From a virus, in the IMG/VR virus record IMGVR_UViG_3300027852_000038, positions 1 to 64,000 of that record: a stretch of 64,000 nucleotides of DNA; one strand, 5' to 3'. Shown here in pieces: positions 1 to 64,000 of this stretch (the first letter of the stretch is position 1; every line of letters starts with the position of its first letter). Position numbers and translations under genes: made by a program. Under the pieces are notes generated by a model. That model made no database searches. It saw nothing but the letters and a program-made list of their open reading frames with translations, and was not told the origin of the DNA.

Positions 1-232
1 CAATTTCCCAATCGTATCTTTTAAAGCAACGTAGAAAATCCTTTCCCACATCTATTTCAAAAAATTCTTTGTTGTCAGTAGGGAAATTGTCATAGAATGC
101 GCCGTGACCTAGACAAGGATCACACCAGCTATCACCCACCGCCGCCGGTATCTTTTTAATAAGCTGAACAGCAACGGCCCTTGGTGTGTAAATTCTATCC
201 CTATCTGAGTGTGCATGTTTTGGTGCTCTCAT
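1..232 (-). CDS. DNA methyltransferase-like protein, N-terminal part (runs off the window)
   Basis: The gene starts at an ATG at 232 with a strong GGAGGGG site and stays open to position 1, so only about 77 residues are visible. They include the segment DPCLGHGAFY, which resembles the SAM-binding motif I of phage adenine methyltransferases, preceded by a TP...A..LI helix and followed by an acidic residue run (EIDVGKDF) where the ribose-binding acid of motif II would lie. The catalytic motif (NPPF/DPPY) would be outside the window. The family call is an inference from one motif. The 79-bp spacer before the gene holds a second copy of the AATTTTGGAGGGG site. Confidence 0.55.
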   Translation of the reverse strand, partial: MRAPKHAHSDRDRIYTPRAVAVQLIKKIPAAVGDSWCDPCLGHGAFYDNFPTDNKEFFEIDVGKDFLRCFKRYDWEI

Positions 233-311
233 TTAATCCCCTCCAAAATTGATTTATTCCTATAAAAGATTAATTTGATAAACAAATCTTGAAAGCCCCT
301 CCAAAATTCCT

Positions 312-767
312 TTATTTTAGATAATCAGACAAAAGCTTTTCCCCTGTCGGCTTATAATAATCCGGATGGTAAAGCGTGGTAATTGATCCAGATTCGGAAC
401 ACTTCAGGCAAGTCTTTAAAAAAAGATTCTTTGTGATTGCAACAACCTTTCCCAGATTAACACCATTATCAGGTCGAATAACTGAATCGCCAATCTTAAA
501 CCTAAACCCTTTAGGAATATGGTCCCTTGACAGTAATTCTTCCGGTTGAAATCCCTTTAGTTCCTGTGTATTAATCTTTCTTTTAATTTCCCTATAATGA
601 TTATCAACCAGGCCCCAAATTTTTAACTCGACAAGTGGATTAAGCAAAACATTGCTTTCAAAGTCATAAAGCTGACGTGGAGTTATATCAAGTTCTTCGG
701 CAACCTCAGCCACTGCCAAACCAAGATTTTTTCTTAGACTCTTATATTTAAACCCTCTTTTCTTCAT
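312..767 (-). CDS. Helix-turn-helix protein with C-terminal SH3-like region
   Basis: 151 residues. The N-terminal part (about residues 8-45, LRKNLGLAVAEVAEELD then ITPRQLYDFE) reads like an XRE-type helix-turn-helix. The second half has a 'GDSVIRPDNG..GKVV' stretch typical of small SH3-like beta barrels, plus a CLKC pair. It could be a small DNA-binding regulator of the accessory region. Target and direction of regulation are unknown. It is 12 bp downstream of the next small gene and probably in the same operon. Confidence 0.45.
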   Translation of the reverse strand: MKKRGFKYKSLRKNLGLAVAEVAEELDITPRQLYDFESNVLLNPLVELKIWGLVDNHYREIKRKINTQELKGFQPEELLSRDHIPKGFRFKIGDSVIRPDNGVNLGKVVAITKNLFLKTCLKCSESGSITTLYHPDYYKPTGEKLLSDYLK

Positions 768-779
768 TACATCCCTTTC

Positions 780-1091
780 CTATTTCAATGGTAAACTTGC
801 AGGGCCTTTTCCACCTTTTGCAATAGACCCCTCAAAATCAGGGGGCTCCATAACCCGCTTGACGGCTTTTGACACTGCCAATCTCTGAACATCTAACCAG
901 ACCCCCGGTTCAATATTCCCGTCTTTGCTTAGCTCTACTGGAACCACTAACGCTTGAATGCATCCATAGAGGTCAAACGATATTGAACTAACCACCCCTT
1001 CATACTCGGTGACTTTGTCTTCAACCTTATAACCCAGTAATGCTAGATGTCCCTCAATAAACGACACACTGTTTTCACATTTCTTTTTCAT
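780..1091 (-). CDS. Conserved small phage protein
   Basis: 103 residues, ATG start. It contains LGYKVEDKVTEYEGVVSSIS followed by FDLYGC, a pattern I associate with a conserved phage family of unknown role that has a short SH3-like core (GYKV.D.VT...GVV). The C-terminus is glycine and lysine rich. No catalytic motif is visible. Neighbours are other small genes of the accessory block. Confidence 0.5.
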   Translation of the reverse strand: MKKKCENSVSFIEGHLALLGYKVEDKVTEYEGVVSSISFDLYGCIQALVVPVELSKDGNIEPGVWLDVQRLAVSKAVKRVMEPPDFEGSIAKGGKGPASLPLK

Positions 1092-1115
1092 GTTAATTCC
1101 CCCTTTGTAAGTTGT

Positions 1116-2021
1116 TTAATTACCGGCCGTTTGATGGCCTTTAATGCTGTCGGGCAATTCTGGTGCTACATGACGGCCATTTAATAAAATCCTATAATCA
1201 GGATGAAAATAATTATAAACGTCTGGAGATACTCTTACAGCTACGCCGTGCAAATATGCCTTGCTTGTAGGTCCGCCACTGTTCCGGGCATACCCGATAC
1301 AAGAGCCACCACTGTAGGCTTCCTGACTTCCACTCATTTTTCCACCCGTTGCACTTCCACCTAAACCAATGGTGCTTGACACCATGCCGGGGGTAGAACT
1401 TGCCTTTAAAATCACCAAGACATTGCCGGTAAACTTGGCAGTATCCTCAACGGCCCTGCTGAAACAATCAATCGTCGTCTGATTTCTTTTACCATAAACA
1501 GTAACCACCCCCATAACTTTATATGGCAGGACTTTACCCTTGAGAATCAAAGGATTGTATCCATTCAAGACCTTAATGCAGTTCGCCTCTTTTTCGTTCT
1601 TATCTTTTACCGGATTAGTCTTGTCCGCTCGCTTTCTTTCCTTCTTAGTAAGAACTGCTTTTGATATGGAAGACACCTTTTTATTTCTCAAGTTCTTGGC
1701 CTCTTTCACAGTCCATTCAACCCGACTCGCTAATAAGAAAGGAAGAATAGTCCGTGACTGGTCATTCCAATCTTTAGGAGTCTCCCCAAACCATGGCTGA
1801 GTCTCAGTTACAGGAGCATTCATGGGGTTTAGATGCGTATTCACCCGGCTGACAGAATCAGCTGGCATTTGAACTGGACCAATTATATTTAAACTCATTT
1901 CTTGCTCTTGTCGGGCTGCTGCCGACGTAGTCTGTGAATCTTCTGCAAACGCCGCCGGACTAAGCAAACCACTCAAAACCAAACTAACAATACCCATATT
2001 AAAACATTTTTCTTTAAACAT
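1116..2021 (-). CDS. Sec-exported protein of unknown function
   Basis: 301 residues from the ATG at 2021, which has an AAAAGGGGAAGTG leader; the GTG one codon upstream is less likely. The N-terminus is a clear signal peptide: a charged start, a hydrophobic core (MGIVSLVLSGLLSPAAFA) and a signal peptidase I type AFA site before EDS. The mature part has a basic Lys/Arg-rich middle (about residues 120-150) and a Gly/Ser-rich stretch (about 215-245). Exported proteins without lysis motifs are uncommon in phages, so a role in the host envelope is possible. I do not recognise the family. Confidence 0.6.
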   Translation of the reverse strand: MFKEKCFNMGIVSLVLSGLLSPAAFAEDSQTTSAAARQEQEMSLNIIGPVQMPADSVSRVNTHLNPMNAPVTETQPWFGETPKDWNDQSRTILPFLLASRVEWTVKEAKNLRNKKVSSISKAVLTKKERKRADKTNPVKDKNEKEANCIKVLNGYNPLILKGKVLPYKVMGVVTVYGKRNQTTIDCFSRAVEDTAKFTGNVLVILKASSTPGMVSSTIGLGGSATGGKMSGSQEAYSGGSCIGYARNSGGPTSKAYLHGVAVRVSPDVYNYFHPDYRILLNGRHVAPELPDSIKGHQTAGN

Positions 2022-2037
2022 CACTTCCCCTTTTCTA

Positions 2038-2232
2038 TTAAAACTGTTTTTCCATCTCCAATTTCTTGGTCACGTCCTCCACCAATGTTAGACCCTCTGA
2101 ATTTTTCAAGCAGGCGTATGTATTTTGCCCCGGGGTCATTTCTCCAATAAATTTTTTGTCCTCCTCGGTCAAAACTAAAACAATCATTTCATCTTTTGAG
2201 TCAAACCACTCACCCTGAATAATGACCCTCAT
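2038..2232 (-). CDS. Small hypothetical protein
   Basis: 64 residues, ATG start, acidic and soluble with no motif I recognise. It lies between the exported-protein gene and the thymidylate-synthase-like gene with short spacers, as expected for one transcription unit. Confidence 0.5.
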   Translation of the reverse strand: MRVIIQGEWFDSKDEMIVLVLTEEDKKFIGEMTPGQNTYACLKNSEGLTLVEDVTKKLEMEKQF

Positions 2233-2246
2233 TTCTTACACTCCTA

Positions 2247-2918
2247 TTACTTACGGTTTAAAACCCTTTTAGCAACATCGAACGAATAATCGTATAGGTG
2301 GAGCCCCTTACTTGTGACAATCATTTCACCGTCTTGAACTCCAATCTCTTGAGCCATATATTCTTTTAAAAGCTGAATGCCTGCAAGATTAGAGGGGAAC
2401 CCGGCCCACAAATCCCATGATCGAAAATACACCATAAAATGTAATTTATTATTTTTGACAAAGGTGTCAATCCCCCTTAAACACTGAGAATGCTCCAAAT
2501 CCAATGAATGACGATCACCCACCGCCATGTATGCCTGATTGGTTCCTGGTCCGGGTTCCTTATACATTTTAATTACTTTTTCAATCTGCTCCTCCAGGTC
2601 ATCACCATAAATATAACCCTCTTGGGATTGTTTGTTGGAGGTAACAAGGCACCTTAAATATTCCGCTATATAATCGTCATCGGTTGGAGCGGGGACACCT
2701 TCCGGGACAAAAGGAATTAACGGCCGAGCTCCTGGGTATCGAAAAACAACAGTGATAAAATCTAACTGCTTCCTATAACGACCTGTAAAACTCCCCCGAG
2801 AAATTAAGTAATCAGTGCCTTTATCTAAAACTGCCATAAGGCTTTTATACCAGCCATCTTCGAGCGTGGTTGCTTCGATACTGATTAACTCCAATTTCGC
2901 TAAAACTTTGTCCTGCAT
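2247..2918 (-). CDS. Thymidylate synthase-like pyrimidine methylase or hydroxymethylase
   Basis: 223 residues from the ATG at 2918, which has a TGGGGGTG site; the longer frame to 2993 would overlap the terminator and the preceding gene. Thymidylate synthase landmarks appear in order: the YIYG element (about 102-105), a Cys that fits the nucleophile (C146 in SQCLRGID), the phosphate and substrate stretch FRSWDLWAGFPSNL (165-178) and a C-terminal HLY (207-209). The CL and RSWDLW forms resemble archaeal-type ThyA. The Asn in PSNL corresponds to the residue that favours dUMP over dCMP. The product is therefore dTMP or 5-hydroxymethyl-dUMP. Short N-terminus; no FAD-type ThyX motif. Confidence 0.7.
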   Translation of the reverse strand: MQDKVLAKLELISIEATTLEDGWYKSLMAVLDKGTDYLISRGSFTGRYRKQLDFITVVFRYPGARPLIPFVPEGVPAPTDDDYIAEYLRCLVTSNKQSQEGYIYGDDLEEQIEKVIKMYKEPGPGTNQAYMAVGDRHSLDLEHSQCLRGIDTFVKNNKLHFMVYFRSWDLWAGFPSNLAGIQLLKEYMAQEIGVQDGEMIVTSKGLHLYDYSFDVAKRVLNRK

Positions 2919-2944
2919 AACACCCCCAAAATAAAATAAAATAG

Positions 2945-2972
2945 AAAAAAGGGGGGGACAAGAGTCCCCCCC
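2945..2972 (-). terminator. Rho-independent terminator
   Basis: On the minus strand a perfect 9-bp stem (GGGGGGGAC / GTCCCCCCC) with a 4-nt loop is followed by six T. It lies directly after the stop of the exported Cys-rich protein (2980) and before the thymidylate-synthase-like gene, so it should reduce read-through between them. Confidence 0.85.
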
Positions 2973-2979
2973 AAATCCC

Positions 2980-3423
2980 TTAGTAGGTTTCACCGCCTAC
3001 TACCACTGTGGAACTTGCAGAATAACAACCAGTCATTGAAGTATTATAACTCCGAGTGGCCAAGCTACCGGCAGCACAGGACTCAAAAACTCCCACACCT
3101 CCCATATAACCAGGCATATAACCGGGCATATGGCCGCAACCATAACCAGTTGAATTAATATTTACAACCCCGGAAGCGGAGGTACCCACGGAGGTTCCGT
3201 TATACTTGACGGTATCTATTCGGTAAGACTGCGAAAAACTGTCACACGTAACTTGAGTAATATCGGCCATACCCTCATGGCTGGAAACGAAAACCGCCGA
3301 ACTTCCACTGATTGATAAACCGGATTGATTGAGCCCACAACATCCGGGACCGGCATACGCCAACAAAACAGGAAACATGATCATGAATAAAATTGTTACC
3401 AACATTGTTACACACTTTTTCAT
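2980..3423 (-). CDS. Sec-exported Cys-rich small protein
   Basis: 147 residues from the ATG at 3423 (AAAGGGAG site 8 nt upstream). The N-terminus MKKCVTMLVTILFMIMFPV then LLAYA is a signal peptide, with likely cleavage after AYA. The mature protein starts with GPGCCG, is rich in Ser, Gly and Thr, has about six cysteines and a short MPGYMPGYM repeat. This looks like a small disulfide-stabilised secreted or surface protein. It is the second exported product in the accessory region. Function unknown. Confidence 0.6.
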   Translation of the reverse strand: MKKCVTMLVTILFMIMFPVLLAYAGPGCCGLNQSGLSISGSSAVFVSSHEGMADITQVTCDSFSQSYRIDTVKYNGTSVGTSASGVVNINSTGYGCGHMPGYMPGYMGGVGVFESCAAGSLATRSYNTSMTGCYSASSTVVVGGETY

Positions 3424-3548
3424 TGTATTACTCCCTTTAAAAAATTTATTTAAACCTGCCAAAACCAATTAAGATTATCTAAAAATTACTAATTGACATC
3501 GATTGTTTCTTATTCACCCCCTTCCCAAAACTGGCTTTTGATTAATTC

Positions 3549-3689
3549 TTAACTTAATTTTATTGGAGGGACAAACTTTCTCCCTTTTTGCTCTCTATAA
3601 AGACTTTGGAGTCTTTCATATTCCTGACCAACTCTGATAAGATCTTCAATCAGCTTTTCAAACTCCGTGTCTGTGTAAACGGTTGTCAT
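3549..3689 (-). CDS. Small hypothetical protein (46 aa)
   Basis: An ATG at 3689 preceded by AAGGGGGAAATC opens a 46-codon frame beginning MTTVYTDTEFEKLIEDLIRV and ending at TAA. It is predicted to be helical and charged. The strong ribosome site and its position in an otherwise empty 330-bp interval support it as real. The rest of that interval (3424-3548 and 3690-3798) shows no further frame with a good start. Confidence 0.6.
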   Translation of the reverse strand: MTTVYTDTEFEKLIEDLIRVGQEYERLQSLYREQKGRKFVPPIKLS

Positions 3690-3798
3690 GATTTCCCCCT
3701 TGTGTTGAATTATGCTTACTCTATTCTTTTACGTATTCTATCAAAGATTTATTTCTGACTCCCTGATTTGCGTTATATTGAAAACCCCGTGTCAGCCT

Positions 3799-4017
3799 TC
3801 ATGAAATGGTAAAATAATCCAAATTAGGCGATGTTAGAGCTATCAAAATTTTCTGATCAGCTCTCAAAATCCAACGACTTATGATAGTAATAGCTCTTCC
3901 ATCATCAAGCTCAGGGAAAGTAGACAATAAATAAAACCTTGCCCCATGCATGGTGACAATTCCACTTTCCTTTAATTCATCCAGAAAACCAAAATAACTT
4001 TCAATTTCCTTAGCCAT
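3799..4017 (-). CDS. Small hypothetical protein
   Basis: 72 residues from the ATG at 4017 (GAAGGGA site); the longer frame to 4047 lacks a site. The sequence contains ELKESGIVTMHGARFYL and a DDGRAITIISRWI stretch, which looks like a compact conserved phage protein of unknown role. Confidence 0.55.
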   Translation of the reverse strand: MAKEIESYFGFLDELKESGIVTMHGARFYLLSTFPELDDGRAITIISRWILRADQKILIALTSPNLDYFTIS

Positions 4018-4081
4018 CTTATTTTCCCTTCTCAGGCCTGGCGTCAAGTCATTGTTGACTTTCTTAACATTATTCCCCTTT

Positions 4082-4297
4082 TTATCTTTGAGTTAAATCA
4101 GGAAGTAGAGTTAAATTCTTATTCATGTTCCAAAATCGCCTTACCCTAACCGCTTTCTTTGGGTTACAAATTATGTTAGCAAGGCAAGCATAAGGCCTGC
4201 ATTCAAACCTTGACCAAGTTCCTTTGATTTCAACTATCTTTCCCAATGTCCCATCTTTATCCTTAACCATGTCCCCTATTTTAAATTGGGTTTCCAC
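4082..4297 (-). CDS. Small SH3-like hypothetical protein
   Basis: 71 residues. It opens METQFKIGDMVKDKDGTLGK, the usual start of a KOW/SH3-like small barrel, and has a basic C-terminal half. Its start overlaps the end of the upstream membrane protein gene by 22 bp, which suggests translational coupling. Function unknown. Confidence 0.5.
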   Translation of the reverse strand: METQFKIGDMVKDKDGTLGKIVEIKGTWSRFECRPYACLANIICNPKKAVRVRRFWNMNKNLTLLPDLTQR

Positions 4298-4584
4298 GAT
4301 TTCCCCTTTTTCATCTGCATTGTTTTCACTGCATCAATTTTATGGCCATCCCTAACAAAAAATAATTGGCCACGATGATAAAAGTATTGTTCATGCCGCC
4401 CGTGGAAATTCACAGCTTTATCAAAGAGTGCTTTAATTTCCTTAAACTCTAACTCATTTAAATACGAAAAATCAGTAATAGAGACTGCTGAAGCATAAGG
4501 TTCCTGTTTAAATATATACCAACCGTGACCAATTAATAAGCCAAAATAGACGCCCAATAATAGAATAAACAATCTTTGTAACAT
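4276..4584 (-). CDS. Small single-pass membrane protein
   Basis: 102 residues. The N-terminus MLQRLFILLLGVYFGLLIGH is a transmembrane segment, followed by a soluble part with several His and Tyr (YFYHRGQLFF). It may be an uncleaved anchor or a signal peptide. No family recognised. Confidence 0.5.
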   Translation of the reverse strand: MLQRLFILLLGVYFGLLIGHGWYIFKQEPYASAVSITDFSYLNELEFKEIKALFDKAVNFHGRHEQYFYHRGQLFFVRDGHKIDAVKTMQMKKGKSWKPNLK

Positions 4585-4587
4585 GTC

Positions 4588-4761
4588 TTAATCCTCAATA
4601 CTCTTTGTAAGTTCCTGTTGATGTTTCCGTAACAACTCCACTGGGTCATCATGGCGGGCATCAATCCAAAATTCATCATCATCTATTATAGACAACTGGA
4701 AAATTAGATCCTCCAATGTAGAAATTATCCTCTCTCTAACATCAACTGCCATTTTAAACAT
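4588..4761 (-). CDS. Small acidic hypothetical protein (57 aa)
   Basis: An ATG at 4761 follows a GGGGGTGGTT site and opens 57 codons (MFKMAVDVRERIISTLEDLI at the start) ending TAA at 4588. The product is helical and acidic. Its start overlaps the last 8 bp of the DUF4116-like gene, a typical coupled arrangement. Confidence 0.6.
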   Translation of the reverse strand: MFKMAVDVRERIISTLEDLIFQLSIIDDDEFWIDARHDDPVELLRKHQQELTKSIED

Positions 4762-5002
4762 AACCACCCCCGTTTAAAATATCCTTGACAGATTGATTTC
4801 TAATCAATTCAAAAGCAAATCTATTCTGGTTTACAGCTTCCCTGCAAACTTCCACAGTTTGACGCCAAACAAACCTAAGAGCTCTATGATTTTGTTTTAC
4901 TGCTGCAAGGCAAATTCCCTCTGTCTGATTAAAAACAAACCGGAGTGCCAGGCCATCCTTCCTAACTACTTTCAAGCAAGATTTTGATGTTTGTTTGTTC
5001 AT
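4754..5002 (-). CDS. DUF4116-like repeat protein
   Basis: 82 residues made almost wholly of three repeats of about 22 residues: CLKVVRKDGLALRFV, CLAAVKQNHRALRFV and CREAVNQNRFAFELI. The pattern (A-V-K-Q-N-x-x-A-L-x-F/Y) is that of DUF4116, helical repeats found in proteins of protists, giant viruses and some phages and bacteria. No function is established. The repeat could act as a small protein-binding scaffold. Confidence 0.6.
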   Translation of the reverse strand: MNKQTSKSCLKVVRKDGLALRFVFNQTEGICLAAVKQNHRALRFVWRQTVEVCREAVNQNRFAFELIRNQSVKDILNGGGYV

Positions 5003-5022
5003 ATTCTACCCCCTTTATAAAA

Positions 5023-5520
5023 TTATACGGAACATTCACCATAACAAAAATCATGACATTTATTACAGTATCCAGAATGATGTTTGTATTGTTCATCCCG
5101 ATCTTCCGTTTCCCATTTTTCCGCTGTGGCTTCATTGGCCCCGGTTTCTTCTAATGTATCCCCGGCTGAAATTATAGTAGTAGGGTCTGTCTTGAATCTA
5201 CTCACGCCATCAGGATTAAAAATCTGATCATTTAACGGGGCAAGGCCCTCCCGATCACACCCAAGATATTCCCGGCCGTTTAAGGTTAAGGCCGACCACT
5301 GAGTGTTATAATAACCCACCACCTCGCCATCTTTCACAAGTTTATACTCGGCGTAGCCTGTTTTGGCTTTACCGGCTACAATTACGCCCTCTAAATTAAT
5401 TTCAGAGTCATCAACGTGAGGACTCTGACACCCACAATCACAATACAATTTATTTCCACCTTCTTTACATCTCAATTTTTGTTCCGGTCCTCTTATCATC
5501 TCATATTCAATTCTGCCCAT
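5023..5520 (-). CDS. Cys-rich hypothetical protein
   Basis: 165 residues. It has two cysteine clusters: CDCGC near residues 27-31 and CNKCHDFCYGEC at the C-terminus, both suitable for zinc binding. The middle is a beta-rich soluble part (GYAEYKLVKDGEVVGYY). A promoter-like element lies 45 nt upstream. Function unknown. Confidence 0.5.
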   Translation of the reverse strand: MGRIEYEMIRGPEQKLRCKEGGNKLYCDCGCQSPHVDDSEINLEGVIVAGKAKTGYAEYKLVKDGEVVGYYNTQWSALTLNGREYLGCDREGLAPLNDQIFNPDGVSRFKTDPTTIISAGDTLEETGANEATAEKWETEDRDEQYKHHSGYCNKCHDFCYGECSV

Positions 5521-5554
5521 GACTTGCCCCTTTTAATTTGGATTATTGTGTGTG

Positions 5555-5590
5555 TTACTATATAATTTATCGGCATCCTATGAAATAACT
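5555..5590 (-). promoter_or_regulatory. Promoter-like element, copy A
   Basis: Minus strand core AGGATGCCGATAAA (5566-5579) followed by TTATATAG. The same 14-bp core occurs at 6464-6477 and 6713-6726. The core ends 45 nt upstream of the start codon at 5520, close to the 41-42 nt seen for the other two copies. The constant spacing argues for a promoter with a short leader. No standard -35 box is evident. Confidence 0.5.
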
Positions 5591-5705
5591 GTTCTTTCCT
5601 GTTTTGGATGAACCTCCATTATATTTTTTTGATCCTCTGTAAACCCCCTGACCAAATATTTCACTGATTTTTTAGGGTTTCGTCAATTTCTTTCATAGTC
5701 ATCAT
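5578..5705 (-). CDS. Two possible overlapping micro-ORFs
   Basis: An ATG at 5705 with an AATAGGGGGGATAG leader opens a 14-codon frame (MMTMKEIDETLKNQ, 5661-5705). Its stop overlaps a GTG at 5664 that opens a 28-codon frame ending at 5578. The GTGA overlap and the strong site suggest coupled micro-proteins. The alternative is remnants of one gene. Low confidence. Confidence 0.3.
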
Positions 5706-5726
5706 GTTCTATCCCCCCTATTGATT

Positions 5727-5972
5727 TTAACGGAATCTCTCCATATGCTGGTCTGTCAAAATAGTTAGCAACTGACAGTCACTCAATGATCCCATTAACT
5801 TCTTTACCTTTGCCAATCTCTCTTTGGTCTGCCATTTGATCCGGGCTGCATATCGCATATTGTTCAAAGGTTCCAAGTAAAGCCCCAATGCTGTATTCTC
5901 AATCCCTCTGGTAATTTCAGTCAGTCCGGCAGTAAAATTTCTATAAACTGTTGTTTTGACCAAATCTCTCAT
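5727..5972 (-). CDS. Small basic hypothetical protein
   Basis: 81 residues, basic (many Arg and Lys), mostly helical by composition, with no recognised motif. It sits in the run of small accessory genes. Confidence 0.45.
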   Translation of the reverse strand: MRDLVKTTVYRNFTAGLTEITRGIENTALGLYLEPLNNMRYAARIKWQTKERLAKVKKLMGSLSDCQLLTILTDQHMERFR

Positions 5973-6001
5973 TGTTTTATTCCCCTTAATTTGTTGTAGA
6001 A

Positions 6002-6265
6002 TTACAGGGTAATTAAAATATTCTCAATTTCCTTCCATTCAATCGATTCTCTTAACAACTGAATTCGGACAGCGAGCTTCAATGCCTTATCGCTCAGTGT
6101 TCTATCTTTAGTTTTCTTTGCCTGTTCCATCAGGGTGACAAACTCTTCTTCGCCTTGCTCTTTCAACTGTTTCATTCTTGCCATTTGTTGTTCAGTTGCC
6201 TGCATGCCAAAATAAACGGCGTCTACAGTGTCCACAAATTCCCTTATTTCAATTGTGTTTGTCAT
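6002..6265 (-). CDS. Small helical hypothetical protein
   Basis: 87 residues, strongly helical and charged (for example TEQQMARMKQLKEQGEEEF), likely a short coiled coil. No family recognised. Confidence 0.45.
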   Translation of the reverse strand: MTNTIEIREFVDTVDAVYFGMQATEQQMARMKQLKEQGEEEFVTLMEQAKKTKDRTLSDKALKLAVRIQLLRESIEWKEIENILITL

Positions 6266-6286
6266 TTTAATTCCCCTTAAGTTTTA

Positions 6287-6421
6287 TTATTCTGGGATTT
6301 CTTCTTGACAATTTTCGCAGTAAGGAACATATTTTTTTGCTGTGAAATCATAAACTTCGATTTTAGCTACGGTTTTGCACCACTGACATTCACATTTCCG
6401 TGTTATTTTTCTTGTCTTCAT
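6287..6421 (-). CDS. Small zinc-ribbon protein (44 aa)
   Basis: An ATG at 6421 with AAGGGAG 8 nt upstream opens 44 codons ending TAA at 6287. The cysteines are arranged CECQWC ... CENC, which fits one zinc-ribbon. The N-terminus is basic (MKTRKITRK). Such proteins may bind nucleic acid or a host protein. Promoter-like copy B lies directly upstream. Confidence 0.65.
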   Translation of the reverse strand: MKTRKITRKCECQWCKTVAKIEVYDFTAKKYVPYCENCQEEIPE

Positions 6422-6443
6422 TTTTGATTCTCCCTTAAGTTTG

Positions 6444-6492
6444 TTGTTATTGCTCTTATTTAGTTTATCGGCATCCTGTAAAATAACTTTAG
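6444..6492 (-). promoter_or_regulatory. Promoter-like element, copy B (49-bp perfect repeat)
   Basis: All 49 bp are identical to 6693-6741. The 14-bp core AGGATGCCGATAAA ends 42 nt upstream of the zinc-ribbon start codon at 6421 and is followed by CTAAATAAG, which resembles a T4-type late box or a weak -10. Confidence 0.6.
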
Positions 6493-6500
6493 TTTTTATC

Positions 6501-6671
6501 TTAATTTACTAATTTTGGCATACGGCGGGACATCCAATTTTTAGCTCCCTTCAGGGTCTTGAAGGTCCTGCTTTGACTGAAAGTCAAAGCAAGGTAAGTT
6601 CCATCAGCCATTTTTTCAATGCCCCTGTAAGCTCCATCGGGCTGTTTTTTCATTCTGCTGCCATCTTCCAT
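6501..6671 (-). CDS. Small hypothetical protein (56 aa)
   Basis: An ATG at 6671 with an AAGGGGAATAAAA leader opens 56 codons ending TAA at 6501. The sequence includes DGTYLALTFSQSRTFKTLKG and AKNWMSRRM, a pattern of short phage proteins with a beta-strand then an amphipathic helix. Function unknown. Copy C of the promoter-like element is directly upstream. Confidence 0.6.
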   Translation of the reverse strand: MEDGSRMKKQPDGAYRGIEKMADGTYLALTFSQSRTFKTLKGAKNWMSRRMPKLVN

Positions 6672-6692
6672 TTTTATTCCCCTTGATTTGAA

Positions 6693-6741
6693 TTGTTATT
6701 GCTCTTATTTAGTTTATCGGCATCCTGTAAAATAACTTTAG
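6693..6741 (-). promoter_or_regulatory. Promoter-like element, copy C (49-bp perfect repeat)
   Basis: Identical over 49 bp to 6444-6492, 249 bp away. The core ends 41 nt upstream of the start codon at 6671. It lies just downstream of the polymerase-like gene, so it probably starts the accessory transcription unit. Confidence 0.6.
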
Positions 6742-6784
6742 CTTTATTATACAAACCTACCATACAATTCAATATTTTGTCAAG

Positions 6785-8494
6785 TTATTTCTTAAACTCT
6801 CCCCATGTCTTACACAACTCAGAATGAAAAAGAAATTTTATACCATTATCAAAGGTAAGGACTTTGGAAACTAATTGATCTAGCTGATCCTTTTGAGCCG
6901 TTTCGGGCACTTCAATCAACACCGTATCTGAACCCGTAAAACACAATTCACAATCAGAAGGCAAGGAACTTTCTAAACGAATTATTATTTTTTTCAAGTA
7001 GTCGGCTCCACCAGTTTGTCCATAATAATTTAATGCCGTTCTTTCATCAGCCGGTCTTGTTTTTCCCTTCTTACCATATGGACTAACCACCTTTTTTCTG
7101 CCCAACGGCGATAAAGCAAAACCTGTCATCTGTAAATGGGAAATGATCATGTCCTGTAAAGCCTTTATCCCTGGAAATTTCTCTAAATAGAACTTAACAA
7201 GAGCCGCCGACTTGAATATAGAAGCCCCTGACTTCTGAGCAACAGTGACCTCCCCGAAACCATTAAGAATACCTGACACAACAGCCTTCTCTTCTCCTCC
7301 AGTCATGCTCAATTCACCAGCAAAAGCCTGGCAAACGTCCACCCCTGATAAATATTGTTTAATCAATTCTTTTTCTTGAGCATAAAAGACTAAAACCGCC
7401 CAGTCAAGAGCCTTAATGTCAAAACAATAAAACTGTTTACCAGTGGAAGGTTTAACAATTTCTCGAAATTTCAAAGGCCAAGAGGCCGCCGCCGGACTTT
7501 TTGTCTTGATCATGGAATCTTGATTCCAAGAAACTGTAGAATAATCTGGATGAAAAATCAAAAAATCAGAATCCTCTTCGTGATCACTATCTAAAAGGTT
7601 TTTAACACCTTTTAAAACCTCCCCAATTTCACGAATCTTGAAAAGTTCAAAAATGGCTGGATGTGAGATATTTTGAAGAGTGTCTTTGGATACAGAAGGC
7701 TTTCCGGTTTTGGTTAACACCTCTGGTTCTATTCCTAAGTATCCAAACAACCAGGCTGCTACCTCTTTATGTGAGTTGGGATTAATTTTCTGACCAGCAA
7801 AAATATGAAAAGAAGCAAGGGCCTGTTTATATTGATCCTGTAAAAGCTTAACCCTACCCGGAAAAAGCTTTTTTTCTACTCGCAATCCCAGTGCTTTCAT
7901 TCTGCCAATAATTGGCGTTAGCTCCAATTCAAGATCATATGCGGGAATTAAATATTTTATATATTGAATTTTCAAAGCCGCCTCAATAAGATAACAGCCC
8001 CAAGCGTCACGGGCAGCATATCTAATAGCATCATCAGGTAAAGATTTTGACCAATCGTAGTCCTCCCAACTGCCTGTAGCAAATTTATTATACTCTGGAC
8101 CAATAAAAACTTTACCCAGAGCATCAAGATTATTTAACTGGTTGGGTGGAGTGGGTGCAATTATACCGGCCAGATAAGAATCACCAGCTAATTTCAATTT
8201 AACGTTAAAATCTCTATAAAGAACCCAACTTTCAAACCCTCCTGAATGAGTGATAAACGAATGACTGGACAGAAAGGCCATGATTTTGTCAGTAGATTCT
8301 ACTGACTCCAACCGGATAACTTTTTCATCAGGTGTCCAGATGGCTATATTCCAAATATTAGAACTCTCTGTCATTTCATCCGTTCGATGATAAACCACTA
8401 CATGATTTTTAACCGGTGAATAAACTTGAATGCACCTTGTGGAGCCCTTTTGATTATAATTTTTATTTGTCTCAGTGTCCAGACCAAATATCAT
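6785..8494 (-). CDS. Divergent family A DNA polymerase paralog with degenerate polymerase motifs
   Basis: 569 residues from the ATG at 8494, which has a perfect GGAGGT site; the TTG to 8509 is unlikely. The N-terminus holds a DnaQ-like exonuclease: FGLDTE (D6, E8) and YAARD (D163), though the Exo II Asp appears as Glu (GGFES). The C-terminal half follows family A order: motif A CFDIKALDWAV (D359 present), motif B around GILNGFGEVTV, motif C GSDTVLIEV (D523 present, usual Glu replaced by Thr). In motif B the dNTP-binding Arg and Lys and the Tyr are missing. It may be an exonuclease or accessory subunit, or a polymerase with altered chemistry. It lies next to a normal family A polymerase. Confidence 0.7.
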   Translation of the reverse strand: MIFGLDTETNKNYNQKGSTRCIQVYSPVKNHVVVYHRTDEMTESSNIWNIAIWTPDEKVIRLESVESTDKIMAFLSSHSFITHSGGFESWVLYRDFNVKLKLAGDSYLAGIIAPTPPNQLNNLDALGKVFIGPEYNKFATGSWEDYDWSKSLPDDAIRYAARDAWGCYLIEAALKIQYIKYLIPAYDLELELTPIIGRMKALGLRVEKKLFPGRVKLLQDQYKQALASFHIFAGQKINPNSHKEVAAWLFGYLGIEPEVLTKTGKPSVSKDTLQNISHPAIFELFKIREIGEVLKGVKNLLDSDHEEDSDFLIFHPDYSTVSWNQDSMIKTKSPAAASWPLKFREIVKPSTGKQFYCFDIKALDWAVLVFYAQEKELIKQYLSGVDVCQAFAGELSMTGGEEKAVVSGILNGFGEVTVAQKSGASIFKSAALVKFYLEKFPGIKALQDMIISHLQMTGFALSPLGRKKVVSPYGKKGKTRPADERTALNYYGQTGGADYLKKIIIRLESSLPSDCELCFTGSDTVLIEVPETAQKDQLDQLVSKVLTFDNGIKFLFHSELCKTWGEFKK

Positions 8495-8526
8495 TATGAA
8501 TACCTCCAAAATATGTTTAGTTAAGA

Positions 8527-10542
8527 TTATTTTGCACGTGTCGGCTTCCAGGTCTCACCCTCTCTTTCAAAAGGCCAAACCATACCATACGAAGTACCAA
8601 CCTCTATTTCAGCTAACAAGGATTGTGGAAAACCAGGCGGTGTATGACTCATTATTTTTAAAATATGATTGACTGACTCATTAAAACGATCTTTTCTAAC
8701 AGCAAAATCAATTTCATCATGAATTGTTCCAACAAACCTTATATGGTCCGGCCTTGCTTTAAATATCTCTTTATATAATTTAACCATTACAATTCTCATA
8801 ACGTCCCCACAAGATCCCTGAATTTCTTGAGATGAAACGGAACGTTCACCAAACTTTTTTTCTCGATGTTCAGTAGAGGATAACCAATGCTTTAACCGAC
8901 GTGGTCTGCCGTAATGAGAATAAACCACACCGTCGTTTTTATAAGCAAGAGAAATATGACGTCGTTTCCAATTAGCCAAAATGCGGAGGGTATTCCAATA
9001 AACACGATATAAACTTTCACAGACCTCAAGAGACAATCCCGAAGTGTTGAATAAGGTATATTTTGAACCACCGTACAACAATTCAAAATTGGCCATCTTT
9101 GCAAGCTTTCTTTTTTCCTTTGTATAATTTTCTTTTCCATACATATTAATGGCCGTGGAGTAATGGACATCTTCCCCATTTTCAAATGCTTGAGTTAGAA
9201 CCTTTTCACCCGCCAGGAAACCGGCAAACATTAATTCTTCTTGTGAGTAATCGACTGCAAGATAGTACCAGGTAGTAGGATCTTCAACCGTTATGCCCTG
9301 ACGTAAATTTGAATCAGGCGTATAACCCTCAACAATATAATCTTTTGAAAAATTGGGGGTTATTGACGGGTCAATGAGCTTAAACTCCCACCCCAGTATT
9401 GCAGTTGATGAATTAGAAGGGACAGCATGATAAAATGCTGGTGCTGGTTTTGGTATATTTTGAAAATTCATCTTCATGTAGTATGGATTTTTCTTGTTTC
9501 CAGAAGCAAGGCGACCCGTGGGAACAAGGAACATATTATAAGAAAAGCGGCCCCTGGTTGAATCCATGAACTTTTTGGAATAAGCTGATTTTAACGTTGA
9601 AATTGAAGAAGCCCTGATCACCATATCAACAACCGGGTGATCCAGTTTCCCAAGTTCTTGAGCTGATAAAACCATATCCCCTAACTTGGTTCTTTGTCCG
9701 GTGTCTACACCAATAGAAAGTAAAGCTTGAGAGAGTTGACGATTTGAATTGATGTTAAATGGATATCCAACCTTCCTAAAAATATCCAACTTTAAAGCTT
9801 TAGCCTCCTCCTCTAACTGAGCATCGACCTGTTTAATCACTTTGGAATCAATATACTGCTCTTGAGTGTTATAATATGCCATGGCCTTACTGAGAGCATT
9901 ATCAAGCTTGATAATGAACTTGCACTCTTTAACCATTCTCGGAAACAAGACTTCAAACAGACCTAACGTGTTCGAAGAGTCACAAGCAGCGTAATACGCC
10001 CCGGCAATGGGGTCAAGATTAGCAAAAGATCCTTTAGTGCCTGTTACCTCTTCAAATGTAGGACAATCACGGCCCAGATAATGCTTTGCATTGCCCTTTA
10101 GATCTCGTATTATAGATGCAGTGTCGGCATTGAATGTTAATGCTTGAACCTCAAAGGTCTTGAATGACTCAACGTCTGGATCATCCAAGAATGAATCTTG
10201 CTTTAGCATCTGAAGGTCAAAAAACGAGTTATAAAAAATTGATAGATTCTTTGTCATCCATTCAATCAAGGCATTCAAAACATCTAAAGGTGCATTTTTA
10301 CCAACTGAATGACGAACAGGAATATAAATACCGTCCAAAGATGTTTTAGACACGGAGAAGCCTACAATAGAATCATTAATAAAGTCAAGACCCGTGGTCT
10401 CTGTATCTAAACCAATACGAGTTGTCCCGGTTAAATAGGCCTCTAGGCCATCAACAGACGTAACCACACTATGACGAAAAGAACTTTGAAATTTAAGGTC
10501 CTCTCCAACCGGTTTAAAATAATTTGAATAACCACGGCTCAT
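8527..10542 (-). CDS. Family A DNA polymerase (replicative), with 3'-5' exonuclease
   Basis: 671 residues. Exonuclease motifs: LDTETTG (D46, E48), NSFFD (D110 region) and YAACD (D188). Polymerase motif A is VDYSQEEL (D431), motif B is R478-x3-K482-x3-F486-x3-Y490 as in E. coli Pol I, and motif C is HDE (608-610). All catalytic residues are present, so this is the active replicase. There is no 5' nuclease domain; that activity is in the separate gene at 15012. A stretch of about 45 residues (372-420) between the QNIP and motif A segments is longer than usual. The start overlaps the primase-half gene by 4 bp. Confidence 0.92.
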   Translation of the reverse strand: MSRGYSNYFKPVGEDLKFQSSFRHSVVTSVDGLEAYLTGTTRIGLDTETTGLDFINDSIVGFSVSKTSLDGIYIPVRHSVGKNAPLDVLNALIEWMTKNLSIFYNSFFDLQMLKQDSFLDDPDVESFKTFEVQALTFNADTASIIRDLKGNAKHYLGRDCPTFEEVTGTKGSFANLDPIAGAYYAACDSSNTLGLFEVLFPRMVKECKFIIKLDNALSKAMAYYNTQEQYIDSKVIKQVDAQLEEEAKALKLDIFRKVGYPFNINSNRQLSQALLSIGVDTGQRTKLGDMVLSAQELGKLDHPVVDMVIRASSISTLKSAYSKKFMDSTRGRFSYNMFLVPTGRLASGNKKNPYYMKMNFQNIPKPAPAFYHAVPSNSSTAILGWEFKLIDPSITPNFSKDYIVEGYTPDSNLRQGITVEDPTTWYYLAVDYSQEELMFAGFLAGEKVLTQAFENGEDVHYSTAINMYGKENYTKEKRKLAKMANFELLYGGSKYTLFNTSGLSLEVCESLYRVYWNTLRILANWKRRHISLAYKNDGVVYSHYGRPRRLKHWLSSTEHREKKFGERSVSSQEIQGSCGDVMRIVMVKLYKEIFKARPDHIRFVGTIHDEIDFAVRKDRFNESVNHILKIMSHTPPGFPQSLLAEIEVGTSYGMVWPFEREGETWKPTRAK

Positions 10543-10967
10543 AGCTTATGAATCTCCCTCAACACCTCATTTAAACTTTTCCCTTCTTTCAACAAGCTGA
10601 CATAATCTCTTTCTTTGCCGTCTCCGATCTCTCTTGACTTATACGCTCCCACTGCTTCAATTATCTTATCTTTTTTGACATACTGAATTAAAATATTGAG
10701 CGGTTTTTTTTCCATTATCTGCTTGATATAATGATAAGATGTATACTGTTTTCTACATCCAAAACAATGTAATTTTTGAAATTCCGGATCATCAAAATAA
10801 ATAGCTGAAGGGACAGTATCCCGGTGAAATGGGCATGGCACTTTTTTACCTTTACCAGTAAACACTTCAATGTCAATTGCCCTGGAAACCACAAAAAATA
10901 GAGCATTAATGTCACTAGATATTATTTTAAGAGCCTCTTTATAAATCGTATCTCTAGAAGAAGTCAT
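10539..10967 (-). CDS. DnaG-type primase zinc-binding domain protein (CHC2), stand-alone
   Basis: 142 residues from the ATG at 10967. The CHC2 zinc finger is clear: C45-PF-H48, then PSAIYFDD, then C68-FG-C71. In DnaG this domain recognises the template trinucleotide. No TOPRIM catalytic domain follows. The matching catalytic half seems to be the separate gene at 54615-55289. The gene sits between the helicase and polymerase genes with overlaps at both ends. Confidence 0.85.
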   Translation of the reverse strand: MTSSRDTIYKEALKIISSDINALFFVVSRAIDIEVFTGKGKKVPCPFHRDTVPSAIYFDDPEFQKLHCFGCRKQYTSYHYIKQIMEKKPLNILIQYVKKDKIIEAVGAYKSREIGDGKERDYVSLLKEGKSLNEVLREIHKL

Positions 10968-13191
10968 CAGTATCACCCAAATCTATATCCTCTAATACAC
11001 CTTCATTAATGATGCCCTTTAAATCTGAGGATCCGAATACAAAATGGTCTGGATCTACATACGTCGGAATGAACTCTTCAAAGTGCGGTCCTAACCTATT
11101 TTTGGGCATAGAAACATTGACCTGACTTGCAAGAGTCAAGGCTTCAGTCCCATGCAATAAAATCACCAGGGTTGAAGATCTTTCTAACTCATTAAATTCA
11201 GCAAGCACGGTTAAATTGGCCCTGTTATGCCGCTCCATCTGATTAATCCCTGTTCTGTTAACCTGAGAAAGAATAACAACAATAATCCCTTCTCTAACGC
11301 TCAGATTGGAAAAATACCGGATGATATAATTCACAAACTCTGTTTCTGTATATCCTTTTAATTTATAAAATTTAAAGAGCTGAATATAATCAACAATAAT
11401 CATATCCAAACCCCCCATATCTTCCTTCATTTTTTCCCACATCCGATTCATAGATGTTAACGAAAAATCTATAAAATCATCGCCCTGCAACACTGATAAA
11501 GATTTTTTTGTTTCTTCATGCAAAGATTCACTGACTTTGTCTAAAGATTTGAACTTGTCTTCTTCCAATAAACCCTTTTTTAAATCTTGTGCTGATAAGT
11601 CCCCTTCTCCAATTTCAGCCGAATGTCGAGACAATAAAGACGCCCACCAGTGTATTTTCATAATTTCAAGAGTTAAAAATACAGTCTTAAATTTATTTTT
11701 AACTGAGGCATTATAAGCTAGAGAAATTGCAGCCGTTGTATTGTGGTTAACCAGTCCCCCGGCCATAAACTCCTCTGTTCCTGGAACAGTTAAATCATAC
11801 ACTTCACCCCGACTATGCCAGATCTCCTCTACTGGTGAAAAAGTAAATTCTAATGCTTCAACAGGAATTTGTAAACGTTCAGGTAAAATATCCTTAAATT
11901 GTTCCCTGACACTGGACATAATGGGGAATGAATGACTTTCTAATTCTGAATAAATAACAGAATAAAAAGAATACGTTTTATCAAACACCTCACGACTGCC
12001 TTCTTCAATTCTCGGATGTAGGCCGAACAATTGAGATATGTCCCTGATATCCTGACATAGACCCCTTTTTTGATGCATAAGGTTCAAGGTTCCTTTTCTT
12101 ACGCTGCCGGTTGCTTCCCATAAACCAGAAAGCAAACCGACTAAAAATTCTCTATTTGATCTAAAGGCCCATTCAGGAACCCTTCTTGTGTTTTCTTGAT
12201 ATAATTGAAGGGTCTTAACATCGTTTTTACTAATCAACCAACGGCAGCAAGCCCCCGAACCACCTAGATATTTACCTATTAAATGACCAAACCCTTCTTC
12301 TGATAAGCCTACAGTGGCCATCGTTCTATATGTAGGATTATTAAACATAATTTGTTCAGACCTGTCTAAAGCCACCCAATCACCAATCTTTATATCTTTT
12401 AATGCTTTCCACTGTATCCATTTAGATGAGGCAATTCTTACCCGGTGAATGGGAGTCCCTTCTAACTCCATCCTTGATGACCTGATACCGATTATAGGCT
12501 GTTCCCCACCATAATAAAGATGGCTGGAATAAGCACCCCCTCTAACCTTAACTTTAAAGGGGACAAACTTATCTACTCCAATCGGTAACATAGGTAAATC
12601 TTTTATCCTTCTATAACCCATAGATGTGTTGACCCTGGTGTGATCAACTACACATTTGAAACTTGCCGGAGGTGCTGCAATTACAGTCAAAGTCCCATAT
12701 GTAAAACCCTTAGCAACTTCATCAATTTCAGGGCACCCCATCATAATACCGGAAGGCCTGTCATTCAACTTTTTTAAATCCGCAACTGCATCTAATGCAC
12801 TGACCTTGACATAAGGACTATCAACAACGCCCTCTTTTAAGATAATTTCTCTAGCATTATCTACCCGCCCAAGGGATAATTCAATTTGACATCTTTCAAC
12901 AATTGAACTTTTTCTCACTTCTACTAATAGATGAGTGGCCACATCTTTTGAATATTCAAAAGTCGGTTCACCCACCACCCCCGGAAAATATGAATCTAGT
13001 AAAACCTTATCCGGAAATTTTTTGTTATCTTGTGCGAACTGATCAGCAAAAGTGAGCAGCTCAGTCAAATACTCAATTGAAGACCCTTCTACAGCCTCCA
13101 AAAGAGTCTTGCAATATGTAAGATCTTCAATTTTATTAAGATTTGTAACCACCACGGATGATAACTCTAAAAGACTTCTGTATTCGGACAT
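10954..13191 (-). CDS. DnaB-like replicative helicase with an in-frame intein
   Basis: 745 residues including an intein at 180-484. Without it the protein is about 440 residues. RecA-type motifs: a Walker A (APPASFK before the intein, TTAA after it; the usual Gly before Lys is Phe), a Walker B (MIIVDYIQLF) and a DnaB-type motif near VVILSQVNR. The N-terminal part is short and helical. The helicase should unwind DNA 5'-3' ahead of the polymerase. The last 23 bp overlap the primase zinc-finger gene, and the start overlaps the 160-aa gene upstream. Confidence 0.88.
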   Translation of the reverse strand: MSEYRSLLELSSVVVTNLNKIEDLTYCKTLLEAVEGSSIEYLTELLTFADQFAQDNKKFPDKVLLDSYFPGVVGEPTFEYSKDVATHLLVEVRKSSIVERCQIELSLGRVDNAREIILKEGVVDSPYVKVSALDAVADLKKLNDRPSGIMMGCPEIDEVAKGFTYGTLTVIAAPPASFKCVVDHTRVNTSMGYRRIKDLPMLPIGVDKFVPFKVKVRGGAYSSHLYYGGEQPIIGIRSSRMELEGTPIHRVRIASSKWIQWKALKDIKIGDWVALDRSEQIMFNNPTYRTMATVGLSEEGFGHLIGKYLGGSGACCRWLISKNDVKTLQLYQENTRRVPEWAFRSNREFLVGLLSGLWEATGSVRKGTLNLMHQKRGLCQDIRDISQLFGLHPRIEEGSREVFDKTYSFYSVIYSELESHSFPIMSSVREQFKDILPERLQIPVEALEFTFSPVEEIWHSRGEVYDLTVPGTEEFMAGGLVNHNTTAAISLAYNASVKNKFKTVFLTLEIMKIHWWASLLSRHSAEIGEGDLSAQDLKKGLLEEDKFKSLDKVSESLHEETKKSLSVLQGDDFIDFSLTSMNRMWEKMKEDMGGLDMIIVDYIQLFKFYKLKGYTETEFVNYIIRYFSNLSVREGIIVVILSQVNRTGINQMERHNRANLTVLAEFNELERSSTLVILLHGTEALTLASQVNVSMPKNRLGPHFEEFIPTYVDPDHFVFGSSDLKGIINEGVLEDIDLGDTDDFF
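11740..12654 (-). other. Intein in the DnaB-like helicase (305 aa), Walker A insertion
   Basis: It begins at Cys (CVVDHTRV), has a block B region with GTPIHRV, a block F segment RGEVYDLTV and ends NHN, with Thr as the first downstream residue. The central LAGLIDADG-like part has LIGKYLGGSG and LLSGLWEATGS. Both catalytic Asp are replaced, so the homing endonuclease is probably dead. The insertion lies between the Walker A Lys and Thr. Confidence 0.9.
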
Positions 13192-13649
13192 TCAAGCACC
13201 CCTTCCTTTTCCTTTCTGACAGCCGAAACACCAGGTATTTTCACTTCAGACAGGACCAAGGTCCTTTTGCCTTGCTCCATTCTATGCGTAGCAGTATATT
13301 GGATTAAATGTGGCAAAAATTTATTTGGTGGAGTGTCTTTTAAATGTAAGATAATTAAAAAATCGGTAGGATGCTCATAAAAACAAACACCTTCATCTAG
13401 ATACATCGTCAATAATTCATAAGATAATATTTTGTGGTAGCTTTTACCCCACAAGGATAATGCCACCGCCCCGAACTTCGTCAACTCTGAGGAGGGAGCA
13501 AGCTTGTATAAAAAAAAAGAATCCAACTCTTCAATTTCTTTTTTGATTTGCTCCCTCTTTTCCTTTTTCACCTGGACATAAAACCGACCAAAATAAGCTT
13601 TTAAAAATCTCATTCTCTGTTCTTGCGAAACCCTGGTTGAGTTCTCCAC
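13167..13649 (-). CDS. Hypothetical protein between two helicase genes
   Basis: 160 residues. The N-terminus is basic and helical (RFLKAYFGRFYVQVKKEKRE). No Walker motif, so it is not a DnaC-type ATPase. Overlaps of 40 bp with the SF2 helicase gene and 25 bp with the DnaB-like gene suggest tight co-translation. A helicase-loading or accessory role is only a guess from position. Confidence 0.45.
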   Translation of the reverse strand: MENSTRVSQEQRMRFLKAYFGRFYVQVKKEKREQIKKEIEELDSFFLYKLAPSSELTKFGAVALSLWGKSYHKILSYELLTMYLDEGVCFYEHPTDFLIILHLKDTPPNKFLPHLIQYTATHRMEQGKRTLVLSEVKIPGVSAVRKEKEGVLECPNTEVF

Positions 13650-15031
13650 ATCATTTCCTTTCTTACCTGCTCCAATAAAAACCCACTATATTGCTCAAAT
13701 TCTGACGGGGGAATGACCTCATTTTTCAACGTTGATTGGAATAACTCTCTATGATTACGAAGGTAAATCATTTTATATTCATCAATAGTCCCTTTCAAAC
13801 ATATAAATGTTATACGAAACTTTGTATAACTTGAATAGCTCCGAACTACCCGACCAATAACCTGGACAAAGTTACCAGGAGTGGCCATAATATCAAAGAA
13901 AATTAAATGGTTCGTAGAATGCAAATTCATCGACGCCCCTGCAATTGGGGAAACGATCAACACTTTCCCTTTAGGGTCTGAATTAAACTTATTTTTTGCC
14001 GCCTCAATATCCTCATTTTTCATTTTACCAGTGATTTTAATCACTTCCAGTCCAGGGGGTATATTCTGAGAAACCAAATCAATTGAATCATAGTAAGAGC
14101 AATAAACCATTGAACCCGTGGCCCTGTTCTCACTTAATGACTTCTTTAACAAAGCCAATTTGCTTGGGTCTTGATTAACTACTTTTTGAAGATCAAACCT
14201 ACGAGCAAGAAAATCCTTTTGACTTGTTGAATTTGCATAGCCATCTGCTGCAATACTATATTCTTTTTCATTGGTTAACTCACCCTCTAACACCTGATAA
14301 TCAATTTCCCTTTGTGGAAAATAAGAAATCATAACCCCTTTAAGCTGATCATATAACTGATCTAAATTTTGATACGAATCTGTAACCCAAACCTTCATTT
14401 TTCTCAGTTTACCAAACGCGCCCCTTTTATAAAAGGACTTCAGCCGCCTGACCATATAATTTTCCCGGAAACTATACAAAGTCCCCAAACACCCGGGACT
14501 AATATACGAGGTGATATAGTATAAGTCCTCTAACTTTGATCCAATATTTGTAGCAGAAAACCCGAAGAATAAAGTAGATATTTTACGGACAGTGGCGAAC
14601 TTTTGTGACAGCCCAGAAAGAGGATTTTTTAACTTGTGAACTTCATCAGCTACCACCATGGCCCGTTGATCTTTCATGGCTATGCAAAAACTCTTTGACT
14701 CAACGGCCTTTTTCATATCACCATAAGTGCAAAGAAGAACCTTCCCTTTACCACTCATAAAAGGTTCAAGACTGTCAGAGTTCTTAGCTACTTCTGGTTT
14801 ATAATCAGTAAACTTAAGCCAATCATTGTTGATTTCCATTATTGAAACCCTGGTTCCAACGATCACAGCCTTATCTATTTCCAGCAGCTTGAATTTGATG
14901 ATTACTGACCCGATGGCAATTAATGACTTTCCCACCCCGGTTCCATAATTTATTAAACCACAAGATCTAGATCTGATAAAAACTAAAGCTTCAATTTGCT
15001 GTTTACTTAACTTAACGCCTGTTAATTTCAT
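13610..15031 (-). CDS. SF2 DNA helicase / SNF2-like ATPase
   Basis: 473 residues. Motif I GTGVGKS (K35), motif II DEVH (129-132, in VVADEVHKLKNP), motif III FGFSAT (156-161) and motif VI QVIGRVVRS near residue 390. The DEVHKLKNP form and spacing fit SNF2/UvsW-like translocases rather than RecQ. A role in fork restart or recombination is likely. It overlaps the flap endonuclease gene by 20 bp. Confidence 0.85.
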   Translation of the reverse strand: MKLTGVKLSKQQIEALVFIRSRSCGLINYGTGVGKSLIAIGSVIIKFKLLEIDKAVIVGTRVSIMEINNDWLKFTDYKPEVAKNSDSLEPFMSGKGKVLLCTYGDMKKAVESKSFCIAMKDQRAMVVADEVHKLKNPLSGLSQKFATVRKISTLFFGFSATNIGSKLEDLYYITSYISPGCLGTLYSFRENYMVRRLKSFYKRGAFGKLRKMKVWVTDSYQNLDQLYDQLKGVMISYFPQREIDYQVLEGELTNEKEYSIAADGYANSTSQKDFLARRFDLQKVVNQDPSKLALLKKSLSENRATGSMVYCSYYDSIDLVSQNIPPGLEVIKITGKMKNEDIEAAKNKFNSDPKGKVLIVSPIAGASMNLHSTNHLIFFDIMATPGNFVQVIGRVVRSYSSYTKFRITFICLKGTIDEYKMIYLRNHRELFQSTLKNEVIPPSEFEQYSGFLLEQVRKEMMWRTQPGFRKNRE

Positions 15032-15878
15032 TTTGATCTTTCAGAAACTGGACCATTCCATATTCTTTAGCCACCCCGACACTAGGAAAAAGCTGCTTCT
15101 TTTTTGGCTTACTGCCTTTGTTATTGTCAAACTGGTGGAAAGTCAAGTCTACTATTTTATAATTTATTAAAGCCTGCTTCTCACCCAAAACAAACTTTTT
15201 GAGTGAAGAATGATTGACATATTGTAAGGCTTGATTATAACTGTTAAGCTCCCGCCACTTTAAAGCAAACCTTTTAACTACTGTCTTAGGCACCATTGAT
15301 GTGACATTAGGAACATTGTCTGATCTATCGCCTTTTAATGCTTTCCAATAAGGCAAAAGCTCTGAATTAATCCCAAACTTTTCATTAAGATACTCATTAC
15401 CCCAATACGTAAAACCACCTTGTTGAGAAAATTGATTTGCCACCTTAGCTCCGAATTGACATAGCTGTAAAATATCACTATCCCCTGAATAAATAACCAC
15501 ATCACCCTTCCCCCGGAGCATAAAAAATAATCTTGCCATGATATCATCAGCTTCGTTTAAGTCCCACTCCACGGCCTGAACATAATCTAACAACGAAGCA
15601 GCCTGCAAAATCTTTTCTTCTAAATCTCTGGGGTGAACACCTCCTTCATTTGATCCGGTTCTATTTGCTTTATACAGAGAATAAAAGCTCTTCCTCCACA
15701 ATTTCCGGGAATCCATACATAAAATAACCCTTACATCTGGAATAATAGCAACCCTTGTCAAAAAATCTAATGCCCCATACATGGCCCCAGTTGGTGTGCC
15801 TTTGTAACAGAGATTTTTAAAAGCAAAGAAACTTCTATACTGCAACCACGCATAGTCAACCAAGACAAATGTTCTCAC
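15012..15878 (-). CDS. 5'-3' exonuclease / flap endonuclease (Pol I N-domain family)
   Basis: 288 residues from a GTG at 15878 with an AAGGGGAG site close upstream. It has the metal-binding Asp set of the FEN family: LVDYAW near the start, [27 protein letters not shown] and the helix-hairpin entry [11 protein letters not shown]. It would remove RNA primers or flaps and complements the polymerase that lacks this domain. Between it and the gene upstream is the 15-copy heptamer array. Confidence 0.9.
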
Positions 15879-15883
15879 GGCTC

Positions 15884-16294
<411 letters not shown>

Positions 16295-16298
<4 letters not shown>

Positions 16299-16465
16299 TC
16301 AACCCTCTCAGTTAAATTCAATAAAGATGTTCGAGAAATTTTAACGCCCAAACCCCCCGCCTTGGATACACTCTTTAACAAGACCCCCTCTTTTGAAGTA
16401 GAGGATCTCAAAAAACCTGTTTTTACTATTCTTTTTAACAGCTTTCCTTGTTTTTTCAATAGCAT
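16295..16465 (-). CDS. Small basic protein (56 aa)
   Basis: An ATG at 16465 preceded by TAGGAATTATT opens 56 codons starting MLLKKQGKLLKRIVKTGFLR and ending TGA at 16295, which overlaps the next start. It is very rich in Lys, Leu and Ser. With the similar basic gene just upstream it may be a small membrane-active or structural protein. Unrecognised. Confidence 0.6.
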
Positions 16466-16473
16466 AATAATTC

Positions 16474-16644
16474 CTATCTTTTTATGTAGCCAGATTTAAA
16501 AATACGTTTGTGAATTTTACCCGCCAAAAAATAAACTCTTCTGTAGATCTTTTTACTCATCGCAGCAATAAACTTGCCACGGGTTGAAATCCCAATGGAC
16601 CCACCCCCAAACTTACCTCTTGTGGTTATGCTTATTGATACCAT
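16474..16644 (-). CDS. Small basic protein (56 aa)
   Basis: 56 residues from the ATG at 16644 with an AAGGGGAA site; the longer frame to 16674 overlaps the tailspike end and has no site. It is rich in Gly, Lys, Arg and Ile (SITTRGKFGGGSIGISTRG). Unrecognised. Confidence 0.5.
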   Translation of the reverse strand: MVSISITTRGKFGGGSIGISTRGKFIAAMSKKIYRRVYFLAGKIHKRIFKSGYIKR

Positions 16645-16652
16645 GATTCCCC

Positions 16653-19109
16653 TTATACCTGGACCTGCTTCCAAAAAGTAAATTTACCAGGCCCGTTTCC
16701 ATCAGCCTGGATCTGGTATGTTTCTAGAACGTCGTTATCAGTCCCGACACTTACTTTATCTGTATAAGTTCGGAGCCTGGCCGAGGTCAAATTGGAGTCC
16801 CCATCATAAACAGGCTGGTCAATATAAACATTTTCTTGAGACAGCCCCAACAATCTTTGAGTTGCTAATAAAATTGCAGCGACATCCACTTGACTTGCTG
16901 GTGTGTCCGGTAAATTGTCCGTGCGTTCTTTAATAGCCAAAGCATTTTGCCTCACCTCATGCAAAGCATAAGATTTTTCTCTTGCTTTGATTTCATGCAA
17001 TTTTATTTCCCTGGTGTGAGGGTCATTGTTATAAAATTGGATCCTGATCTGTTCATAAATTTTTAATTCAGAAGACTCAACCGTGAACCAATCTTCATTT
17101 TTACCCCAAGCCCCGTTATACACTGGATGCCAAACATCCCCATAGTAAGCTTCAATATTCACCTGGTCAAAATCTTCTGGATGATCAGTAGACGCATAAA
17201 ATCTAATCAATTTTGATTCTATTTCCGGAACAGTGAAACCGGCCCAATCACTCCAATTATACGCCAATACATCAATATAACTATATGTGTCTAAACTCCC
17301 ATCAATTACGTTTTCCTCATCGATCCAATTCGTAGCATTACAGCCTTCGGGAAGAGCCCAAACACCAACGGCCCTTTCCAGGTCAATCAAGGTGGAATCT
17401 TTGTCTCTTTTGTCGCTGCTCCCCATGATGTAATTATCGGGTAATTTACTCTCAACAGTATTTTTAAAAGAGGATAATAAAGCATAAACATCATCAATAT
17501 TATACTCTGGAAACCCGTCTGCGTAAACATACTCACTGGTCAATCCTGTTGTTCGGACAACTAACTCAATTGGATAATTATCCGTAATAAGGCTACCTGA
17601 TACGCTTACAGTATATTTTTCATAATCTTCAGTCAAATTAAATTCAACCCAATCAGTAATCCGAACCCCCATATAAAAAGCCGCTCCCGAGCATTCCCCG
17701 GAAAACACAGCTGTCTTTTTTAAATAAATACTCAAGTCCGTATTAGCACCAGCAGCGGCGGCAATAGTCCAAATATGATATATATAATCAGTGACACTCA
17801 AAGGGCAAAATCTAAACCCGTCGCCGTCTAAAGTCTCCGATCCCTGTATTCTTTCTACATTGCCGTATAAGGTGTTAAAAATGTACTTATCCACATCAGG
17901 AGCATTATAATGTATTACGGTAAAACCCGGGATCATCCCTTGAATATTTAATGCACTGATATCATTACCGTTAGCTGACGTAGTGAGATGAAATACTTTG
18001 TTATCAAACCCATAGTTGGTATGTATACCGGTGCTTTCATTCTGGACAGTGGCCCGGGTAATCGTATTATTATAAGCATAGTAAAATCGTATTCCATAAG
18101 TCATATTATGATTTGTTTCGATAGTTGCGAATATATTGTTATTAGACCGGTATAACTCAACGCCATAGCTCCCGTTTTCTTCAATCAAAAGGTTCTCGAA
18201 AGTACAAGCGAACATATAATAACTGCGCAACCCTCTCGAATAATTCCGTCTGGCAGTATAAGCCCCTATAACAACATCTAAAGAGCTATAAATATAAGAT
18301 GCGTAACCACCATTACTACAAACAACTAAACTATCAATATTAATATTGGTGGTGTTATAGCAATAAAATCCATAGTTATAATTAGCATTACAAATTATAC
18401 CCCCGAATTCACAATTTTTGATTGTACTCACATATATTCCATATTGACAGGCCAAACATTCTAAACGGCCCGTTGATACAAAATAATCCGAATAACTTGA
18501 ACTTAAACCATAGTAATATCGTAAAAAATGAATATCAGATAATTCTATATACTTCCTATTGTATATATATAATCCATAACCATTTTTTACAGATGTATAA
18601 GGAATGACACCCTGTCTAAAATAAGTGGTCCCTGTTTTAATATCAAAGGCAGGATTCCATCCCCCGGATATTATAAGCGGTGAACCAGATGCTCCCTCAT
18701 TAATGACTTGCTGGACTTTTTCCGATGATGATGACGCATTTCCAGTATCAGTAGGAACTAATTTTACACCAGCCGCTATATCGTTTGGACCTGAATAACG
18801 TCTATCTAAACCCAATTCTGTAGCAGTCACGGAGGTGACTGCCCAGTATCCTGAATTTCCAACACTTGTAGATTTTACAAAATCACCAGGGAATACTTCA
18901 GCGGTTAAGTCTACACTCGTGGGAATTTTTGTATTGCCGTCTGTAAAAGTCAATATTCCTGATAGAACCACATCCGGGGGGTTCGCCTCCACCCGTATCT
19001 CATCCCCCGGAGAAGCACTAATCACTTCCGATATAGACTTCATTGGATCGGCAGGTGTTCCAGCTCCTCCGGTTGTTCCATTTAGCCAAGACACGCACCA
19101 TATGGCCAT
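16653..19109 (-). CDS. Tailspike-like protein with right-handed beta-helix
   Basis: 818 residues. It starts with a GTPADPMKSISEVISASPGD pattern common at the entry of pectate-lyase-like beta-helices. Residues about 180-390 carry many short parallel-beta-helix coils with N/Y/I ladders (NNIFATIETNHN, NNTITRATVQN, YGIRFYYAYNN). Then comes a beta-sandwich-like part and a C-terminal region. It is probably the adsorption protein or depolymerase. No catalytic site can be assigned from sequence. Confidence 0.75.
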   Translation of the reverse strand: MAIWCVSWLNGTTGGAGTPADPMKSISEVISASPGDEIRVEANPPDVVLSGILTFTDGNTKIPTSVDLTAEVFPGDFVKSTSVGNSGYWAVTSVTATELGLDRRYSGPNDIAAGVKLVPTDTGNASSSSEKVQQVINEGASGSPLIISGGWNPAFDIKTGTTYFRQGVIPYTSVKNGYGLYIYNRKYIELSDIHFLRYYYGLSSSYSDYFVSTGRLECLACQYGIYVSTIKNCEFGGIICNANYNYGFYCYNTTNINIDSLVVCSNGGYASYIYSSLDVVIGAYTARRNYSRGLRSYYMFACTFENLLIEENGSYGVELYRSNNNIFATIETNHNMTYGIRFYYAYNNTITRATVQNESTGIHTNYGFDNKVFHLTTSANGNDISALNIQGMIPGFTVIHYNAPDVDKYIFNTLYGNVERIQGSETLDGDGFRFCPLSVTDYIYHIWTIAAAAGANTDLSIYLKKTAVFSGECSGAAFYMGVRITDWVEFNLTEDYEKYTVSVSGSLITDNYPIELVVRTTGLTSEYVYADGFPEYNIDDVYALLSSFKNTVESKLPDNYIMGSSDKRDKDSTLIDLERAVGVWALPEGCNATNWIDEENVIDGSLDTYSYIDVLAYNWSDWAGFTVPEIESKLIRFYASTDHPEDFDQVNIEAYYGDVWHPVYNGAWGKNEDWFTVESSELKIYEQIRIQFYNNDPHTREIKLHEIKAREKSYALHEVRQNALAIKERTDNLPDTPASQVDVAAILLATQRLLGLSQENVYIDQPVYDGDSNLTSARLRTYTDKVSVGTDNDVLETYQIQADGNGPGKFTFWKQVQV

Positions 19110-19110
19110 C

Positions 19111-19392
19111 TTATAAAGCCTCCAACATCGTTTTTAAGTTAATAAATTCTAATTGTTCCATTTCAAATTCAGCTAGATAAAACCCTAAAGCTATATTTAC
19201 ATCATCAATCAACGTAGACAAATCCTCACCGGCACCTATAGGAGGCACTACTGCCACAATCGAATCGATTTTAGTCTGTAGATCATCAATTTTTGCTTGT
19301 AATTCTTCAACGGACACAATCTGCTGAGGGTCTGGTGACCCTTCTTCAGCGTAGGTCCCCCCATCATCTTCATTTATAAATAACCAACTCAT
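19111..19392 (-). CDS. Small coiled-coil protein upstream of the tailspike
   Basis: 93 residues from the ATG at 19392 (GGGGGTGGGA site). It contains a heptad stretch VEELQAKIDDLQTKIDSIV. It may trimerise or act as an adaptor for the spike. Stop and tailspike start are adjacent. Confidence 0.5.
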   Translation of the reverse strand: MSWLFINEDDGGTYAEEGSPDPQQIVSVEELQAKIDDLQTKIDSIVAVVPPIGAGEDLSTLIDDVNIALGFYLAEFEMEQLEFINLKTMLEAL

Positions 19393-19409
19393 TTCCCACC
19401 CCCTTTTAT

Positions 19410-19592
19410 TTAAGACCCATCCCCTGAGGAGCACCACCCCCCCTGAGGAGCACCACTACCACCCCCCTGGTAAAAATTTATTTTTTGATTTATTTTAGTT
19501 TCTTGACTTGGTTCCAAAATATCCTCTTCAATTAAGACTTTTAGCACCTTCTTTAACTTGTATTGTTTCCTTAAATTCTCCGTAATTTCCAT
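19410..19592 (-). CDS. Small protein with Gly-rich tail
   Basis: 60 residues, ATG at 19592 with a clear AAAAGGGG site. The first 40 residues are charged and helical; the tail (YQGGGSGAPQGGWCSSGDGS) is encoded by the two 17-bp direct repeats. It overlaps the GGQ gene by 65 bp in another frame. Function unknown. Confidence 0.5.
   Translation of the reverse strand: MEITENLRKQYKLKKVLKVLIEEDILEPSQETKINQKINFYQGGGSGAPQGGWCSSGDGS
19421..19456. repeat. Two 17-bp direct repeats (period 19)
   Basis: CCCCTGAGGAGCACCAC occurs at 19421-19437 and 19440-19456. It lies at the end of the 60-aa gene and just before the stop. It encodes the Gly/Ser-rich tail in one frame. Confidence 0.9.
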
Positions 19593-19872
19593 GATTAACC
19601 CCTTTTAAATCACCCATTAGTTCAATTACCCGAGAAGCCTCGATCTTACACCAAGATTTAAATGCCTTAGTTTCAGACATACGTTTAAACGCTATACGCT
19701 TGTTTTGGTGCTGACTCCGTGTGTCGGTGCTTTTACCTATGGCCCCCGAATCAAAGTGGGTGATCCTGACCCCCGACGATGTCTTATTTTGATGCTGGCC
19801 ACCCTTACCACCCGACCGAAAAACATCAACTTTGCAATCTTTTATTGTCACGTTAAAAAGTTTCTCTCTCAT
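19528..19872 (-). CDS. Stand-alone GGQ-domain release-factor-like protein
   Basis: 114 residues, ATG with AAAAGG upstream. It contains the class I release factor core: FRSGGKGGQHQNKTSSGVRI, with the GGQ at 24-26, and the basic RSQHQNKRIAFKRM segment that follows it in RF1/RF2 and ArfB. There is no codon-recognition domain (no PxT or SPF part). It resembles ArfB/ICT1 or RF-H and could release peptides from stalled ribosomes. The C-terminal tail is short and overlaps the next gene. All three stop codons are used in this window, so it is not for a recoded stop. Confidence 0.85.
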   Translation of the reverse strand: MREKLFNVTIKDCKVDVFRSGGKGGQHQNKTSSGVRITHFDSGAIGKSTDTRSQHQNKRIAFKRMSETKAFKSWCKIEASRVIELMGDLKGVNHGNYGEFKETIQVKEGAKSLN

Positions 19873-20465
19873 TTTATTACCTTTTTATCTCCAATATGAT
19901 CACTAACCTCATGGCCTAAATCAGCATGAATATGAGTATCATGGTTATATTTCTTAACGGTGTCCCGGTGTATCGCTTTCTTTAATATTTCGTATCTACC
20001 ATTGAAACCACCCAGTCGTTTTACTTCGTCATAAATTCTAAAATCCAACCGCATTTTTACAGCAGGAAATCTTAAGGTTAATAGATACCATAAATAAACA
20101 TTCTTTTCAACTTTAAACGATCCCGCTCCTGGAATCATCCGATTGTCTGAATAGTCCATATAAGTCTTACATGGAACTTTACCACCCCGATACCCTGTAT
20201 TGTTGGAGCCAACATTGAGATCGGAACCAAAATCCACAGTCCTGCCATCCCGGTGAGAATGTTCAGGATGCTTATGTGTTGACAGGTCTTGTATAAACCT
20301 TTTAGAAAAACATCCCAACCAGAGAGCTGACTCTTCTCCAGGCATTGCAGGGTAATCAATTGCCACTGACCATAAAACATCTTCAAACGCTTTCCGATGT
20401 AAAAAATCAATTTCATTATACGGATCATGGGGAGAAAAAACCCAAGCGGCGGTTTCCGTCTGCAA
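19869..20465 (-). CDS. MepA-like (LAS-type) murein metallopeptidase
   Basis: 198 residues from a TTG with AGAAGGG upstream. The motif SHRDGRTVD (H71, D78) and a late HIHADLG fit the HxxGxxxD ... HxH zinc site of LAS peptidases such as MepA. It could cut peptidoglycan cross-links in virion entry or lysis. There is no ATG. The frame stays open upstream to 20517, inside the last codons of the 97-aa gene, where a run of nine A lies, so a frameshift fusion is possible. Confidence 0.6.
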   Translation of the reverse strand: MQTETAAWVFSPHDPYNEIDFLHRKAFEDVLWSVAIDYPAMPGEESALWLGCFSKRFIQDLSTHKHPEHSHRDGRTVDFGSDLNVGSNNTGYRGGKVPCKTYMDYSDNRMIPGAGSFKVEKNVYLWYLLTLRFPAVKMRLDFRIYDEVKRLGGFNGRYEILKKAIHRDTVKKYNHDTHIHADLGHEVSDHIGDKKVIK

Positions 20466-20500
20466 CCAGTAAGCCCTTCTATTTTCCCTATACAGCCCGG

Positions 20501-20794
20501 TTAAAGTTTTTTTTTACCTGGTATGAATTGAAATGCACCGGTCTTGGTATCAAATAAAATGCCGTCCGGGTAAACTCCTCTGTTGTGCTGTATTTCTGCA
20601 ATCCAGGCTCCTTTTTCTTCGAAGAAAAAAGACTTGCTTGAATAGGGCTCAATCTTTAACTCTTTATATTTTTTTACTGAACCCTTCCTAAAAATCATAT
20701 TAACCACTTGATCAACATCTGTATCATTTGGGACTTGAAAGCCGGTCTTCCACTTTCCGTCATTCAATACTCTAGGAATAATTGTTGTTTCCAT
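20501..20794 (-). CDS. Hypothetical protein, possibly frameshift-fused to the next gene
   Basis: 97 residues. The end FIPGKKKL is encoded by a run of nine A (20507-20515). A -1 shift there would continue into the MepA-like frame. The body is soluble, mixed alpha/beta. Unrecognised family. Confidence 0.5.
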   Translation of the reverse strand: METTIIPRVLNDGKWKTGFQVPNDTDVDQVVNMIFRKGSVKKYKELKIEPYSSKSFFFEEKGAWIAEIQHNRGVYPDGILFDTKTGAFQFIPGKKKL

Positions 20795-20820
20795 TGTTTA
20801 CATTCCTTTCATTTAATTTT

Positions 20821-21543
20821 TTAATTTACATCAACACATACAATACATGTTTGAACATTCGTGCCACTTTTAGAAAACGTTTTTTCTGGTAACATTTTTA
20901 TTGTGCCCCCAAAAGAATAAACCCGATCCCTAAAAATTATAGTTTTTTTATTCGTGCGAAATAAAACAGAAGCAGACGCCACAGAAACAACCCTCCTCCT
21001 CGCCAAATCCATCATTTTGTTAATATGATCAATATCCTGTTGTTTTGTAAATGGAGGATTTGCAACAATCACATCATACTGTTTATTATCAAAATCCATA
21101 AAATTCTCACCGACAACAGTAAAACCACCCTTGATTAAAAAATCTCTGTTTTCTTGATTTAACTCAATACAATGACACCCATTTATTAATTTTGCAATTC
21201 TTCCTTTGCCCGCAGAAGGCTCTAGCACAGTTTCCCCTTCTTTTATACCTGCCATCTCAACCAGTTTTGTTGCTAATTCAGATGGTGTTTCAAAAAAATT
21301 AAATTTCTTTTTTTGATCCGTGTATTCCCCCGACAAAAGCATAGCTTCAACAACATCAACAGGCGAGGTTTTAAAAATGTGGGCTTTGCTCTTTCTATCC
21401 CATTTTCCTTTTATTGCAACCAAAACTTTATTGACAGCAACATATAATTTTCTATCAAGTTGTCCTGAGGGCAAATATAATTTATTGCCCTCAATACGTG
21501 AATTTGCCAATACATCAATAACTTCATTCTGTATTTTCAACAT
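20821..21543 (-). CDS. N6-adenine DNA methyltransferase
   Basis: 240 residues, ATG with an AAAGGA site. SAM-binding motif I is VLEPSAGKGRIA and catalytic motif IV is VIVANPPF. The FFETPSELATKLVE entry is typical of type I/N-6 DNA methylases of phages. It would methylate phage DNA, perhaps against host restriction. No restriction enzyme lies nearby, so it is an orphan. Confidence 0.88.
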   Translation of the reverse strand: MLKIQNEVIDVLANSRIEGNKLYLPSGQLDRKLYVAVNKVLVAIKGKWDRKSKAHIFKTSPVDVVEAMLLSGEYTDQKKKFNFFETPSELATKLVEMAGIKEGETVLEPSAGKGRIAKLINGCHCIELNQENRDFLIKGGFTVVGENFMDFDNKQYDVIVANPPFTKQQDIDHINKMMDLARRRVVSVASASVLFRTNKKTIIFRDRVYSFGGTIKMLPEKTFSKSGTNVQTCIVCVDVN

Positions 21544-21555
21544 AAGATGTTCCTT

Positions 21556-22011
21556 TCATTTTTTCAGTTTTTCAATTTGCACTTGAATCCTAGTCAAGAT
21601 ATCAAACACTTCACGGTTTAAAGTTTTTATGTCCCGGATATCCTCTTTCAATTCTGTGACATCCTCTTTCATAGTAATTTTTGATATCTCCATTTCCCGA
21701 CGTATGTCTTCTTGGTTTTTGTTCAGCTGAAAAGTAAAATCTTCTTTAACCCGATTTAAGCCGGTCTTGAATTCACACCTCAAATCAAATATATCTTTTT
21801 TCAAGTTGGCCTGGATTAAATTAATGGTCTGTTTTAAATTCTTGGCATTAACATGGGAAACGGTTTCTTTGGTTATGACTTGCGATGATATCCGGGTTTC
21901 CATTTTCAATAAATCTGCCTTTGTCGCTTTATTACTGAGAGCATTCCCCAAAGGAATTAGAACAGCAAGCAACAAACCCAAAAAAGCAATCAAAGCCCCA
22001 ATCTGTTTCAC
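21556..22011 (-). CDS. Membrane-anchored coiled-coil protein (holin or spanin candidate)
   Basis: 151 residues from the GTG at 22011, which has GGGAGGT 7 nt upstream; the longer frame has no site. The N-terminus IGALIAFLGLLLAVLIPLG is one transmembrane segment, followed by about 110 residues of charged coiled coil. It stands next to the M15 peptidase. The topology suits an inner-membrane spanin or pinholin-type lysis protein, but a tail-associated role is possible. Confidence 0.5.
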   Translation of the reverse strand: MKQIGALIAFLGLLLAVLIPLGNALSNKATKADLLKMETRISSQVITKETVSHVNAKNLKQTINLIQANLKKDIFDLRCEFKTGLNRVKEDFTFQLNKNQEDIRREMEISKITMKEDVTELKEDIRDIKTLNREVFDILTRIQVQIEKLKK

Positions 22012-22067
22012 TGTAATTACCTCCCTGTCTGGTCCCCCGTTTAAGTCCACTGGTTATTCCCCCCTTT

Positions 22068-22547
22068 TTAAAAACGAATTTGTGACATGCACTTGAATGG
22101 TTCCGACCTCTCACTATTGAAAAACTTTAACCTTGTATCTTTATAATGCCTGTTAGTAGGCAATGATACGTGTATAAATCGAATACTTGAGTCTTTCCTT
22201 AAATAAGCAATCAATTGACCATATATAAAAGGATGTTTATTGAGAAAACTGAATAATCTAAAATTCCACATATCTGCACCAGCAGTGACATCAACGGCGT
22301 TTCCGTCCTTATGATCTGAATATATCACACCCCCCACCAATCTGTTTAACTCATTTGACCTAAGTCCACTCAACACCCTGCACCGAACTTCATCTTTAAT
22401 AGCTGACTTCAAAAAGAAAGGCATTAAAACAGTCGTATGGAGCAGAAAAAGATTTCTTTCTTGCAAAACAGAAGGATTAATACTCTTTGCTGTCTCTGGG
22501 TAACTGCTAGACACTATATAGTTTCTCACTTGAAATTCTGGAAACAT
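22068..22547 (-). CDS. M15-type peptidase, candidate endolysin
   Basis: 159 residues, ATG with AAAGGAT. The motif YSDHKDGNAVDV (H79, D86) and the later HVS (H126) match the SxHxxGxAxD ... HxH-like zinc site of M15 D-Ala-D-Ala peptidases. SGLRSNELNRLVGG upstream is the usual substrate helix. There is no signal peptide. Peptidoglycan cleavage at lysis is the likely role. Confidence 0.75.
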   Translation of the reverse strand: MFPEFQVRNYIVSSSYPETAKSINPSVLQERNLFLLHTTVLMPFFLKSAIKDEVRCRVLSGLRSNELNRLVGGVIYSDHKDGNAVDVTAGADMWNFRLFSFLNKHPFIYGQLIAYLRKDSSIRFIHVSLPTNRHYKDTRLKFFNSERSEPFKCMSQIRF

Positions 22548-22563
22548 TTAACTATCCTTTCAA

Positions 22564-23004
22564 TTATGGGGTTAAAGTTTTCTTATTCCAACTCTGTTTG
22601 TCTCCTCCAGTCAGTTGACCTGTAAACTGACTCTTGTCCTGTCTGTATATTTTCGATCTTTCCGAACACCCTGCAAACCAGGGGGTAACTACAGATCCTG
22701 GAAAACCATCAAGGGGAATAATGTCTCCAAAGGCTTTAATCGACAAAGGGCCTGATATATCAGTATCTGAGGTAATCTCAACCCTTATGACTTTCTGAAG
22801 ATTAAACCCTTGCGCTGATATAACATAATTGGAACCCATAAAAACTACCATAATACGGCCATCAAAGGAATTAGATATTGACTTAAAAACATCCAATCTA
22901 TTAATGGCTATCAACCGCCCCGTTGCCCGTTCAACTTCGCTTTTTGTAAAAACACCCTCCGTCCAGAAATTAAACAAAATTGACCTGGTCCTATCTTTAT
23001 TCAT
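22564..23004 (-). CDS. Hypothetical tail-region protein
   Basis: 146 residues, ATG start. It is mixed alpha/beta with no clear motif. It sits between the 610-aa tail protein and the peptidase and is probably a virion or lysis accessory. Confidence 0.45.
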   Translation of the reverse strand: MNKDRTRSILFNFWTEGVFTKSEVERATGRLIAINRLDVFKSISNSFDGRIMVVFMGSNYVISAQGFNLQKVIRVEITSDTDISGPLSIKAFGDIIPLDGFPGSVVTPWFAGCSERSKIYRQDKSQFTGQLTGGDKQSWNKKTLTP

Positions 23005-23018
23005 TCCACACCTCTGAA

Positions 23019-24851
23019 TTATTCTTTAATCAAAGTTTCAAAGAAAAAGGGACCTGCTGGCAAATTCAAACTTCCCACCACCACTTTACCATCAGCCGTT
23101 CTTCTTGTGGCCGTTACATCTATATGCTCGTTCCCATCTACGTCCTTACCATGTTTCAACAAGGCGTAGGGAAGTTGGAAAGGAAAGCCATTGACTTTAT
23201 ATGAATCCTCATAACCCCATTCGTCCCAATCCTCTTCTGTTTCTGTTATATCTAAATCCTTCCCATTCCATAAATTCACATGAACTTGGAATCCTACTTT
23301 GTCTGGAGCGATGTGTGCTTTTGACACACCTCGACCAACTATAAAATTATTATAATATGTATGTATGCCTTGATCTATTGGATACCCTGAAACAGTGATC
23401 CACGTTCCAGAACACCACCACCGAAAAGTCTTGCGTGATTGCCACTCATTTCCATCAGTTAATTTTGACCCGCCAAAAGTTTGTAGTGTTTTTGAGCCGC
23501 CTTGTGTATAAGATAAAATATAACTTGTCCAAACTTGCACTTCATCTTCACAACTTACACTATGACCGCAAGCACTGGAACCCATTACAGAAAGTTCCCC
23601 ACAAACACCACTATCATATGAATCAACCACAAAGAAAGAACCCGGACAGGCATCACCACAAGCAACCAAAGCCCCAACCAACCTCCAACAATTGATTGAT
23701 TGCTGCTCAACCCCTATGCATTCAGTAATAGATGGATCAGTTACCTCTGTCCAGGGATAAAAATCCAACTCCCCGGTTTTTTCATCGATGGCAGCAAAAA
23801 CAGCCGCCTCTTCTGTGAGCGTGATACTTTCAGTTGACATATCAACTTCATAAAATTCACCGATGCCTTGAAGGGTCCCATAAAATACGTTTGTATATGC
23901 CCAGTAAGCCTTCTTTTTAGTGCAACCTAAAAGATGGCAATGATGCTCAGGAATTATATTGGGTGGATGTCTGGTAGCAAAATACGCCCTTACATCAACG
24001 TGTAAAACCTCAATTTCACTGTCTGGGTCTGAAACTTTCGCCACATACATTGTTTGTTCCACATCACCTATACAACTGACAAAGGTATCATTTCCCTCTT
24101 TCCAGATATCAAAGGCTTTATAGACAGCAGATTGATTGCCCATATGATCGGTGTGAGTAATCCGGTTACTTAATCCATCCGGGGGGAACATTGATTGACC
24201 GTCAACCGTCAGTCTTTTTCCCAAATGATCCACCGATAAATACCAACGAGGGGGAGACATAGCTTCCTCAACCTCTACCGCTATGGCTGTATAATCATCA
24301 TACGTTTTAGAGTAGGAGTTAAAACAGTTAAACGCCCCATGTGAAGACGAATTGCGCCCGGTATTACATAATCCATTCATCGCACAAGTAAGACTGTCCC
24401 AGTATTCAGGATCAAGTGACCAATCCTTGACATGATATTGACTATACATACGCCGGGAAGAATCTTCATGATCACAAATTACAGGGTTCCCCTCATGGTC
24501 AAAACAAAAAATTGGATCCCACATGAAAAGTAAATTTTTACCACAAGGCTTTAAGCCATCCTGAAAAGCAATGATTTTTAAATAGTCAGCCCCTGGAGCA
24601 ACCCCACCGCCCACTTTAGTATTAAGAATAAAGACTTTATCACCCTCATTGAATGCCTTTGACCCGCCTTCTGTTGTTGCCTCTTCCGGGCAATGGTAAA
24701 ATATTTCAATATCTTCTATCTCACCAATGCCATCTATATCAACGGTGGCGGTATCATTTTCGTAATCAACTTCAACGATTTCACCCTTGAGAACAGATGA
24801 ATCAGCTATTTTGATAAAATCATGAGGTGTGTCCCAATTTATTGTCGTCAT
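23019..24851 (-). CDS. Large Cys-rich tail-tip protein (putative)
   Basis: 610 residues. A short OB-like N-terminus (about residues 18-75) is followed by a long beta-rich body with many Cys, Trp and Tyr (LTCAMNGLCNTG, ACGDACPG). No enzymatic motif. The four-bp ATGA overlap with the 263-aa gene and position after the hub gene suggest a distal tail or fibre protein. Confidence 0.5.
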   Translation of the reverse strand: MTTINWDTPHDFIKIADSSVLKGEIVEVDYENDTATVDIDGIGEIEDIEIFYHCPEEATTEGGSKAFNEGDKVFILNTKVGGGVAPGADYLKIIAFQDGLKPCGKNLLFMWDPIFCFDHEGNPVICDHEDSSRRMYSQYHVKDWSLDPEYWDSLTCAMNGLCNTGRNSSSHGAFNCFNSYSKTYDDYTAIAVEVEEAMSPPRWYLSVDHLGKRLTVDGQSMFPPDGLSNRITHTDHMGNQSAVYKAFDIWKEGNDTFVSCIGDVEQTMYVAKVSDPDSEIEVLHVDVRAYFATRHPPNIIPEHHCHLLGCTKKKAYWAYTNVFYGTLQGIGEFYEVDMSTESITLTEEAAVFAAIDEKTGELDFYPWTEVTDPSITECIGVEQQSINCWRLVGALVACGDACPGSFFVVDSYDSGVCGELSVMGSSACGHSVSCEDEVQVWTSYILSYTQGGSKTLQTFGGSKLTDGNEWQSRKTFRWWCSGTWITVSGYPIDQGIHTYYNNFIVGRGVSKAHIAPDKVGFQVHVNLWNGKDLDITETEEDWDEWGYEDSYKVNGFPFQLPYALLKHGKDVDGNEHIDVTATRRTADGKVVVGSLNLPAGPFFFETLIKE

Positions 24852-25639
24852 CCTGTCGGCCCTTTTCCATCAACATTCAGAGGGAAAATTAAAGCTTTTC
24901 CACCTTTAAACTCATTGCCTTCACACTGATCATTTCTTTGCCAATCACTACAACCCGAACCATTGGGTTTTAACACCTGGACCCAATCACCAACCTTGTA
25001 TTCAAAAAAATCAGAAGATTCACATTCATACTCCGCACCTTCTATTTCAACAGAATATTTGATGTCATCTTTTCCGTATTCCCCTATTACAGAAATAACA
25101 GTGCCTCCGGTCATACAGCAAGTGTAAAAATAAGTATTCGCTACTTGAACTGCTACCGGGCCATCGTATTTCCATTTTAAATATAACATCTCGCCAGGTA
25201 TAAGCTCCCTGGTGTCTTTTTCCATGCGCTCAATAATTCTGAGGGCATCTTCTTTATTTTCTGGACAAAGCCCATCCCCGGAATCGGGAAAAGCCATTGT
25301 TAATAGGCCATGGTGCTGCGTGTAAACCTCTGTCATAGTCCAATTACATATCAAAGGATTTGAAAAATGAACGTCAACAAAATTACTCTGCCATGTCCAG
25401 TCAACCTCCCAGTGCAAAGCCCCTTCCCGTTGACCCATACACCACCTGGGAATCTCTAGCGTTTTAACTATACCAGCCGCCACATAAGAAGGATTGATTC
25501 CATATTTCTCCGGTAAAAGGCCGACAGTAACTGCTCCATCAATTTCAGTGTTTCCCCCACATTCAGGGGGTTGATCAAAATACTGAATCCCGTTAACCTG
25601 TAGGGGACACATCCAAGCAGTCACATTTTTTACACTCAT
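24848..25639 (-). CDS. Tail protein, Cys/Trp-rich
   Basis: 263 residues, rich in Cys and Trp, with a late SH3-like stretch (FFEYKVGDWVQVLKPNG). It probably partners with the 610-aa protein. No known family recognised. Confidence 0.45.
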   Translation of the reverse strand: MSVKNVTAWMCPLQVNGIQYFDQPPECGGNTEIDGAVTVGLLPEKYGINPSYVAAGIVKTLEIPRWCMGQREGALHWEVDWTWQSNFVDVHFSNPLICNWTMTEVYTQHHGLLTMAFPDSGDGLCPENKEDALRIIERMEKDTRELIPGEMLYLKWKYDGPVAVQVANTYFYTCCMTGGTVISVIGEYGKDDIKYSVEIEGAEYECESSDFFEYKVGDWVQVLKPNGSGCSDWQRNDQCEGNEFKGGKALIFPLNVDGKGPTG

Positions 25640-25648
25640 AACAACCCC

Positions 25649-26431
25649 TTAAGCAATAAAACTCCCATTATTAATACTATCTTGGTCTGAAGGCGTATAC
25701 CCAGCCCTCGTAATTATTAAAGTGTAAGTTTGACCCTTGATTAAACGCTCCAATAAAATACGTCCTTCACTGTTTGTCGTTTTAGTTGCATTGTAACCAG
25801 GTCCAGACACAACCACCAAAGCACCCTCAAGTTTATAATCACTGCAAAAATCTTTAACATATAAATTGACGTCAGTGTATTCAATCCCACCTCCTGGACC
25901 GGTTCCAGGTTCAACAAAAGGAATTACCAGACTTGAGTAAATGTCATCTTGATTCACTACCAACAGAACCTTATCGGATGAAGGGGAATCGACCCGAATT
26001 GAATCATATGTAGTATGGTAACTAACTTTTAATAATCCAATAGCCTCTTCCGGTAGTTTTACATTTCTACCCTCAATTATAACATTACTTTCAGGATAAA
26101 CCCGACCCACCCAATTATATTGAGCCGGTAAAAAAGGCATGTAATTTAAAGATTGCTCTTTGGTATTCACAAAAGTTAAAAACTCCTCCACAAAAAGCGG
26201 GACATCCTCACCCACTTTGGCAGCTTCCCCTAAATTAACTGACAGATTGTAAGGCGTATAAACATCACTGAAATACCGACAAAAAGCAGGTGTGTTAATT
26301 ACAAATTCAGATTGGTTATCATTTTTTTCAGAGTCAAGAACTAAAGACGCATTTAAAAAATCTTGTCCCCGGTCTTCCTGCTCCTCTTCCGGCGTTGTAA
26401 AGTCAATCAATAAAGCTTTCTCAGATTTCAT
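25649..26431 (-). CDS. Tail protein with C-terminal carboxypeptidase-regulatory-like domain
   Basis: 260 residues from the ATG at 26431 (GAAGGG site); the TTG to 26446 is less likely. The last ~80 residues (NLYVKDFCSDYKLEGALVVV ... TNSEGRILLERLIKGQTYTL) form a CnaB or carboxypeptidase-regulatory-like beta-sandwich, common on phage fibres. The first part is unrecognised. Confidence 0.5.
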   Translation of the reverse strand: MKSEKALLIDFTTPEEEQEDRGQDFLNASLVLDSEKNDNQSEFVINTPAFCRYFSDVYTPYNLSVNLGEAAKVGEDVPLFVEEFLTFVNTKEQSLNYMPFLPAQYNWVGRVYPESNVIIEGRNVKLPEEAIGLLKVSYHTTYDSIRVDSPSSDKVLLVVNQDDIYSSLVIPFVEPGTGPGGGIEYTDVNLYVKDFCSDYKLEGALVVVSGPGYNATKTTNSEGRILLERLIKGQTYTLIITRAGYTPSDQDSINNGSFIA

Positions 26432-26435
26432 GAAT

Positions 26436-26696
26436 TTACCCTTCAATAATTACAGTTTTTCTTTCTCTTGGTTTAAGCTTATCCCTGCCAACCACTGTAA
26501 CACCGTCGTCAGTAATGGCTAAAATAACTCTATCACCTATATAATATATGTCAGTTTCAATTCCAGTTGTAGCTCTGTAAGTTTTATTACCAACTTTTAT
26601 CTTTAAACGGCCCCCGGTCTCCACTTCAGACACTACTCCAATAATCACGGGGGTTTCTTTTTTATCAACGTCTAATAATGATTTTATACCAGGCAT
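26436..26696 (-). CDS. Small OB-fold-like baseplate protein
   Basis: 86 residues, beta-rich (GRLKIKVGNKTYRATTG, YYIGDRVILAITDDGV). It overlaps the end of the hub gene by 13 bp. The pattern suggests a small OB barrel of the tail tip. Confidence 0.45.
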   Translation of the reverse strand: MPGIKSLLDVDKKETPVIIGVVSEVETGGRLKIKVGNKTYRATTGIETDIYYIGDRVILAITDDGVTVVGRDKLKPRERKTVIIEG

Positions 26697-29600
26697 TGCT
26701 TAACCTCCATATTATTCAGCACCTTTAAACCTTGGATAGAGATTGTCACTTTTTCTAAATGAACATTGCCATAAATTTTTAAACCGGCATCGTCTAAGCT
26801 TATTAATTTGCCATCAACCGCCTCATTTTTATACGGAGCAACTATACTTAATTTTTTAATGTCATATTTACTATTATCTAGATAAGCCTTCCCCCTGATA
26901 ACCGCCACACTTTCAGTGACTATGTTAATATCTTGAATTGACGGAGCTTCTTTTACCCCCTCCCCGGTCTGAACTAACACACTTACATTTTCCCCACCAC
27001 TTATAGCAAGGACATACAATAATTTTTCAATATCATGCTCAGCCACTAAATACCTGTCATAATTTGTGACATATTTTATTTTTGCAATCCTTGAAGCATT
27101 CCCGCCGATGATCAATTCTTTATTATTTTCTGCATATCCAACACTTCCCCCGGTCATACCAATCCACTCTATAGATATTATAGATTGAATCGGCTTAGCA
27201 GTAGACCCTTTTCCGGATTGAAAAACCACAAATTCTTCTTTTTCTTCGTCAAAATTCCCCAGAAAAGTAACATTTCCTTGAGTAGCATAATAATTCAACG
27301 CCTCTTCTGGAGTCCTGACCGTTTCCCAGTAGGCCCTAACATGGACGCTATCGCCTTGTGGCCGGTTAGATTCTTCGATTTCTAAAGTAGGAAAGATCAA
27401 ATAATCATTGCCCCCATTGACCTCGACTGAATCAAAACCCTTACCTTTTATGACTTGATAATTCAATCCAATAAGATTCTCAATATCAGTATACCAGGCA
27501 ACCGGTGAAGTGTCAGCCATTATGTCAACCGGCCGAACCGGGAAACGGTCCCTAACCAATATTGACCCATCATCTTGTGACCTAACTACTGCCCCTATTA
27601 TTTGAGCTATTTTCTTAATGATCTGAATTGGAGTTCCTCTTACTTCGAAAACGTCCGGAATGACCCAATCGGAACACTCCCAATCAAGAGCATTTGCAGT
27701 CAAAACCCCACCAGCTACTTCAGATGCTAAAGTGGCCGTATCTAACACAAAGTCAGTTTCACTGCTGTAGGGTAAATCATCAAGTGCGGAAAGACTTCGG
27801 CCCCATAATTGAAATGAGTATTTATCACCCTTTCGATCTTCCAGCAGAAAGTAAAGAACTCTATTACCGATCTGTAATTCAATTCTTGACTCCCCTTTTC
27901 TATCTTCTGGATCAGCGTCAAATTGCAAATCAATACTGGTTGAAGATATCGAAATAGTGTTGTGTATTTGATTCTCATCATACACCACCGACAGTGATTT
28001 AATCTTTCTTTTAATCGACTTCCCATCAAGGTAAATTTCCCATGGTATTGATATAGAGTAGGCTTCATGATCTTTAAATCCGAATATGATTTGTTGCAAT
28101 GAATTAATGTAGGTGGTTTCTTCCAGGGTATTTAAAATGGCCTGGATAGCCTGGTAAGAATCACCAGATATGACATTTTTTAATTCTTGGATGGCCGCTT
28201 TTCCCTCACTTATTTGATTCTTAATAGTCTGAATTGATTCAAGACCACCACCCATACGCAAGTTTTGTATTTCATTCAATCCCAACTTTATCAAAAAAGC
28301 CTGAACATCCATCATACCCAAGGGATTGCCGATTGTTTCAATCCCCCTTGCCGGATCTGTTATAATTGCAGAAATATCCTGTATATACCTCATTGCACCA
28401 ATTTTTAAATATATATCTTGCTTTTCCTGGAGTCCAAAAGGAACAGGCACGGCCTTAATTGATTCAAGGCCCATCGACGCTATGAGTCCTTCTGGTGCTT
28501 GAATTTCTTTGACCCGGTTCCTTAAAGATGAAACATATTTTAAATCTGCAACTTTGATAAGATAATTAAATACAGACTCAAAGCCTAACCCATTAGAAGA
28601 CATCTGGATGCTTAAATTTACCGGGTTGGACAGTTTGTTTAACGTATCTCTCCATGCACTGTTATCCACCTTCACCCATTCAGGAGAATGAGCTACTTTA
28701 GATAGCCGCCATTCATCGGCATAATACCAGGTGTCAGTTCCTTGCCAAACCCCATCATACCAGATGCCGGAAATTCTAATTTGTTCACCTGAAATTCTCA
28801 TCTCTTCGTTATGCTCTACCGTAGATCCCATCTGAACGCCGTCTCTATAAGCTTTTAACTCTCCGGCTACCCGGTCATAAGTTCCTACGTATGTTTGCCA
28901 ACTGTGATAGGTCCAATCAAAGTCGTCTACCCCAGCATAAATCATTTCATCGGAGGTCTGTTTCAATAATCCAAATTTCCAGTTTTTTACTCCGTCAACG
29001 CCATCACCATAAGAATTAAAATCCCATGAAGGTAGGTCTGTTCCATCAGGTCCACCTTTCGACGCCCACGAATAAAGATCTGTTCCACCGCCACTATTAT
29101 CTATCATCGTATACATAAGACATTCAACAGACATAGCTTGTTTTATTTCAAGTTCGGAAGAATTAGCAATGGCGCCATAACCGCTATCCTGTAGATAAAT
29201 ATAGTAACCCATCTCACCTTCGTCACATTCTTCCCAGGGATTATTTCTCATATGTAAATCCCCGGTTATATTATATTTTGATGAGTCAAAAAGAACCTCT
29301 TGAGTAGCATATTCATTATTTCCGTTAACTACCCAACTGTAATGGAATACTCTTAAATAATAGTCATTCCAAACACGTTTACACGGGGTTTCCCCACGTC
29401 TTCCAATATAATAATCATTACGCTCGCCGGTTGGTCTTATATAGATATCTATTTTCATGCCTGATATTGCCAACATTTTTGGGACACGGGTATGGATTAC
29501 CGCCTTTGAAGAGTCACCGTTCCAATAACCTATCTCTCCATACAATTCCTGTTTTATATTATTCATTTTAGCAACTAGAGCGAGCCGGGCAGATCCCGGA

Positions 29601-31084
29601 TGATTGTTTAATACCCATCCAATAGAACCCGCTGAATTAACTACTAAATCATAAAACTTAAATTTAGTAGTAGGCTTATTGTCCCAAAGCCCATTCCTCA
29701 CCCATATTTCCATATCAGTATTTTCAAAATTAGCATCTGTAAAAGTCCCAACTTGGGACCAGGCGGACCCACTCCAACGATATCCCTTTAACACGCTTCC
29801 CGCTCGCGTAATTCGTAACTTACCAGAAGTATCAGAACTCCCAGAGCTTCCGGTAGTTGACCAAGAGCCATTAAACACTTTATTAAATTCATACCGCCTT
29901 CCGCCGGAATATATTAAACCCATAATAGCAGCATCTGTATAATGCCTACCTTGAGCACAACGCGCCCAAATACCACAACGCCAACTATTAGTATCAGGAT
30001 AGGTCAACAAGTCAAAAGATACCTGGACATCAAAATCACCTTTTAAAAGATACTTAGATTCAATCCGTGGACCTGTAGCTGTGGAAGAGGAGGCCGCCAT
30101 TTCCAATTTACCACCATCAAAATAAATATTATCCGGATCAGACATATTCCACAAATCTTCTGTAGGCTTATCCCCATCCGACCCGTCTAAATCATCTGAT
30201 ATTTCAGCAATCGTATTCCACGGAGCATTTAACTTGTCGAAAAACTCGGAGCCGTCATAATTAGAAGTACCACAGCTATCATTAATATGAATTGCAAGTG
30301 GATAATCGTCAAGATCTGTATCTATTTGGGTGGGGTCTGGTACAACTGTTATCTGCTTTTCCCATCCCCCGGCTACGAATAGCTGGCCATACATCTCATC
30401 AGCAATCGTATCCATATCAGCGGTGTCAAGATACCGATTAAATATCACTACTCCATCAATTAACCCGTCGCAGCACTCGCCGTCGAGGTTTCCCCCGATA
30501 GACCATTCAGCAGAAGTTATAGATGGCTCATTAGAAAAAAAACCATTTTCATCATCACCTAGTTGGGCCAGGTCTCCATCAAGAATGTGTATTCTAAACT
30601 CTTTTGTAATTCCATTTAAGGCTATACATACAAAATACCATTCATTTAGAGTGAGCGCACTTTCATGACCTTTAGTCTCCGTCCCTACTCCCCCGTTGTA
30701 TCCAATTCCAATTCTTATTTCAATCCCATTAGTATAAACCATGAAAGATCTTTTATTAGCACCGCCAAACCATTTTCCAAATATAATATCATTCACACCA
30801 AGAACAGTAGGTCTATACCACCCACATACAGTGACAATCTTGTTATCCTCACCATATTTAAACGGGAACCCGGAAACTAACGAAGAATCATCAACCGATA
30901 AATATTGAGCAAAGGTAGAGTCAAATTCAGCGGACCTGTTCCCCACCTTACTGACTAAACTTTGTGTAGCTCCATTCGTATTGACAAGGGTCTGGCTATT
31001 AATGCCATCAATAAGAAAAGCATCATATTCAAAATTCCAATACCCTTTCGCCGCCGGATCTGTTGTGAATACATTTTCACTCAT
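26684..31084 (-). CDS. Tail hub / fibre protein with LamG-like and DUF2341-like domains
   Basis: 1466 residues. Residues 1-230 read as a LamG (concanavalin-type) domain (KGYWNFEYDAFLID, AEFDSTFAQYLSVDD, IDGVVIFNRYLD). A DUF2341-like segment follows around 235-600, then a second LamG near 650-830. The part after about 1080 (KIKSLSVVYDENQIHNTISI) resembles a baseplate hub fold. The fused layout suggests a central tail-tip protein that carries carbohydrate-binding modules. The stop and the next gene's start overlap by 13 bp. Confidence 0.65.
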   Translation of the reverse strand: MSENVFTTDPAAKGYWNFEYDAFLIDGINSQTLVNTNGATQSLVSKVGNRSAEFDSTFAQYLSVDDSSLVSGFPFKYGEDNKIVTVCGWYRPTVLGVNDIIFGKWFGGANKRSFMVYTNGIEIRIGIGYNGGVGTETKGHESALTLNEWYFVCIALNGITKEFRIHILDGDLAQLGDDENGFFSNEPSITSAEWSIGGNLDGECCDGLIDGVVIFNRYLDTADMDTIADEMYGQLFVAGGWEKQITVVPDPTQIDTDLDDYPLAIHINDSCGTSNYDGSEFFDKLNAPWNTIAEISDDLDGSDGDKPTEDLWNMSDPDNIYFDGGKLEMAASSSTATGPRIESKYLLKGDFDVQVSFDLLTYPDTNSWRCGIWARCAQGRHYTDAAIMGLIYSGGRRYEFNKVFNGSWSTTGSSGSSDTSGKLRITRAGSVLKGYRWSGSAWSQVGTFTDANFENTDMEIWVRNGLWDNKPTTKFKFYDLVVNSAGSIGWVLNNHPGSARLALVAKMNNIKQELYGEIGYWNGDSSKAVIHTRVPKMLAISGMKIDIYIRPTGERNDYYIGRRGETPCKRVWNDYYLRVFHYSWVVNGNNEYATQEVLFDSSKYNITGDLHMRNNPWEECDEGEMGYYIYLQDSGYGAIANSSELEIKQAMSVECLMYTMIDNSGGGTDLYSWASKGGPDGTDLPSWDFNSYGDGVDGVKNWKFGLLKQTSDEMIYAGVDDFDWTYHSWQTYVGTYDRVAGELKAYRDGVQMGSTVEHNEEMRISGEQIRISGIWYDGVWQGTDTWYYADEWRLSKVAHSPEWVKVDNSAWRDTLNKLSNPVNLSIQMSSNGLGFESVFNYLIKVADLKYVSSLRNRVKEIQAPEGLIASMGLESIKAVPVPFGLQEKQDIYLKIGAMRYIQDISAIITDPARGIETIGNPLGMMDVQAFLIKLGLNEIQNLRMGGGLESIQTIKNQISEGKAAIQELKNVISGDSYQAIQAILNTLEETTYINSLQQIIFGFKDHEAYSISIPWEIYLDGKSIKRKIKSLSVVYDENQIHNTISISSTSIDLQFDADPEDRKGESRIELQIGNRVLYFLLEDRKGDKYSFQLWGRSLSALDDLPYSSETDFVLDTATLASEVAGGVLTANALDWECSDWVIPDVFEVRGTPIQIIKKIAQIIGAVVRSQDDGSILVRDRFPVRPVDIMADTSPVAWYTDIENLIGLNYQVIKGKGFDSVEVNGGNDYLIFPTLEIEESNRPQGDSVHVRAYWETVRTPEEALNYYATQGNVTFLGNFDEEKEEFVVFQSGKGSTAKPIQSIISIEWIGMTGGSVGYAENNKELIIGGNASRIAKIKYVTNYDRYLVAEHDIEKLLYVLAISGGENVSVLVQTGEGVKEAPSIQDINIVTESVAVIRGKAYLDNSKYDIKKLSIVAPYKNEAVDGKLISLDDAGLKIYGNVHLEKVTISIQGLKVLNNMEVKQCLV

Positions 31085-31357
31085 CTACTCACCTACTTTT
31101 TTAAGGGCACGTTTTAAACTGGCCTTTGATCCTTTTAAACCTGCATCTTTTAACATTTCAATCGCCGCACGAATGCGCTCTTCAACATCACCCTCTTCAA
31201 AACCACCCTCACTTTTTATGAGCAGAGTCTCATGAGTTATTTTACCAATATAACCATTGAGAACCTGACCCACTTCAAAATATTTCTCATTCCCTTTAAA
31301 ACTCAATAACCATTCTTCAGCTTCCTCAAAGGTGTCAAACAATCCAAAATCTCTCAC
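31085..31357 (-). CDS. Small hypothetical protein
   Basis: 90 residues, acidic and then basic at the C-terminus (GLKGSKASLKRALKKVGE). It ends where the hub gene begins. No family recognised. Confidence 0.45.
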   Translation of the reverse strand: MRDFGLFDTFEEAEEWLLSFKGNEKYFEVGQVLNGYIGKITHETLLIKSEGGFEEGDVEERIRAAIEMLKDAGLKGSKASLKRALKKVGE

Positions 31358-31405
31358 ATCAACCTCACAAATAATATGTTATCTTCCATTTATTTATTTA
31401 ACCTC

Positions 31406-31735
31406 TCACAGTTTAGACCGATCATCAAGCCTCGGAAAGTGCCTGGTATATTCTAAAAGAGTAAGACAACCCCATGCAGCATGTGCAAGGTGGTGAAGGC
31501 CCGACTCACTATCATATCTTTCCCCACCCCAGAAACTCCATAAATGTCTCATCAAAGCGGCGAAAACTCTACCCCAGGACATTCCCTTTTCCCAGTTTCT
31601 AAAAGGGTGGCCCTTCCCCTCTTTACCGGCACCCTCAACTCCATAAGTGTATACGGCCACAAGCTCCTTAAGTGCCCGGGGTGGAACAAGATCAAACCTT
31701 AACTTCCCTAAATCGTTTTTGACACCGCCTTCCAT
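31406..31735 (-). CDS. dATP/dGTP diphosphohydrolase-like protein (DUF5664 type)
   Basis: 109 residues from the ATG at 31735 (AAAGGG site); upstream codons lack a site. It matches the pattern NDLGKLRFDLVPPRAL, RNWEKGMSWGRVFAALMRH, then GERYDSESGLHHLAHAAWG, which is the DUF5664 / dATP-dGTP diphosphohydrolase signature with its Glu/Asp/His metal ligands. It would remove purine dNTPs or an analogue. Odd place: inside the tail region, with a ~270-bp gap before it. No PurZ-like gene is seen in the window. Confidence 0.7.
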   Translation of the reverse strand: MEGGVKNDLGKLRFDLVPPRALKELVAVYTYGVEGAGKEGKGHPFRNWEKGMSWGRVFAALMRHLWSFWGGERYDSESGLHHLAHAAWGCLTLLEYTRHFPRLDDRSKL

Positions 31736-32003
31736 TTTAACCCTTTCAATTTTGACTAAAAATACCAGAAAATTAGCACGGATCACCTTGCAGCATTCGT
31801 CCCGTTTAGTTTTGTATGCACACCAATAATTCTAGTATTCTGATTTGAAATCTTTGCACTATCTTTTAATACGAGAAACCTTAAAAATTTTTGAATCTCA
31901 TATTGGCGTTAAATTGATTTGCCCCTTGTCAGTATAGTTAGGGACTAAATTAATAATTAAAATTAAGAGAAGTTTGACACATCAGGTTTTGAATTGATCT
32001 GTT

Positions 32004-33419
32004 TTATTCAGCATACCAGCCCAGAACAAATAGATTGTCTGGGTCTTGTGCTGTTAGTGCCGGGACAACCTCTTTCAGCCAAATTGGGAAGGCTGCGGGA
32101 TCAGTATGAAATTCAATTTTTTCACTGTCCGCCCAAGTCCCGCCCCACCCGGTCCCGGTGAGGGTAAAGTAAGGTTGGCCTGTATTAGGATTAATAGGGG
32201 AAAAGGTCACACCGACTGTTCCTGATCCAATCGCTCCTGCATTTGTTCCAGCAGCTGAAAAAGTAGTTCCACCCCCGGTGAGTGTCAGGGTGAAATCATC
32301 TTCTTCAGTTCCATCATTAAACATCAGGACCGGATAGCCCGATTCATCGTAGGTTCCGCTTGCGGAAGTCTCAACCCAACTATCCATTGACGGGGTAATC
32401 TCACCACCGTCTAAACAGCCAGCTCCATACGTGTTGTTATTAGCGGCGGTGTAACTGTTTGCAACTGTATTTTCCAGGGTGACAACGACCTGATTACCCG
32501 TGTAAGCAAAGCAATTTTCTTTATAATCGATGGTCACATTTGTTCCCGTCGCCACCACTGAGGTCCAGGTGATTTGAGTGGTCCAGGCGCCGGTTGCCAT
32601 ATTCAATTCTCCAGCACTGCAATCCCCGGAACATACACCATCTTTATCAATACTAACAATCTGGGCTCCAGCTGTAACTTCCGGTAATGAATCTGGTTGC
32701 CGACAAATCCCATTAGTGATATTGGTTAAGGTTGATAAAGTAGGAGCAGTGGTGTCATCCCCGGCCCCAATGACTTCCCCCACATAAGCGTTATCGGCAA
32801 TATCAAGCCACTCTTCTTTCGTGGTGGCTTCCAGGGTCATAACCTTATTAGATCCCACATACAGCCCATAAGGATATTCTATATCAACACTGGCCGTTCT
32901 CTTTACCCATTCCCCTCCGGAATATTCCACACTATCACCAACCCTAACCCCGATGGCTATAGTTTGACTGGTTTTAAACTTATCGGTAAGATGTAAAACC
33001 CCACCATTCAAGAATCGAAAATCATTATTTTCCATCAAAAGAGTGACAGTCCCATCCCCGGCGGTTATATCAGCCGCCAAAGATCCTACCCCAAGTAGAA
33101 TAGGGGAATAATCAGCAAGATCACCCTGAACGTCAATTTGAGAACCCTCCCCGATATAAAAACGATCATCAGCATTAGAAGGATATTCTGGATAAACCAG
33201 CATACCATATCCAATATCGTCGTCAGCATTTTCATTGGCCCAAAATTCTTTACGCCACCGGGTAACTCCGTTTATTCTTTCTGACTTGGTAACCCTGGGG
33301 AATAAATTATGTCTAACCCCGGACACAACTTCAACCTGACCCTTACGGCCTCCATTGCTTGAAGCGTCATTAACCATTACGCTCTTTCTAAACTTGATAT
33401 CACTTACATTTATACTCAT
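32004..33419 (-). CDS. Hypothetical virion protein (tail region)
   Basis: 471 residues, Thr, Gly, Asn and Asp rich, beta-rich with several Ig-like strands (TFSPINPNTGQPYFTLTGTG). The N-terminus KFRKSVMVNDASSNGGRKGQ is a form seen at the start of phage structural proteins. It lies between the 127-aa tail gene and the fibre genes. Confidence 0.45.
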   Translation of the reverse strand: MSINVSDIKFRKSVMVNDASSNGGRKGQVEVVSGVRHNLFPRVTKSERINGVTRWRKEFWANENADDDIGYGMLVYPEYPSNADDRFYIGEGSQIDVQGDLADYSPILLGVGSLAADITAGDGTVTLLMENNDFRFLNGGVLHLTDKFKTSQTIAIGVRVGDSVEYSGGEWVKRTASVDIEYPYGLYVGSNKVMTLEATTKEEWLDIADNAYVGEVIGAGDDTTAPTLSTLTNITNGICRQPDSLPEVTAGAQIVSIDKDGVCSGDCSAGELNMATGAWTTQITWTSVVATGTNVTIDYKENCFAYTGNQVVVTLENTVANSYTAANNNTYGAGCLDGGEITPSMDSWVETSASGTYDESGYPVLMFNDGTEEDDFTLTLTGGGTTFSAAGTNAGAIGSGTVGVTFSPINPNTGQPYFTLTGTGWGGTWADSEKIEFHTDPAAFPIWLKEVVPALTAQDPDNLFVLGWYAE

Positions 33420-33440
33420 TTGCTGGACCCCCTTAATTTT

Positions 33441-33824
33441 TTATTCTAAAACCATGAATTTCAGTCTAACATTACTATAATAATCAGTACCACCCTGGTT
33501 AGGCCTAGGAATTAATGGGCTTGCCTCAATTACAGGAGGATCCTCATGACGAAAACGGACCACATATAGATCGGTTTCATATTGAAGCTCATAGCTCGCT
33601 CCCGTAACCTTAGACAATTCCAATATTTCGTTTAATGTCTCGCGAGTAATCCAACCGTGTAAGTAATCTCCAACCAAATCTAAGGGTTTGCCCGTTTTTT
33701 CTTCTTCCCAAATAATAAGGTTTTGCGCCAAGGTCCTGGCAACCTCGGCACTCACCCCGGTCCAGGCAAACTCATTTTCAATTATTAAATCAGGCAACAC
33801 CACACTCTCCAGAGTTACAGCCAT
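33441..33824 (-). CDS. Small tail protein after the tape measure
   Basis: 127 residues from the ATG at 33824 (GGGGACAATTAAA), one base past the tape measure stop. The C-terminus (FRHEDPPVIEASPLIPRP, then YYSNVRLKFMVLE) is of a type often found just downstream of tape measure genes. It probably joins the tube to the tail tip. Family unnamed. Confidence 0.5.
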   Translation of the reverse strand: MAVTLESVVLPDLIIENEFAWTGVSAEVARTLAQNLIIWEEEKTGKPLDLVGDYLHGWITRETLNEILELSKVTGASYELQYETDLYVVRFRHEDPPVIEASPLIPRPNQGGTDYYSNVRLKFMVLE

Positions 33825-33825
33825 T

Positions 33826-36774
33826 TTAATTGTCCCCAACAAGGCTCTCTTTAACTAAAGCCGACTTTAAATTTTCAATAACGTCGATATCACCCATGAT
33901 TGGGTAGCTACCACCCCCAAAAGACAGCTCTAAACGGCCATAATCTTTGGCCCCCTCTAATGGTCCTCCGGTAGCAAAATTTGTTCTTAAGGGACTGCTA
34001 CCAATTTTACTATTTAAACCAGACAAAAGAGAGTTAGAGTCCAACTTTAAAGCATTTAATTTGTCTAATTTTGGAACACCGATTGCTCTAACTGCTTCTT
34101 TTCGGAGCATATATTCCCCGGCTTCACCCATAATTGGTATACGATCCCCACCACCATATCCAGGAAAATAACGACCTGTTCTTGCTCCGATCGCTCCTGC
34201 TGATTGGTTACCCCCACCTTCTGATACTGTTTTTACAGTGACGGTCTTTGTTACTGGTTCAGACAAAGAGTTAATTTCCTGTAATCTTGCTTTCACTCGA
34301 TCAAATTCTAACAACTCAATATCGATCTGTAAATCTCTTTTTTTGACAAGGTCATCAACAATCAATTTCATCTCTTCAGCTTGTTTAGACGTTGTTTTTA
34401 ACCCATCCTTAGAGCTTTGAGCCTGTAATTCTAAAATCTGAATTTGCACTTTGCCCACTTCTTTTATACCTTCTTGAGCAACCTTAATGCCCTCTTCAAT
34501 CGGAACAGCAATTATAGCCTCATCACCGGCCCCGGTTTTAATCTCTCTCGCCAAATCTGCAAACAGACTTTCAGCACCCTTAACCAGTTTTTGAGCCGAT
34601 GCTAATCTCAAGTTCATTACTTTTTCATCTTCAGCCGCTGAAGCCTCACCGATCATCTTCTGAGCTTCCAGCATTTTTTCTTCTGCTTGAGTTCTCTTAT
34701 CTACCCAAACCGCCTCCTCTTCCATCCCTTTCTGTTTCAAAGCTCTCAGCTTGTCTTCAGTAGACATTCGAGCCATGTGGATCTTTTCTTCCCATGCAAT
34801 AACATCTTGAGCATATTTTTTTACCGCTTTAGTTAAACCATTATACGTCTCCCTGGCAGTAGTCAATAAAGTTTGATATCTCTCTGAATTACTTTTTATA
34901 GATACACCTACTTCATCAGTGCCTTTACGTAAATTTATAAGTGCCCCTGTATATTCATTTGTCTTGCCTTCCGCTTCTTTTACCGATTTACCGGCCATCC
35001 TTGCAGCGTTTTCTGTATGGGTCCAAAATTTCATCGCAGAAATCAACGCCACTTCGTATTCTTTCCGTTGTTCTTTTGTTAAATTTCTTATCTCTGAACG
35101 GGTTTTAATTTCCTGTTTTTTTGAATCGGCAAACTCTCTTGACGCCGCCGCTTCTTTCTTTGCCATCTTAGCGGCGTACATCATAGCCTGCGTATATAGA
35201 GATATTTCGTAAGCTAACCGGATCCCCTGAATACCGGTATAAATAATTGCACCCACCAAACCTACAGTAAGGCCAAAGGTCAATGCTGCCGAAGCCTTAG
35301 CCGCTGCATTGATGGCCAATATCATCATTTTAAAACCGGAAAGCATGGCCCCAAGACCTACTTTCCACAATGTGATACCCGCAACCGTTGCCCCTATGGA
35401 AGCTACAAGATATTTTGTAACCGAATCCACTTCTATGATTCCCCTGGACAACCAGGTCAAGGCTTCAGCCAGTTTCATAACTGCCGGTGCTAAACCCTCA
35501 CCCAATTGTTGTGTAAGTCCTTGCATAGCTGATTTCAAATTTCTTAAAGCTCCACCAATACCGGCTTCCATATCCTCAGAAATTTTCGCCATTTTTCCAA
35601 CATTCTCACCATATGAATCAGTCAACGCACCAAGAGCATCTGAACCTTGTCTGATTAAGGCCGCCATACCAGGCCCGGCACGCTCACCGAACAATGCAAG
35701 AGCTTCCGCACCTCCAATATTTGCATCTTCCAGTTGCTCAATAACTTTTTTAAATCCAACGAATTTGCCTGTAGTTTTGTCTGTCAATTCCAGAACATGA
35801 CCAAGCCGCTCCCCTAAAGATTTCATCAAAGCGGCTTCCATGTCTGTAGGATTAAGCAAGGCACCCAAGGCCCCCCTTAGAGCCGTGCCAGCCATTGACC
35901 CCTTCAAACCTGCATTATGTAACATACCAATTGCGGCGTTTAATCCCTCAAAGTCTTGTTCTACAGCAGCGGCAATAGGCCCAACCAAAGAGAAAGCTGT
36001 TCCCAATTCTGATAGTGTTGAATTTGTGGAGGTGAATGTATGCACTAAAATATCATTAACCCTGGTTAATGCTGATACCTCCAAACCATAACCAGTTAAA
36101 ATATTTGTTGCTATATCGGCCGCCTCACCTAAATCTAGATTGCCGACTGTAGCCAACTGGAGAACTCCAGGCAATGCAGCAATAGCTTCATGAGCAGTCA
36201 TACCAGCCATTGCTAAAAACTTTAAACCCTCAGCAGCTTGCAAGGGTGAATACCTTGTGGAAATTCCCATTTTTCTGGCGGTTGCCGTTAAAGCTGCATA
36301 CTCTTCTTCTGTTGCTTGAGATACCGCTTTAACCAGTCTCATTGTATCATCAAAAGCCGAAAACGACTCAATAACCGTATCAACAGCCCGCTTCACAGTG
36401 TATAAAGCTATCCCCAAGCCGATGGCTGACCCCTTCATGGAATCAAAAGCCGCCCCTACTCCTGACGCCTCATTTTTTAAAGCTTTAATCCGAGCATTTG
36501 CAACTTGTGTTACCCTTGCAAGTTCCATCATTGAAACTTTACCAGAAGCCTTTAACCGATTTAATGACGCTTGAACCAATTTGACTTCCCGGTTAATATC
36601 TTTAAAAGATCTTACATCCAAATTCTTAAAAGCTTTGTTGATATTCTTACCTACCACAACGGCTTCTTTACCCATGCCGTTAAGGGTCTTATCAAAAGCA
36701 CCACTGATCTTCTTCATGGTATCAGCTACGCCCTTTGCAGACAACCCAATAGTAAGTTTTACATCATCAGCCAT
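33826..36774 (-). CDS. Tape measure protein
   Basis: 982 residues. The segment around 140-260 (ATARKMGISTRYSPLQAAEG, AMAGMTAHEAIAALPGVLQL, DLGEAADIATNILTGYGLE) is the TP901-1-type tape measure core. Alternating hydrophobic stretches appear at 440-520 and coiled coils elsewhere. Length sets tail length; 982 residues suggest a tail near 140-150 nm by the usual rule of about 1.5 angstrom per residue. The start is right after the frameshift product's stop. Confidence 0.9.
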   Translation of the reverse strand: MADDVKLTIGLSAKGVADTMKKISGAFDKTLNGMGKEAVVVGKNINKAFKNLDVRSFKDINREVKLVQASLNRLKASGKVSMMELARVTQVANARIKALKNEASGVGAAFDSMKGSAIGLGIALYTVKRAVDTVIESFSAFDDTMRLVKAVSQATEEEYAALTATARKMGISTRYSPLQAAEGLKFLAMAGMTAHEAIAALPGVLQLATVGNLDLGEAADIATNILTGYGLEVSALTRVNDILVHTFTSTNSTLSELGTAFSLVGPIAAAVEQDFEGLNAAIGMLHNAGLKGSMAGTALRGALGALLNPTDMEAALMKSLGERLGHVLELTDKTTGKFVGFKKVIEQLEDANIGGAEALALFGERAGPGMAALIRQGSDALGALTDSYGENVGKMAKISEDMEAGIGGALRNLKSAMQGLTQQLGEGLAPAVMKLAEALTWLSRGIIEVDSVTKYLVASIGATVAGITLWKVGLGAMLSGFKMMILAINAAAKASAALTFGLTVGLVGAIIYTGIQGIRLAYEISLYTQAMMYAAKMAKKEAAASREFADSKKQEIKTRSEIRNLTKEQRKEYEVALISAMKFWTHTENAARMAGKSVKEAEGKTNEYTGALINLRKGTDEVGVSIKSNSERYQTLLTTARETYNGLTKAVKKYAQDVIAWEEKIHMARMSTEDKLRALKQKGMEEEAVWVDKRTQAEEKMLEAQKMIGEASAAEDEKVMNLRLASAQKLVKGAESLFADLAREIKTGAGDEAIIAVPIEEGIKVAQEGIKEVGKVQIQILELQAQSSKDGLKTTSKQAEEMKLIVDDLVKKRDLQIDIELLEFDRVKARLQEINSLSEPVTKTVTVKTVSEGGGNQSAGAIGARTGRYFPGYGGGDRIPIMGEAGEYMLRKEAVRAIGVPKLDKLNALKLDSNSLLSGLNSKIGSSPLRTNFATGGPLEGAKDYGRLELSFGGGSYPIMGDIDVIENLKSALVKESLVGDN

Positions 36775-37229
36775 TTACTTCTTCCCTTTTAATTTGTCTC
36801 GTTCTCGCTTAGCCTCTTTAGCCTGCCCAACAGCCAAATCAACCACATTTTCGAAGAATGAATACTCATAATCCAATACCGCTGTATGTCCACACTCTAT
36901 AAGCTGGAAAAGGACTCTATCAAAATCTTTGAGAGTGACGCTTTTATTTTCGCCAGCACCCCCGCCTTTTCCATCAGTCCGAAAAAAGAGCTATTTACCT
37001 TCTGAACATGCCCCCATATCTCTTCTAACTCACTTGGAGTAAAATCTTCCAATTCAAGCATTTTCAAATTTGAAACTAAGGGGACTATATCCTCAAGTTT
37101 TTCCATGATTCCTTTGGTGCCCTCTTTCTTTTCATCATCAAAAGACTGGAGAATAACACGGATTTCTTTTGCTGTCAATTCCCTGATTTCAACATCCTTA
37201 TTGCCTATTTTTGTATTGATTTTTGCCAC
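36775..37229 (-). CDS. Tail assembly chaperone with -1 frameshift product (gpG / gpGT type)
   Basis: The 0-frame gene (36897-37229) encodes 110 residues and ends TAG. The slippery heptamer T|TTT|TTC lies at 36981-36987 in that frame. From there the -1 frame stays open to a TAA at 36775 and encodes 68 further residues ending KRERDKLKGKK. The LIECGHTAVLDYEYSFFENV stretch fits the T-like extension. This is the classic arrangement just before the tape measure gene. Confidence 0.8.
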
Positions 37230-37272
37230 TGTCTAAACCTGCCTTTCGTTTTAATTCAACTAATTTATTTTT

Positions 37273-37695
37273 CTACTCAAAAACCGGAGCGACTAAAACT
37301 TTCTTTTGATTAGAAGCAGACGCTGCAAAACCTGCAAATCTTTTTACAGCCCTGTAAACATACCAGGCCCTAAACTTACTCATTCCATCTTCGAGGCACA
37401 ACTGCCGAAGTAAGTCATCGGCGGTAGCTCTTGCAGTATGTTCAAGATATCCGTTCCGTATCAACTGATACAAAACATCATGAACCAAAGATGGCCTCAT
37501 AAATGTTTTCGTATCTTTTGTGAGCCCAGAAGGGCCGTCCCAAGCATAGCCTGTTTTTACCCTCAAGTGGCCATCCTCGGAAAGATAAATAAAAGGCAAT
37601 TCCACCGGCTCTTCCCTTTTCAGTTCAGCCGGTAGTTGAATAAAAAAATCTCTAGCTAATTGATATTTAAAACCCTCTCTATAAAATATCTGCAT
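37273..37695 (-). CDS. DUF1353-like protein
   Basis: 140 residues. The motif GYAWDGPSGLTKDTKTFMRP, then SLVHDVLYQLIRNGYL, is the DUF1353 signature of phage proteins, with the conserved WDG and HD. Function not established. The frame stands between the chaperone and the lipoprotein gene. Confidence 0.8.
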   Translation of the reverse strand: MQIFYREGFKYQLARDFFIQLPAELKREEPVELPFIYLSEDGHLRVKTGYAWDGPSGLTKDTKTFMRPSLVHDVLYQLIRNGYLEHTARATADDLLRQLCLEDGMSKFRAWYVYRAVKRFAGFAASASNQKKVLVAPVFE

Positions 37696-37715
37696 TATTT
37701 ACCTTTCTGGTAAAA

Positions 37716-37946
37716 CTATCTTACCAACTCCATGGCTTTAATTATTGCTTTAATGACTTTTGTTTCTGACTGCTGATCTTTTATTTCAAACTCGATTCTT
37801 CCATCAGCAAACCGAATAACCTTTAAACCTCTTATCTGTTGATTCCCCACCCGGCTATATGTCACTTCGCCTGTTCCCGGATTAAAAACTACACTTGAGC
37901 AACCTGTCAACAGAAAGAAAGCAACTATCACCGTTAATTTCTTCAT
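37716..37946 (-). CDS. Small lipoprotein
   Basis: 76 residues. MKKLTVIVAFFLLTGC is a lipoprotein signal peptide with a lipobox LLTGC (Cys 16). The mature part is mixed charge. In phages, such proteins act as outer spanins or superinfection-exclusion proteins. Its place within the tail module is unusual. A Gram-negative host is implied. Confidence 0.65.
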   Translation of the reverse strand: MKKLTVIVAFFLLTGCSSVVFNPGTGEVTYSRVGNQQIRGLKVIRFADGRIEFEIKDQQSETKVIKAIIKAMELVR

Positions 37947-37961
37947 TTTCCACTTTCCCTT

Positions 37962-38942
37962 TTAACTAATTTCAGTTAACCTGAAAAAGGGTTCACTAGG
38001 ATGAAGTTCGGACATGGATAAAACCTCAACAGTCATCGGAATTGAGGCAACTTCTGTAGTAATAAATCCGATAGAACCACCCACCGTAATAGAAGCGGAC
38101 CAAATTTCAATTCTCAACTGCGGTCCTTGATCCGGATCACCCACAAAAAGTATTGACCCCTTAACCTGCGAGTTGGTCAAACCTCTAACAGATTTAGTAG
38201 TTTTGGCAGGATAATTGCAAGATACATCTGCAACTTGAGCCGGTATACTCCCAGTGGACAGTTTTCTGATCAGTCCACCCTTGCCATCAAAGGAATAATC
38301 AGTTCCGAGAACATAACGAGTAGTAGGAGTCGCTGCATCATCAACCACAACACCGTCCTCAAGATCTTCGGTTCCGGTAACAGTTGCTGTCGCTGTCGAA
38401 GTCCCACCGGTGATTATTTCATCCACATCAAAAGTTCCGGATACATTCACACATTCTAACTCGTTGGTGCCGACCCACGCAACTTGTGCAGTAGCTGCCG
38501 AACTTCCCCCGGTTATCGTTTCCCCTGCCACAAAAGGTCCATCGGTTACAGTTCCGTGTTTTACTTTATGAAAGGTCATGTTAAATTTTCCGGATTCAAC
38601 CTCAACAAATCGATCATCAATAAGGGTAATCGTCTCGCCGTCAACAAACCCGACGATCTGGGACCCGGCCTGAACTCCATCACCCAAAAAAATAATATTC
38701 AAATTTTCTGCACTGTATTCTTCCAGGTCAAGAGAAGACGTCAGTTTCTTCTGCTTAACCAAGTCAAGAACTTTTTCGTCCATCCCGGACCGACTCGAAA
38801 AATGTTCCAACTTTTCCAGTATCGGCTCAAGTTCAAATTTGGGAACATTCCCCAAATCAAGATACCCAGTTTCACCTTCAAGTTTAAAAAAAAGTCTCCC
38901 TTTTCCATACATGAAATTATTCACGTTATAAGCCAATGGCAT
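37962..38942 (-). CDS. Major tail tube protein with inserted repeats
   Basis: 326 residues. The N-terminus (KGRLFFKLEGETGYLDLGN) and the C-terminal strand (RLTEIS preceded by IPMTVEVLSMSE) fit a tube protein. Residues about 135-200 hold two similar ~30-residue units (GPFVAGETITGGSSAATAQV and FDVDEIITGGTSTATATVTG), likely an exposed Ig-like decoration. Located between completion and chaperone genes, as is standard. Confidence 0.7.
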   Translation of the reverse strand: MPLAYNVNNFMYGKGRLFFKLEGETGYLDLGNVPKFELEPILEKLEHFSSRSGMDEKVLDLVKQKKLTSSLDLEEYSAENLNIIFLGDGVQAGSQIVGFVDGETITLIDDRFVEVESGKFNMTFHKVKHGTVTDGPFVAGETITGGSSAATAQVAWVGTNELECVNVSGTFDVDEIITGGTSTATATVTGTEDLEDGVVVDDAATPTTRYVLGTDYSFDGKGGLIRKLSTGSIPAQVADVSCNYPAKTTKSVRGLTNSQVKGSILFVGDPDQGPQLRIEIWSASITVGGSIGFITTEVASIPMTVEVLSMSELHPSEPFFRLTEIS

Positions 38943-38955
38943 TTTTAACCCTCCC

Positions 38956-39411
38956 TTATCTTAAATATTTATATTTACTAATGTAAAAAAATTCATAATT
39001 CACAACTACATCAACTATGGTGCTGGTCATCGGGACTACTTCCATTGACGTTGCTCCATAGGTTGACACCAGCCTCCTAAAATCTTTATCTGTTTCAACA
39101 GCAGAAAAGATCCGCTCTGCCATTAAATTGCCCCTCTTCCACATTTCTTGTGGAACTGTTTTATCAAAATATTCAATTGTTATCAAATCTGTTTTTTCGT
39201 AAAGATTATCAGCCACCCTTTTAATCCCTTCCCGACCCTCAAATACAAAGATAGAGGGGAACTGACTCACTTCGGCACCGATAAAACCCCTTGTCACGGA
39301 AGTTCTTTGCAGACCGTTTTCATCATTGCGAAAATAAGGCACTAAACGACCCTGTATTAACTCTTGTATAACCTCCTCCCTTACCCCTCCGTAATTGATG
39401 CTAGCTGTCAT
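38956..39411 (-). CDS. Tail completion / terminator-like protein
   Basis: 151 residues, a short alpha/beta protein upstream of the tube gene. The pattern (FPSIFVFEGREGIKRVADNL then YEFFYISKYKYLR) and place match tail terminators. Medium confidence. Confidence 0.5.
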   Translation of the reverse strand: MTASINYGGVREEVIQELIQGRLVPYFRNDENGLQRTSVTRGFIGAEVSQFPSIFVFEGREGIKRVADNLYEKTDLITIEYFDKTVPQEMWKRGNLMAERIFSAVETDKDFRRLVSTYGATSMEVVPMTSTIVDVVVNYEFFYISKYKYLR

Positions 39412-39501
39412 AATTTCCTCTTCGAGTATTAGAACTTTAAGCCATCAAACAATCAATAGCTGAGAAGGGAGGAGGCTTTTTATTATCCCCCACTATTACA
39501 A

Positions 39502-40074
39502 TTAGCCCCTATTTTCTTCTTCAATTATCCGAACTTTAAGTTTGTCCAGTGCATCGTCAACAGAAGTGCTGAACCATCTTTTTGGTTCAATCTTAACCTC
39601 ATCAACTAACAAGAATAAAGGAACAAGCTTCTTCTTTCCTTTAATCGTGAAAATGATCAGATTACCCTTTTTTGATTTTTGAACAAACGTGTCTGCCCAT
39701 TCCCGGGGACCTTTTCTCAACACACCTGCTTTTGTCATTGCAGCAGGAAGAGGGATAGCAAGATGATTTGCATTGACAGGCTTTAAAACTCCACCAGGTA
39801 AACCCTCTGTTCCGTGCTCCAACAATCTTGCTTGTGGAGCATCACTTGTTAAAGTTAAAGTTATATCAAAATCACTTGTTTTGATATCTGCCCACCCCAT
39901 ACTCCTTGCTAATTGTCCAGTGCGCCGCTTTAATACCTTCCCACCAAGGTTGATACCTGTTGCGGCATCAATGTCCATTTGCCACCGGGTAAGACCTCTT
40001 AATATAGTGGGTTTATCAAAAACTTCATTTATATCCTGTAAAGCCTTTGATTTATCTACTGTTACTTCAAGCAT
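39502..40074 (-). CDS. HK97 gp10-like head-tail joining protein
   Basis: 190 residues. The late segment PLFLLVDEVKIEPKRWF and the RRTGQLARSM helix are of the kind seen in gp10 / minor tail morphogenesis proteins. Upstream is the connector gene. The gap after it (39412-39501) has no clear hairpin. Confidence 0.6.
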   Translation of the reverse strand: MLEVTVDKSKALQDINEVFDKPTILRGLTRWQMDIDAATGINLGGKVLKRRTGQLARSMGWADIKTSDFDITLTLTSDAPQARLLEHGTEGLPGGVLKPVNANHLAIPLPAAMTKAGVLRKGPREWADTFVQKSKKGNLIIFTIKGKKKLVPLFLLVDEVKIEPKRWFSTSVDDALDKLKVRIIEEENRG

Positions 40075-40085
40075 GCTTTCACCTC

Positions 40086-40706
40086 TTATAATATTTCAGC
40101 GCAACCGTAATAAATCAAATCTCCTAACAACTCCATAACAGATTGAGACAGATGGCCGTTTTCAATAGGAGATTTTTTAGAAGTGCCCTTATCGCTTGAT
40201 ACTGAATCAAGGCCCAGAATACTGCGGTTATGATAAAAAGATATTGCTTGAATTATTAAAGCCGATCCTAAAATATCAACATCACCGGCCGTTTTTAACC
40301 CTCCAGTGTAAGTAACAGTAACTTCACTTGTAAGATCTTCATCAAGATAACTCCCACCTGTCAAAAAGTTGTAATCGGCACCCAAGGAAAGCGTGTTGCC
40401 TTTTAAAGTGTAATCAGTTGCGGCTAATTCCACCCCATTGGACACAACTTTAATAATCGACTCCACGGGAGCAAGTCTAAGAGATTCCCCTGTAATCCGG
40501 AAAATGGGATAATATTCTTCTAACTCCTCTTTATACATGAAATCACGTTTACAATAAGATTTAATCAAAGAGTAAGTCAATTTTACAGCTGTCTTAACAG
40601 CAGGGTCTGTCACATGGATGTTTCCTTCAATCCCTTTGACCTGTAAATAACTACAGATATCTTGAACGGAGGCTTCAATAAAATTCTCTAGTGTAGTATT
40701 CGCCAT
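40086..40706 (-). CDS. Head-tail connector protein (gp6-like)
   Basis: 206 residues, N-terminal helices (LIKSYCKRDFMYKEELEEYY) then a beta part and C-terminal helices. This order and place after the capsid gene fit HK97 gp6-type connectors. Confidence 0.6.
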   Translation of the reverse strand: MANTTLENFIEASVQDICSYLQVKGIEGNIHVTDPAVKTAVKLTYSLIKSYCKRDFMYKEELEEYYPIFRITGESLRLAPVESIIKVVSNGVELAATDYTLKGNTLSLGADYNFLTGGSYLDEDLTSEVTVTYTGGLKTAGDVDILGSALIIQAISFYHNRSILGLDSVSSDKGTSKKSPIENGHLSQSVMELLGDLIYYGCAEIL

Positions 40707-40717
40707 GATTACCCTTC

Positions 40718-41008
40718 TTACTTTATGACACTGCCGGTTTCAATTTTGACACTTGCACCAGCCACTACTTTCTCTTCCTCCACCGGTTCAACGGACTGTT
40801 TCTTACGTGCCAGGTGTTTGAGATTCATTGCCCGGACAGTCCTACCCTTGGGCAACCTCGTTACGGGGAACAATAACTTTTTTCTTTCCCCTGTCTTATT
40901 AACTCCCAGAACTTTGGCCAATTTTGGGTCCATCTCTAAATATTCTCCGGCACTTGCCCCTACTGCAAGCTGTGCCTGCGTAAAAGTTCGTTTACATTTG
41001 TAAATCAT
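40718..41008 (-). CDS. Small head-region protein
   Basis: 96 residues, basic with an acidic C-terminal segment (SVEPVEEEKVV). Possibly a head decoration or joining protein. It is the first gene after the capsid terminator. Confidence 0.45.
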   Translation of the reverse strand: MIYKCKRTFTQAQLAVGASAGEYLEMDPKLAKVLGVNKTGERKKLLFPVTRLPKGRTVRAMNLKHLARKKQSVEPVEEEKVVAGASVKIETGSVIK

Positions 41009-41031
41009 TTCTTCCCCTTTTCATTGTTAAA

Positions 41032-41066
41032 GAAAAAGGCGGGGGAGACAAATCCCCCTCGCCTTA
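41032..41066 (-). terminator. Rho-independent terminator after the capsid gene
   Basis: On the minus strand an 11-bp stem with a 2-nt bulge (AAGGCG..GGGGA / TCCCC..CGCCTT) and a 6-nt loop is followed by a T-run. It lies 33 bp after the capsid stop at 41099 and would set a high capsid transcript level relative to the tail genes. Confidence 0.8.
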
Positions 41067-41098
41067 TTTTCTTCCTTTCTCTAACGAGGCCGCTTGTT

Positions 41099-42211
41099 TT
41101 ATACAGCCGCCGTAGTTAAAACAGCAAATCCCGCAGGAAGGCCAACAATCATTGCTTCCCGCTGAATTGCTCTCAAGTAGGTCTGGTCATTCTTGAACCC
41201 GATATGAGTAGACTGAGCCAGACTGATTTTTTTACGGTCTCCGATATACAGATATTTCAGATTTCCGAAACAAACAAAGGGAGTGGAAACCGCCGTGTCA
41301 GTCAGGGCCGGTAAGGAATCCGTCAATTCATACGGATAACCCCATATGGTGCCAGGCTGAAGTCCTGAAGGATTCTGATAAATATAATCACCGGCAGTGT
41401 CCTTCAACTTCCGAATGACGTTAAAAATTGTTCGATGCATATAAAACTTTGCACCCCTGAGCGCTCCGGCTTTCAAGGCGGTTATCATATCGCTGAGATG
41501 ATCGGCGGTGACATCACCAAAACCGGTCTCACCAGCACCCATCACCACCCCATTGGTTCCAGTAGCAAGCAGAATCCCATCAAACGGATCTGTTCCCCCG
41601 GAATCGCCTACAAATCCCACACGGTCTTCCTCTTCGGCCATTCCCTCGCCAAACAGAGTCGCTAAAAGGTTGGCTATTCCCAAAGAGCTATCTTCCAACA
41701 GCTCAGAGGAGGCCGGAACCATGGCAGCCATTTTCTTGGCGATAAAATTGACATTGCCCAGAACAGGCTTGGACTCGGTTATTGCAGCTTCTTCACCGAT
41801 CCAATAAACCGTAACCCCGGAAACAAGAGAAGGAATATCCATTTCATTTGTTCCCATCGGAATCAAAGTTGCACCCTTCCGAATGATCCCATACTCTTCG
41901 ATGATCCGAAGTAGCATTGCCTGAAATTCAGTGGGAACAAGATACCCTCCATCAGCATCAACCCCCTCAGTCATTCCCTTGGCGGTTAAATCTCTATGGA
42001 AAGCTCCCCGGCAAAAAGTCATAAAATCAGCGGCCTTCTCCTCATTCCTGAACGGGGTATGTAATACCAAACCCTCATATTCGGGAGCTTCAAGCTGCCG
42101 TTTCTGCAATTCTGCAATAACATCCTTCAACATCTTGATTTCATCCCGTTGCCCTTTGAACTCAGCAAGAGCAGCTTGTATTCCCTTCTTTAACTCTTCC
42201 AACATTTCCAT
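41099..42211 (-). CDS. Major capsid protein (HK97 fold)
   Basis: 370 residues from the ATG at 42211 (GGAGGGG site). An N-terminal coiled coil (residues ~1-45, the scaffold-like delta domain) precedes the HK97 body: GVDADGGYLVPTEFQAML, IRKGATLIPMG, ESKPVLGNVNFIAKKMAAMV, then SSELLEDSSLGIANLLATLF. The protease gene lies just upstream, as in HK97. Confidence 0.92.
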   Translation of the reverse strand: MEMLEELKKGIQAALAEFKGQRDEIKMLKDVIAELQKRQLEAPEYEGLVLHTPFRNEEKAADFMTFCRGAFHRDLTAKGMTEGVDADGGYLVPTEFQAMLLRIIEEYGIIRKGATLIPMGTNEMDIPSLVSGVTVYWIGEEAAITESKPVLGNVNFIAKKMAAMVPASSELLEDSSLGIANLLATLFGEGMAEEEDRVGFVGDSGGTDPFDGILLATGTNGVVMGAGETGFGDVTADHLSDMITALKAGALRGAKFYMHRTIFNVIRKLKDTAGDYIYQNPSGLQPGTIWGYPYELTDSLPALTDTAVSTPFVCFGNLKYLYIGDRKKISLAQSTHIGFKNDQTYLRAIQREAMIVGLPAGFAVLTTAAV

Positions 42212-42280
42212 AATTTTTCCCCTCCACAATAATAAAAAAATTGTATTATATACCTAAACAACACTCGGCATCACTCAACG

Positions 42281-43504
42281 TTACCCGCTGTTCTTCAGCA
42301 TTGAAAGAATCCCACCAAGATCCTCATCAGTGTAACCTAAATCTTGAACGGAAATGTCCTTCTCACCCATTTCCGACAAATACTGAACCCTTACCCTTAA
42401 AACAGAAAGTGACTCATCAACAGCTTTCATCAGAGTTGTTAAACCCTCCAACTTTCCGTCCAAAGCACTCAAGGCCTCTGAGGTCTCAACTTGTCCGGCA
42501 TCGTCCCCCGAACCCTCCTCCTCTGACGTTTCCGGCTCTACAAACTCTAGAACATGACGGTTCAGGTGGTCCAGACTTCCCTTCAAAATTTCCGAATCAG
42601 CGTCGGCCTCCAGCAATTCCTTAATACTCTCGATATGGCCGTCAACCGCTTCTTTTGAAACAAATACCTTTCCATCTTTCGTGAAGTGATGCATGTATTT
42701 GTAAGACGATTTGACTTTAGTTGCCGTCAAATCAACGGCAGCGTAAGCAAACCCGATATCTTCCCAATTCAAGGAATCTGCTTTAGAAAACTTACTTAAC
42801 AGCCGGTCAACCTCTAACTCAGGGTCAAAGGCACCAGTCTTAACTTCATTGGAGATGAAAGGAATGACCCCTTTTTCGATCTGGCCCATGTTAACTATTG
42901 CATCATTAACCAAGGCTTCAATGCCCTCTTGAGTTGATTTATAAAACCCACTCAAAACAGGACTAGGAACCACACCCTTCTCAGCCATTTTAGATCGAAT
43001 CAAAGCTTCAGGATTCGAGGGAACCGGAACTGGTGAAATTTCAAGCAGCTCCCAATCTACCACAATGCGTCGAGGCCGAGATTCATACTTAGTCAAATCC
43101 ACCTCAATGCCTTTTCCGGATAAAGTTTTTACTGCGATCTTATCCGGGGATTTTTCATCAACTTCGATTCTGGATTTGGGAATGAACCCAACAGAAAAGG
43201 CCCGCATGAATTCATGATCATACATGTAATCAAGAGTCTTACCATCTTCCGTATCAGCAAACGTGAAATCAAACACAACTTCGGTTGGAAAAACCTTTAC
43301 ATCCAAAACTTTGCCCACTGGAAAATCCCAATAATTATGAATGCCGAGCATTACCGGATTCTCCATGAAATTGTCCAACAGAACGCCTTCAGGAACCAAA
43401 ACTTCTAAATCTCGGTCTAAGGCCAGCGTAGAAGCAATAGCAGTCCTGATCTTTACACCACCCTTTTCACGGACACCTTTTTTTATTACGGCTTTAAATT
43501 CCAT
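42281..43504 (-). CDS. Prohead protease with C-terminal scaffold-like extension
   Basis: 407 residues from the ATG at 43504. HK97 prohead protease landmarks: TLALDRDLEVLVPEG, GIHNYWDFPVGKV (His), FMRAFSVGFIP (Ser) and EISPVPVPSNPEAL. The part after ~220 is acidic and helical (ETSEEEGSGDDAG) and may serve as a scaffold. Its ribosome site is inside the long hairpin at 43510-43577. Confidence 0.85.
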   Translation of the reverse strand: MEFKAVIKKGVREKGGVKIRTAIASTLALDRDLEVLVPEGVLLDNFMENPVMLGIHNYWDFPVGKVLDVKVFPTEVVFDFTFADTEDGKTLDYMYDHEFMRAFSVGFIPKSRIEVDEKSPDKIAVKTLSGKGIEVDLTKYESRPRRIVVDWELLEISPVPVPSNPEALIRSKMAEKGVVPSPVLSGFYKSTQEGIEALVNDAIVNMGQIEKGVIPFISNEVKTGAFDPELEVDRLLSKFSKADSLNWEDIGFAYAAVDLTATKVKSSYKYMHHFTKDGKVFVSKEAVDGHIESIKELLEADADSEILKGSLDHLNRHVLEFVEPETSEEEGSGDDAGQVETSEALSALDGKLEGLTTLMKAVDESLSVLRVRVQYLSEMGEKDISVQDLGYTDEDLGGILSMLKNSG

Positions 43505-43509
43505 TTTAT

Positions 43510-43577
43510 TTATCACCCCTCTTATATTATATATTTAAATATTTAATCTTATATTTAAATATATAGGGGAGTGATAA
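43510..43577 (-). promoter_or_regulatory. Long inverted repeat around the protease ribosome site
   Basis: Outer arms TTATCAC / GTGATAA (43510-43516, 43571-43577) extend over CCCT / AGGG, and an inner 14-bp arm pair (43529-43542 with 43551-43564) has an 8-nt loop. On the minus strand transcript the GAGGGG site of the protease gene is in the outer stem. Possibly translation control, or a terminator-like processing site after the portal. Confidence 0.6.
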
Positions 43578-43580
43578 AAT

Positions 43581-43778
43581 TTATTTATTTTTTGACATAA
43601 CCATGTCTTCCACTGCAAGATAATACAAACCCTCGGTCGGGATATCCGGATTTTCAGCCTTCAACCGGTCAATATTTGCAGCAAAATAAGGCCCAAAAGA
43701 TTTATGGAACCATTCTTTATGTGCCTGGTCCTCTTCTATTTCTTCATCTGTTATAGTCTCTCGATATACCGTTGGCAT
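43581..43778 (-). CDS. Small hypothetical protein
   Basis: 65 residues, acidic, helical. It lies between the portal fusion and the protease. No motif. Confidence 0.45.
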   Translation of the reverse strand: MPTVYRETITDEEIEEDQAHKEWFHKSFGPYFAANIDRLKAENPDIPTEGLYYLAVEDMVMSKNK

Positions 43779-43779
43779 T

Positions 43780-46700
43780 TTACATTCTCCCTTTTATTGG
43801 TTCAACAACTACCCACCTTATTGATGCCCTATCTACATGAGTGGAAATAATCTTGTAATAATTTTTTACAGCTATTTCTTGTTCATTCTCAAAAGGAAAC
43901 AAGTCAAAAGAAGTTATCTCCTTCTTGTTGTTTACAAGTTCATTTACATCTTGAACCGGATTAATTTTCTCAAAAGCCATATTATTATCTAAATACGTTT
44001 TCGCTTCCTTTTTTGGTATCTTGATCAAGACTTGATCTGTATCTTGAAAACGATAAGATGCAGGCCCAAAAGAACTATAACCCAAATCCATCTCTTTACC
44101 TACGATCCCCGCATCAAATTCTTTATTTGTTATATTATACTTACGTAAAGCCCCGCTTCTTCTCAAAACCAAATGATCTTTTATTTCACAAACCTCTGAT
44201 ACTGCCTTTGGAACCCTTTTTTTGAAAGTATCCCTTATATATTTATTGTCTAACTTCTTGTGTAATTCTGCCAATCTTTTTCCCTTGTGATAAAATTTTT
44301 TCATGGCTTGTGACTCAGTGTATAAATCCACCACATGCCTCAGATCAGGTGCCCCCCTCTCCATTGTAGGCATTAAACCCTGCCGAACTAAAAAAGGCGC
44401 ATCTTCCATCACCTCTTCTAAACATTTTAACTGACGGCCCGTTTTTACATTTCCAAAGTTTGAATCGCCTACCCAATTAAACACCTGTTTGACGTCCGTC
44501 CGTAATTTTTTCTTAACTTTCATTACCAATTCTTGATTATTTGCAGCAGACATCCCACCCGCTAGATTCTCTGTCATCTTTTCCCACGCAGCTAATTTTT
44601 TAGCAACGGCCTTTTTAACTTTTATTTCATCCAACCTTTTTGCCGGTATTTCATCCATTAAAAAGAAAACCTGTCTGCTTGGTCCGGCCTTTTTATTTAA
44701 TTCAATCATGCGTTTAATCAAGTCCGAAGCCTTCTTTATCTCAACAGCGGAACCCGTCTTGAGTAAATCGGCTTTTATTTTTGCCAAAACACTATCCTGA
44801 ATATGGGGTTGAAACTTTGTAAAATCCTCCACAAACTTACTTGACAAAGCTTCCATATCGCCTTTTACATCAACGTCTTTTGGTTTAATCGGTTCCATCT
44901 TACCAGGAACCTTTGACAAGGCTGTTGGAATTGTCGTGCATCTACAGTTAGCAGTTTGATCTACTGACCCGTATGGATCATGAGGATACCGACAACCCGT
45001 GTGCGGGAACTTTTCACCGATACGAACAGGATCAGCGGCGGCCTGTTTAACATGAGGTTCTCTAACTAAACCATCACCTGCCGAAACCCACTTATGTTCA
45101 ACCACGCCCTTTGCCTGGTGTCCCATAAACCTTCCAGAATTATACGCAGTTCCAGCAATATCACGAGCCCAAGACAAGGCTTTTTCTTGCGTCAATTGAG
45201 TAACCTTAGTAAACAAGTGTTTCCGTATTTGGTCCACTGGCATACCTACGTCAACCGCTGCCTTGCCCAACTTAGATATTCGATTTAAAGTTCTTAAGGG
45301 CAGGCTTTCTGCCTTTAATGCCAATGTGCTAATAGATCCACCAACAGTCTCGATCTGTTCCGGGGTCAAATATTGAGTCAAAACAGTTGACCCCTTGTAG
45401 TCAGCAAACAAATCCTTGGCAGTGAAAGCCCCCATCTTGTCAATCTTATCTAACTCAAGGAAAGCTTTACTGATTCCAAGATTGACTGTTTCCCTTAATT
45501 TTGGCAATGCTCCATCATTCCACACCCACATCCAAAAATCTAACTCAATGTTAAAAACACCCGTGGTTTTAAGATCACTTAAAAGTCTGTCAACAACCTG
45601 TCTACCCCAAGTCCTTAGAAACGTTCCCCACCTAATAGCCAATTTCTCAAGTATGACATTTTCATACAAAGTTGCATACTCTCTTCCAAACCTGGACTTA
45701 AAGTCTATCAATGAACCATTCTGAAACTTAGAAACGCAACCTTCTGAATTATTAACATCCTCTGAATTATTAACATCCTCTGGAGGATCTTCTGGAGGAT
45801 CTTCTGGTGGATCCTCTTGTGGTTTTTCGTCTCCGTCCCCCGCTAAAGCAGGATTGCCCAGAATAACGGCGATTTCTGATTTTTTATACCCGGCCGATTG
45901 ATAATTTTTAACAGCCGTTGACTCATTAACTGTATCAACGTATCGTCCTCTTACCTCTGAAATATTATAATCAATGGTATAGCCAGGAAAAAAAGTTTCA
46001 ACAAGCCTTGTCTGGAACAGATCAGAAATATTAGTTAACTTTGGGGTCATTGTGGATTCCCAAAAAATTTTCATCTGGGCATTCGTGTTGGCATAGTTTG
46101 CATAACGGAAGATGCCAACCATGGCCGGGGGAACCCCATAAGTGGCACAGATCTCTTCCCTTGTGTTCTGCTTACCTGTTGCAAAGTCGGCATCTTTAGC
46201 AGATGTATGATGTATTTCTGCATCTACATCTTTACCGCCCACAATAAGCAAATTGTCATTATTTCCCCACCCACCGAAACCAGAAATAAGCCTTTTCTTA
46301 AATTCCCTCATTTGAGCAGCGTCAAGTTGCGTTGGTAATTTGACAACGACTGTCGGCCTGACGCCCTGCTTAAAAAAGTTTATATTCCATTTAGAAATAT
46401 AAAAATCTTCTTCTATTGAAAAAGCCGCCCGGGTATATGGAGCTTCCCCGGTGAATGCGTTAAGGGAAAACCCGGTCCTTATGAATATAAACTGCTCCAA
46501 CGGATATTTCTTTGACCCGGCCGCCCAATATTTTAAATTCCCCTTGCTGTCTAATACAGGAGTGAGGGAATAACCATCAATCAGATGCAGTTCTGTAGGC
46601 ACCCCTTCCTTGAACTTGTCCAGGCCTAAACCACAACCCCCAAAGTAAGACAAGTTTAAGAGAATAAAATGTGTTAAATCTGACAGTGTCCTTTTATTCT

Positions 46701-46911
46701 TTAAACCTCCCCGCAACAACTCTAGTAATGGATCGCCAGCACTCACCTCTGTATCATTCTTTGTTATGATAAGAGGCACCCCCGCCCCTGCTTCCGATAT
46801 CCTGGTTGAACAAATATAAATCCAACAAACCTTGCGCCACGCTTCCGCAAGAACAAAGGATTTATTTGAATTTGAACCACCACCACCAAAAATATTGCTA
46901 AAAATACTCAT
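43780..46911 (-). CDS. Portal-MuF-ADP-ribosyltransferase fusion protein
   Basis: 1043 residues, more than twice a normal portal. Residues ~1-360 are an HK97-type portal (WRKVCWIYICSTRISEAGAG, then GVRPTVVVKLPTQLDAAQMR). A Pro/Glu repeat linker follows (~365-392: PPEDPPEDPPEDVNNSEDVN). Residues ~560-660 match the Mu gpF minor head domain (HKWVSAGDGLVREPHVKQAA ... NCRCTTIP). The C-terminus (907-1043) reads as an R-S-E ADP-ribosyltransferase: LVLRRSG, then GYSSFG (944-949), IKIPKKEAKTYLD and ENEQEIAV with E1010-Q-E1012. The enzyme part may be injected with the DNA. Confidence 0.8.
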   Translation of the reverse strand: MSIFSNIFGGGGSNSNKSFVLAEAWRKVCWIYICSTRISEAGAGVPLIITKNDTEVSAGDPLLELLRGGLKNKRTLSDLTHFILLNLSYFGGCGLGLDKFKEGVPTELHLIDGYSLTPVLDSKGNLKYWAAGSKKYPLEQFIFIRTGFSLNAFTGEAPYTRAAFSIEEDFYISKWNINFFKQGVRPTVVVKLPTQLDAAQMREFKKRLISGFGGWGNNDNLLIVGGKDVDAEIHHTSAKDADFATGKQNTREEICATYGVPPAMVGIFRYANYANTNAQMKIFWESTMTPKLTNISDLFQTRLVETFFPGYTIDYNISEVRGRYVDTVNESTAVKNYQSAGYKKSEIAVILGNPALAGDGDEKPQEDPPEDPPEDPPEDVNNSEDVNNSEGCVSKFQNGSLIDFKSRFGREYATLYENVILEKLAIRWGTFLRTWGRQVVDRLLSDLKTTGVFNIELDFWMWVWNDGALPKLRETVNLGISKAFLELDKIDKMGAFTAKDLFADYKGSTVLTQYLTPEQIETVGGSISTLALKAESLPLRTLNRISKLGKAAVDVGMPVDQIRKHLFTKVTQLTQEKALSWARDIAGTAYNSGRFMGHQAKGVVEHKWVSAGDGLVREPHVKQAAADPVRIGEKFPHTGCRYPHDPYGSVDQTANCRCTTIPTALSKVPGKMEPIKPKDVDVKGDMEALSSKFVEDFTKFQPHIQDSVLAKIKADLLKTGSAVEIKKASDLIKRMIELNKKAGPSRQVFFLMDEIPAKRLDEIKVKKAVAKKLAAWEKMTENLAGGMSAANNQELVMKVKKKLRTDVKQVFNWVGDSNFGNVKTGRQLKCLEEVMEDAPFLVRQGLMPTMERGAPDLRHVVDLYTESQAMKKFYHKGKRLAELHKKLDNKYIRDTFKKRVPKAVSEVCEIKDHLVLRRSGALRKYNITNKEFDAGIVGKEMDLGYSSFGPASYRFQDTDQVLIKIPKKEAKTYLDNNMAFEKINPVQDVNELVNNKKEITSFDLFPFENEQEIAVKNYYKIISTHVDRASIRWVVVEPIKGRM

Positions 46912-49509
46912 CTATTCCACCTCATCCCATAAACTTTCATTTAAGACTTGATCTGCAATAGTTTCATCCTCTCCACCAGTTGAGCCTATGAACATCGTGG
47001 GTAAATAATTTTGTCCATAATTGAAGACATTGATCACAGAACCAACTACCGCATCACTTAAATCTTTAGACTGTCCAGGCCTGTGGTCAATCTTCCTTTT
47101 CCGCTTGTCCCAAACTAAATTTAAAAGCTCTCTCTTAAATATAGAGTTAGCCGGACAAATATATTTATCTGCTATAATCAGTCCTTTTAAAAATAAATAT
47201 TCTTCGTCGGTCCTGTCAACAGAAACCAAACCACAGTTAATGCCCTCACTTTCTAGATATTGTAAGCTGCTTCTACTTTGAAAACTGTCTAAACTCACAA
47301 AGGCTATGTTATAACCTAAATCTCGCAAGTGAACAATAAACTCAGCCACCCTTAAAATGGGAATTTCACCCACCGAAGGGGGAGAAAGAGACAGCATCCA
47401 TTCTGTTGCCACATGAGGGTCTAAACCTCCCCGCATAGAGCAACCAATGTGAACAGAACAAGCTAAACCGGTTCGATCTGTTGTTATTGACTGATCTATA
47501 TGAATACATCTGGGAACTTCCCTGTCATAATTCGGCGTATCAATAAAAAAATCCTCAATTCTATCACTTCTTTTGGTGGATATTGAAATGATATCCTTGA
47601 CAAACATTCTTTTCAACATACTGGTGGTTGCTTTGTTTAAGGATCTCTCTGTTACAAACCCCACAGAACCCCTTAAACTTTTCCCAAGTATATCCTGAAT
47701 ACTGGCAACTATATCATCTAGAAAATCATCAAGAAAATCAACCGGGACCGCCTCCAATTCAAGCCTATCAGCAAACTGATCAAACAATTCAATTGACCCG
47801 GCCTTTTTATCATATTCAATTGACAGACCCTCCAACAACTCCACTAAGTCGTCCCGATTCTGAATAACTTTGGGGTCAAACATCTCTGAGCCCAAATACA
47901 CATGAAATTTGTCATCTGCTGAAAACTTAGCTGCGTTCACTTTCAGACCTTCAACAATGGTGACAAATCCCTTTCCACTACTATTCAATTTTTGAATTCG
48001 CTCTTCAACAAAAGGGGACTGATAGGAGGGGGAGGATATTAAAAGAGAAAGTCCGTTATCTTCTCCCTTAATATTAAAACGGGTTTTTCTCCTCCGCAGG
48101 GTAGCTTCATAAAGAATTTTTGATTTACTTAAAACCTCAACATCTTTAGGACTGACCACACTTTTATAGAAATCCCCTTCATCAAGGAAAGTTCCAAATA
48201 AATCCATACCAATTTGATGGCCTACATCAGAACCATAGGTGACAGTCATTGAAGGATAAACCAGGCTTGAAATTACATTTTTATCACGAATAAAATACTT
48301 ATTGAAATATGGTATTGTGTCAGCAATTGCCATTATCCTACCATACCCCGTCCTTTTCGCTTGGGTCAAAGAAACTGAAAAATATACAAACCAAAGTATA
48401 GTTGATCGCATAAGATTATAAATACCAGGAATAGGACTGAAACAAGACAGTTCATAAATTTTCCGGAACAGTGCAAACGCCGCCGCCGTTGTATTATGAT
48501 TAATGACTCCCCCGGCATAAAATTGGTGTGTAACAGGAACAGACAAATCATAAACATTTACAGATTTCTTGATGATCTCAACCTTACATTCAGTGAAAAC
48601 AAACCTTGTTTTGGGAGCCTGAGTTGGATTTGTGAGCCGGTTAAATTCAACCTCTGTAAACTCAAGACCAAAATAATTTATATAACCCTTCATTGATTTA
48701 ACTTTAAACCGGGGGTAAATAGACAAAATATTTGACAACTCCTGAATAGATTTAATCAATCCTTTTGATTGGGAAGCAATCTCATAATGACGCTGACCCG
48801 GTCTAAGAAGCCCAAGTAAAAATCCTCTAATAAAATCTTTATTGCTTTTAAAAAACCACTCAGATAGTTTTTCCATCTCCAGACTTTCACCAAGTGACAA
48901 AGTCCCTGTGGCATGACCAAACTCTCCCTCTGTTAAATCTTTAAACTCCTCTGGCCGAGTGGTCCTGTTGTTAAATAAAACAGGAACCTGCGTATCCAGG
49001 GCCACTCTTACACCGTTTTTTAGTTCTCCTAGTTTCTTAAGCTGAACCCCGTCAGGAGTAAGGACTTTAATTGGATGATCTTTTGTTCCCGATAAATCTA
49101 TCCTATCACTGTAAACCCTTACAACTTCCTGTTGGGTAGAATCTTTATAAAAGTAATCTGAACTGTGTGTGTCATCAACTTTGACCTCTAATGGAGTAAA
49201 CCCATCAACTTCAGAAGGGGCAAGATCTTCTATTTTGATATACCCCTCCGAGGTCATAACACGGTTATTTCCAGTAATACACTTGCCAGAACCCAGACTT
49301 CCAAACAATACCCACTCTGGTTGACCTGAATGTATAAATTCGGTTATTTCTTGCTTCCAAAAATCATAAAGCAACAAGCCATCAGGTCCACAATAAAAGC
49401 CGTTTTCCAGCCACTTTTCTATCGGGACAATCTCTCTTATTTGTTCAGTTTTAGTAGTGGCATGTATATCTGCAATACTCTGAAATATTTCAATTAATTT
49501 TGGTTGCAT
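46912..49509 (-). CDS. Terminase large subunit with an in-frame intein
   Basis: 865 residues from the ATG at 49509; the TTG to 49527 is less likely. The ATPase part has Walker A GSLGSGK (70-76), split by an intein from TTAA, and Walker B GTFLDEGDF. The nuclease is RNase H-like: HIDQSITTDRTG (first Asp), AFVSLDSFQSR and a late KDLSDAVVGS. It packages DNA into the prohead. Start overlaps the small gene by 20 bp. Confidence 0.93.
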   Translation of the reverse strand: MQPKLIEIFQSIADIHATTKTEQIREIVPIEKWLENGFYCGPDGLLLYDFWKQEITEFIHSGQPEWVLFGSLGSGKCITGNNRVMTSEGYIKIEDLAPSEVDGFTPLEVKVDDTHSSDYFYKDSTQQEVVRVYSDRIDLSGTKDHPIKVLTPDGVQLKKLGELKNGVRVALDTQVPVLFNNRTTRPEEFKDLTEGEFGHATGTLSLGESLEMEKLSEWFFKSNKDFIRGFLLGLLRPGQRHYEIASQSKGLIKSIQELSNILSIYPRFKVKSMKGYINYFGLEFTEVEFNRLTNPTQAPKTRFVFTECKVEIIKKSVNVYDLSVPVTHQFYAGGVINHNTTAAAFALFRKIYELSCFSPIPGIYNLMRSTILWFVYFSVSLTQAKRTGYGRIMAIADTIPYFNKYFIRDKNVISSLVYPSMTVTYGSDVGHQIGMDLFGTFLDEGDFYKSVVSPKDVEVLSKSKILYEATLRRRKTRFNIKGEDNGLSLLISSPSYQSPFVEERIQKLNSSGKGFVTIVEGLKVNAAKFSADDKFHVYLGSEMFDPKVIQNRDDLVELLEGLSIEYDKKAGSIELFDQFADRLELEAVPVDFLDDFLDDIVASIQDILGKSLRGSVGFVTERSLNKATTSMLKRMFVKDIISISTKRSDRIEDFFIDTPNYDREVPRCIHIDQSITTDRTGLACSVHIGCSMRGGLDPHVATEWMLSLSPPSVGEIPILRVAEFIVHLRDLGYNIAFVSLDSFQSRSSLQYLESEGINCGLVSVDRTDEEYLFLKGLIIADKYICPANSIFKRELLNLVWDKRKRKIDHRPGQSKDLSDAVVGSVINVFNYGQNYLPTMFIGSTGGEDETIADQVLNESLWDEVE
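48493..49281 (-). other. Intein in the terminase (263 aa), Walker A insertion
   Basis: Starts CITGNNRV, ends NHN before Thr; block F is VNVYDLSVPV. It reads along the helicase intein: VKV, SS, GT..HP, VALD, FNN.T.R, EGEFGH. The endonuclease part is reduced to FLLGLLRPGQ with no catalytic Asp. Confidence 0.9.
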
Positions 49510-49882
49510 TTCCTGCCTTCTTTTCAACTTTAGAAATCTCTTTAGAGAGTAGAGTGAAATCTTCCGGGGACATATTTGTCATTTTATAAACCATGGCATC
49601 GATTTCTTCTGAACCCTCTAAACCCGAAGGCTCCATTTGAATGGCCACCTTACGGACAAACTCAATCAAGTTGACCACTGCCTTGGATATAACTTGAACA
49701 TCTTCTCTCAACTCATTCAACTGTATATCTGAAAATTGAACACCCGAGCTAAAATCCCATTGACCTAAAATAGTAGCTTCAGCATCCTCTAAAAATTTTA
49801 AATGGCACTCAATCCTTGCCTTACTCTTCTCAACAATGTTAAAAAGAAATTCTTCTACAGTCCGTCTATTTAATTTTGCCAT
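49490..49882 (-). CDS. Probable terminase small subunit
   Basis: 130 residues, mostly helical, directly upstream of the large terminase and overlapping it by 20 bp. The role is inferred from this place only. The first 15 residues (MAKLNRRTVEEFLFN) are shared with the decayed nuclease copy. An obvious helix-turn-helix is not seen. Confidence 0.4.
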   Translation of the reverse strand: MAKLNRRTVEEFLFNIVEKSKARIECHLKFLEDAEATILGQWDFSSGVQFSDIQLNELREDVQVISKAVVNLIEFVRKVAIQMEPSGLEGSEEIDAMVYKMTNMSPEDFTLLSKEISKVEKKAGNATKIN

Positions 49883-49908
49883 TTCTTTACTCCCCTTAAC
49901 AAATCATA
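49837..49908. repeat. 72-bp perfect direct repeat, copy 1
   Basis: Identical to 50541-50612, 704 bp away. It carries the ribosome site, the start and the first 15 codons of the small terminase gene. Confidence 0.95.
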
Positions 49909-49947
49909 CACCCACCCTACTTATTATGCCATCATGGGTAAATAATT

Positions 49948-50586
49948 TTATCCATAATTGAAAACACCTATAACCGAACCAACAACAGCATCGGTTAGAT
50001 CTTTAGACTGTCCAGGTCTGTGGTCAATTTTCTTTTTTTGCTTGTCCCAAACTAAATTTAACAGCTCTCTCTTAAATATAGAGTTAGCCGGACAAATATA
50101 TTTACCTGCAAGAACCAATCCCTTTAAAAATAAGTATTCTTCATCAGTTCTATCGACAGAAACCAAACCACAGTTAATGCCCTCGCTTTCTAAATATTGT
50201 AAGCTTGCCCTCGACTGATATGAATCTAGACTAACAAAGGCTATATTATACCCTAAATCTCGCAAGTGAACAATAAACTCAGCCACCCTTAAAATAGGAA
50301 TTTCCCCCACCGAAGGAGGAGCGAGAGACAACATCCATTCAGTTGCCACATATGAGTTTGATCCTCCCATCAATGAACAAGCTAATCCAGTTCGGCTGAT
50401 ATGAATACACCTGGGAGCTTTCCTGTCATAATTCGGAGCATCAATGAAAAAATCCTCAATTCCATCATTTCTTTTGGTAGAAATTGAAATGATATCCCCG
50501 ACAAACATTCTTTTCAACATACTGGTTGGCGGTTTAGCCTTGTTAAAAAGAAATTCTTCTACAGTCCGTCTATTTAATTTTGCCAT
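49948..50586 (-). pseudogene. Decayed duplicate of the terminase nuclease domain
   Basis: 212 residues. The first 15 residues copy the small terminase start; the rest is the terminase C-terminal region from TSMLKRMF to FNYG at high identity. Two in-frame 18-bp losses remove the first catalytic Asp (HIDQSITTDRTG became HISRTG) and six residues after ACS. The stop TAA corresponds to CAA (Gln) in the parent gene, and homology goes on for ~20 bp after it. It looks like a dead copy, although frames have been kept. Confidence 0.85.
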
Positions 50587-50612
50587 TTCTTTACTCCCCT
50601 TAACAAATCATA
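50541..50612. repeat. 72-bp perfect direct repeat, copy 2
   Basis: Identical to 49837-49908. It provides the start region of the decayed nuclease copy and marks the duplication edge. Confidence 0.95.
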
Positions 50613-51311
50613 TGTTTGCTGTTGACTTTTTGTCTTTAACTCGACTTCCTCCCCCTCTAACTTCTTTCTTATATCACTAATAGACTCCATTACATTAGCC
50701 AAGGTTATATCCTTCACAAACCGTATGTTCTTCCCGCTGAATAAATAAAACACATAAACTAGATCAGCTCCCAAGCGATCAAAAAGAAGCAACAAAGTGA
50801 AATAATCTAGCTTATAGACCCGGCTTAAATAAGCCGCTAGAATTTCAAAGTCTAAACTGTCTCCCTTACTATGGGAATTTTTCTCTTCAAAATCATACTT
50901 CTTGGCCCTTTGCACGGCCTCTCCTGAAGGTGGGTCAATGACATCACTTGCTTTTACCAAGGAATCGACAGAATTGACTGTATTATTAATCAAATCAGCC
51001 TTTAGAACCTCCCCTTCAGGAGTAGACAATAATGCAGCATCAAGGTGATAAGAGTCATCAAGTTTCCTGCCTGCTCTATAAATATCGGTTGATATAGAAT
51101 TTCTAACAACAGTGAAAATGAAAGTCAAAAAATTTTGAGATTCATCATAATAATCAAGAGCTTCATACACCCGGACAACCGCCCTGCTTCTTACGTCGTC
51201 ATCGTGGCGAAAAAGATACCGAACAACCAGATAATCCACAAATTTCAACAACTCGGTTCCAAACTCTTCTGTTTCAGACCCGCCATTAAAATACAATTCG
51301 TTTAATTTCAT
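50574..51311 (-). CDS. Sigma factor-like protein
   Basis: 245 residues. The segment ~38-85 (VRSRAVVRVYEALDYYDESQ, NFLTFIFTVVRNSISTDIYR) follows sigma70 region 2, with the usual F-x-T-x-I-x-x-x-V-R-N. A second helical part near 150-230 may be region 4-like. It overlaps the clamp loader stop (ATGA). It could direct late transcription in the manner of T4 gp55, which depends on the clamp. Inference. Confidence 0.55.
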   Translation of the reverse strand: MKLNELYFNGGSETEEFGTELLKFVDYLVVRYLFRHDDDVRSRAVVRVYEALDYYDESQNFLTFIFTVVRNSISTDIYRAGRKLDDSYHLDAALLSTPEGEVLKADLINNTVNSVDSLVKASDVIDPPSGEAVQRAKKYDFEEKNSHSKGDSLDFEILAAYLSRVYKLDYFTLLLLFDRLGADLVYVFYLFSGKNIRFVKDITLANVMESISDIRKKLEGEEVELKTKSQQQTYDLLRGVKKWQN

Positions 51312-53539
51312 TTAGTAAACCTTGATTTGCTTGAACTCACTTGTCCAATCATTAAAGATTTAATGGAATATAAAAACAAACTCCAATCGGTAGTGTTCTT
51401 TAAATACCCACTCATTTTTAAATAATACTTAATCAAGTCAAATCTGAAACTATTAGAAACATCACCCGTGAACTCTTGTTCGGCCAAGTCCCGGATAAAC
51501 TTGTCAAAGTCTTGCCGGATAATGTGAACCGGTTCTGAAAGTATCCGATCTATAACCAGTTTGGGAGATTTACCAGCCTTTAACAATTGAATAATGGCCC
51601 TTATGTCATTATCTAAAACACCCACGCACTTTGTAAATTCATCACCCATTAATACGAATAATTCTAACCCTTGAAGAGAATCTCTAAAATGACCCCCGGC
51701 CCTTCTCACTATAATATCCAAAGCCTCTTTTGGTAAATCAATACCCTCTCTTTCAGAAACAGCTTTTACAAGGGAACAAACCTCTTCATTGGTGCCAAAC
51801 GGATATCTAAGAACTAAGGATCTTGAAACTATTGTATCAATCAGTCCCCCGATATCTGTTGTTGAAAATATATAAAAAATCTTTGCAGTTGAATCTTCCA
51901 AGATCTTAAGCAGTGCTGACTGTGCCTGATTACTCACTAAATGGCTTTCATCAAGGACCGCCACCCGCCAGCCTGCCAAAGACGAATGAGCTAAAATATC
52001 CCTCATTTGCCTGATTGTATTTACATTCCCCACAACAGCAGAATCAAATTCATGATACTGAGCCCCGCCTTCCAAAGAAGCCTTACACCCGGCACACTCA
52101 TTGCAGCAATCACCATTTCTTTTTTCACAGTTGACAGCCCGGGCAAATATCCTCGCAGCAGTTGTGTTATGCACCAAAATAGAATTAGCCACAAACATAT
52201 GCGATTTACTGTTAGTTAAATCGTAAACTTCACCCCTTCCCTTTTCTATTCCTTTAACTTTAGCAAAAAATAGAGAATTTGGCAAGTCCGGGAACCTACC
52301 CCTCAATTCAGGAATCAAATTCTCCAGTTTTATTTTGACCTCTTTAAAAGATCCATAGCTTATTTCTGGTTTTTCAAGGAAATAACGATTAATTTCTATA
52401 AGTGCCTTCCGCATCCGTCTGGTTAACTTTACCCCGGCCAATAATTTTTTAATGAACAAGACACCCCCGGGAATTACATTATCATACCTTATACCACCAA
52501 CAGTCAAAATATATCGTTTACTTTGGGTGTTACCTTCTCGCATTTTACATACAATCCCTTGACTGTTGTGCATGTGAAAGACAAACAAAGCAAGATCTTC
52601 AAAATTAGTTCCATATTCCATACGTCCTAAAGGGCTGTTTTGAGTCATCTTAAGCAGGCCCCTGATAAAAGCGCACTGATTAGACCAAGTTGTATTCCAA
52701 ATAATATCAGGAACCTTCTTGCCCTCCACCCGTCTATTAAAAACTCCTAAGTATTTCAACCAGCTGTTAAAAGCTACATCATTCGGAACAATGTCAATAT
52801 TATAAAAGCCCTCATGGTTGCTGTCTGCTGATCTTTTCGAGGATACCTTTAATTCCATGTCAAGGTAATCTTGTATCCAATCCAAAAGGTCCAGGTCTGA
52901 AGAATGAAACGGAGATAGTCCATATTGCAATCCGTCCCCTATCAACAGACCAAGGAAAAAGGCCTGGGAATTATCCAAAGCTTGTCGAGCCTTGGCTTCT
53001 AAACACTTCTTTTTAGTCTCAATTGGATCCTTTGACGGGACCCACACCGTGCTCCCCAATAGATTCCATGGAACTGGCGAAATGTCCTGTATTACAGTGT
53101 CCCCTCTCTTTAGAAGGCTTAACTCTTTGAATGTCAGGTCGAATTTGTCTTTATCCCAACTAAGAACAGGATGCTCCAAGGTTCCCCCTAACTTGTTCCC
53201 TTCTTCAGTCTCAAAAAAGATTAAATCCCGCTCTCCACCATAGAAAAAAGCGGACACCTCTTCAAGTTTTCCGTGAACCAATACTTTTTCCTTGGCCTTA
53301 TAAAAAGCTTGTTCAATTAACGGTCCCCCGGGTGATAGATCCTCAATCCTTCTAAGACCTTTTTCACTCTTAATCAGTGAACCTTTAACCACACACTTTC
53401 CTTGACCATGAGGACCACACAATATAATTGATCGTGGTGCCCGTTCTGGGTTCTTAGCTATCCGATTTAAAACAGAAACAGCGGGAATATTACCCGCCAT
53501 TTCTGAAAAAGTTTGGGGCCTGTAATCTCTTGTTAACAT
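51308..53539 (-). CDS. DnaX-like clamp loader subunit with an in-frame intein
   Basis: 743 residues, ATG with GGAGGT. Without the intein it is ~333 residues. Walker A is CGPHGQGK, then TTAA. Zinc cysteines follow (CCNECAGC), then Walker B VAVLDESHLV, sensor 1 FSTTD, the SRC-like IVSRSL and sensor 2 GGHFRDSLQG. It loads the sliding clamp on primed DNA. Confidence 0.9.
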   Translation of the reverse strand: MLTRDYRPQTFSEMAGNIPAVSVLNRIAKNPERAPRSIILCGPHGQGKCVVKGSLIKSEKGLRRIEDLSPGGPLIEQAFYKAKEKVLVHGKLEEVSAFFYGGERDLIFFETEEGNKLGGTLEHPVLSWDKDKFDLTFKELSLLKRGDTVIQDISPVPWNLLGSTVWVPSKDPIETKKKCLEAKARQALDNSQAFFLGLLIGDGLQYGLSPFHSSDLDLLDWIQDYLDMELKVSSKRSADSNHEGFYNIDIVPNDVAFNSWLKYLGVFNRRVEGKKVPDIIWNTTWSNQCAFIRGLLKMTQNSPLGRMEYGTNFEDLALFVFHMHNSQGIVCKMREGNTQSKRYILTVGGIRYDNVIPGGVLFIKKLLAGVKLTRRMRKALIEINRYFLEKPEISYGSFKEVKIKLENLIPELRGRFPDLPNSLFFAKVKGIEKGRGEVYDLTNSKSHMFVANSILVHNTTAARIFARAVNCEKRNGDCCNECAGCKASLEGGAQYHEFDSAVVGNVNTIRQMRDILAHSSLAGWRVAVLDESHLVSNQAQSALLKILEDSTAKIFYIFSTTDIGGLIDTIVSRSLVLRYPFGTNEEVCSLVKAVSEREGIDLPKEALDIIVRRAGGHFRDSLQGLELFVLMGDEFTKCVGVLDNDIRAIIQLLKAGKSPKLVIDRILSEPVHIIRQDFDKFIRDLAEQEFTGDVSNSFRFDLIKYYLKMSGYLKNTTDWSLFLYSIKSLMIGQVSSSKSRFTK
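52166..53395 (-). other. Intein in the clamp loader (410 aa), Walker A insertion
   Basis: Starts CVVKGSLIKS, ends VHN before Thr; block F is RGEVYDLTN. The first LAGLIDADG motif FFLGLLIGDG is intact; the second (FIRGLLKMTQNS) has lost its Asp. Longer than the other two Walker A inteins and less like them. Confidence 0.9.
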
Positions 53540-53557
53540 CCTACCTCCTCAACCTAA

Positions 53558-54568
53558 TTAAGATGTCAATGCCATAACCTTATTCGCAACAATAGATACG
53601 GGGGTTTCTAACATACTTCCCCCGCTTTCAATGAATTTTTGGTTATAGTGGTTAAAAACCAAGGCTTCTGCGTTCTTTGTCGCTGAAATTGACCCGTTGA
53701 TTCTGTGCGACATGTAGGTAATAATATTAACCGCATCTTCCATGCAATCAACTTTATCCGGAACCACTTCGACAGACACGTCAAGATCTTTACCGCCCTC
53801 TATTATGTCAAGGTGCTGTCTTGCTTTGCCTAGAATAGTTTTAGACATGCCAGCTCGTTGCAAGTCGTCACAATCATCTCTTGCCATGTCCACCCCGGAA
53901 TAAACCTCTTCATGCATGAATTGCTTTAACGCTTTATAATCACCGGCCAATCCTTCCAGGACATCAGGAACCGCACTCATAACCCCTTTAACTACTGTAG
54001 GGGCCACTTTCTTAAGATTCATGTTAAAAACATTATCAGTAACACGGTTGATCAACCCATTTGTGCAAACAACCCGCCATAAACCGGATTCCATTTGCGC
54101 TCTACCATAATAAAAAATAGGAATATCAACGAAAACACAAGGCTGAAAAGATTTTTTGTCTGAAGGATCCACAGATTTGAAATATCTCACCATACCTGTT
54201 TGATGAGAAACATTAGACACTTCCCAACCATTGGCCGGATTAAACTCCATTACCTCGGCGGGATCATTCCACCCCCAATTCAAAGCAGGTGCCAGAACGT
54301 TTATTCTTTCGTCATTCATCAGACCGTAAAACTTATCACCCAATTCAGTGATAACACTCCTCTGAGAAGCAAACACATTTTGACTGACGGCATCAGGTAG
54401 CTTATTCTGAAAAGACGCCGGAATATTTGCTAACTTGCACAAATGACCGAACCCCTCATTTGACAATAACAAACTTCTCTCGTCTGAATCCTGTTGGGTA
54501 AGCTCGATAATTTCACCAATTCCTAACTCGTAAACATCACCGCCAAACGCACTTCCTAACTTTTCCAT
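53558..54568 (-). CDS. DUF932-like phage/plasmid protein
   Basis: 336 residues from the ATG at 54568 (AAAGGAAA). The stretch LWRVVCTNGLI is the DUF932 hallmark, with a beta-rich first half and helical C-terminus. Function unknown; often near replication genes. Confidence 0.6.
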   Translation of the reverse strand: MEKLGSAFGGDVYELGIGEIIELTQQDSDERSLLLSNEGFGHLCKLANIPASFQNKLPDAVSQNVFASQRSVITELGDKFYGLMNDERINVLAPALNWGWNDPAEVMEFNPANGWEVSNVSHQTGMVRYFKSVDPSDKKSFQPCVFVDIPIFYYGRAQMESGLWRVVCTNGLINRVTDNVFNMNLKKVAPTVVKGVMSAVPDVLEGLAGDYKALKQFMHEEVYSGVDMARDDCDDLQRAGMSKTILGKARQHLDIIEGGKDLDVSVEVVPDKVDCMEDAVNIITYMSHRINGSISATKNAEALVFNHYNQKFIESGGSMLETPVSIVANKVMALTS

Positions 54569-54614
54569 GCTGTTTCCTTTCTTGTAATTGATTAAAACCA
54601 CATTTACTTATATG

Positions 54615-55289
54615 TTATACGTTCAAAACCGATTTTAAGGGTTTCAAAAAAGAATAAACCAATTGATCTATGTTTTTTGTATTGTCAAGCAGTTCACCAA
54701 AATCATGTCCAGGGGGTCTGAGTCTAAAAACCGGTTTACCTAAACAATCTGGATTGGATCTCACAGTGTCAAACACTTTTTCTCCGGGACCATCTCTATC
54801 TGTAGCAATTATCAAGGCCTTTGCTATCTTAGCAAGTAAACCAATCCAACTTTTAGTTGGCATAACTGTCAACGCTGAAAGAACAAAAGGATAACCCTGT
54901 TTTAAAACAACCCCATCTTTATAACCCTCTGTCAATATAATTGTCTCGCCTTCATAAAAATCAAATTCGGTCCAACCAAACAATGCAGGTGTTCCAGTAG
55001 GACAAACCCTGTAAAAATCTTTTGACTTATAACCTCGCAACAAGAATTCAATTACTTGTCCGTCAATGAGTTCAATTGGAATGATCCAAAACAGTGGGTT
55101 CTTCTGATAGAATGGATAAAGATTGTCATCTTGTGGAAGCAAGTCAAGATTCAATTTGACACTGGCCAGGGCCAATTCCTTAGATTTACTCAAGGCACTT
55201 GCCCGTTGATAAGGATTCAAAGAGGGTTTTAAATCAGACGCCTTATAAGCTCCCCTGTATAAGATCTCCATCTCTTCCATTAAATCCAT
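54615..55289 (-). CDS. TOPRIM primase catalytic half
   Basis: 224 residues from the ATG at 55289 (GAGGGG site); the longer frame overlaps the upstream gene. The TOPRIM motifs are ILTEGYKDG (E121) and ATDRDGPG (D164, D166). The part before it resembles the DnaG core. There is no zinc finger; it lies in the gene at 10539. Together they could make an RNA primer. Confidence 0.75.
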   Translation of the reverse strand: MDLMEEMEILYRGAYKASDLKPSLNPYQRASALSKSKELALASVKLNLDLLPQDDNLYPFYQKNPLFWIIPIELIDGQVIEFLLRGYKSKDFYRVCPTGTPALFGWTEFDFYEGETIILTEGYKDGVVLKQGYPFVLSALTVMPTKSWIGLLAKIAKALIIATDRDGPGEKVFDTVRSNPDCLGKPVFRLRPPGHDFGELLDNTKNIDQLVYSFLKPLKSVLNV

Positions 55290-55291
55290 TA

Positions 55292-58200
55292 TTAACCCCT
55301 CACAGTGAATAAACCTGCCAAGCAAGCCGGACAAAAATCAGCCTTTTTGTCAGCAGGTATCATTTTACCAGTAGAATTTTGACACCCTGGTGTTTTGCAT
55401 TTCCCTTCTCCAATATACACCCCTATCTTACGTTCAAGAGAAAAAGAAAGATACATTCTTTTGTAAGTTGTCTTAAACCAGCCTGCTAAACAAGCCCATG
55501 GATTATAATCATAAGGCAAAGCAAAACAGCCTTGACTCCCTGTAGGTGAAGAACAAACTGAAAAGCCCAACACCTCCTCAACAAGCGGTTTTTCCTTATA
55601 CCCCCCCTTCCCACACCAATCAGGGAAAAAAGCATAACCACGATCTAACCTACCTAGCACTTTATTTCGTATATCAAAGGCTGAAAGACTTGAACTAAAC
55701 TTCCAGATTAACCACAGATCCTTATAAGCTTTTGGAACAAAAGGGAATAACTCAACTTTTAAAACCTTTGCCCCTGTTAAATCACCATTCATTTTTTCAA
55801 TTACTGGAGCAAAGTCTACGGGCTCCAAAGTTTTTAATAACGACATGTCAAAAGATCCAAACCCACTCCATCTATCGGGGGACCTACGGACAGTAAGTCT
55901 TTGTTCAATGTCTCTACCCATGCCATAATAATTGCCCGCAACTTCTGGACAATAGTTGTTAAGTAAACCTCCGATCCGGTGTGAAAGAATCCTTTTTAAC
56001 CTGAAACTTGCAACGGGGTCACTACTTATCATGTAACTAACACGAACACTTGAAATGGGCCTTGCTTTAAACTTTGCCGTGGGTACTTCATCAGGGGAAG
56101 CGTCAACTCTGAGTTCCCTGTTTATCATTTTTGTTTTTTTGAACTCTTTATCTATGCAATTTCCGCAACCATAACACTTAGGATTAAGATTTGAATCAGT
56201 CCGTAAACAATACTCAGTCTTTTTTTTACCGACAGATTCAACCAGGGCACGAAGTTTAAACTCTTTCATGGCTGAAAACATAGAGCTGAAATTCAAATCT
56301 TCAAAAGATCTTTCTTCGGAACAGTAGTCTCTTATCTGCTGATCTTCTATTATACCCACAGACCCCATACATTTCCTGATAAGCTGCCTTCCTTTATCCC
56401 CTGTTACGCTTATTGGTTTACCCTCATTATCAGTTCTTCTCACATAGTCTAAAAGAATTGATGAAAGCAGCCTGCCAAAATCAAGTATTGTCTGTTGAAA
56501 TGCAAACCCGGTGCCCCCGTTAAACTTGATATTCGCTCGCTTAAAACCATGAACACTTTCAATTAACTTGTTCATTCTGGGTGAGGGAAAAAGCTGTTTT
56601 TCCATTGACTTTCGAGGAAGCCAAGCAACCGGCGTCATTTGATATTGAATTAATGCAGTGCAAGAAATCAATACAAAAGTTTTGACTCCGTATTTATCCC
56701 TCATTGCCATTATTTCTTCTAACAAATCAATAAACTCCTGAACGTCCTCTTCCTCTTCAAACCCACTAGAAACAATGTTCATTTTCAGGTTTCCGAGTCT
56801 CTGTTCAAAAACATTTTGACAACACCTCAAAATCTGATCCTTCGATAAATTTTTATTCAAGTAGTCATTTCTGATTCGCTCAGAGATACCTTCGAGGGCA
56901 ATGGATACCTTGTTAAACCCCGCTAATTTACTGAACTTGAGATAATCTTTATTATCAGCTAAAGTGTCAGCCCGCATTGTAAAAATACCAGCACTGGGAG
57001 CCTTGGCGATTGTTTGTGTGTAAAGCCTGACCATTTGAGAATGAAAATTGGAGTTATAAGAGAAATAAGAAATCATATTGCATGCGGTAACTTTGTTGAC
57101 ATCATCAATACAGGCCACCACATGACTATAGTCTTTTTCACGCCATGGCCCCGCCACTAACCCTTCATGACACTGGTGAGTAATCACGGAATCAAAAGCA
57201 CACCAATGAGACATTCGAGTGGTCAAGTCCCACATCTCTTCCTTTTGGCCGGTATACTTGATGCTTTCCACTCTGGACACAACCACTTCACACCTTAAAA
57301 ATTTCTTTTGTAAACTATTAAGCTCACATCCCTCTAATTCTGCCAACAAAAATTTAACCCTTGTTGCATACTTCCTGCCAGCATACAAATCACCCAAGCC
57401 ATACTTTTGAGCTTCTTCTCTATTTGGATAAGTTGCCCTGACTTCATCTACTAAATCACCAACTGGGAAAAGTTCTGTTGAAATATCCAGGAATTGATGT
57501 CCTGCAAATTGCTTTGTGTTATTACCTATCAAATCAACAAAGTCATTTTTTGATCTGACCCCTTTAATGCAAAGGCTAACAGTTGCCCGCCTTTTGTTTA
57601 CCCCTATTCCCTCACATTTATCAATATACCGCCGCACCTTCTTTTTATTCTTGATTGAATCAATGCCGAGTAACCACAACAATTGTTGGACCTGGGAAAC
57701 CATTTCAGATGACACCGTAGTAAGGCATGGAGTCTTACCAATCATCCAACCTTCAGCTTGAAATATACCTGCCAGGTAAGGTGCAATTATATCAAGAGGT
57801 GAGTGAAAAATCATTTCCGGAATAGTGGCAAATTCTCTTTTTTCCTTAATATTCAATACATCAATCAAGGTAGCATTGAAAGGATCAGACAAACATGTTG
57901 AATCTAGAATTAAACCACCCACCCCAACTTCAGCAGCATCCCTGCCAAAAACTTCATTTAGAGCCATACAAAGCTTAGTCCGATCATCAGATTCACAAGC
58001 ACAAGACAAGAGGTCAATATTTTCATAATAGTAGCCACCCCCTTTGAGATACCCAAAGGCATAAGCAAACTTTTTGTCGAACCAATACCCACCAGGCAAC
58101 TTTTGATATGGTGGATTATGAACTTCAGACCCCAGTCTGATCAGAACCCGATCACCCACATGTAAATTGGTGGTAGTTGTCTCCTCTAATTGACAAGATT

Positions 58201-59305
58201 CAGGATTTAAAATCATAAACTTATGATGCTTATCAACTGGTAGAATGTTACCCCGATCAAACCCGACTTTGATTAACTCCCTCTCTCCCTGACAAAAAAC
58301 CTTTTCGATCAAATCCGTATGAACCGCATCTGTTGGAACAGACTTTGCCTCAGATAAATCTTCTATTTTTAACAAGCCATCGGGAGTTCTTACCCGGGTT
58401 CCCTTGGCCACGGCAAAATAGCAACTCCCATACCCGGAACAGCCATGGGAAATCAATAATTGACCTAGTCCAGCTAACTCATTTCGTCTTAATAAAACGG
58501 GATCCTGGAAAATAGGCCCTTTAGTGTCAAAGTCTCTGTGGAAATTTACCTTTTTGGGGACCCAATCAAACTTCGGTTCTATCGACTTAATCTTATGACC
58601 TCCAGGTTCAATATCAAAATCATAGCCATCAGGATAATAAAGGCTGTCATATTTTTCAACAAATTGCCTCAAAACAGCCATTTTATTGGCTTTAATACCG
58701 CCCTTGGTTTCCACATTGAATTTAATAAAGTCTTGTATTATCAGAGGTAAACGGCCCTCACCTTCGCCATAATAACACAAGTCAAGTATTGACCCTCCAG
58801 GCAATCCATTTAAAATATCTATTTGATCAATAACATTACCTCCACCAAACACAAATGGAGAACTGGGATCTTCTACCCGCTCTTTATGAGTCATAGGAAC
58901 AGCACCGTTTGACCCAAGCATCATTAAAAACGCCCTGATTGTTTCTTCATGAACGGAAAAAGAAAAAGAAACAATATCAAACTCATCTAATGACTTATAA
59001 GAACACCACCCAAAAGAAGAGGGCAATTTTTCTTTTTTCATTTCTTTTATGTCTTGAGGGTCTAAGACACACATGAAATCAATGTAAACAGGCTGTTCGG
59101 CTGTCTGGCCTTCCCTGATTAACATCTTCAGTTGTGTTATGGTTGATGCTTTGCCCCTATCCTTAAAGCCACTGAGAAAAACCAAACAAATCTTTAACTT
59201 AGCATCTTCCCACTTAGGATTCCCCATGTTAAGATCAAACTCACCGACACCCGGAGCGAAGTCCACTCTAGGCAATACCTTGACAATACCTTCTTTCAAG
59301 TCCAT
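55292..59305 (-). CDS. Radical SAM protein with an in-frame intein
   Basis: 1337 residues from the ATG at 59305 (GAGGAG). The N-terminal third has FVFGGGNVIDQ and YYGEGEG, the pattern of B12-binding-type radical SAM proteins. The [4Fe-4S] Cys set is GCSGYGSCYF, then C after the intein (C-x5-C-x2-C). After it are SIALEGISE, a Cys group (CYGCGNC) and a C-terminal zinc-like set (CKTPGC...CPAC). Substrate unknown. It sits between the primase half and the clamp. Confidence 0.75.
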   Translation of the reverse strand: MDLKEGIVKVLPRVDFAPGVGEFDLNMGNPKWEDAKLKICLVFLSGFKDRGKASTITQLKMLIREGQTAEQPVYIDFMCVLDPQDIKEMKKEKLPSSFGWCSYKSLDEFDIVSFSFSVHEETIRAFLMMLGSNGAVPMTHKERVEDPSSPFVFGGGNVIDQIDILNGLPGGSILDLCYYGEGEGRLPLIIQDFIKFNVETKGGIKANKMAVLRQFVEKYDSLYYPDGYDFDIEPGGHKIKSIEPKFDWVPKKVNFHRDFDTKGPIFQDPVLLRRNELAGLGQLLISHGCSGYGSCYFAVAKGTRVRTPDGLLKIEDLSEAKSVPTDAVHTDLIEKVFCQGERELIKVGFDRGNILPVDKHHKFMILNPESCQLEETTTTNLHVGDRVLIRLGSEVHNPPYQKLPGGYWFDKKFAYAFGYLKGGGYYYENIDLLSCACESDDRTKLCMALNEVFGRDAAEVGVGGLILDSTCLSDPFNATLIDVLNIKEKREFATIPEMIFHSPLDIIAPYLAGIFQAEGWMIGKTPCLTTVSSEMVSQVQQLLWLLGIDSIKNKKKVRRYIDKCEGIGVNKRRATVSLCIKGVRSKNDFVDLIGNNTKQFAGHQFLDISTELFPVGDLVDEVRATYPNREEAQKYGLGDLYAGRKYATRVKFLLAELEGCELNSLQKKFLRCEVVVSRVESIKYTGQKEEMWDLTTRMSHWCAFDSVITHQCHEGLVAGPWREKDYSHVVACIDDVNKVTACNMISYFSYNSNFHSQMVRLYTQTIAKAPSAGIFTMRADTLADNKDYLKFSKLAGFNKVSIALEGISERIRNDYLNKNLSKDQILRCCQNVFEQRLGNLKMNIVSSGFEEEEDVQEFIDLLEEIMAMRDKYGVKTFVLISCTALIQYQMTPVAWLPRKSMEKQLFPSPRMNKLIESVHGFKRANIKFNGGTGFAFQQTILDFGRLLSSILLDYVRRTDNEGKPISVTGDKGRQLIRKCMGSVGIIEDQQIRDYCSEERSFEDLNFSSMFSAMKEFKLRALVESVGKKKTEYCLRTDSNLNPKCYGCGNCIDKEFKKTKMINRELRVDASPDEVPTAKFKARPISSVRVSYMISSDPVASFRLKRILSHRIGGLLNNYCPEVAGNYYGMGRDIEQRLTVRRSPDRWSGFGSFDMSLLKTLEPVDFAPVIEKMNGDLTGAKVLKVELFPFVPKAYKDLWLIWKFSSSLSAFDIRNKVLGRLDRGYAFFPDWCGKGGYKEKPLVEEVLGFSVCSSPTGSQGCFALPYDYNPWACLAGWFKTTYKRMYLSFSLERKIGVYIGEGKCKTPGCQNSTGKMIPADKKADFCPACLAGLFTVRG
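57173..58414 (-). other. Intein in the radical SAM protein (414 aa), Ala1 and Gln-terminal
   Basis: It starts AVAKGTRVRTPDGLLKIEDL, a block A with Ala in place of Cys/Ser, and ends THQ before Cys. Block B has VDKHH. Endonuclease motifs: YLKGGGYYY (Asp lost) and LAGIFQAEGW (Glu kept). It splits the radical SAM Cys cluster between the second and third Cys. Confidence 0.88.
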
Positions 59306-59320
59306 CACTTCTCCTCAATA

Positions 59321-59614
59321 TTAATTGGTTGTGGCATGGTCCAAACTTCTGTTGTAAACCCTCTCAATGAGCTTGCGGAACTCCCTCAATCTAGGGGGAG
59401 GATCTATGACAAGAGCAGCTTCATAATTACCGGTAGCCACGATTTGATCTACAATATTAATATACGCTTTTTCCCTATCGGTTAGAAGGCCCGTGGTAAT
59501 TTTTTCTAACGTAGATACCAGGGAATAAATCGAATAAATATCTTGAGCCGCCTCTTCAGTTAGAACGCCCTCTTCTTTTAAAATAGTAATTAAAACATTT
59601 AACGGAGTCTTCAC
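59321..59614 (-). CDS. Small helical hypothetical protein
   Basis: 97 residues from the GTG at 59614 (AAGGGGGA six nt upstream); the ATG at 59662 lies inside the clamp gene. Helical, with no motif. Replication block. Confidence 0.5.
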   Translation of the reverse strand: MKTPLNVLITILKEEGVLTEEAAQDIYSIYSLVSTLEKITTGLLTDREKAYINIVDQIVATGNYEAALVIDPPPRLREFRKLIERVYNRSLDHATTN

Positions 59615-59624
59615 AGTGTCCCCC

Positions 59625-60809
59625 TTAAGACATTGAACCGAAAACAACAGTAGTTGTGCCATCAGTTAAGGCAAAGGAACCAATACCGGTTTCTTCAAAC
59701 TTTGTATATTTAAAATCAATTGTCGGTATACTTGAAAACAAACCAATTGCCATACTAAAGACATTTGTTGGAGCAGCGGTGGAAAATTCTACATTTTCCA
59801 TTACTCCAATAGGTATATTGACAATTTTACCGGTGGAAGTCCTGGCAACAATTCTTACTTTATTGTCTTCGGCCTTAACGTTAATTAATCCGGTAACCCC
59901 AATCATTTGTTTAATCATGGTAGCAATAGACCTAACCTGAATTGGAGAAATAACAAGACCTCCCACAAACTCTATTTTATTTAACATATCCGAAACGGCG
60001 CTTAAATCTGAACAATCAAGCTTTACAAAAGAAACTTTGTAAAAGTCAGTTTCAAAATGCAAGTGTTCTTTGCCATTTATGAATTTAACTTGTGAAGCAG
60101 ACTGGAATACCTGAGATAAAACGGCCATATCACTTCCCCTGATAGACATGTCAGGGAAGGTCTTACCGGAGTCAATTTTACACAAGCACGACAGGAAGTT
60201 AAAATAAGCCACGCCATTTTCAACCAGCATCCGGCGATCCTCTATTTTTGTTGACAAGGCGCATATTGCAGCACACCTGGAGGAGAAATCAACGGCCGGT
60301 AGGGTGTCAATTTCAATAGACTCACCGTCTGGTTCAACAAGAAACATCCCTGGATCCAAATTGAAATTCTCCAGTTCAACCTCTCCACCTAAAACCGCCG
60401 TAACTAAATAGCCATCACGATCTTGAAGGACGACATGGCCGGGTGAATTACGAATAATAGACAGCAGGAATTTAAACTGCACAATGTATGAAGTTTTCAA
60501 CATGTTGGTGGTGTTTTCTGCAATCACATAAGTTGACAGGAATGTTCCCCCGTTATTTGCATATAAATAGATCCTGTTGCCTTTGGGCTGAATCAACATA
60601 GACCTGGAATATACCTCACTAGAATCTTCTATCACCTTTGAAAACGGCTTTAAGGCCACGAGGAAATCTGCCGACTTGATGGCTGCATGAGGTGTTTTAG
60701 TATCGTCAAAATTACCTACACCCACCTGTCCAGTTGCAAGCTTTTCTATTTCTTCTGGTGTTATTTCCAAATCGTCCATAGTTTCAATTTTATCTTTGTC
60801 TTGGTCCAT
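59625..60809 (-). CDS. Probable DNA sliding clamp (DnaN-like)
   Basis: 394 residues, ATG with AAAAGGGGAA. It is beta-rich throughout with repeated clamp-like units (FSKVIEDSSEVYSRSMLIQP; FDIKY-type tail). Length fits a three-domain beta clamp. Supported by the presence of a clamp loader. Sequence match by eye is weak. Confidence 0.55.
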   Translation of the reverse strand: MDQDKDKIETMDDLEITPEEIEKLATGQVGVGNFDDTKTPHAAIKSADFLVALKPFSKVIEDSSEVYSRSMLIQPKGNRIYLYANNGGTFLSTYVIAENTTNMLKTSYIVQFKFLLSIIRNSPGHVVLQDRDGYLVTAVLGGEVELENFNLDPGMFLVEPDGESIEIDTLPAVDFSSRCAAICALSTKIEDRRMLVENGVAYFNFLSCLCKIDSGKTFPDMSIRGSDMAVLSQVFQSASQVKFINGKEHLHFETDFYKVSFVKLDCSDLSAVSDMLNKIEFVGGLVISPIQVRSIATMIKQMIGVTGLINVKAEDNKVRIVARTSTGKIVNIPIGVMENVEFSTAAPTNVFSMAIGLFSSIPTIDFKYTKFEETGIGSFALTDGTTTVVFGSMS

Positions 60810-60821
60810 CGGTTCCCCTTT

Positions 60822-61745
60822 TCAAAATTCAAGTAGTTGTGTATTGTATATATGCTTTATATACGTTATTACGGGCTCTGGTGCTTTCATTTTTGTTAAA
60901 ACTTCCCTCATTGATTCCCTTTTAACTTTTGATTCTTCCAGAGTTGTCAAAAAATCGGTTATATTTGATATGAACACCTCAAGGCCTAGATCTTTCTTCG
61001 TGGGCTCTTTAATAAATACCTCACTGTATGGCCGATGCTCAATGGAGATTATTTCTTGAGACTTTACACCATTGTCACACTCAAGCAGTAAAAACTTTGG
61101 GACCCTCTTAAGATTAAATTCATGAGATGAACCCCTGGAAATTGCCCCAATTCGATACAGATTAGTATTGTTTATTTGTTCGGTAGCCTGCTCTGAATGC
61201 TCGTGACCTAGATAAACAATTTTATAATTCAGCTTTTTGATATATTCCTTGGTCAAACTGAATGACCTATCATGCGGATAGTCATAAAAATAATGACCGA
61301 TCAGGACTTTGTCATTGGTGGTATCAATAGGCACGTCAAGATCTTTAACTTTTGATACAGTAGGCATTCCAATAAAAGTAGTATTTCCAAAACGTTCTTT
61401 TGTCAAACTCTTAACCACTCTAACAGACTCCATGAGGGCCAGGGCTGTTCGGTTATAGTTAGCATCATAATTGGAATACGGAATATCATGGTTTCCGGGA
61501 ATTGTATAAATCTGGGTTCCTATCTTTTCCTGGATCCGGCGAAACGCCGTTGCAATAACGTTTAAAAGGTAACAAGATACCGTCGGCGTGTGAAAAATAT
61601 CACCGGCTATAATGAGGACATCAACCTTTTTACATACAAAAAGTATTTTACGGAGAATGTCCAAATTATAAGACTCAGTTCTGGAACGTGGAACACTTCC
61701 GGAAAAATGAGGATCCTGGATAAGTCCAACTTTTGTTATACTCAT
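60822..61745 (-). CDS. SbcD/Mre11-like nuclease
   Basis: 307 residues. Metallophosphoesterase motifs: LIQDPHFSG, IIAGDIFH, PGNHD, GHYFYD and LGHEHSEQ. It pairs with the SbcC-like genes upstream and overlaps one (ATGA). DNA end processing / recombination, as T4 gp47. Confidence 0.9.
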   Translation of the reverse strand: MSITKVGLIQDPHFSGSVPRSRTESYNLDILRKILFVCKKVDVLIIAGDIFHTPTVSCYLLNVIATAFRRIQEKIGTQIYTIPGNHDIPYSNYDANYNRTALALMESVRVVKSLTKERFGNTTFIGMPTVSKVKDLDVPIDTTNDKVLIGHYFYDYPHDRSFSLTKEYIKKLNYKIVYLGHEHSEQATEQINNTNLYRIGAISRGSSHEFNLKRVPKFLLLECDNGVKSQEIISIEHRPYSEVFIKEPTKKDLGLEVFISNITDFLTTLEESKVKRESMREVLTKMKAPEPVITYIKHIYNTQLLEF

Positions 61746-62464
61746 TGCTGGTTTCCCTTCTCAAAGACAAGCTGTCCATTGACAATTTTATATGTTTTGT
61801 TCGCATACTCACTGAACCTTGGATCATGTGACACCATTATAACATGAAAGTTTTTAGATTTACAGTATTCCTGCATGAACACAAAGAACCGTTTTACATA
61901 CTCCTCCGATAAATAAGAATACGCTTCATCGATAAATATTGAATCAATGCCAAGATTCTCTAAATAAATCACGGAAACAATAAAAGAAATAACAGTCTTG
62001 ATTCCTTTACCGGATGATCTTTTAATGTTCATCCATTGTGGATCTGAATCAGAATGGTTCATAATTTCAATAACAAGTGACTTACCTCGTGAATCTGACA
62101 TGAGCAGACGTGCTGTTATGCGGTGATTCCAAAATATGAACGCAAGTGCTGAATTTATCGTATCAGACACCTTCCCGATTGACTCAGCATAGATTAGATC
62201 AACAGCTTTTTTATAAATATCTGATGACATATCCAAGAGCTTGATTGCATTAGGAATCTTTGACAGAGTGCTTTCAAGCTCTACCTTACGGTGTTCAGAC
62301 TCATCAAGAATACCCTTTGCCCGAATGAGTGAGTTCCGCATCAAGGTCAAATCAAACGTCGGTCTGGACTGCTTGTCTTGAAGACTGTTTTGACGTAGAC
62401 GCCGGGCCGTGTTTTTAATTTTTTGTATTTGATTGTCGGCTATCTGATTAGATCTATTATCCAT
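61742..62464 (-). CDS. SbcC/Rad50-like ATPase, C-terminal half
   Basis: 240 residues. A short coil (to ~90) precedes the signature RSSGKGIKTVISF, Walker B SIFIDEAYSYL and the VSHDPR switch. No Walker A, so it must pair with an N-terminal half. T4 gp46 type. Confidence 0.8.
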   Translation of the reverse strand: MDNRSNQIADNQIQKIKNTARRLRQNSLQDKQSRPTFDLTLMRNSLIRAKGILDESEHRKVELESTLSKIPNAIKLLDMSSDIYKKAVDLIYAESIGKVSDTINSALAFIFWNHRITARLLMSDSRGKSLVIEIMNHSDSDPQWMNIKRSSGKGIKTVISFIVSVIYLENLGIDSIFIDEAYSYLSEEYVKRFFVFMQEYCKSKNFHVIMVSHDPRFSEYANKTYKIVNGQLVFEKGNQQ

Positions 62465-62727
62465 TATTTCTCCAGTTCATTAACGAGCGGTCCAACAGTC
62501 TCCACGAATGATTGGACTGCAATTGCAGACTCATCTAACGCTTTTTTCAAACTGTCAAACTGAGTCCTAAACTCCCCCATTGACGTGACAGCGTGCTTGG
62601 TGAATATTGCCGTCAAGCGGGCTGTCTTTTCCTTTTCTTGACCCTTTAACGTCTGAATTTTTGAACCCAATGCAGCAAGCTGTTTATTAAGCTCTTCAAA
62701 CTTTTGAACATCATTACCAGCGGTCAT
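62464..62727 (-). CDS. Small coiled-coil protein, possible SbcC middle part
   Basis: 87 residues, GGAGGT site. Helical heptads (LNKQLAALGSKIQTLKGQEK). Its stop overlaps the C-terminal half (TAATG). Likely part of the returning coil of the split ATPase. Confidence 0.55.
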   Translation of the reverse strand: MTAGNDVQKFEELNKQLAALGSKIQTLKGQEKEKTARLTAIFTKHAVTSMGEFRTQFDSLKKALDESAIAVQSFVETVGPLVNELEK

Positions 62728-63080
62728 AGTGTTTTACCTCCCTTTATACAGTTAATTTGTGCTTGTCAGCTTTGACGTTAAAGCCGATGACATGACGTTG
62801 ACTCGTGAAAGTCAACTAACAGGTTCCATCCAAGAATCATCTACCGGCAACAAACATTAAAAGCTTTACTTGGTTTTTTTAAACTCCACGGTTTATCGCT
62901 TGATTGTATTTCAAGCCAAACATTGCCCAATTGTATTTTAAGCAAATTCGTGACAGTCTTTTATACGTAGATTCAAGGCAAACTTTCAAACAATCTCTAC
63001 TCAAGGCAACTGCTTTATTATATTAAATATATACCCCTTGAGTCCTTCCCTTATACCTTGAATCTTTTACCCTTTCCCTT
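62728..63080. repeat. 353-bp non-coding, repeat-rich interval
   Basis: No gene seen. Four imperfect repeats of CAAGGCAAAC type begin near 62911, 62938, 62973 and 63001 (spacing 27-35 bp). On the minus strand it also holds AGTTGACT/AGTCAAC arms. It may be an origin or regulatory region, or the scar of a split gene. Confidence 0.5.
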
Positions 63081-64000
63081 TTACAGATCCATACCTTTTC
63101 CTAAACCTTTACAATCTTGAAGATCACTTCCACACAACGGACATACTTTGTAACTTGATAATTCTATGCTTATCTCTTCTCTATGTTTCATGCACAAGTC
63201 TTTTTGCTTTTTTAATTGATCGAGATCAATTTGTATTTTTTTAGCTTCTTTAAGACTTTTGTCGGTATCTTTAAACGATTCAATCGAATCGGTATCAAAC
63301 TCTGGAATGTCAAAACTTAATATCTTTTGCAATCTACTAACTTCTTTTAACAAAGATCCTGCCTGATTTAAATCTTTTTCAGAAGAAAACAGTAGATCAT
63401 AATCTTTTACAGGTTCCGGTGGATCCTCTAATTCGGCAACCTTTGTCAAAAATACCTTGATTTGTTCAACCTCAATAAGCTCTTTTTCTAACTCTTCCAA
63501 CTGGTCCAGGTCAAGAGGGTTTGGTATTTCTAATTTTTGCAACTGGGTCAAGATCTTTGACCAATTAGCAATGCCGCTGACAATCTCTTGATCCTCTTCA
63601 ATGCTCTCAACGTTCTTTAAAACAACCTTATAATCATTATAAACCCGGTCTAATTCTAGAACTTGTGCTTCGAGGTCCACTTTTTTAAGGTCCTCAATTT
63701 TCTTGTTCAGTGTCTCCAGTTCTTCAGTTGCAACCCGTTCTTTAAATAACACCTCAGTTTTATCGTTTTTAATGGCCTTTAAGATAGAAGCAGTGTCAGC
63801 TACCCCCCACATACCTTCAAACATCAGGAAAAGCTCCGTTGCCGTCTTGGAATAAGGGAATAAAACAGAATCCTCACCAATCACGTTCGCAAGCTCATTA
63901 CCTCCCAGTATCAAAGGTTTAAAATTGGGAGCTATGTCAGATAATTTTGACCGGCCCAGTTTCTTATCCACCACACCATTTATTTTATATGCCCCGGATG
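63081..64000 (-). CDS. SbcC/Rad50-like ATPase, N-terminal half with zinc hook (runs off the window)
   Basis: At least 306 residues; the frame stays open to the window end, so Walker A is outside. The coil (from ~residue 60) ends at the zinc hook CPLCGSDL, 12 residues before the stop. In intact SbcC the hook is mid-protein, so the gene is cut at the hook. Confidence 0.75.
   Translation of the reverse strand, partial: SGAYKINGVVDKKLGRSKLSDIAPNFKPLILGGNELANVIGEDSVLFPYSKTATELFLMFEGMWGVADTASILKAIKNDKTEVLFKERVATEELETLNKKIEDLKKVDLEAQVLELDRVYNDYKVVLKNVESIEEDQEIVSGIANWSKILTQLQKLEIPNPLDLDQLEELEKELIEVEQIKVFLTKVAELEDPPEPVKDYDLLFSSEKDLNQAGSLLKEVSRLQKILSFDIPEFDTDSIESFKDTDKSLKEAKKIQIDLDQLKKQKDLCMKHREEISIELSSYKVCPLCGSDLQDCKGLGKGMDL

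Follow-up and report, generated by a model that had tools for sequence, protein, structure and literature searches.

Several ADP-ribosyltransferases (ARTs) of the R-S-E type are known in phages. Examples are Alt, ModA and ModB of T4, of which Alt is packaged and injected. These are stand-alone proteins that lack portal and MuF domains. Temperate phages encode MuF polymorphic toxins (PMC5576092), Bxa among them (PMC11699363), in which a MuF domain is followed by a C-terminal effector; ART is one of the known effector types (PMC5576092). Both head-packaged ARTs and MuF toxins are on record (PMC5576092, PMC9503650, PMC7302621, PMC11699363). The surveys by Iyer et al. report ARTs fused to MuF and to head-associated or portal proteins (PMC9503650; PMC5512222), and they describe PBECR, 2H, Nudix and InPase domains joined to a portal or to MuF (PMC5512222, PMC9503650). 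In Microbacterium phages, two of the three modules considered below are joined in each case: MuF and a VIP2-type ART in Percival and Goodman, and portal and MuF in clusters EA and EB; none of the fusions described there has three modules in one chain (PMC7302621). In SPP1, the portal protein binds the MuF homologue gp7 and directs it into the procapsid interior (PMC6316719).

The gene described here was found in an IMG/VR virus record. The record is linear and 77,775 bp long, and the window analysed is its first 64,000 nucleotides. The gene is present in a single copy (43780–46911, minus strand; features of this phage given below lie on the same strand). It is an uninterrupted ORF that encodes 1043 amino acids, with an ATG at 46911 preceded by GAGGTGG, a stop codon at 43780–43782 and no internal stops. 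In order, the product contains a portal domain, a linker, a MuF domain, a spacer and an ART-like domain. The initial annotation gave no strand and had read portal, MuF and ART as one polypeptide; that portal and MuF form a single chain is certain, as the ORF is uninterrupted and both domains have Pfam and PHROG matches. Translation might also start internally, at codon 861; this at first attractive possibility was set aside because such sites are frequent by chance (1.5 expected per 1043 codons in this genome).

As in the MuF polymorphic toxins, MuF is followed here by a candidate C-terminal effector, and a small gene lies directly downstream. In those toxins, however, MuF does not stand behind a portal, whereas here MuF itself is fused behind one. 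The view that such a fusion is unusual had to be narrowed: portal–MuF fusions are common, MuF–ART fusions have been published, and head or portal fusions to ARTs are reported (PMC9503650, PMC7302621, PMC5576092). ARTs fused to MuF or to head and portal proteins form a published class, which the present fusion joins; within this known class, the points of interest are the triple fusion and a clade that swaps its C-termini.

Portal and MuF modules

The portal domain (residues 31–341; 45889–46821) matches PF04860 at 5.7e-39 in a Pfam search, PHROGs 12 and 2662, and portal chains of the PDB, with a best value of 3e-7 in a sequence search. PHROG 2662, labelled 'portal', aligns over residues 21–666 at 1.3e-49 and is an existing portal–MuF family. 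Judged by its sequence, the fusion protein is a member, with an HK97-type portal followed by MuF in one ORF. The Pro-Glu linker noted initially between the two domains is present: it can be read as EDPPEDPPEDPPED at about residues 366–380 (45772–45816), a Pro/Glu/Asp repeat within an acidic stretch that spans residues 346–400 (pI 4.1). The MuF domain (about residues 530–663; 44923–45324) is matched by PHROG 2468 at residues 530–662 (2.4e-18) and, below the cut-off of the family, by PF04233 at residues 551–661 (2.5e-5). When the fusion protein was aligned with six other MuF domains, residues W, D, R, H and NCRC were invariant. A MuF-only alignment was also tried as a scanning tool, and was dropped because it was too variable.

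About 35 portal–MuF fusion proteins were found among the IMG/VR and phage loci gathered, and the same fusion is present in Streptomyces phages mu1/6 and OnionKnight and in Gordonia phages GMA6 and Hanem. By itself, a portal–MuF fusion is common and already known. Nearly all of the gathered proteins end no more than 60 residues past MuF, and the distinctive feature of the protein described here is a C-terminal extension of 380 residues. The spacer (residues 667–860; 44332–44913; pI 9.6) is matched by no family; like the MuF domain before it and the C-terminal domain after it, it is basic (pI 9.4–9.6 for the three).

GMA6 and Hanem (Bendigovirus) permit a direct comparison. Both encode an ART close to the portal–MuF fusion, but as a separate gene that matches PF03496 (3.2e-12), whereas the ART-like domain of the present phage is part of the fusion chain. 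In GMA6 (L006, 4417–6506) and Hanem (L110, 5009–7089), a gene with paired HxTL-type motifs lies directly before the ART gene and just after portal–MuF. This gene is 2H phosphoesterase-like by motif only, and is annotated as 'RNA ligase' in Hanem.

The C-terminal domain, its counterparts and the downstream gene

Residues 861–1043 (43783–44331) are probably an ART of the R-S-E type. The three motifs named in the initial annotation are found at the C-terminus in the order given: RRSG (917–920), YSSFG (945–949) and EQE (1010–1012), the latter shared with T4 ModA and ModB. R918 (44158–44160) is the putative NAD-binding arginine, S947 (44071–44073) the putative first serine of the STS motif, and E1010-Q1011-E1012 (43876–43884) the putative catalytic ExE motif. 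In all 16 unsupervised MAFFT alignments, made with a diverse set of 42 phage ARTs mostly from IMG/VR, R918, S947, E1010 and E1012 fell in the four catalytic columns. Controls matched all four columns in 0 of 240 natural C-termini and 2 of 240 shuffles, and the block score of the domain was reached by 3 of 3000 shuffles and 0 of 2400 natural segments; the p-values for register and block score are, however, flattered because the protein had been picked for its motifs. ModA and ModB, when scored leave-one-out, bracket the block score of the domain. When the ORFs of the genome were scanned by block score with loose spacing, however, the domain ranked only third of 186. The STS motif reads S-F-G, with F and G at positions 2 and 3, and the PRG that follows ExE is missing.

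Profile searches were silent. No significant ART match to the domain was obtained in Pfam, NCBIfam or PDB sequence searches, nor was there significant similarity to Alt, ModA or ModB. PF03496 gave no match at E-values up to 10 (Alt itself, 5.8e-36): compared with the VIP2 type of Percival and Goodman, the domain is too divergent for this family. HMMs made from 4–7 phage ARTs, from ModA and ModB, or from the 42 ARTs scored the domain no better than shuffles. As a control, Pfam was found to give no ART match for ModA and ModB either, which are genuine ARTs; silence of the profiles is therefore weak evidence. Homologues of the domain were found neither in IMG/VR nor in GTDB genomes or GenBank phages. 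Two candidate matches were discarded. T5-like Sir2 proteins, the best phage match (E 0.4), align outside any ART logic. A Smith-Waterman match to L137 (top z 5.7) was left unused because its score falls (z 2.9 with standard BLAST scoring) and EQE is out of register.

Structure prediction had been suggested initially as a check, and the outcome was mixed. A single-sequence AlphaFold model of residues 783–1043 reached a pLDDT of 38 and was uninformative, and its PDB matches (none better than 0.7) were considered noise. With an alignment of 37 viral ARTs, the model of residues 858–1043 reached a pLDDT of 65.6 and a pTM of 0.58, and the PDB matches listed for it were all ARTs (best 1.3e-4, TM about 0.44). 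As the alignment was made of ARTs alone, the model indicates compatibility with the ART fold and is not independent proof. Taken as a whole, the proposed ART identity is probable: it is favoured by the motifs, by their register and by a compatible ART-alignment-driven model, and is weakened by the silence of the profiles and the degenerate STS motif.

The closest portal relatives found fall into several kinds according to their C-terminus. L027/L240, L241/L242 and L249 are portal–MuF proteins with no extension; L239 shares the MuF-like tail seen in L027 when judged by eye, but no profile detects it. In L245 and L246 the portal has a short tail, and MuF is missing (the L246 phage is also L013, L022 and L258). 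In L243 (5911–8940, 1009 aa) and L244 (4228–7170, 980 aa), portal–MuF is followed by about 350 residues with HEYGH or HELGH motifs. These two C-termini are homologous to each other (8e-21) and not to the ART-like domain, and because no Pfam peptidase family matches them they are called zinc-protease-like after their motif. Both IMG/VR proteins resemble the one described here in portal clade (about 32% identity), architecture, length and the presence of a small downstream ORF; they differ in that a zinc-protease motif is found at the C-terminus, instead of ART motifs.

Among more distant proteins, L193 is a MuF–ART fusion and L154 a MuF2–ART fusion, and in L080 (3744–5663), which has no MuF match, a DNA/RNA non-specific endonuclease (PF13930, 5.7e-25) is fused directly to the portal. 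No other portal–MuF–ART chain was found in the GenBank phages or IMG/VR loci searched, and portal domains were absent from a set of 75 ART-bearing sequences, many of which are redundant. A portal–MuF part that stays constant while its C-termini are exchanged (ART-like, HExxH or none) is what would be expected of an effector carrier. MuF plus a variable C-terminus, the combination that defines MuF toxins, is found across the relatives, and by extension the C-terminus described here may be an effector.

Additional observations concern individual loci. Extensions of 288 residues after a portal (L084, 3–1937) and of 188 residues after portal–MuF (L061, 3188–5893) look CHAP/NlpC-type and ParB-type, respectively, by eye, and Pfam recognises neither. 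In L181 (6134–7183) the ART is ahead of MuF, the reverse of the usual MuF–ART arrangement, and the portal of L012, another relative, seems to be interrupted by an intein. A portal search in GTDB genomes as a clue to the host was uninformative, as it retrieved mainly alphaproteobacterial loci, many of them from Rickettsiales.

An acidic ORF of 65 aa (43581–43778; pI 4.6), with GGGAG upstream, begins 1 nt beyond the end of the fusion gene and is a candidate immunity or antitoxin gene. A search for homologues of its product found none. Small ORFs (106 and 110 aa) likewise come directly after the L243 and L244 fusions and precede the next large gene. Overall, a small ORF directly downstream is present in 3 of 4 extended fusions, the present one included, and in 3 of 33 unextended relatives, a difference (p = 0.0096) that was tested post hoc. 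Small genes between portal and protease are also found in the effector-free phages mu1/6 and OnionKnight. The arrangement resembles that of MuF toxin–immunity loci (PMC5576092, PMC11699363), but an immunity role for the 65-aa ORF is only a lead because it has no homologues and small genes occur in effector-free phages too.

Proposed mechanism and alternatives

On balance, we are inclined to view the fusion as a carrier-effector head protein, made of a portal–MuF carrier and an exchangeable C-terminal effector that is here most likely a divergent R-S-E ART. The N-terminal portal domain would build a ring at the packaging vertex, and MuF, tethered by the acidic Pro/Glu linker, would sit on the inner side of that ring. 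R918, S947 and E1010/E1012 would be the catalytic residues of the effector, and the ExE pattern predicts arginine-type mono-ADP-ribosylation if the domain is active. Portal rings are made of 12 subunits, from which would follow the dozen or so ART copies that the initial annotation proposed for the vertex. Binding of the SPP1 type, between portal and gp7, would here be replaced by the covalent link, so that as many as 12 effector domains might lie in the interior of the head. Since a portal is normally left behind in the capsid at ejection, effector delivery requires a release step. The effector would probably be cut off the portal by the prohead protease, a candidate for this task, or be freed otherwise, and would enter the next host together with the DNA. 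RNA polymerase and translation, both mentioned initially as targets, are guesses by analogy with T4.

A bolder and less probable idea is that a polymorphic toxin/effector system is loaded on the portal ring itself: a single phage clade would keep portal–MuF constant, swap the C-terminal enzyme (ART-like, zinc-protease-like or none) together with a cognate small gene, and so place up to 12 covalent copies at the exit gate. If so, the portal would set the amount of enzyme at the DNA exit, which would be the same in every virion; the MuF protein of SPP1 is reportedly present in few copies per head. The question would then be how an enzyme fixed to a ring that is retained by the capsid gets to its target. 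The phage described here, L243/L244 and the unextended relatives make up a small comparative set in which the effector is swapped and the structural part is kept.

The observations on the C-terminal domain admit more than one explanation. One is that it is not an ART but an orphan structural domain, or an effector of another sort, with R, S and ExE in order by chance. The complete silence of the profiles, the third rank in the block scan, the degenerate STS motif and the occupation of the same slot by other domains in relatives are all compatible with this explanation; we nevertheless consider it rather improbable, as the match of four catalytic columns in every alignment is rare in controls and genuine ARTs such as ModA and ModB escape Pfam too. 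Alternatively, the domain might have an ART fold and not be delivered at all, either because it acts late in the producing cell or because it is an inactive binder of DNA or protein inside the head. Retention of the portal ring by the capsid would fit, the change from S-T-S to S-F-G may reflect a loss of activity, and the basic nature of the region from MuF onwards is that of a DNA-binding internal protein. However, the arginine, the first serine and both glutamates of ExE are retained, and the location of MuF and the swapping of effectors suggest head-carried delivery in related systems (PMC5576092, PMC9503650). An undelivered ART fold thus seems quite unlikely.

A further explanation concerns the use of the effector rather than its nature: a portal-borne polymorphic toxin, with the 65-aa ORF as its immunity gene, might serve in bacterial competition or in the lysis-lysogeny decision and not in a takeover of the Alt kind. 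Swapped C-termini on a constant portal–MuF part would be expected of such a toxin, the MuF toxins on record are accompanied by neighbouring immunity genes (PMC11699363), and a small ORF directly follows the fusion here and in L243 and L244 and is found in few unextended relatives. Yet this association is post hoc and involves few loci, mu1/6 and OnionKnight have small genes at the same place without an effector, and the 65-aa protein lacks homologues. Moreover, MuF toxins are reported almost only from temperate phages (PMC5576092), and no integrase was detected among the ORFs scanned, a subset of all ORFs of this linear record. We therefore give this explanation tentative standing only, and retain the carrier-effector head protein as our working interpretation.

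Other genes of the phage

Genes for head formation and packaging surround the fusion gene and share its strand. The terminase large subunit gene (46912–49527; PHROG 17415 at 8.6e-12, and PHROG 2) is interrupted by an intein (splicing domain, 6.3e-5). On the other side lie the genes for the S78-type prohead protease (42281–43516; PHROG 80 'head maturation protease' at 1.6e-10, Pfam S78 at only 0.015) and the major capsid protein (41099–42229; PF05065, 6.8e-55). Between the 65-aa ORF and the protease gene, a strong hairpin (43509–43578; -25.3 kcal/mol, z -4.8) pairs UCACUCCCC with GAGGGGUGA, the latter just upstream of the protease start, and could mask the ribosome-binding site of the protease gene.

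Intein-splicing matches, some of them below Pfam cut-offs, were detected in four minus-strand genes, three of which also have LAGLIDADG matches: besides the terminase gene, these encode a DnaB-like helicase (10954–13191), a clamp loader (51308–53539) and a radical-SAM protein (55292–59308). Two adjacent ORFs (6785–8509 and 8527–10542) are family-A DNA polymerase-like, both matching PHROG 17, and a third family-A polymerase ORF lies beyond the window, at about 74580–75695 of the record. A protein with sigma-70 region 2 (50574–51311; 2e-5) is possibly a late-transcription factor of the phage's own.
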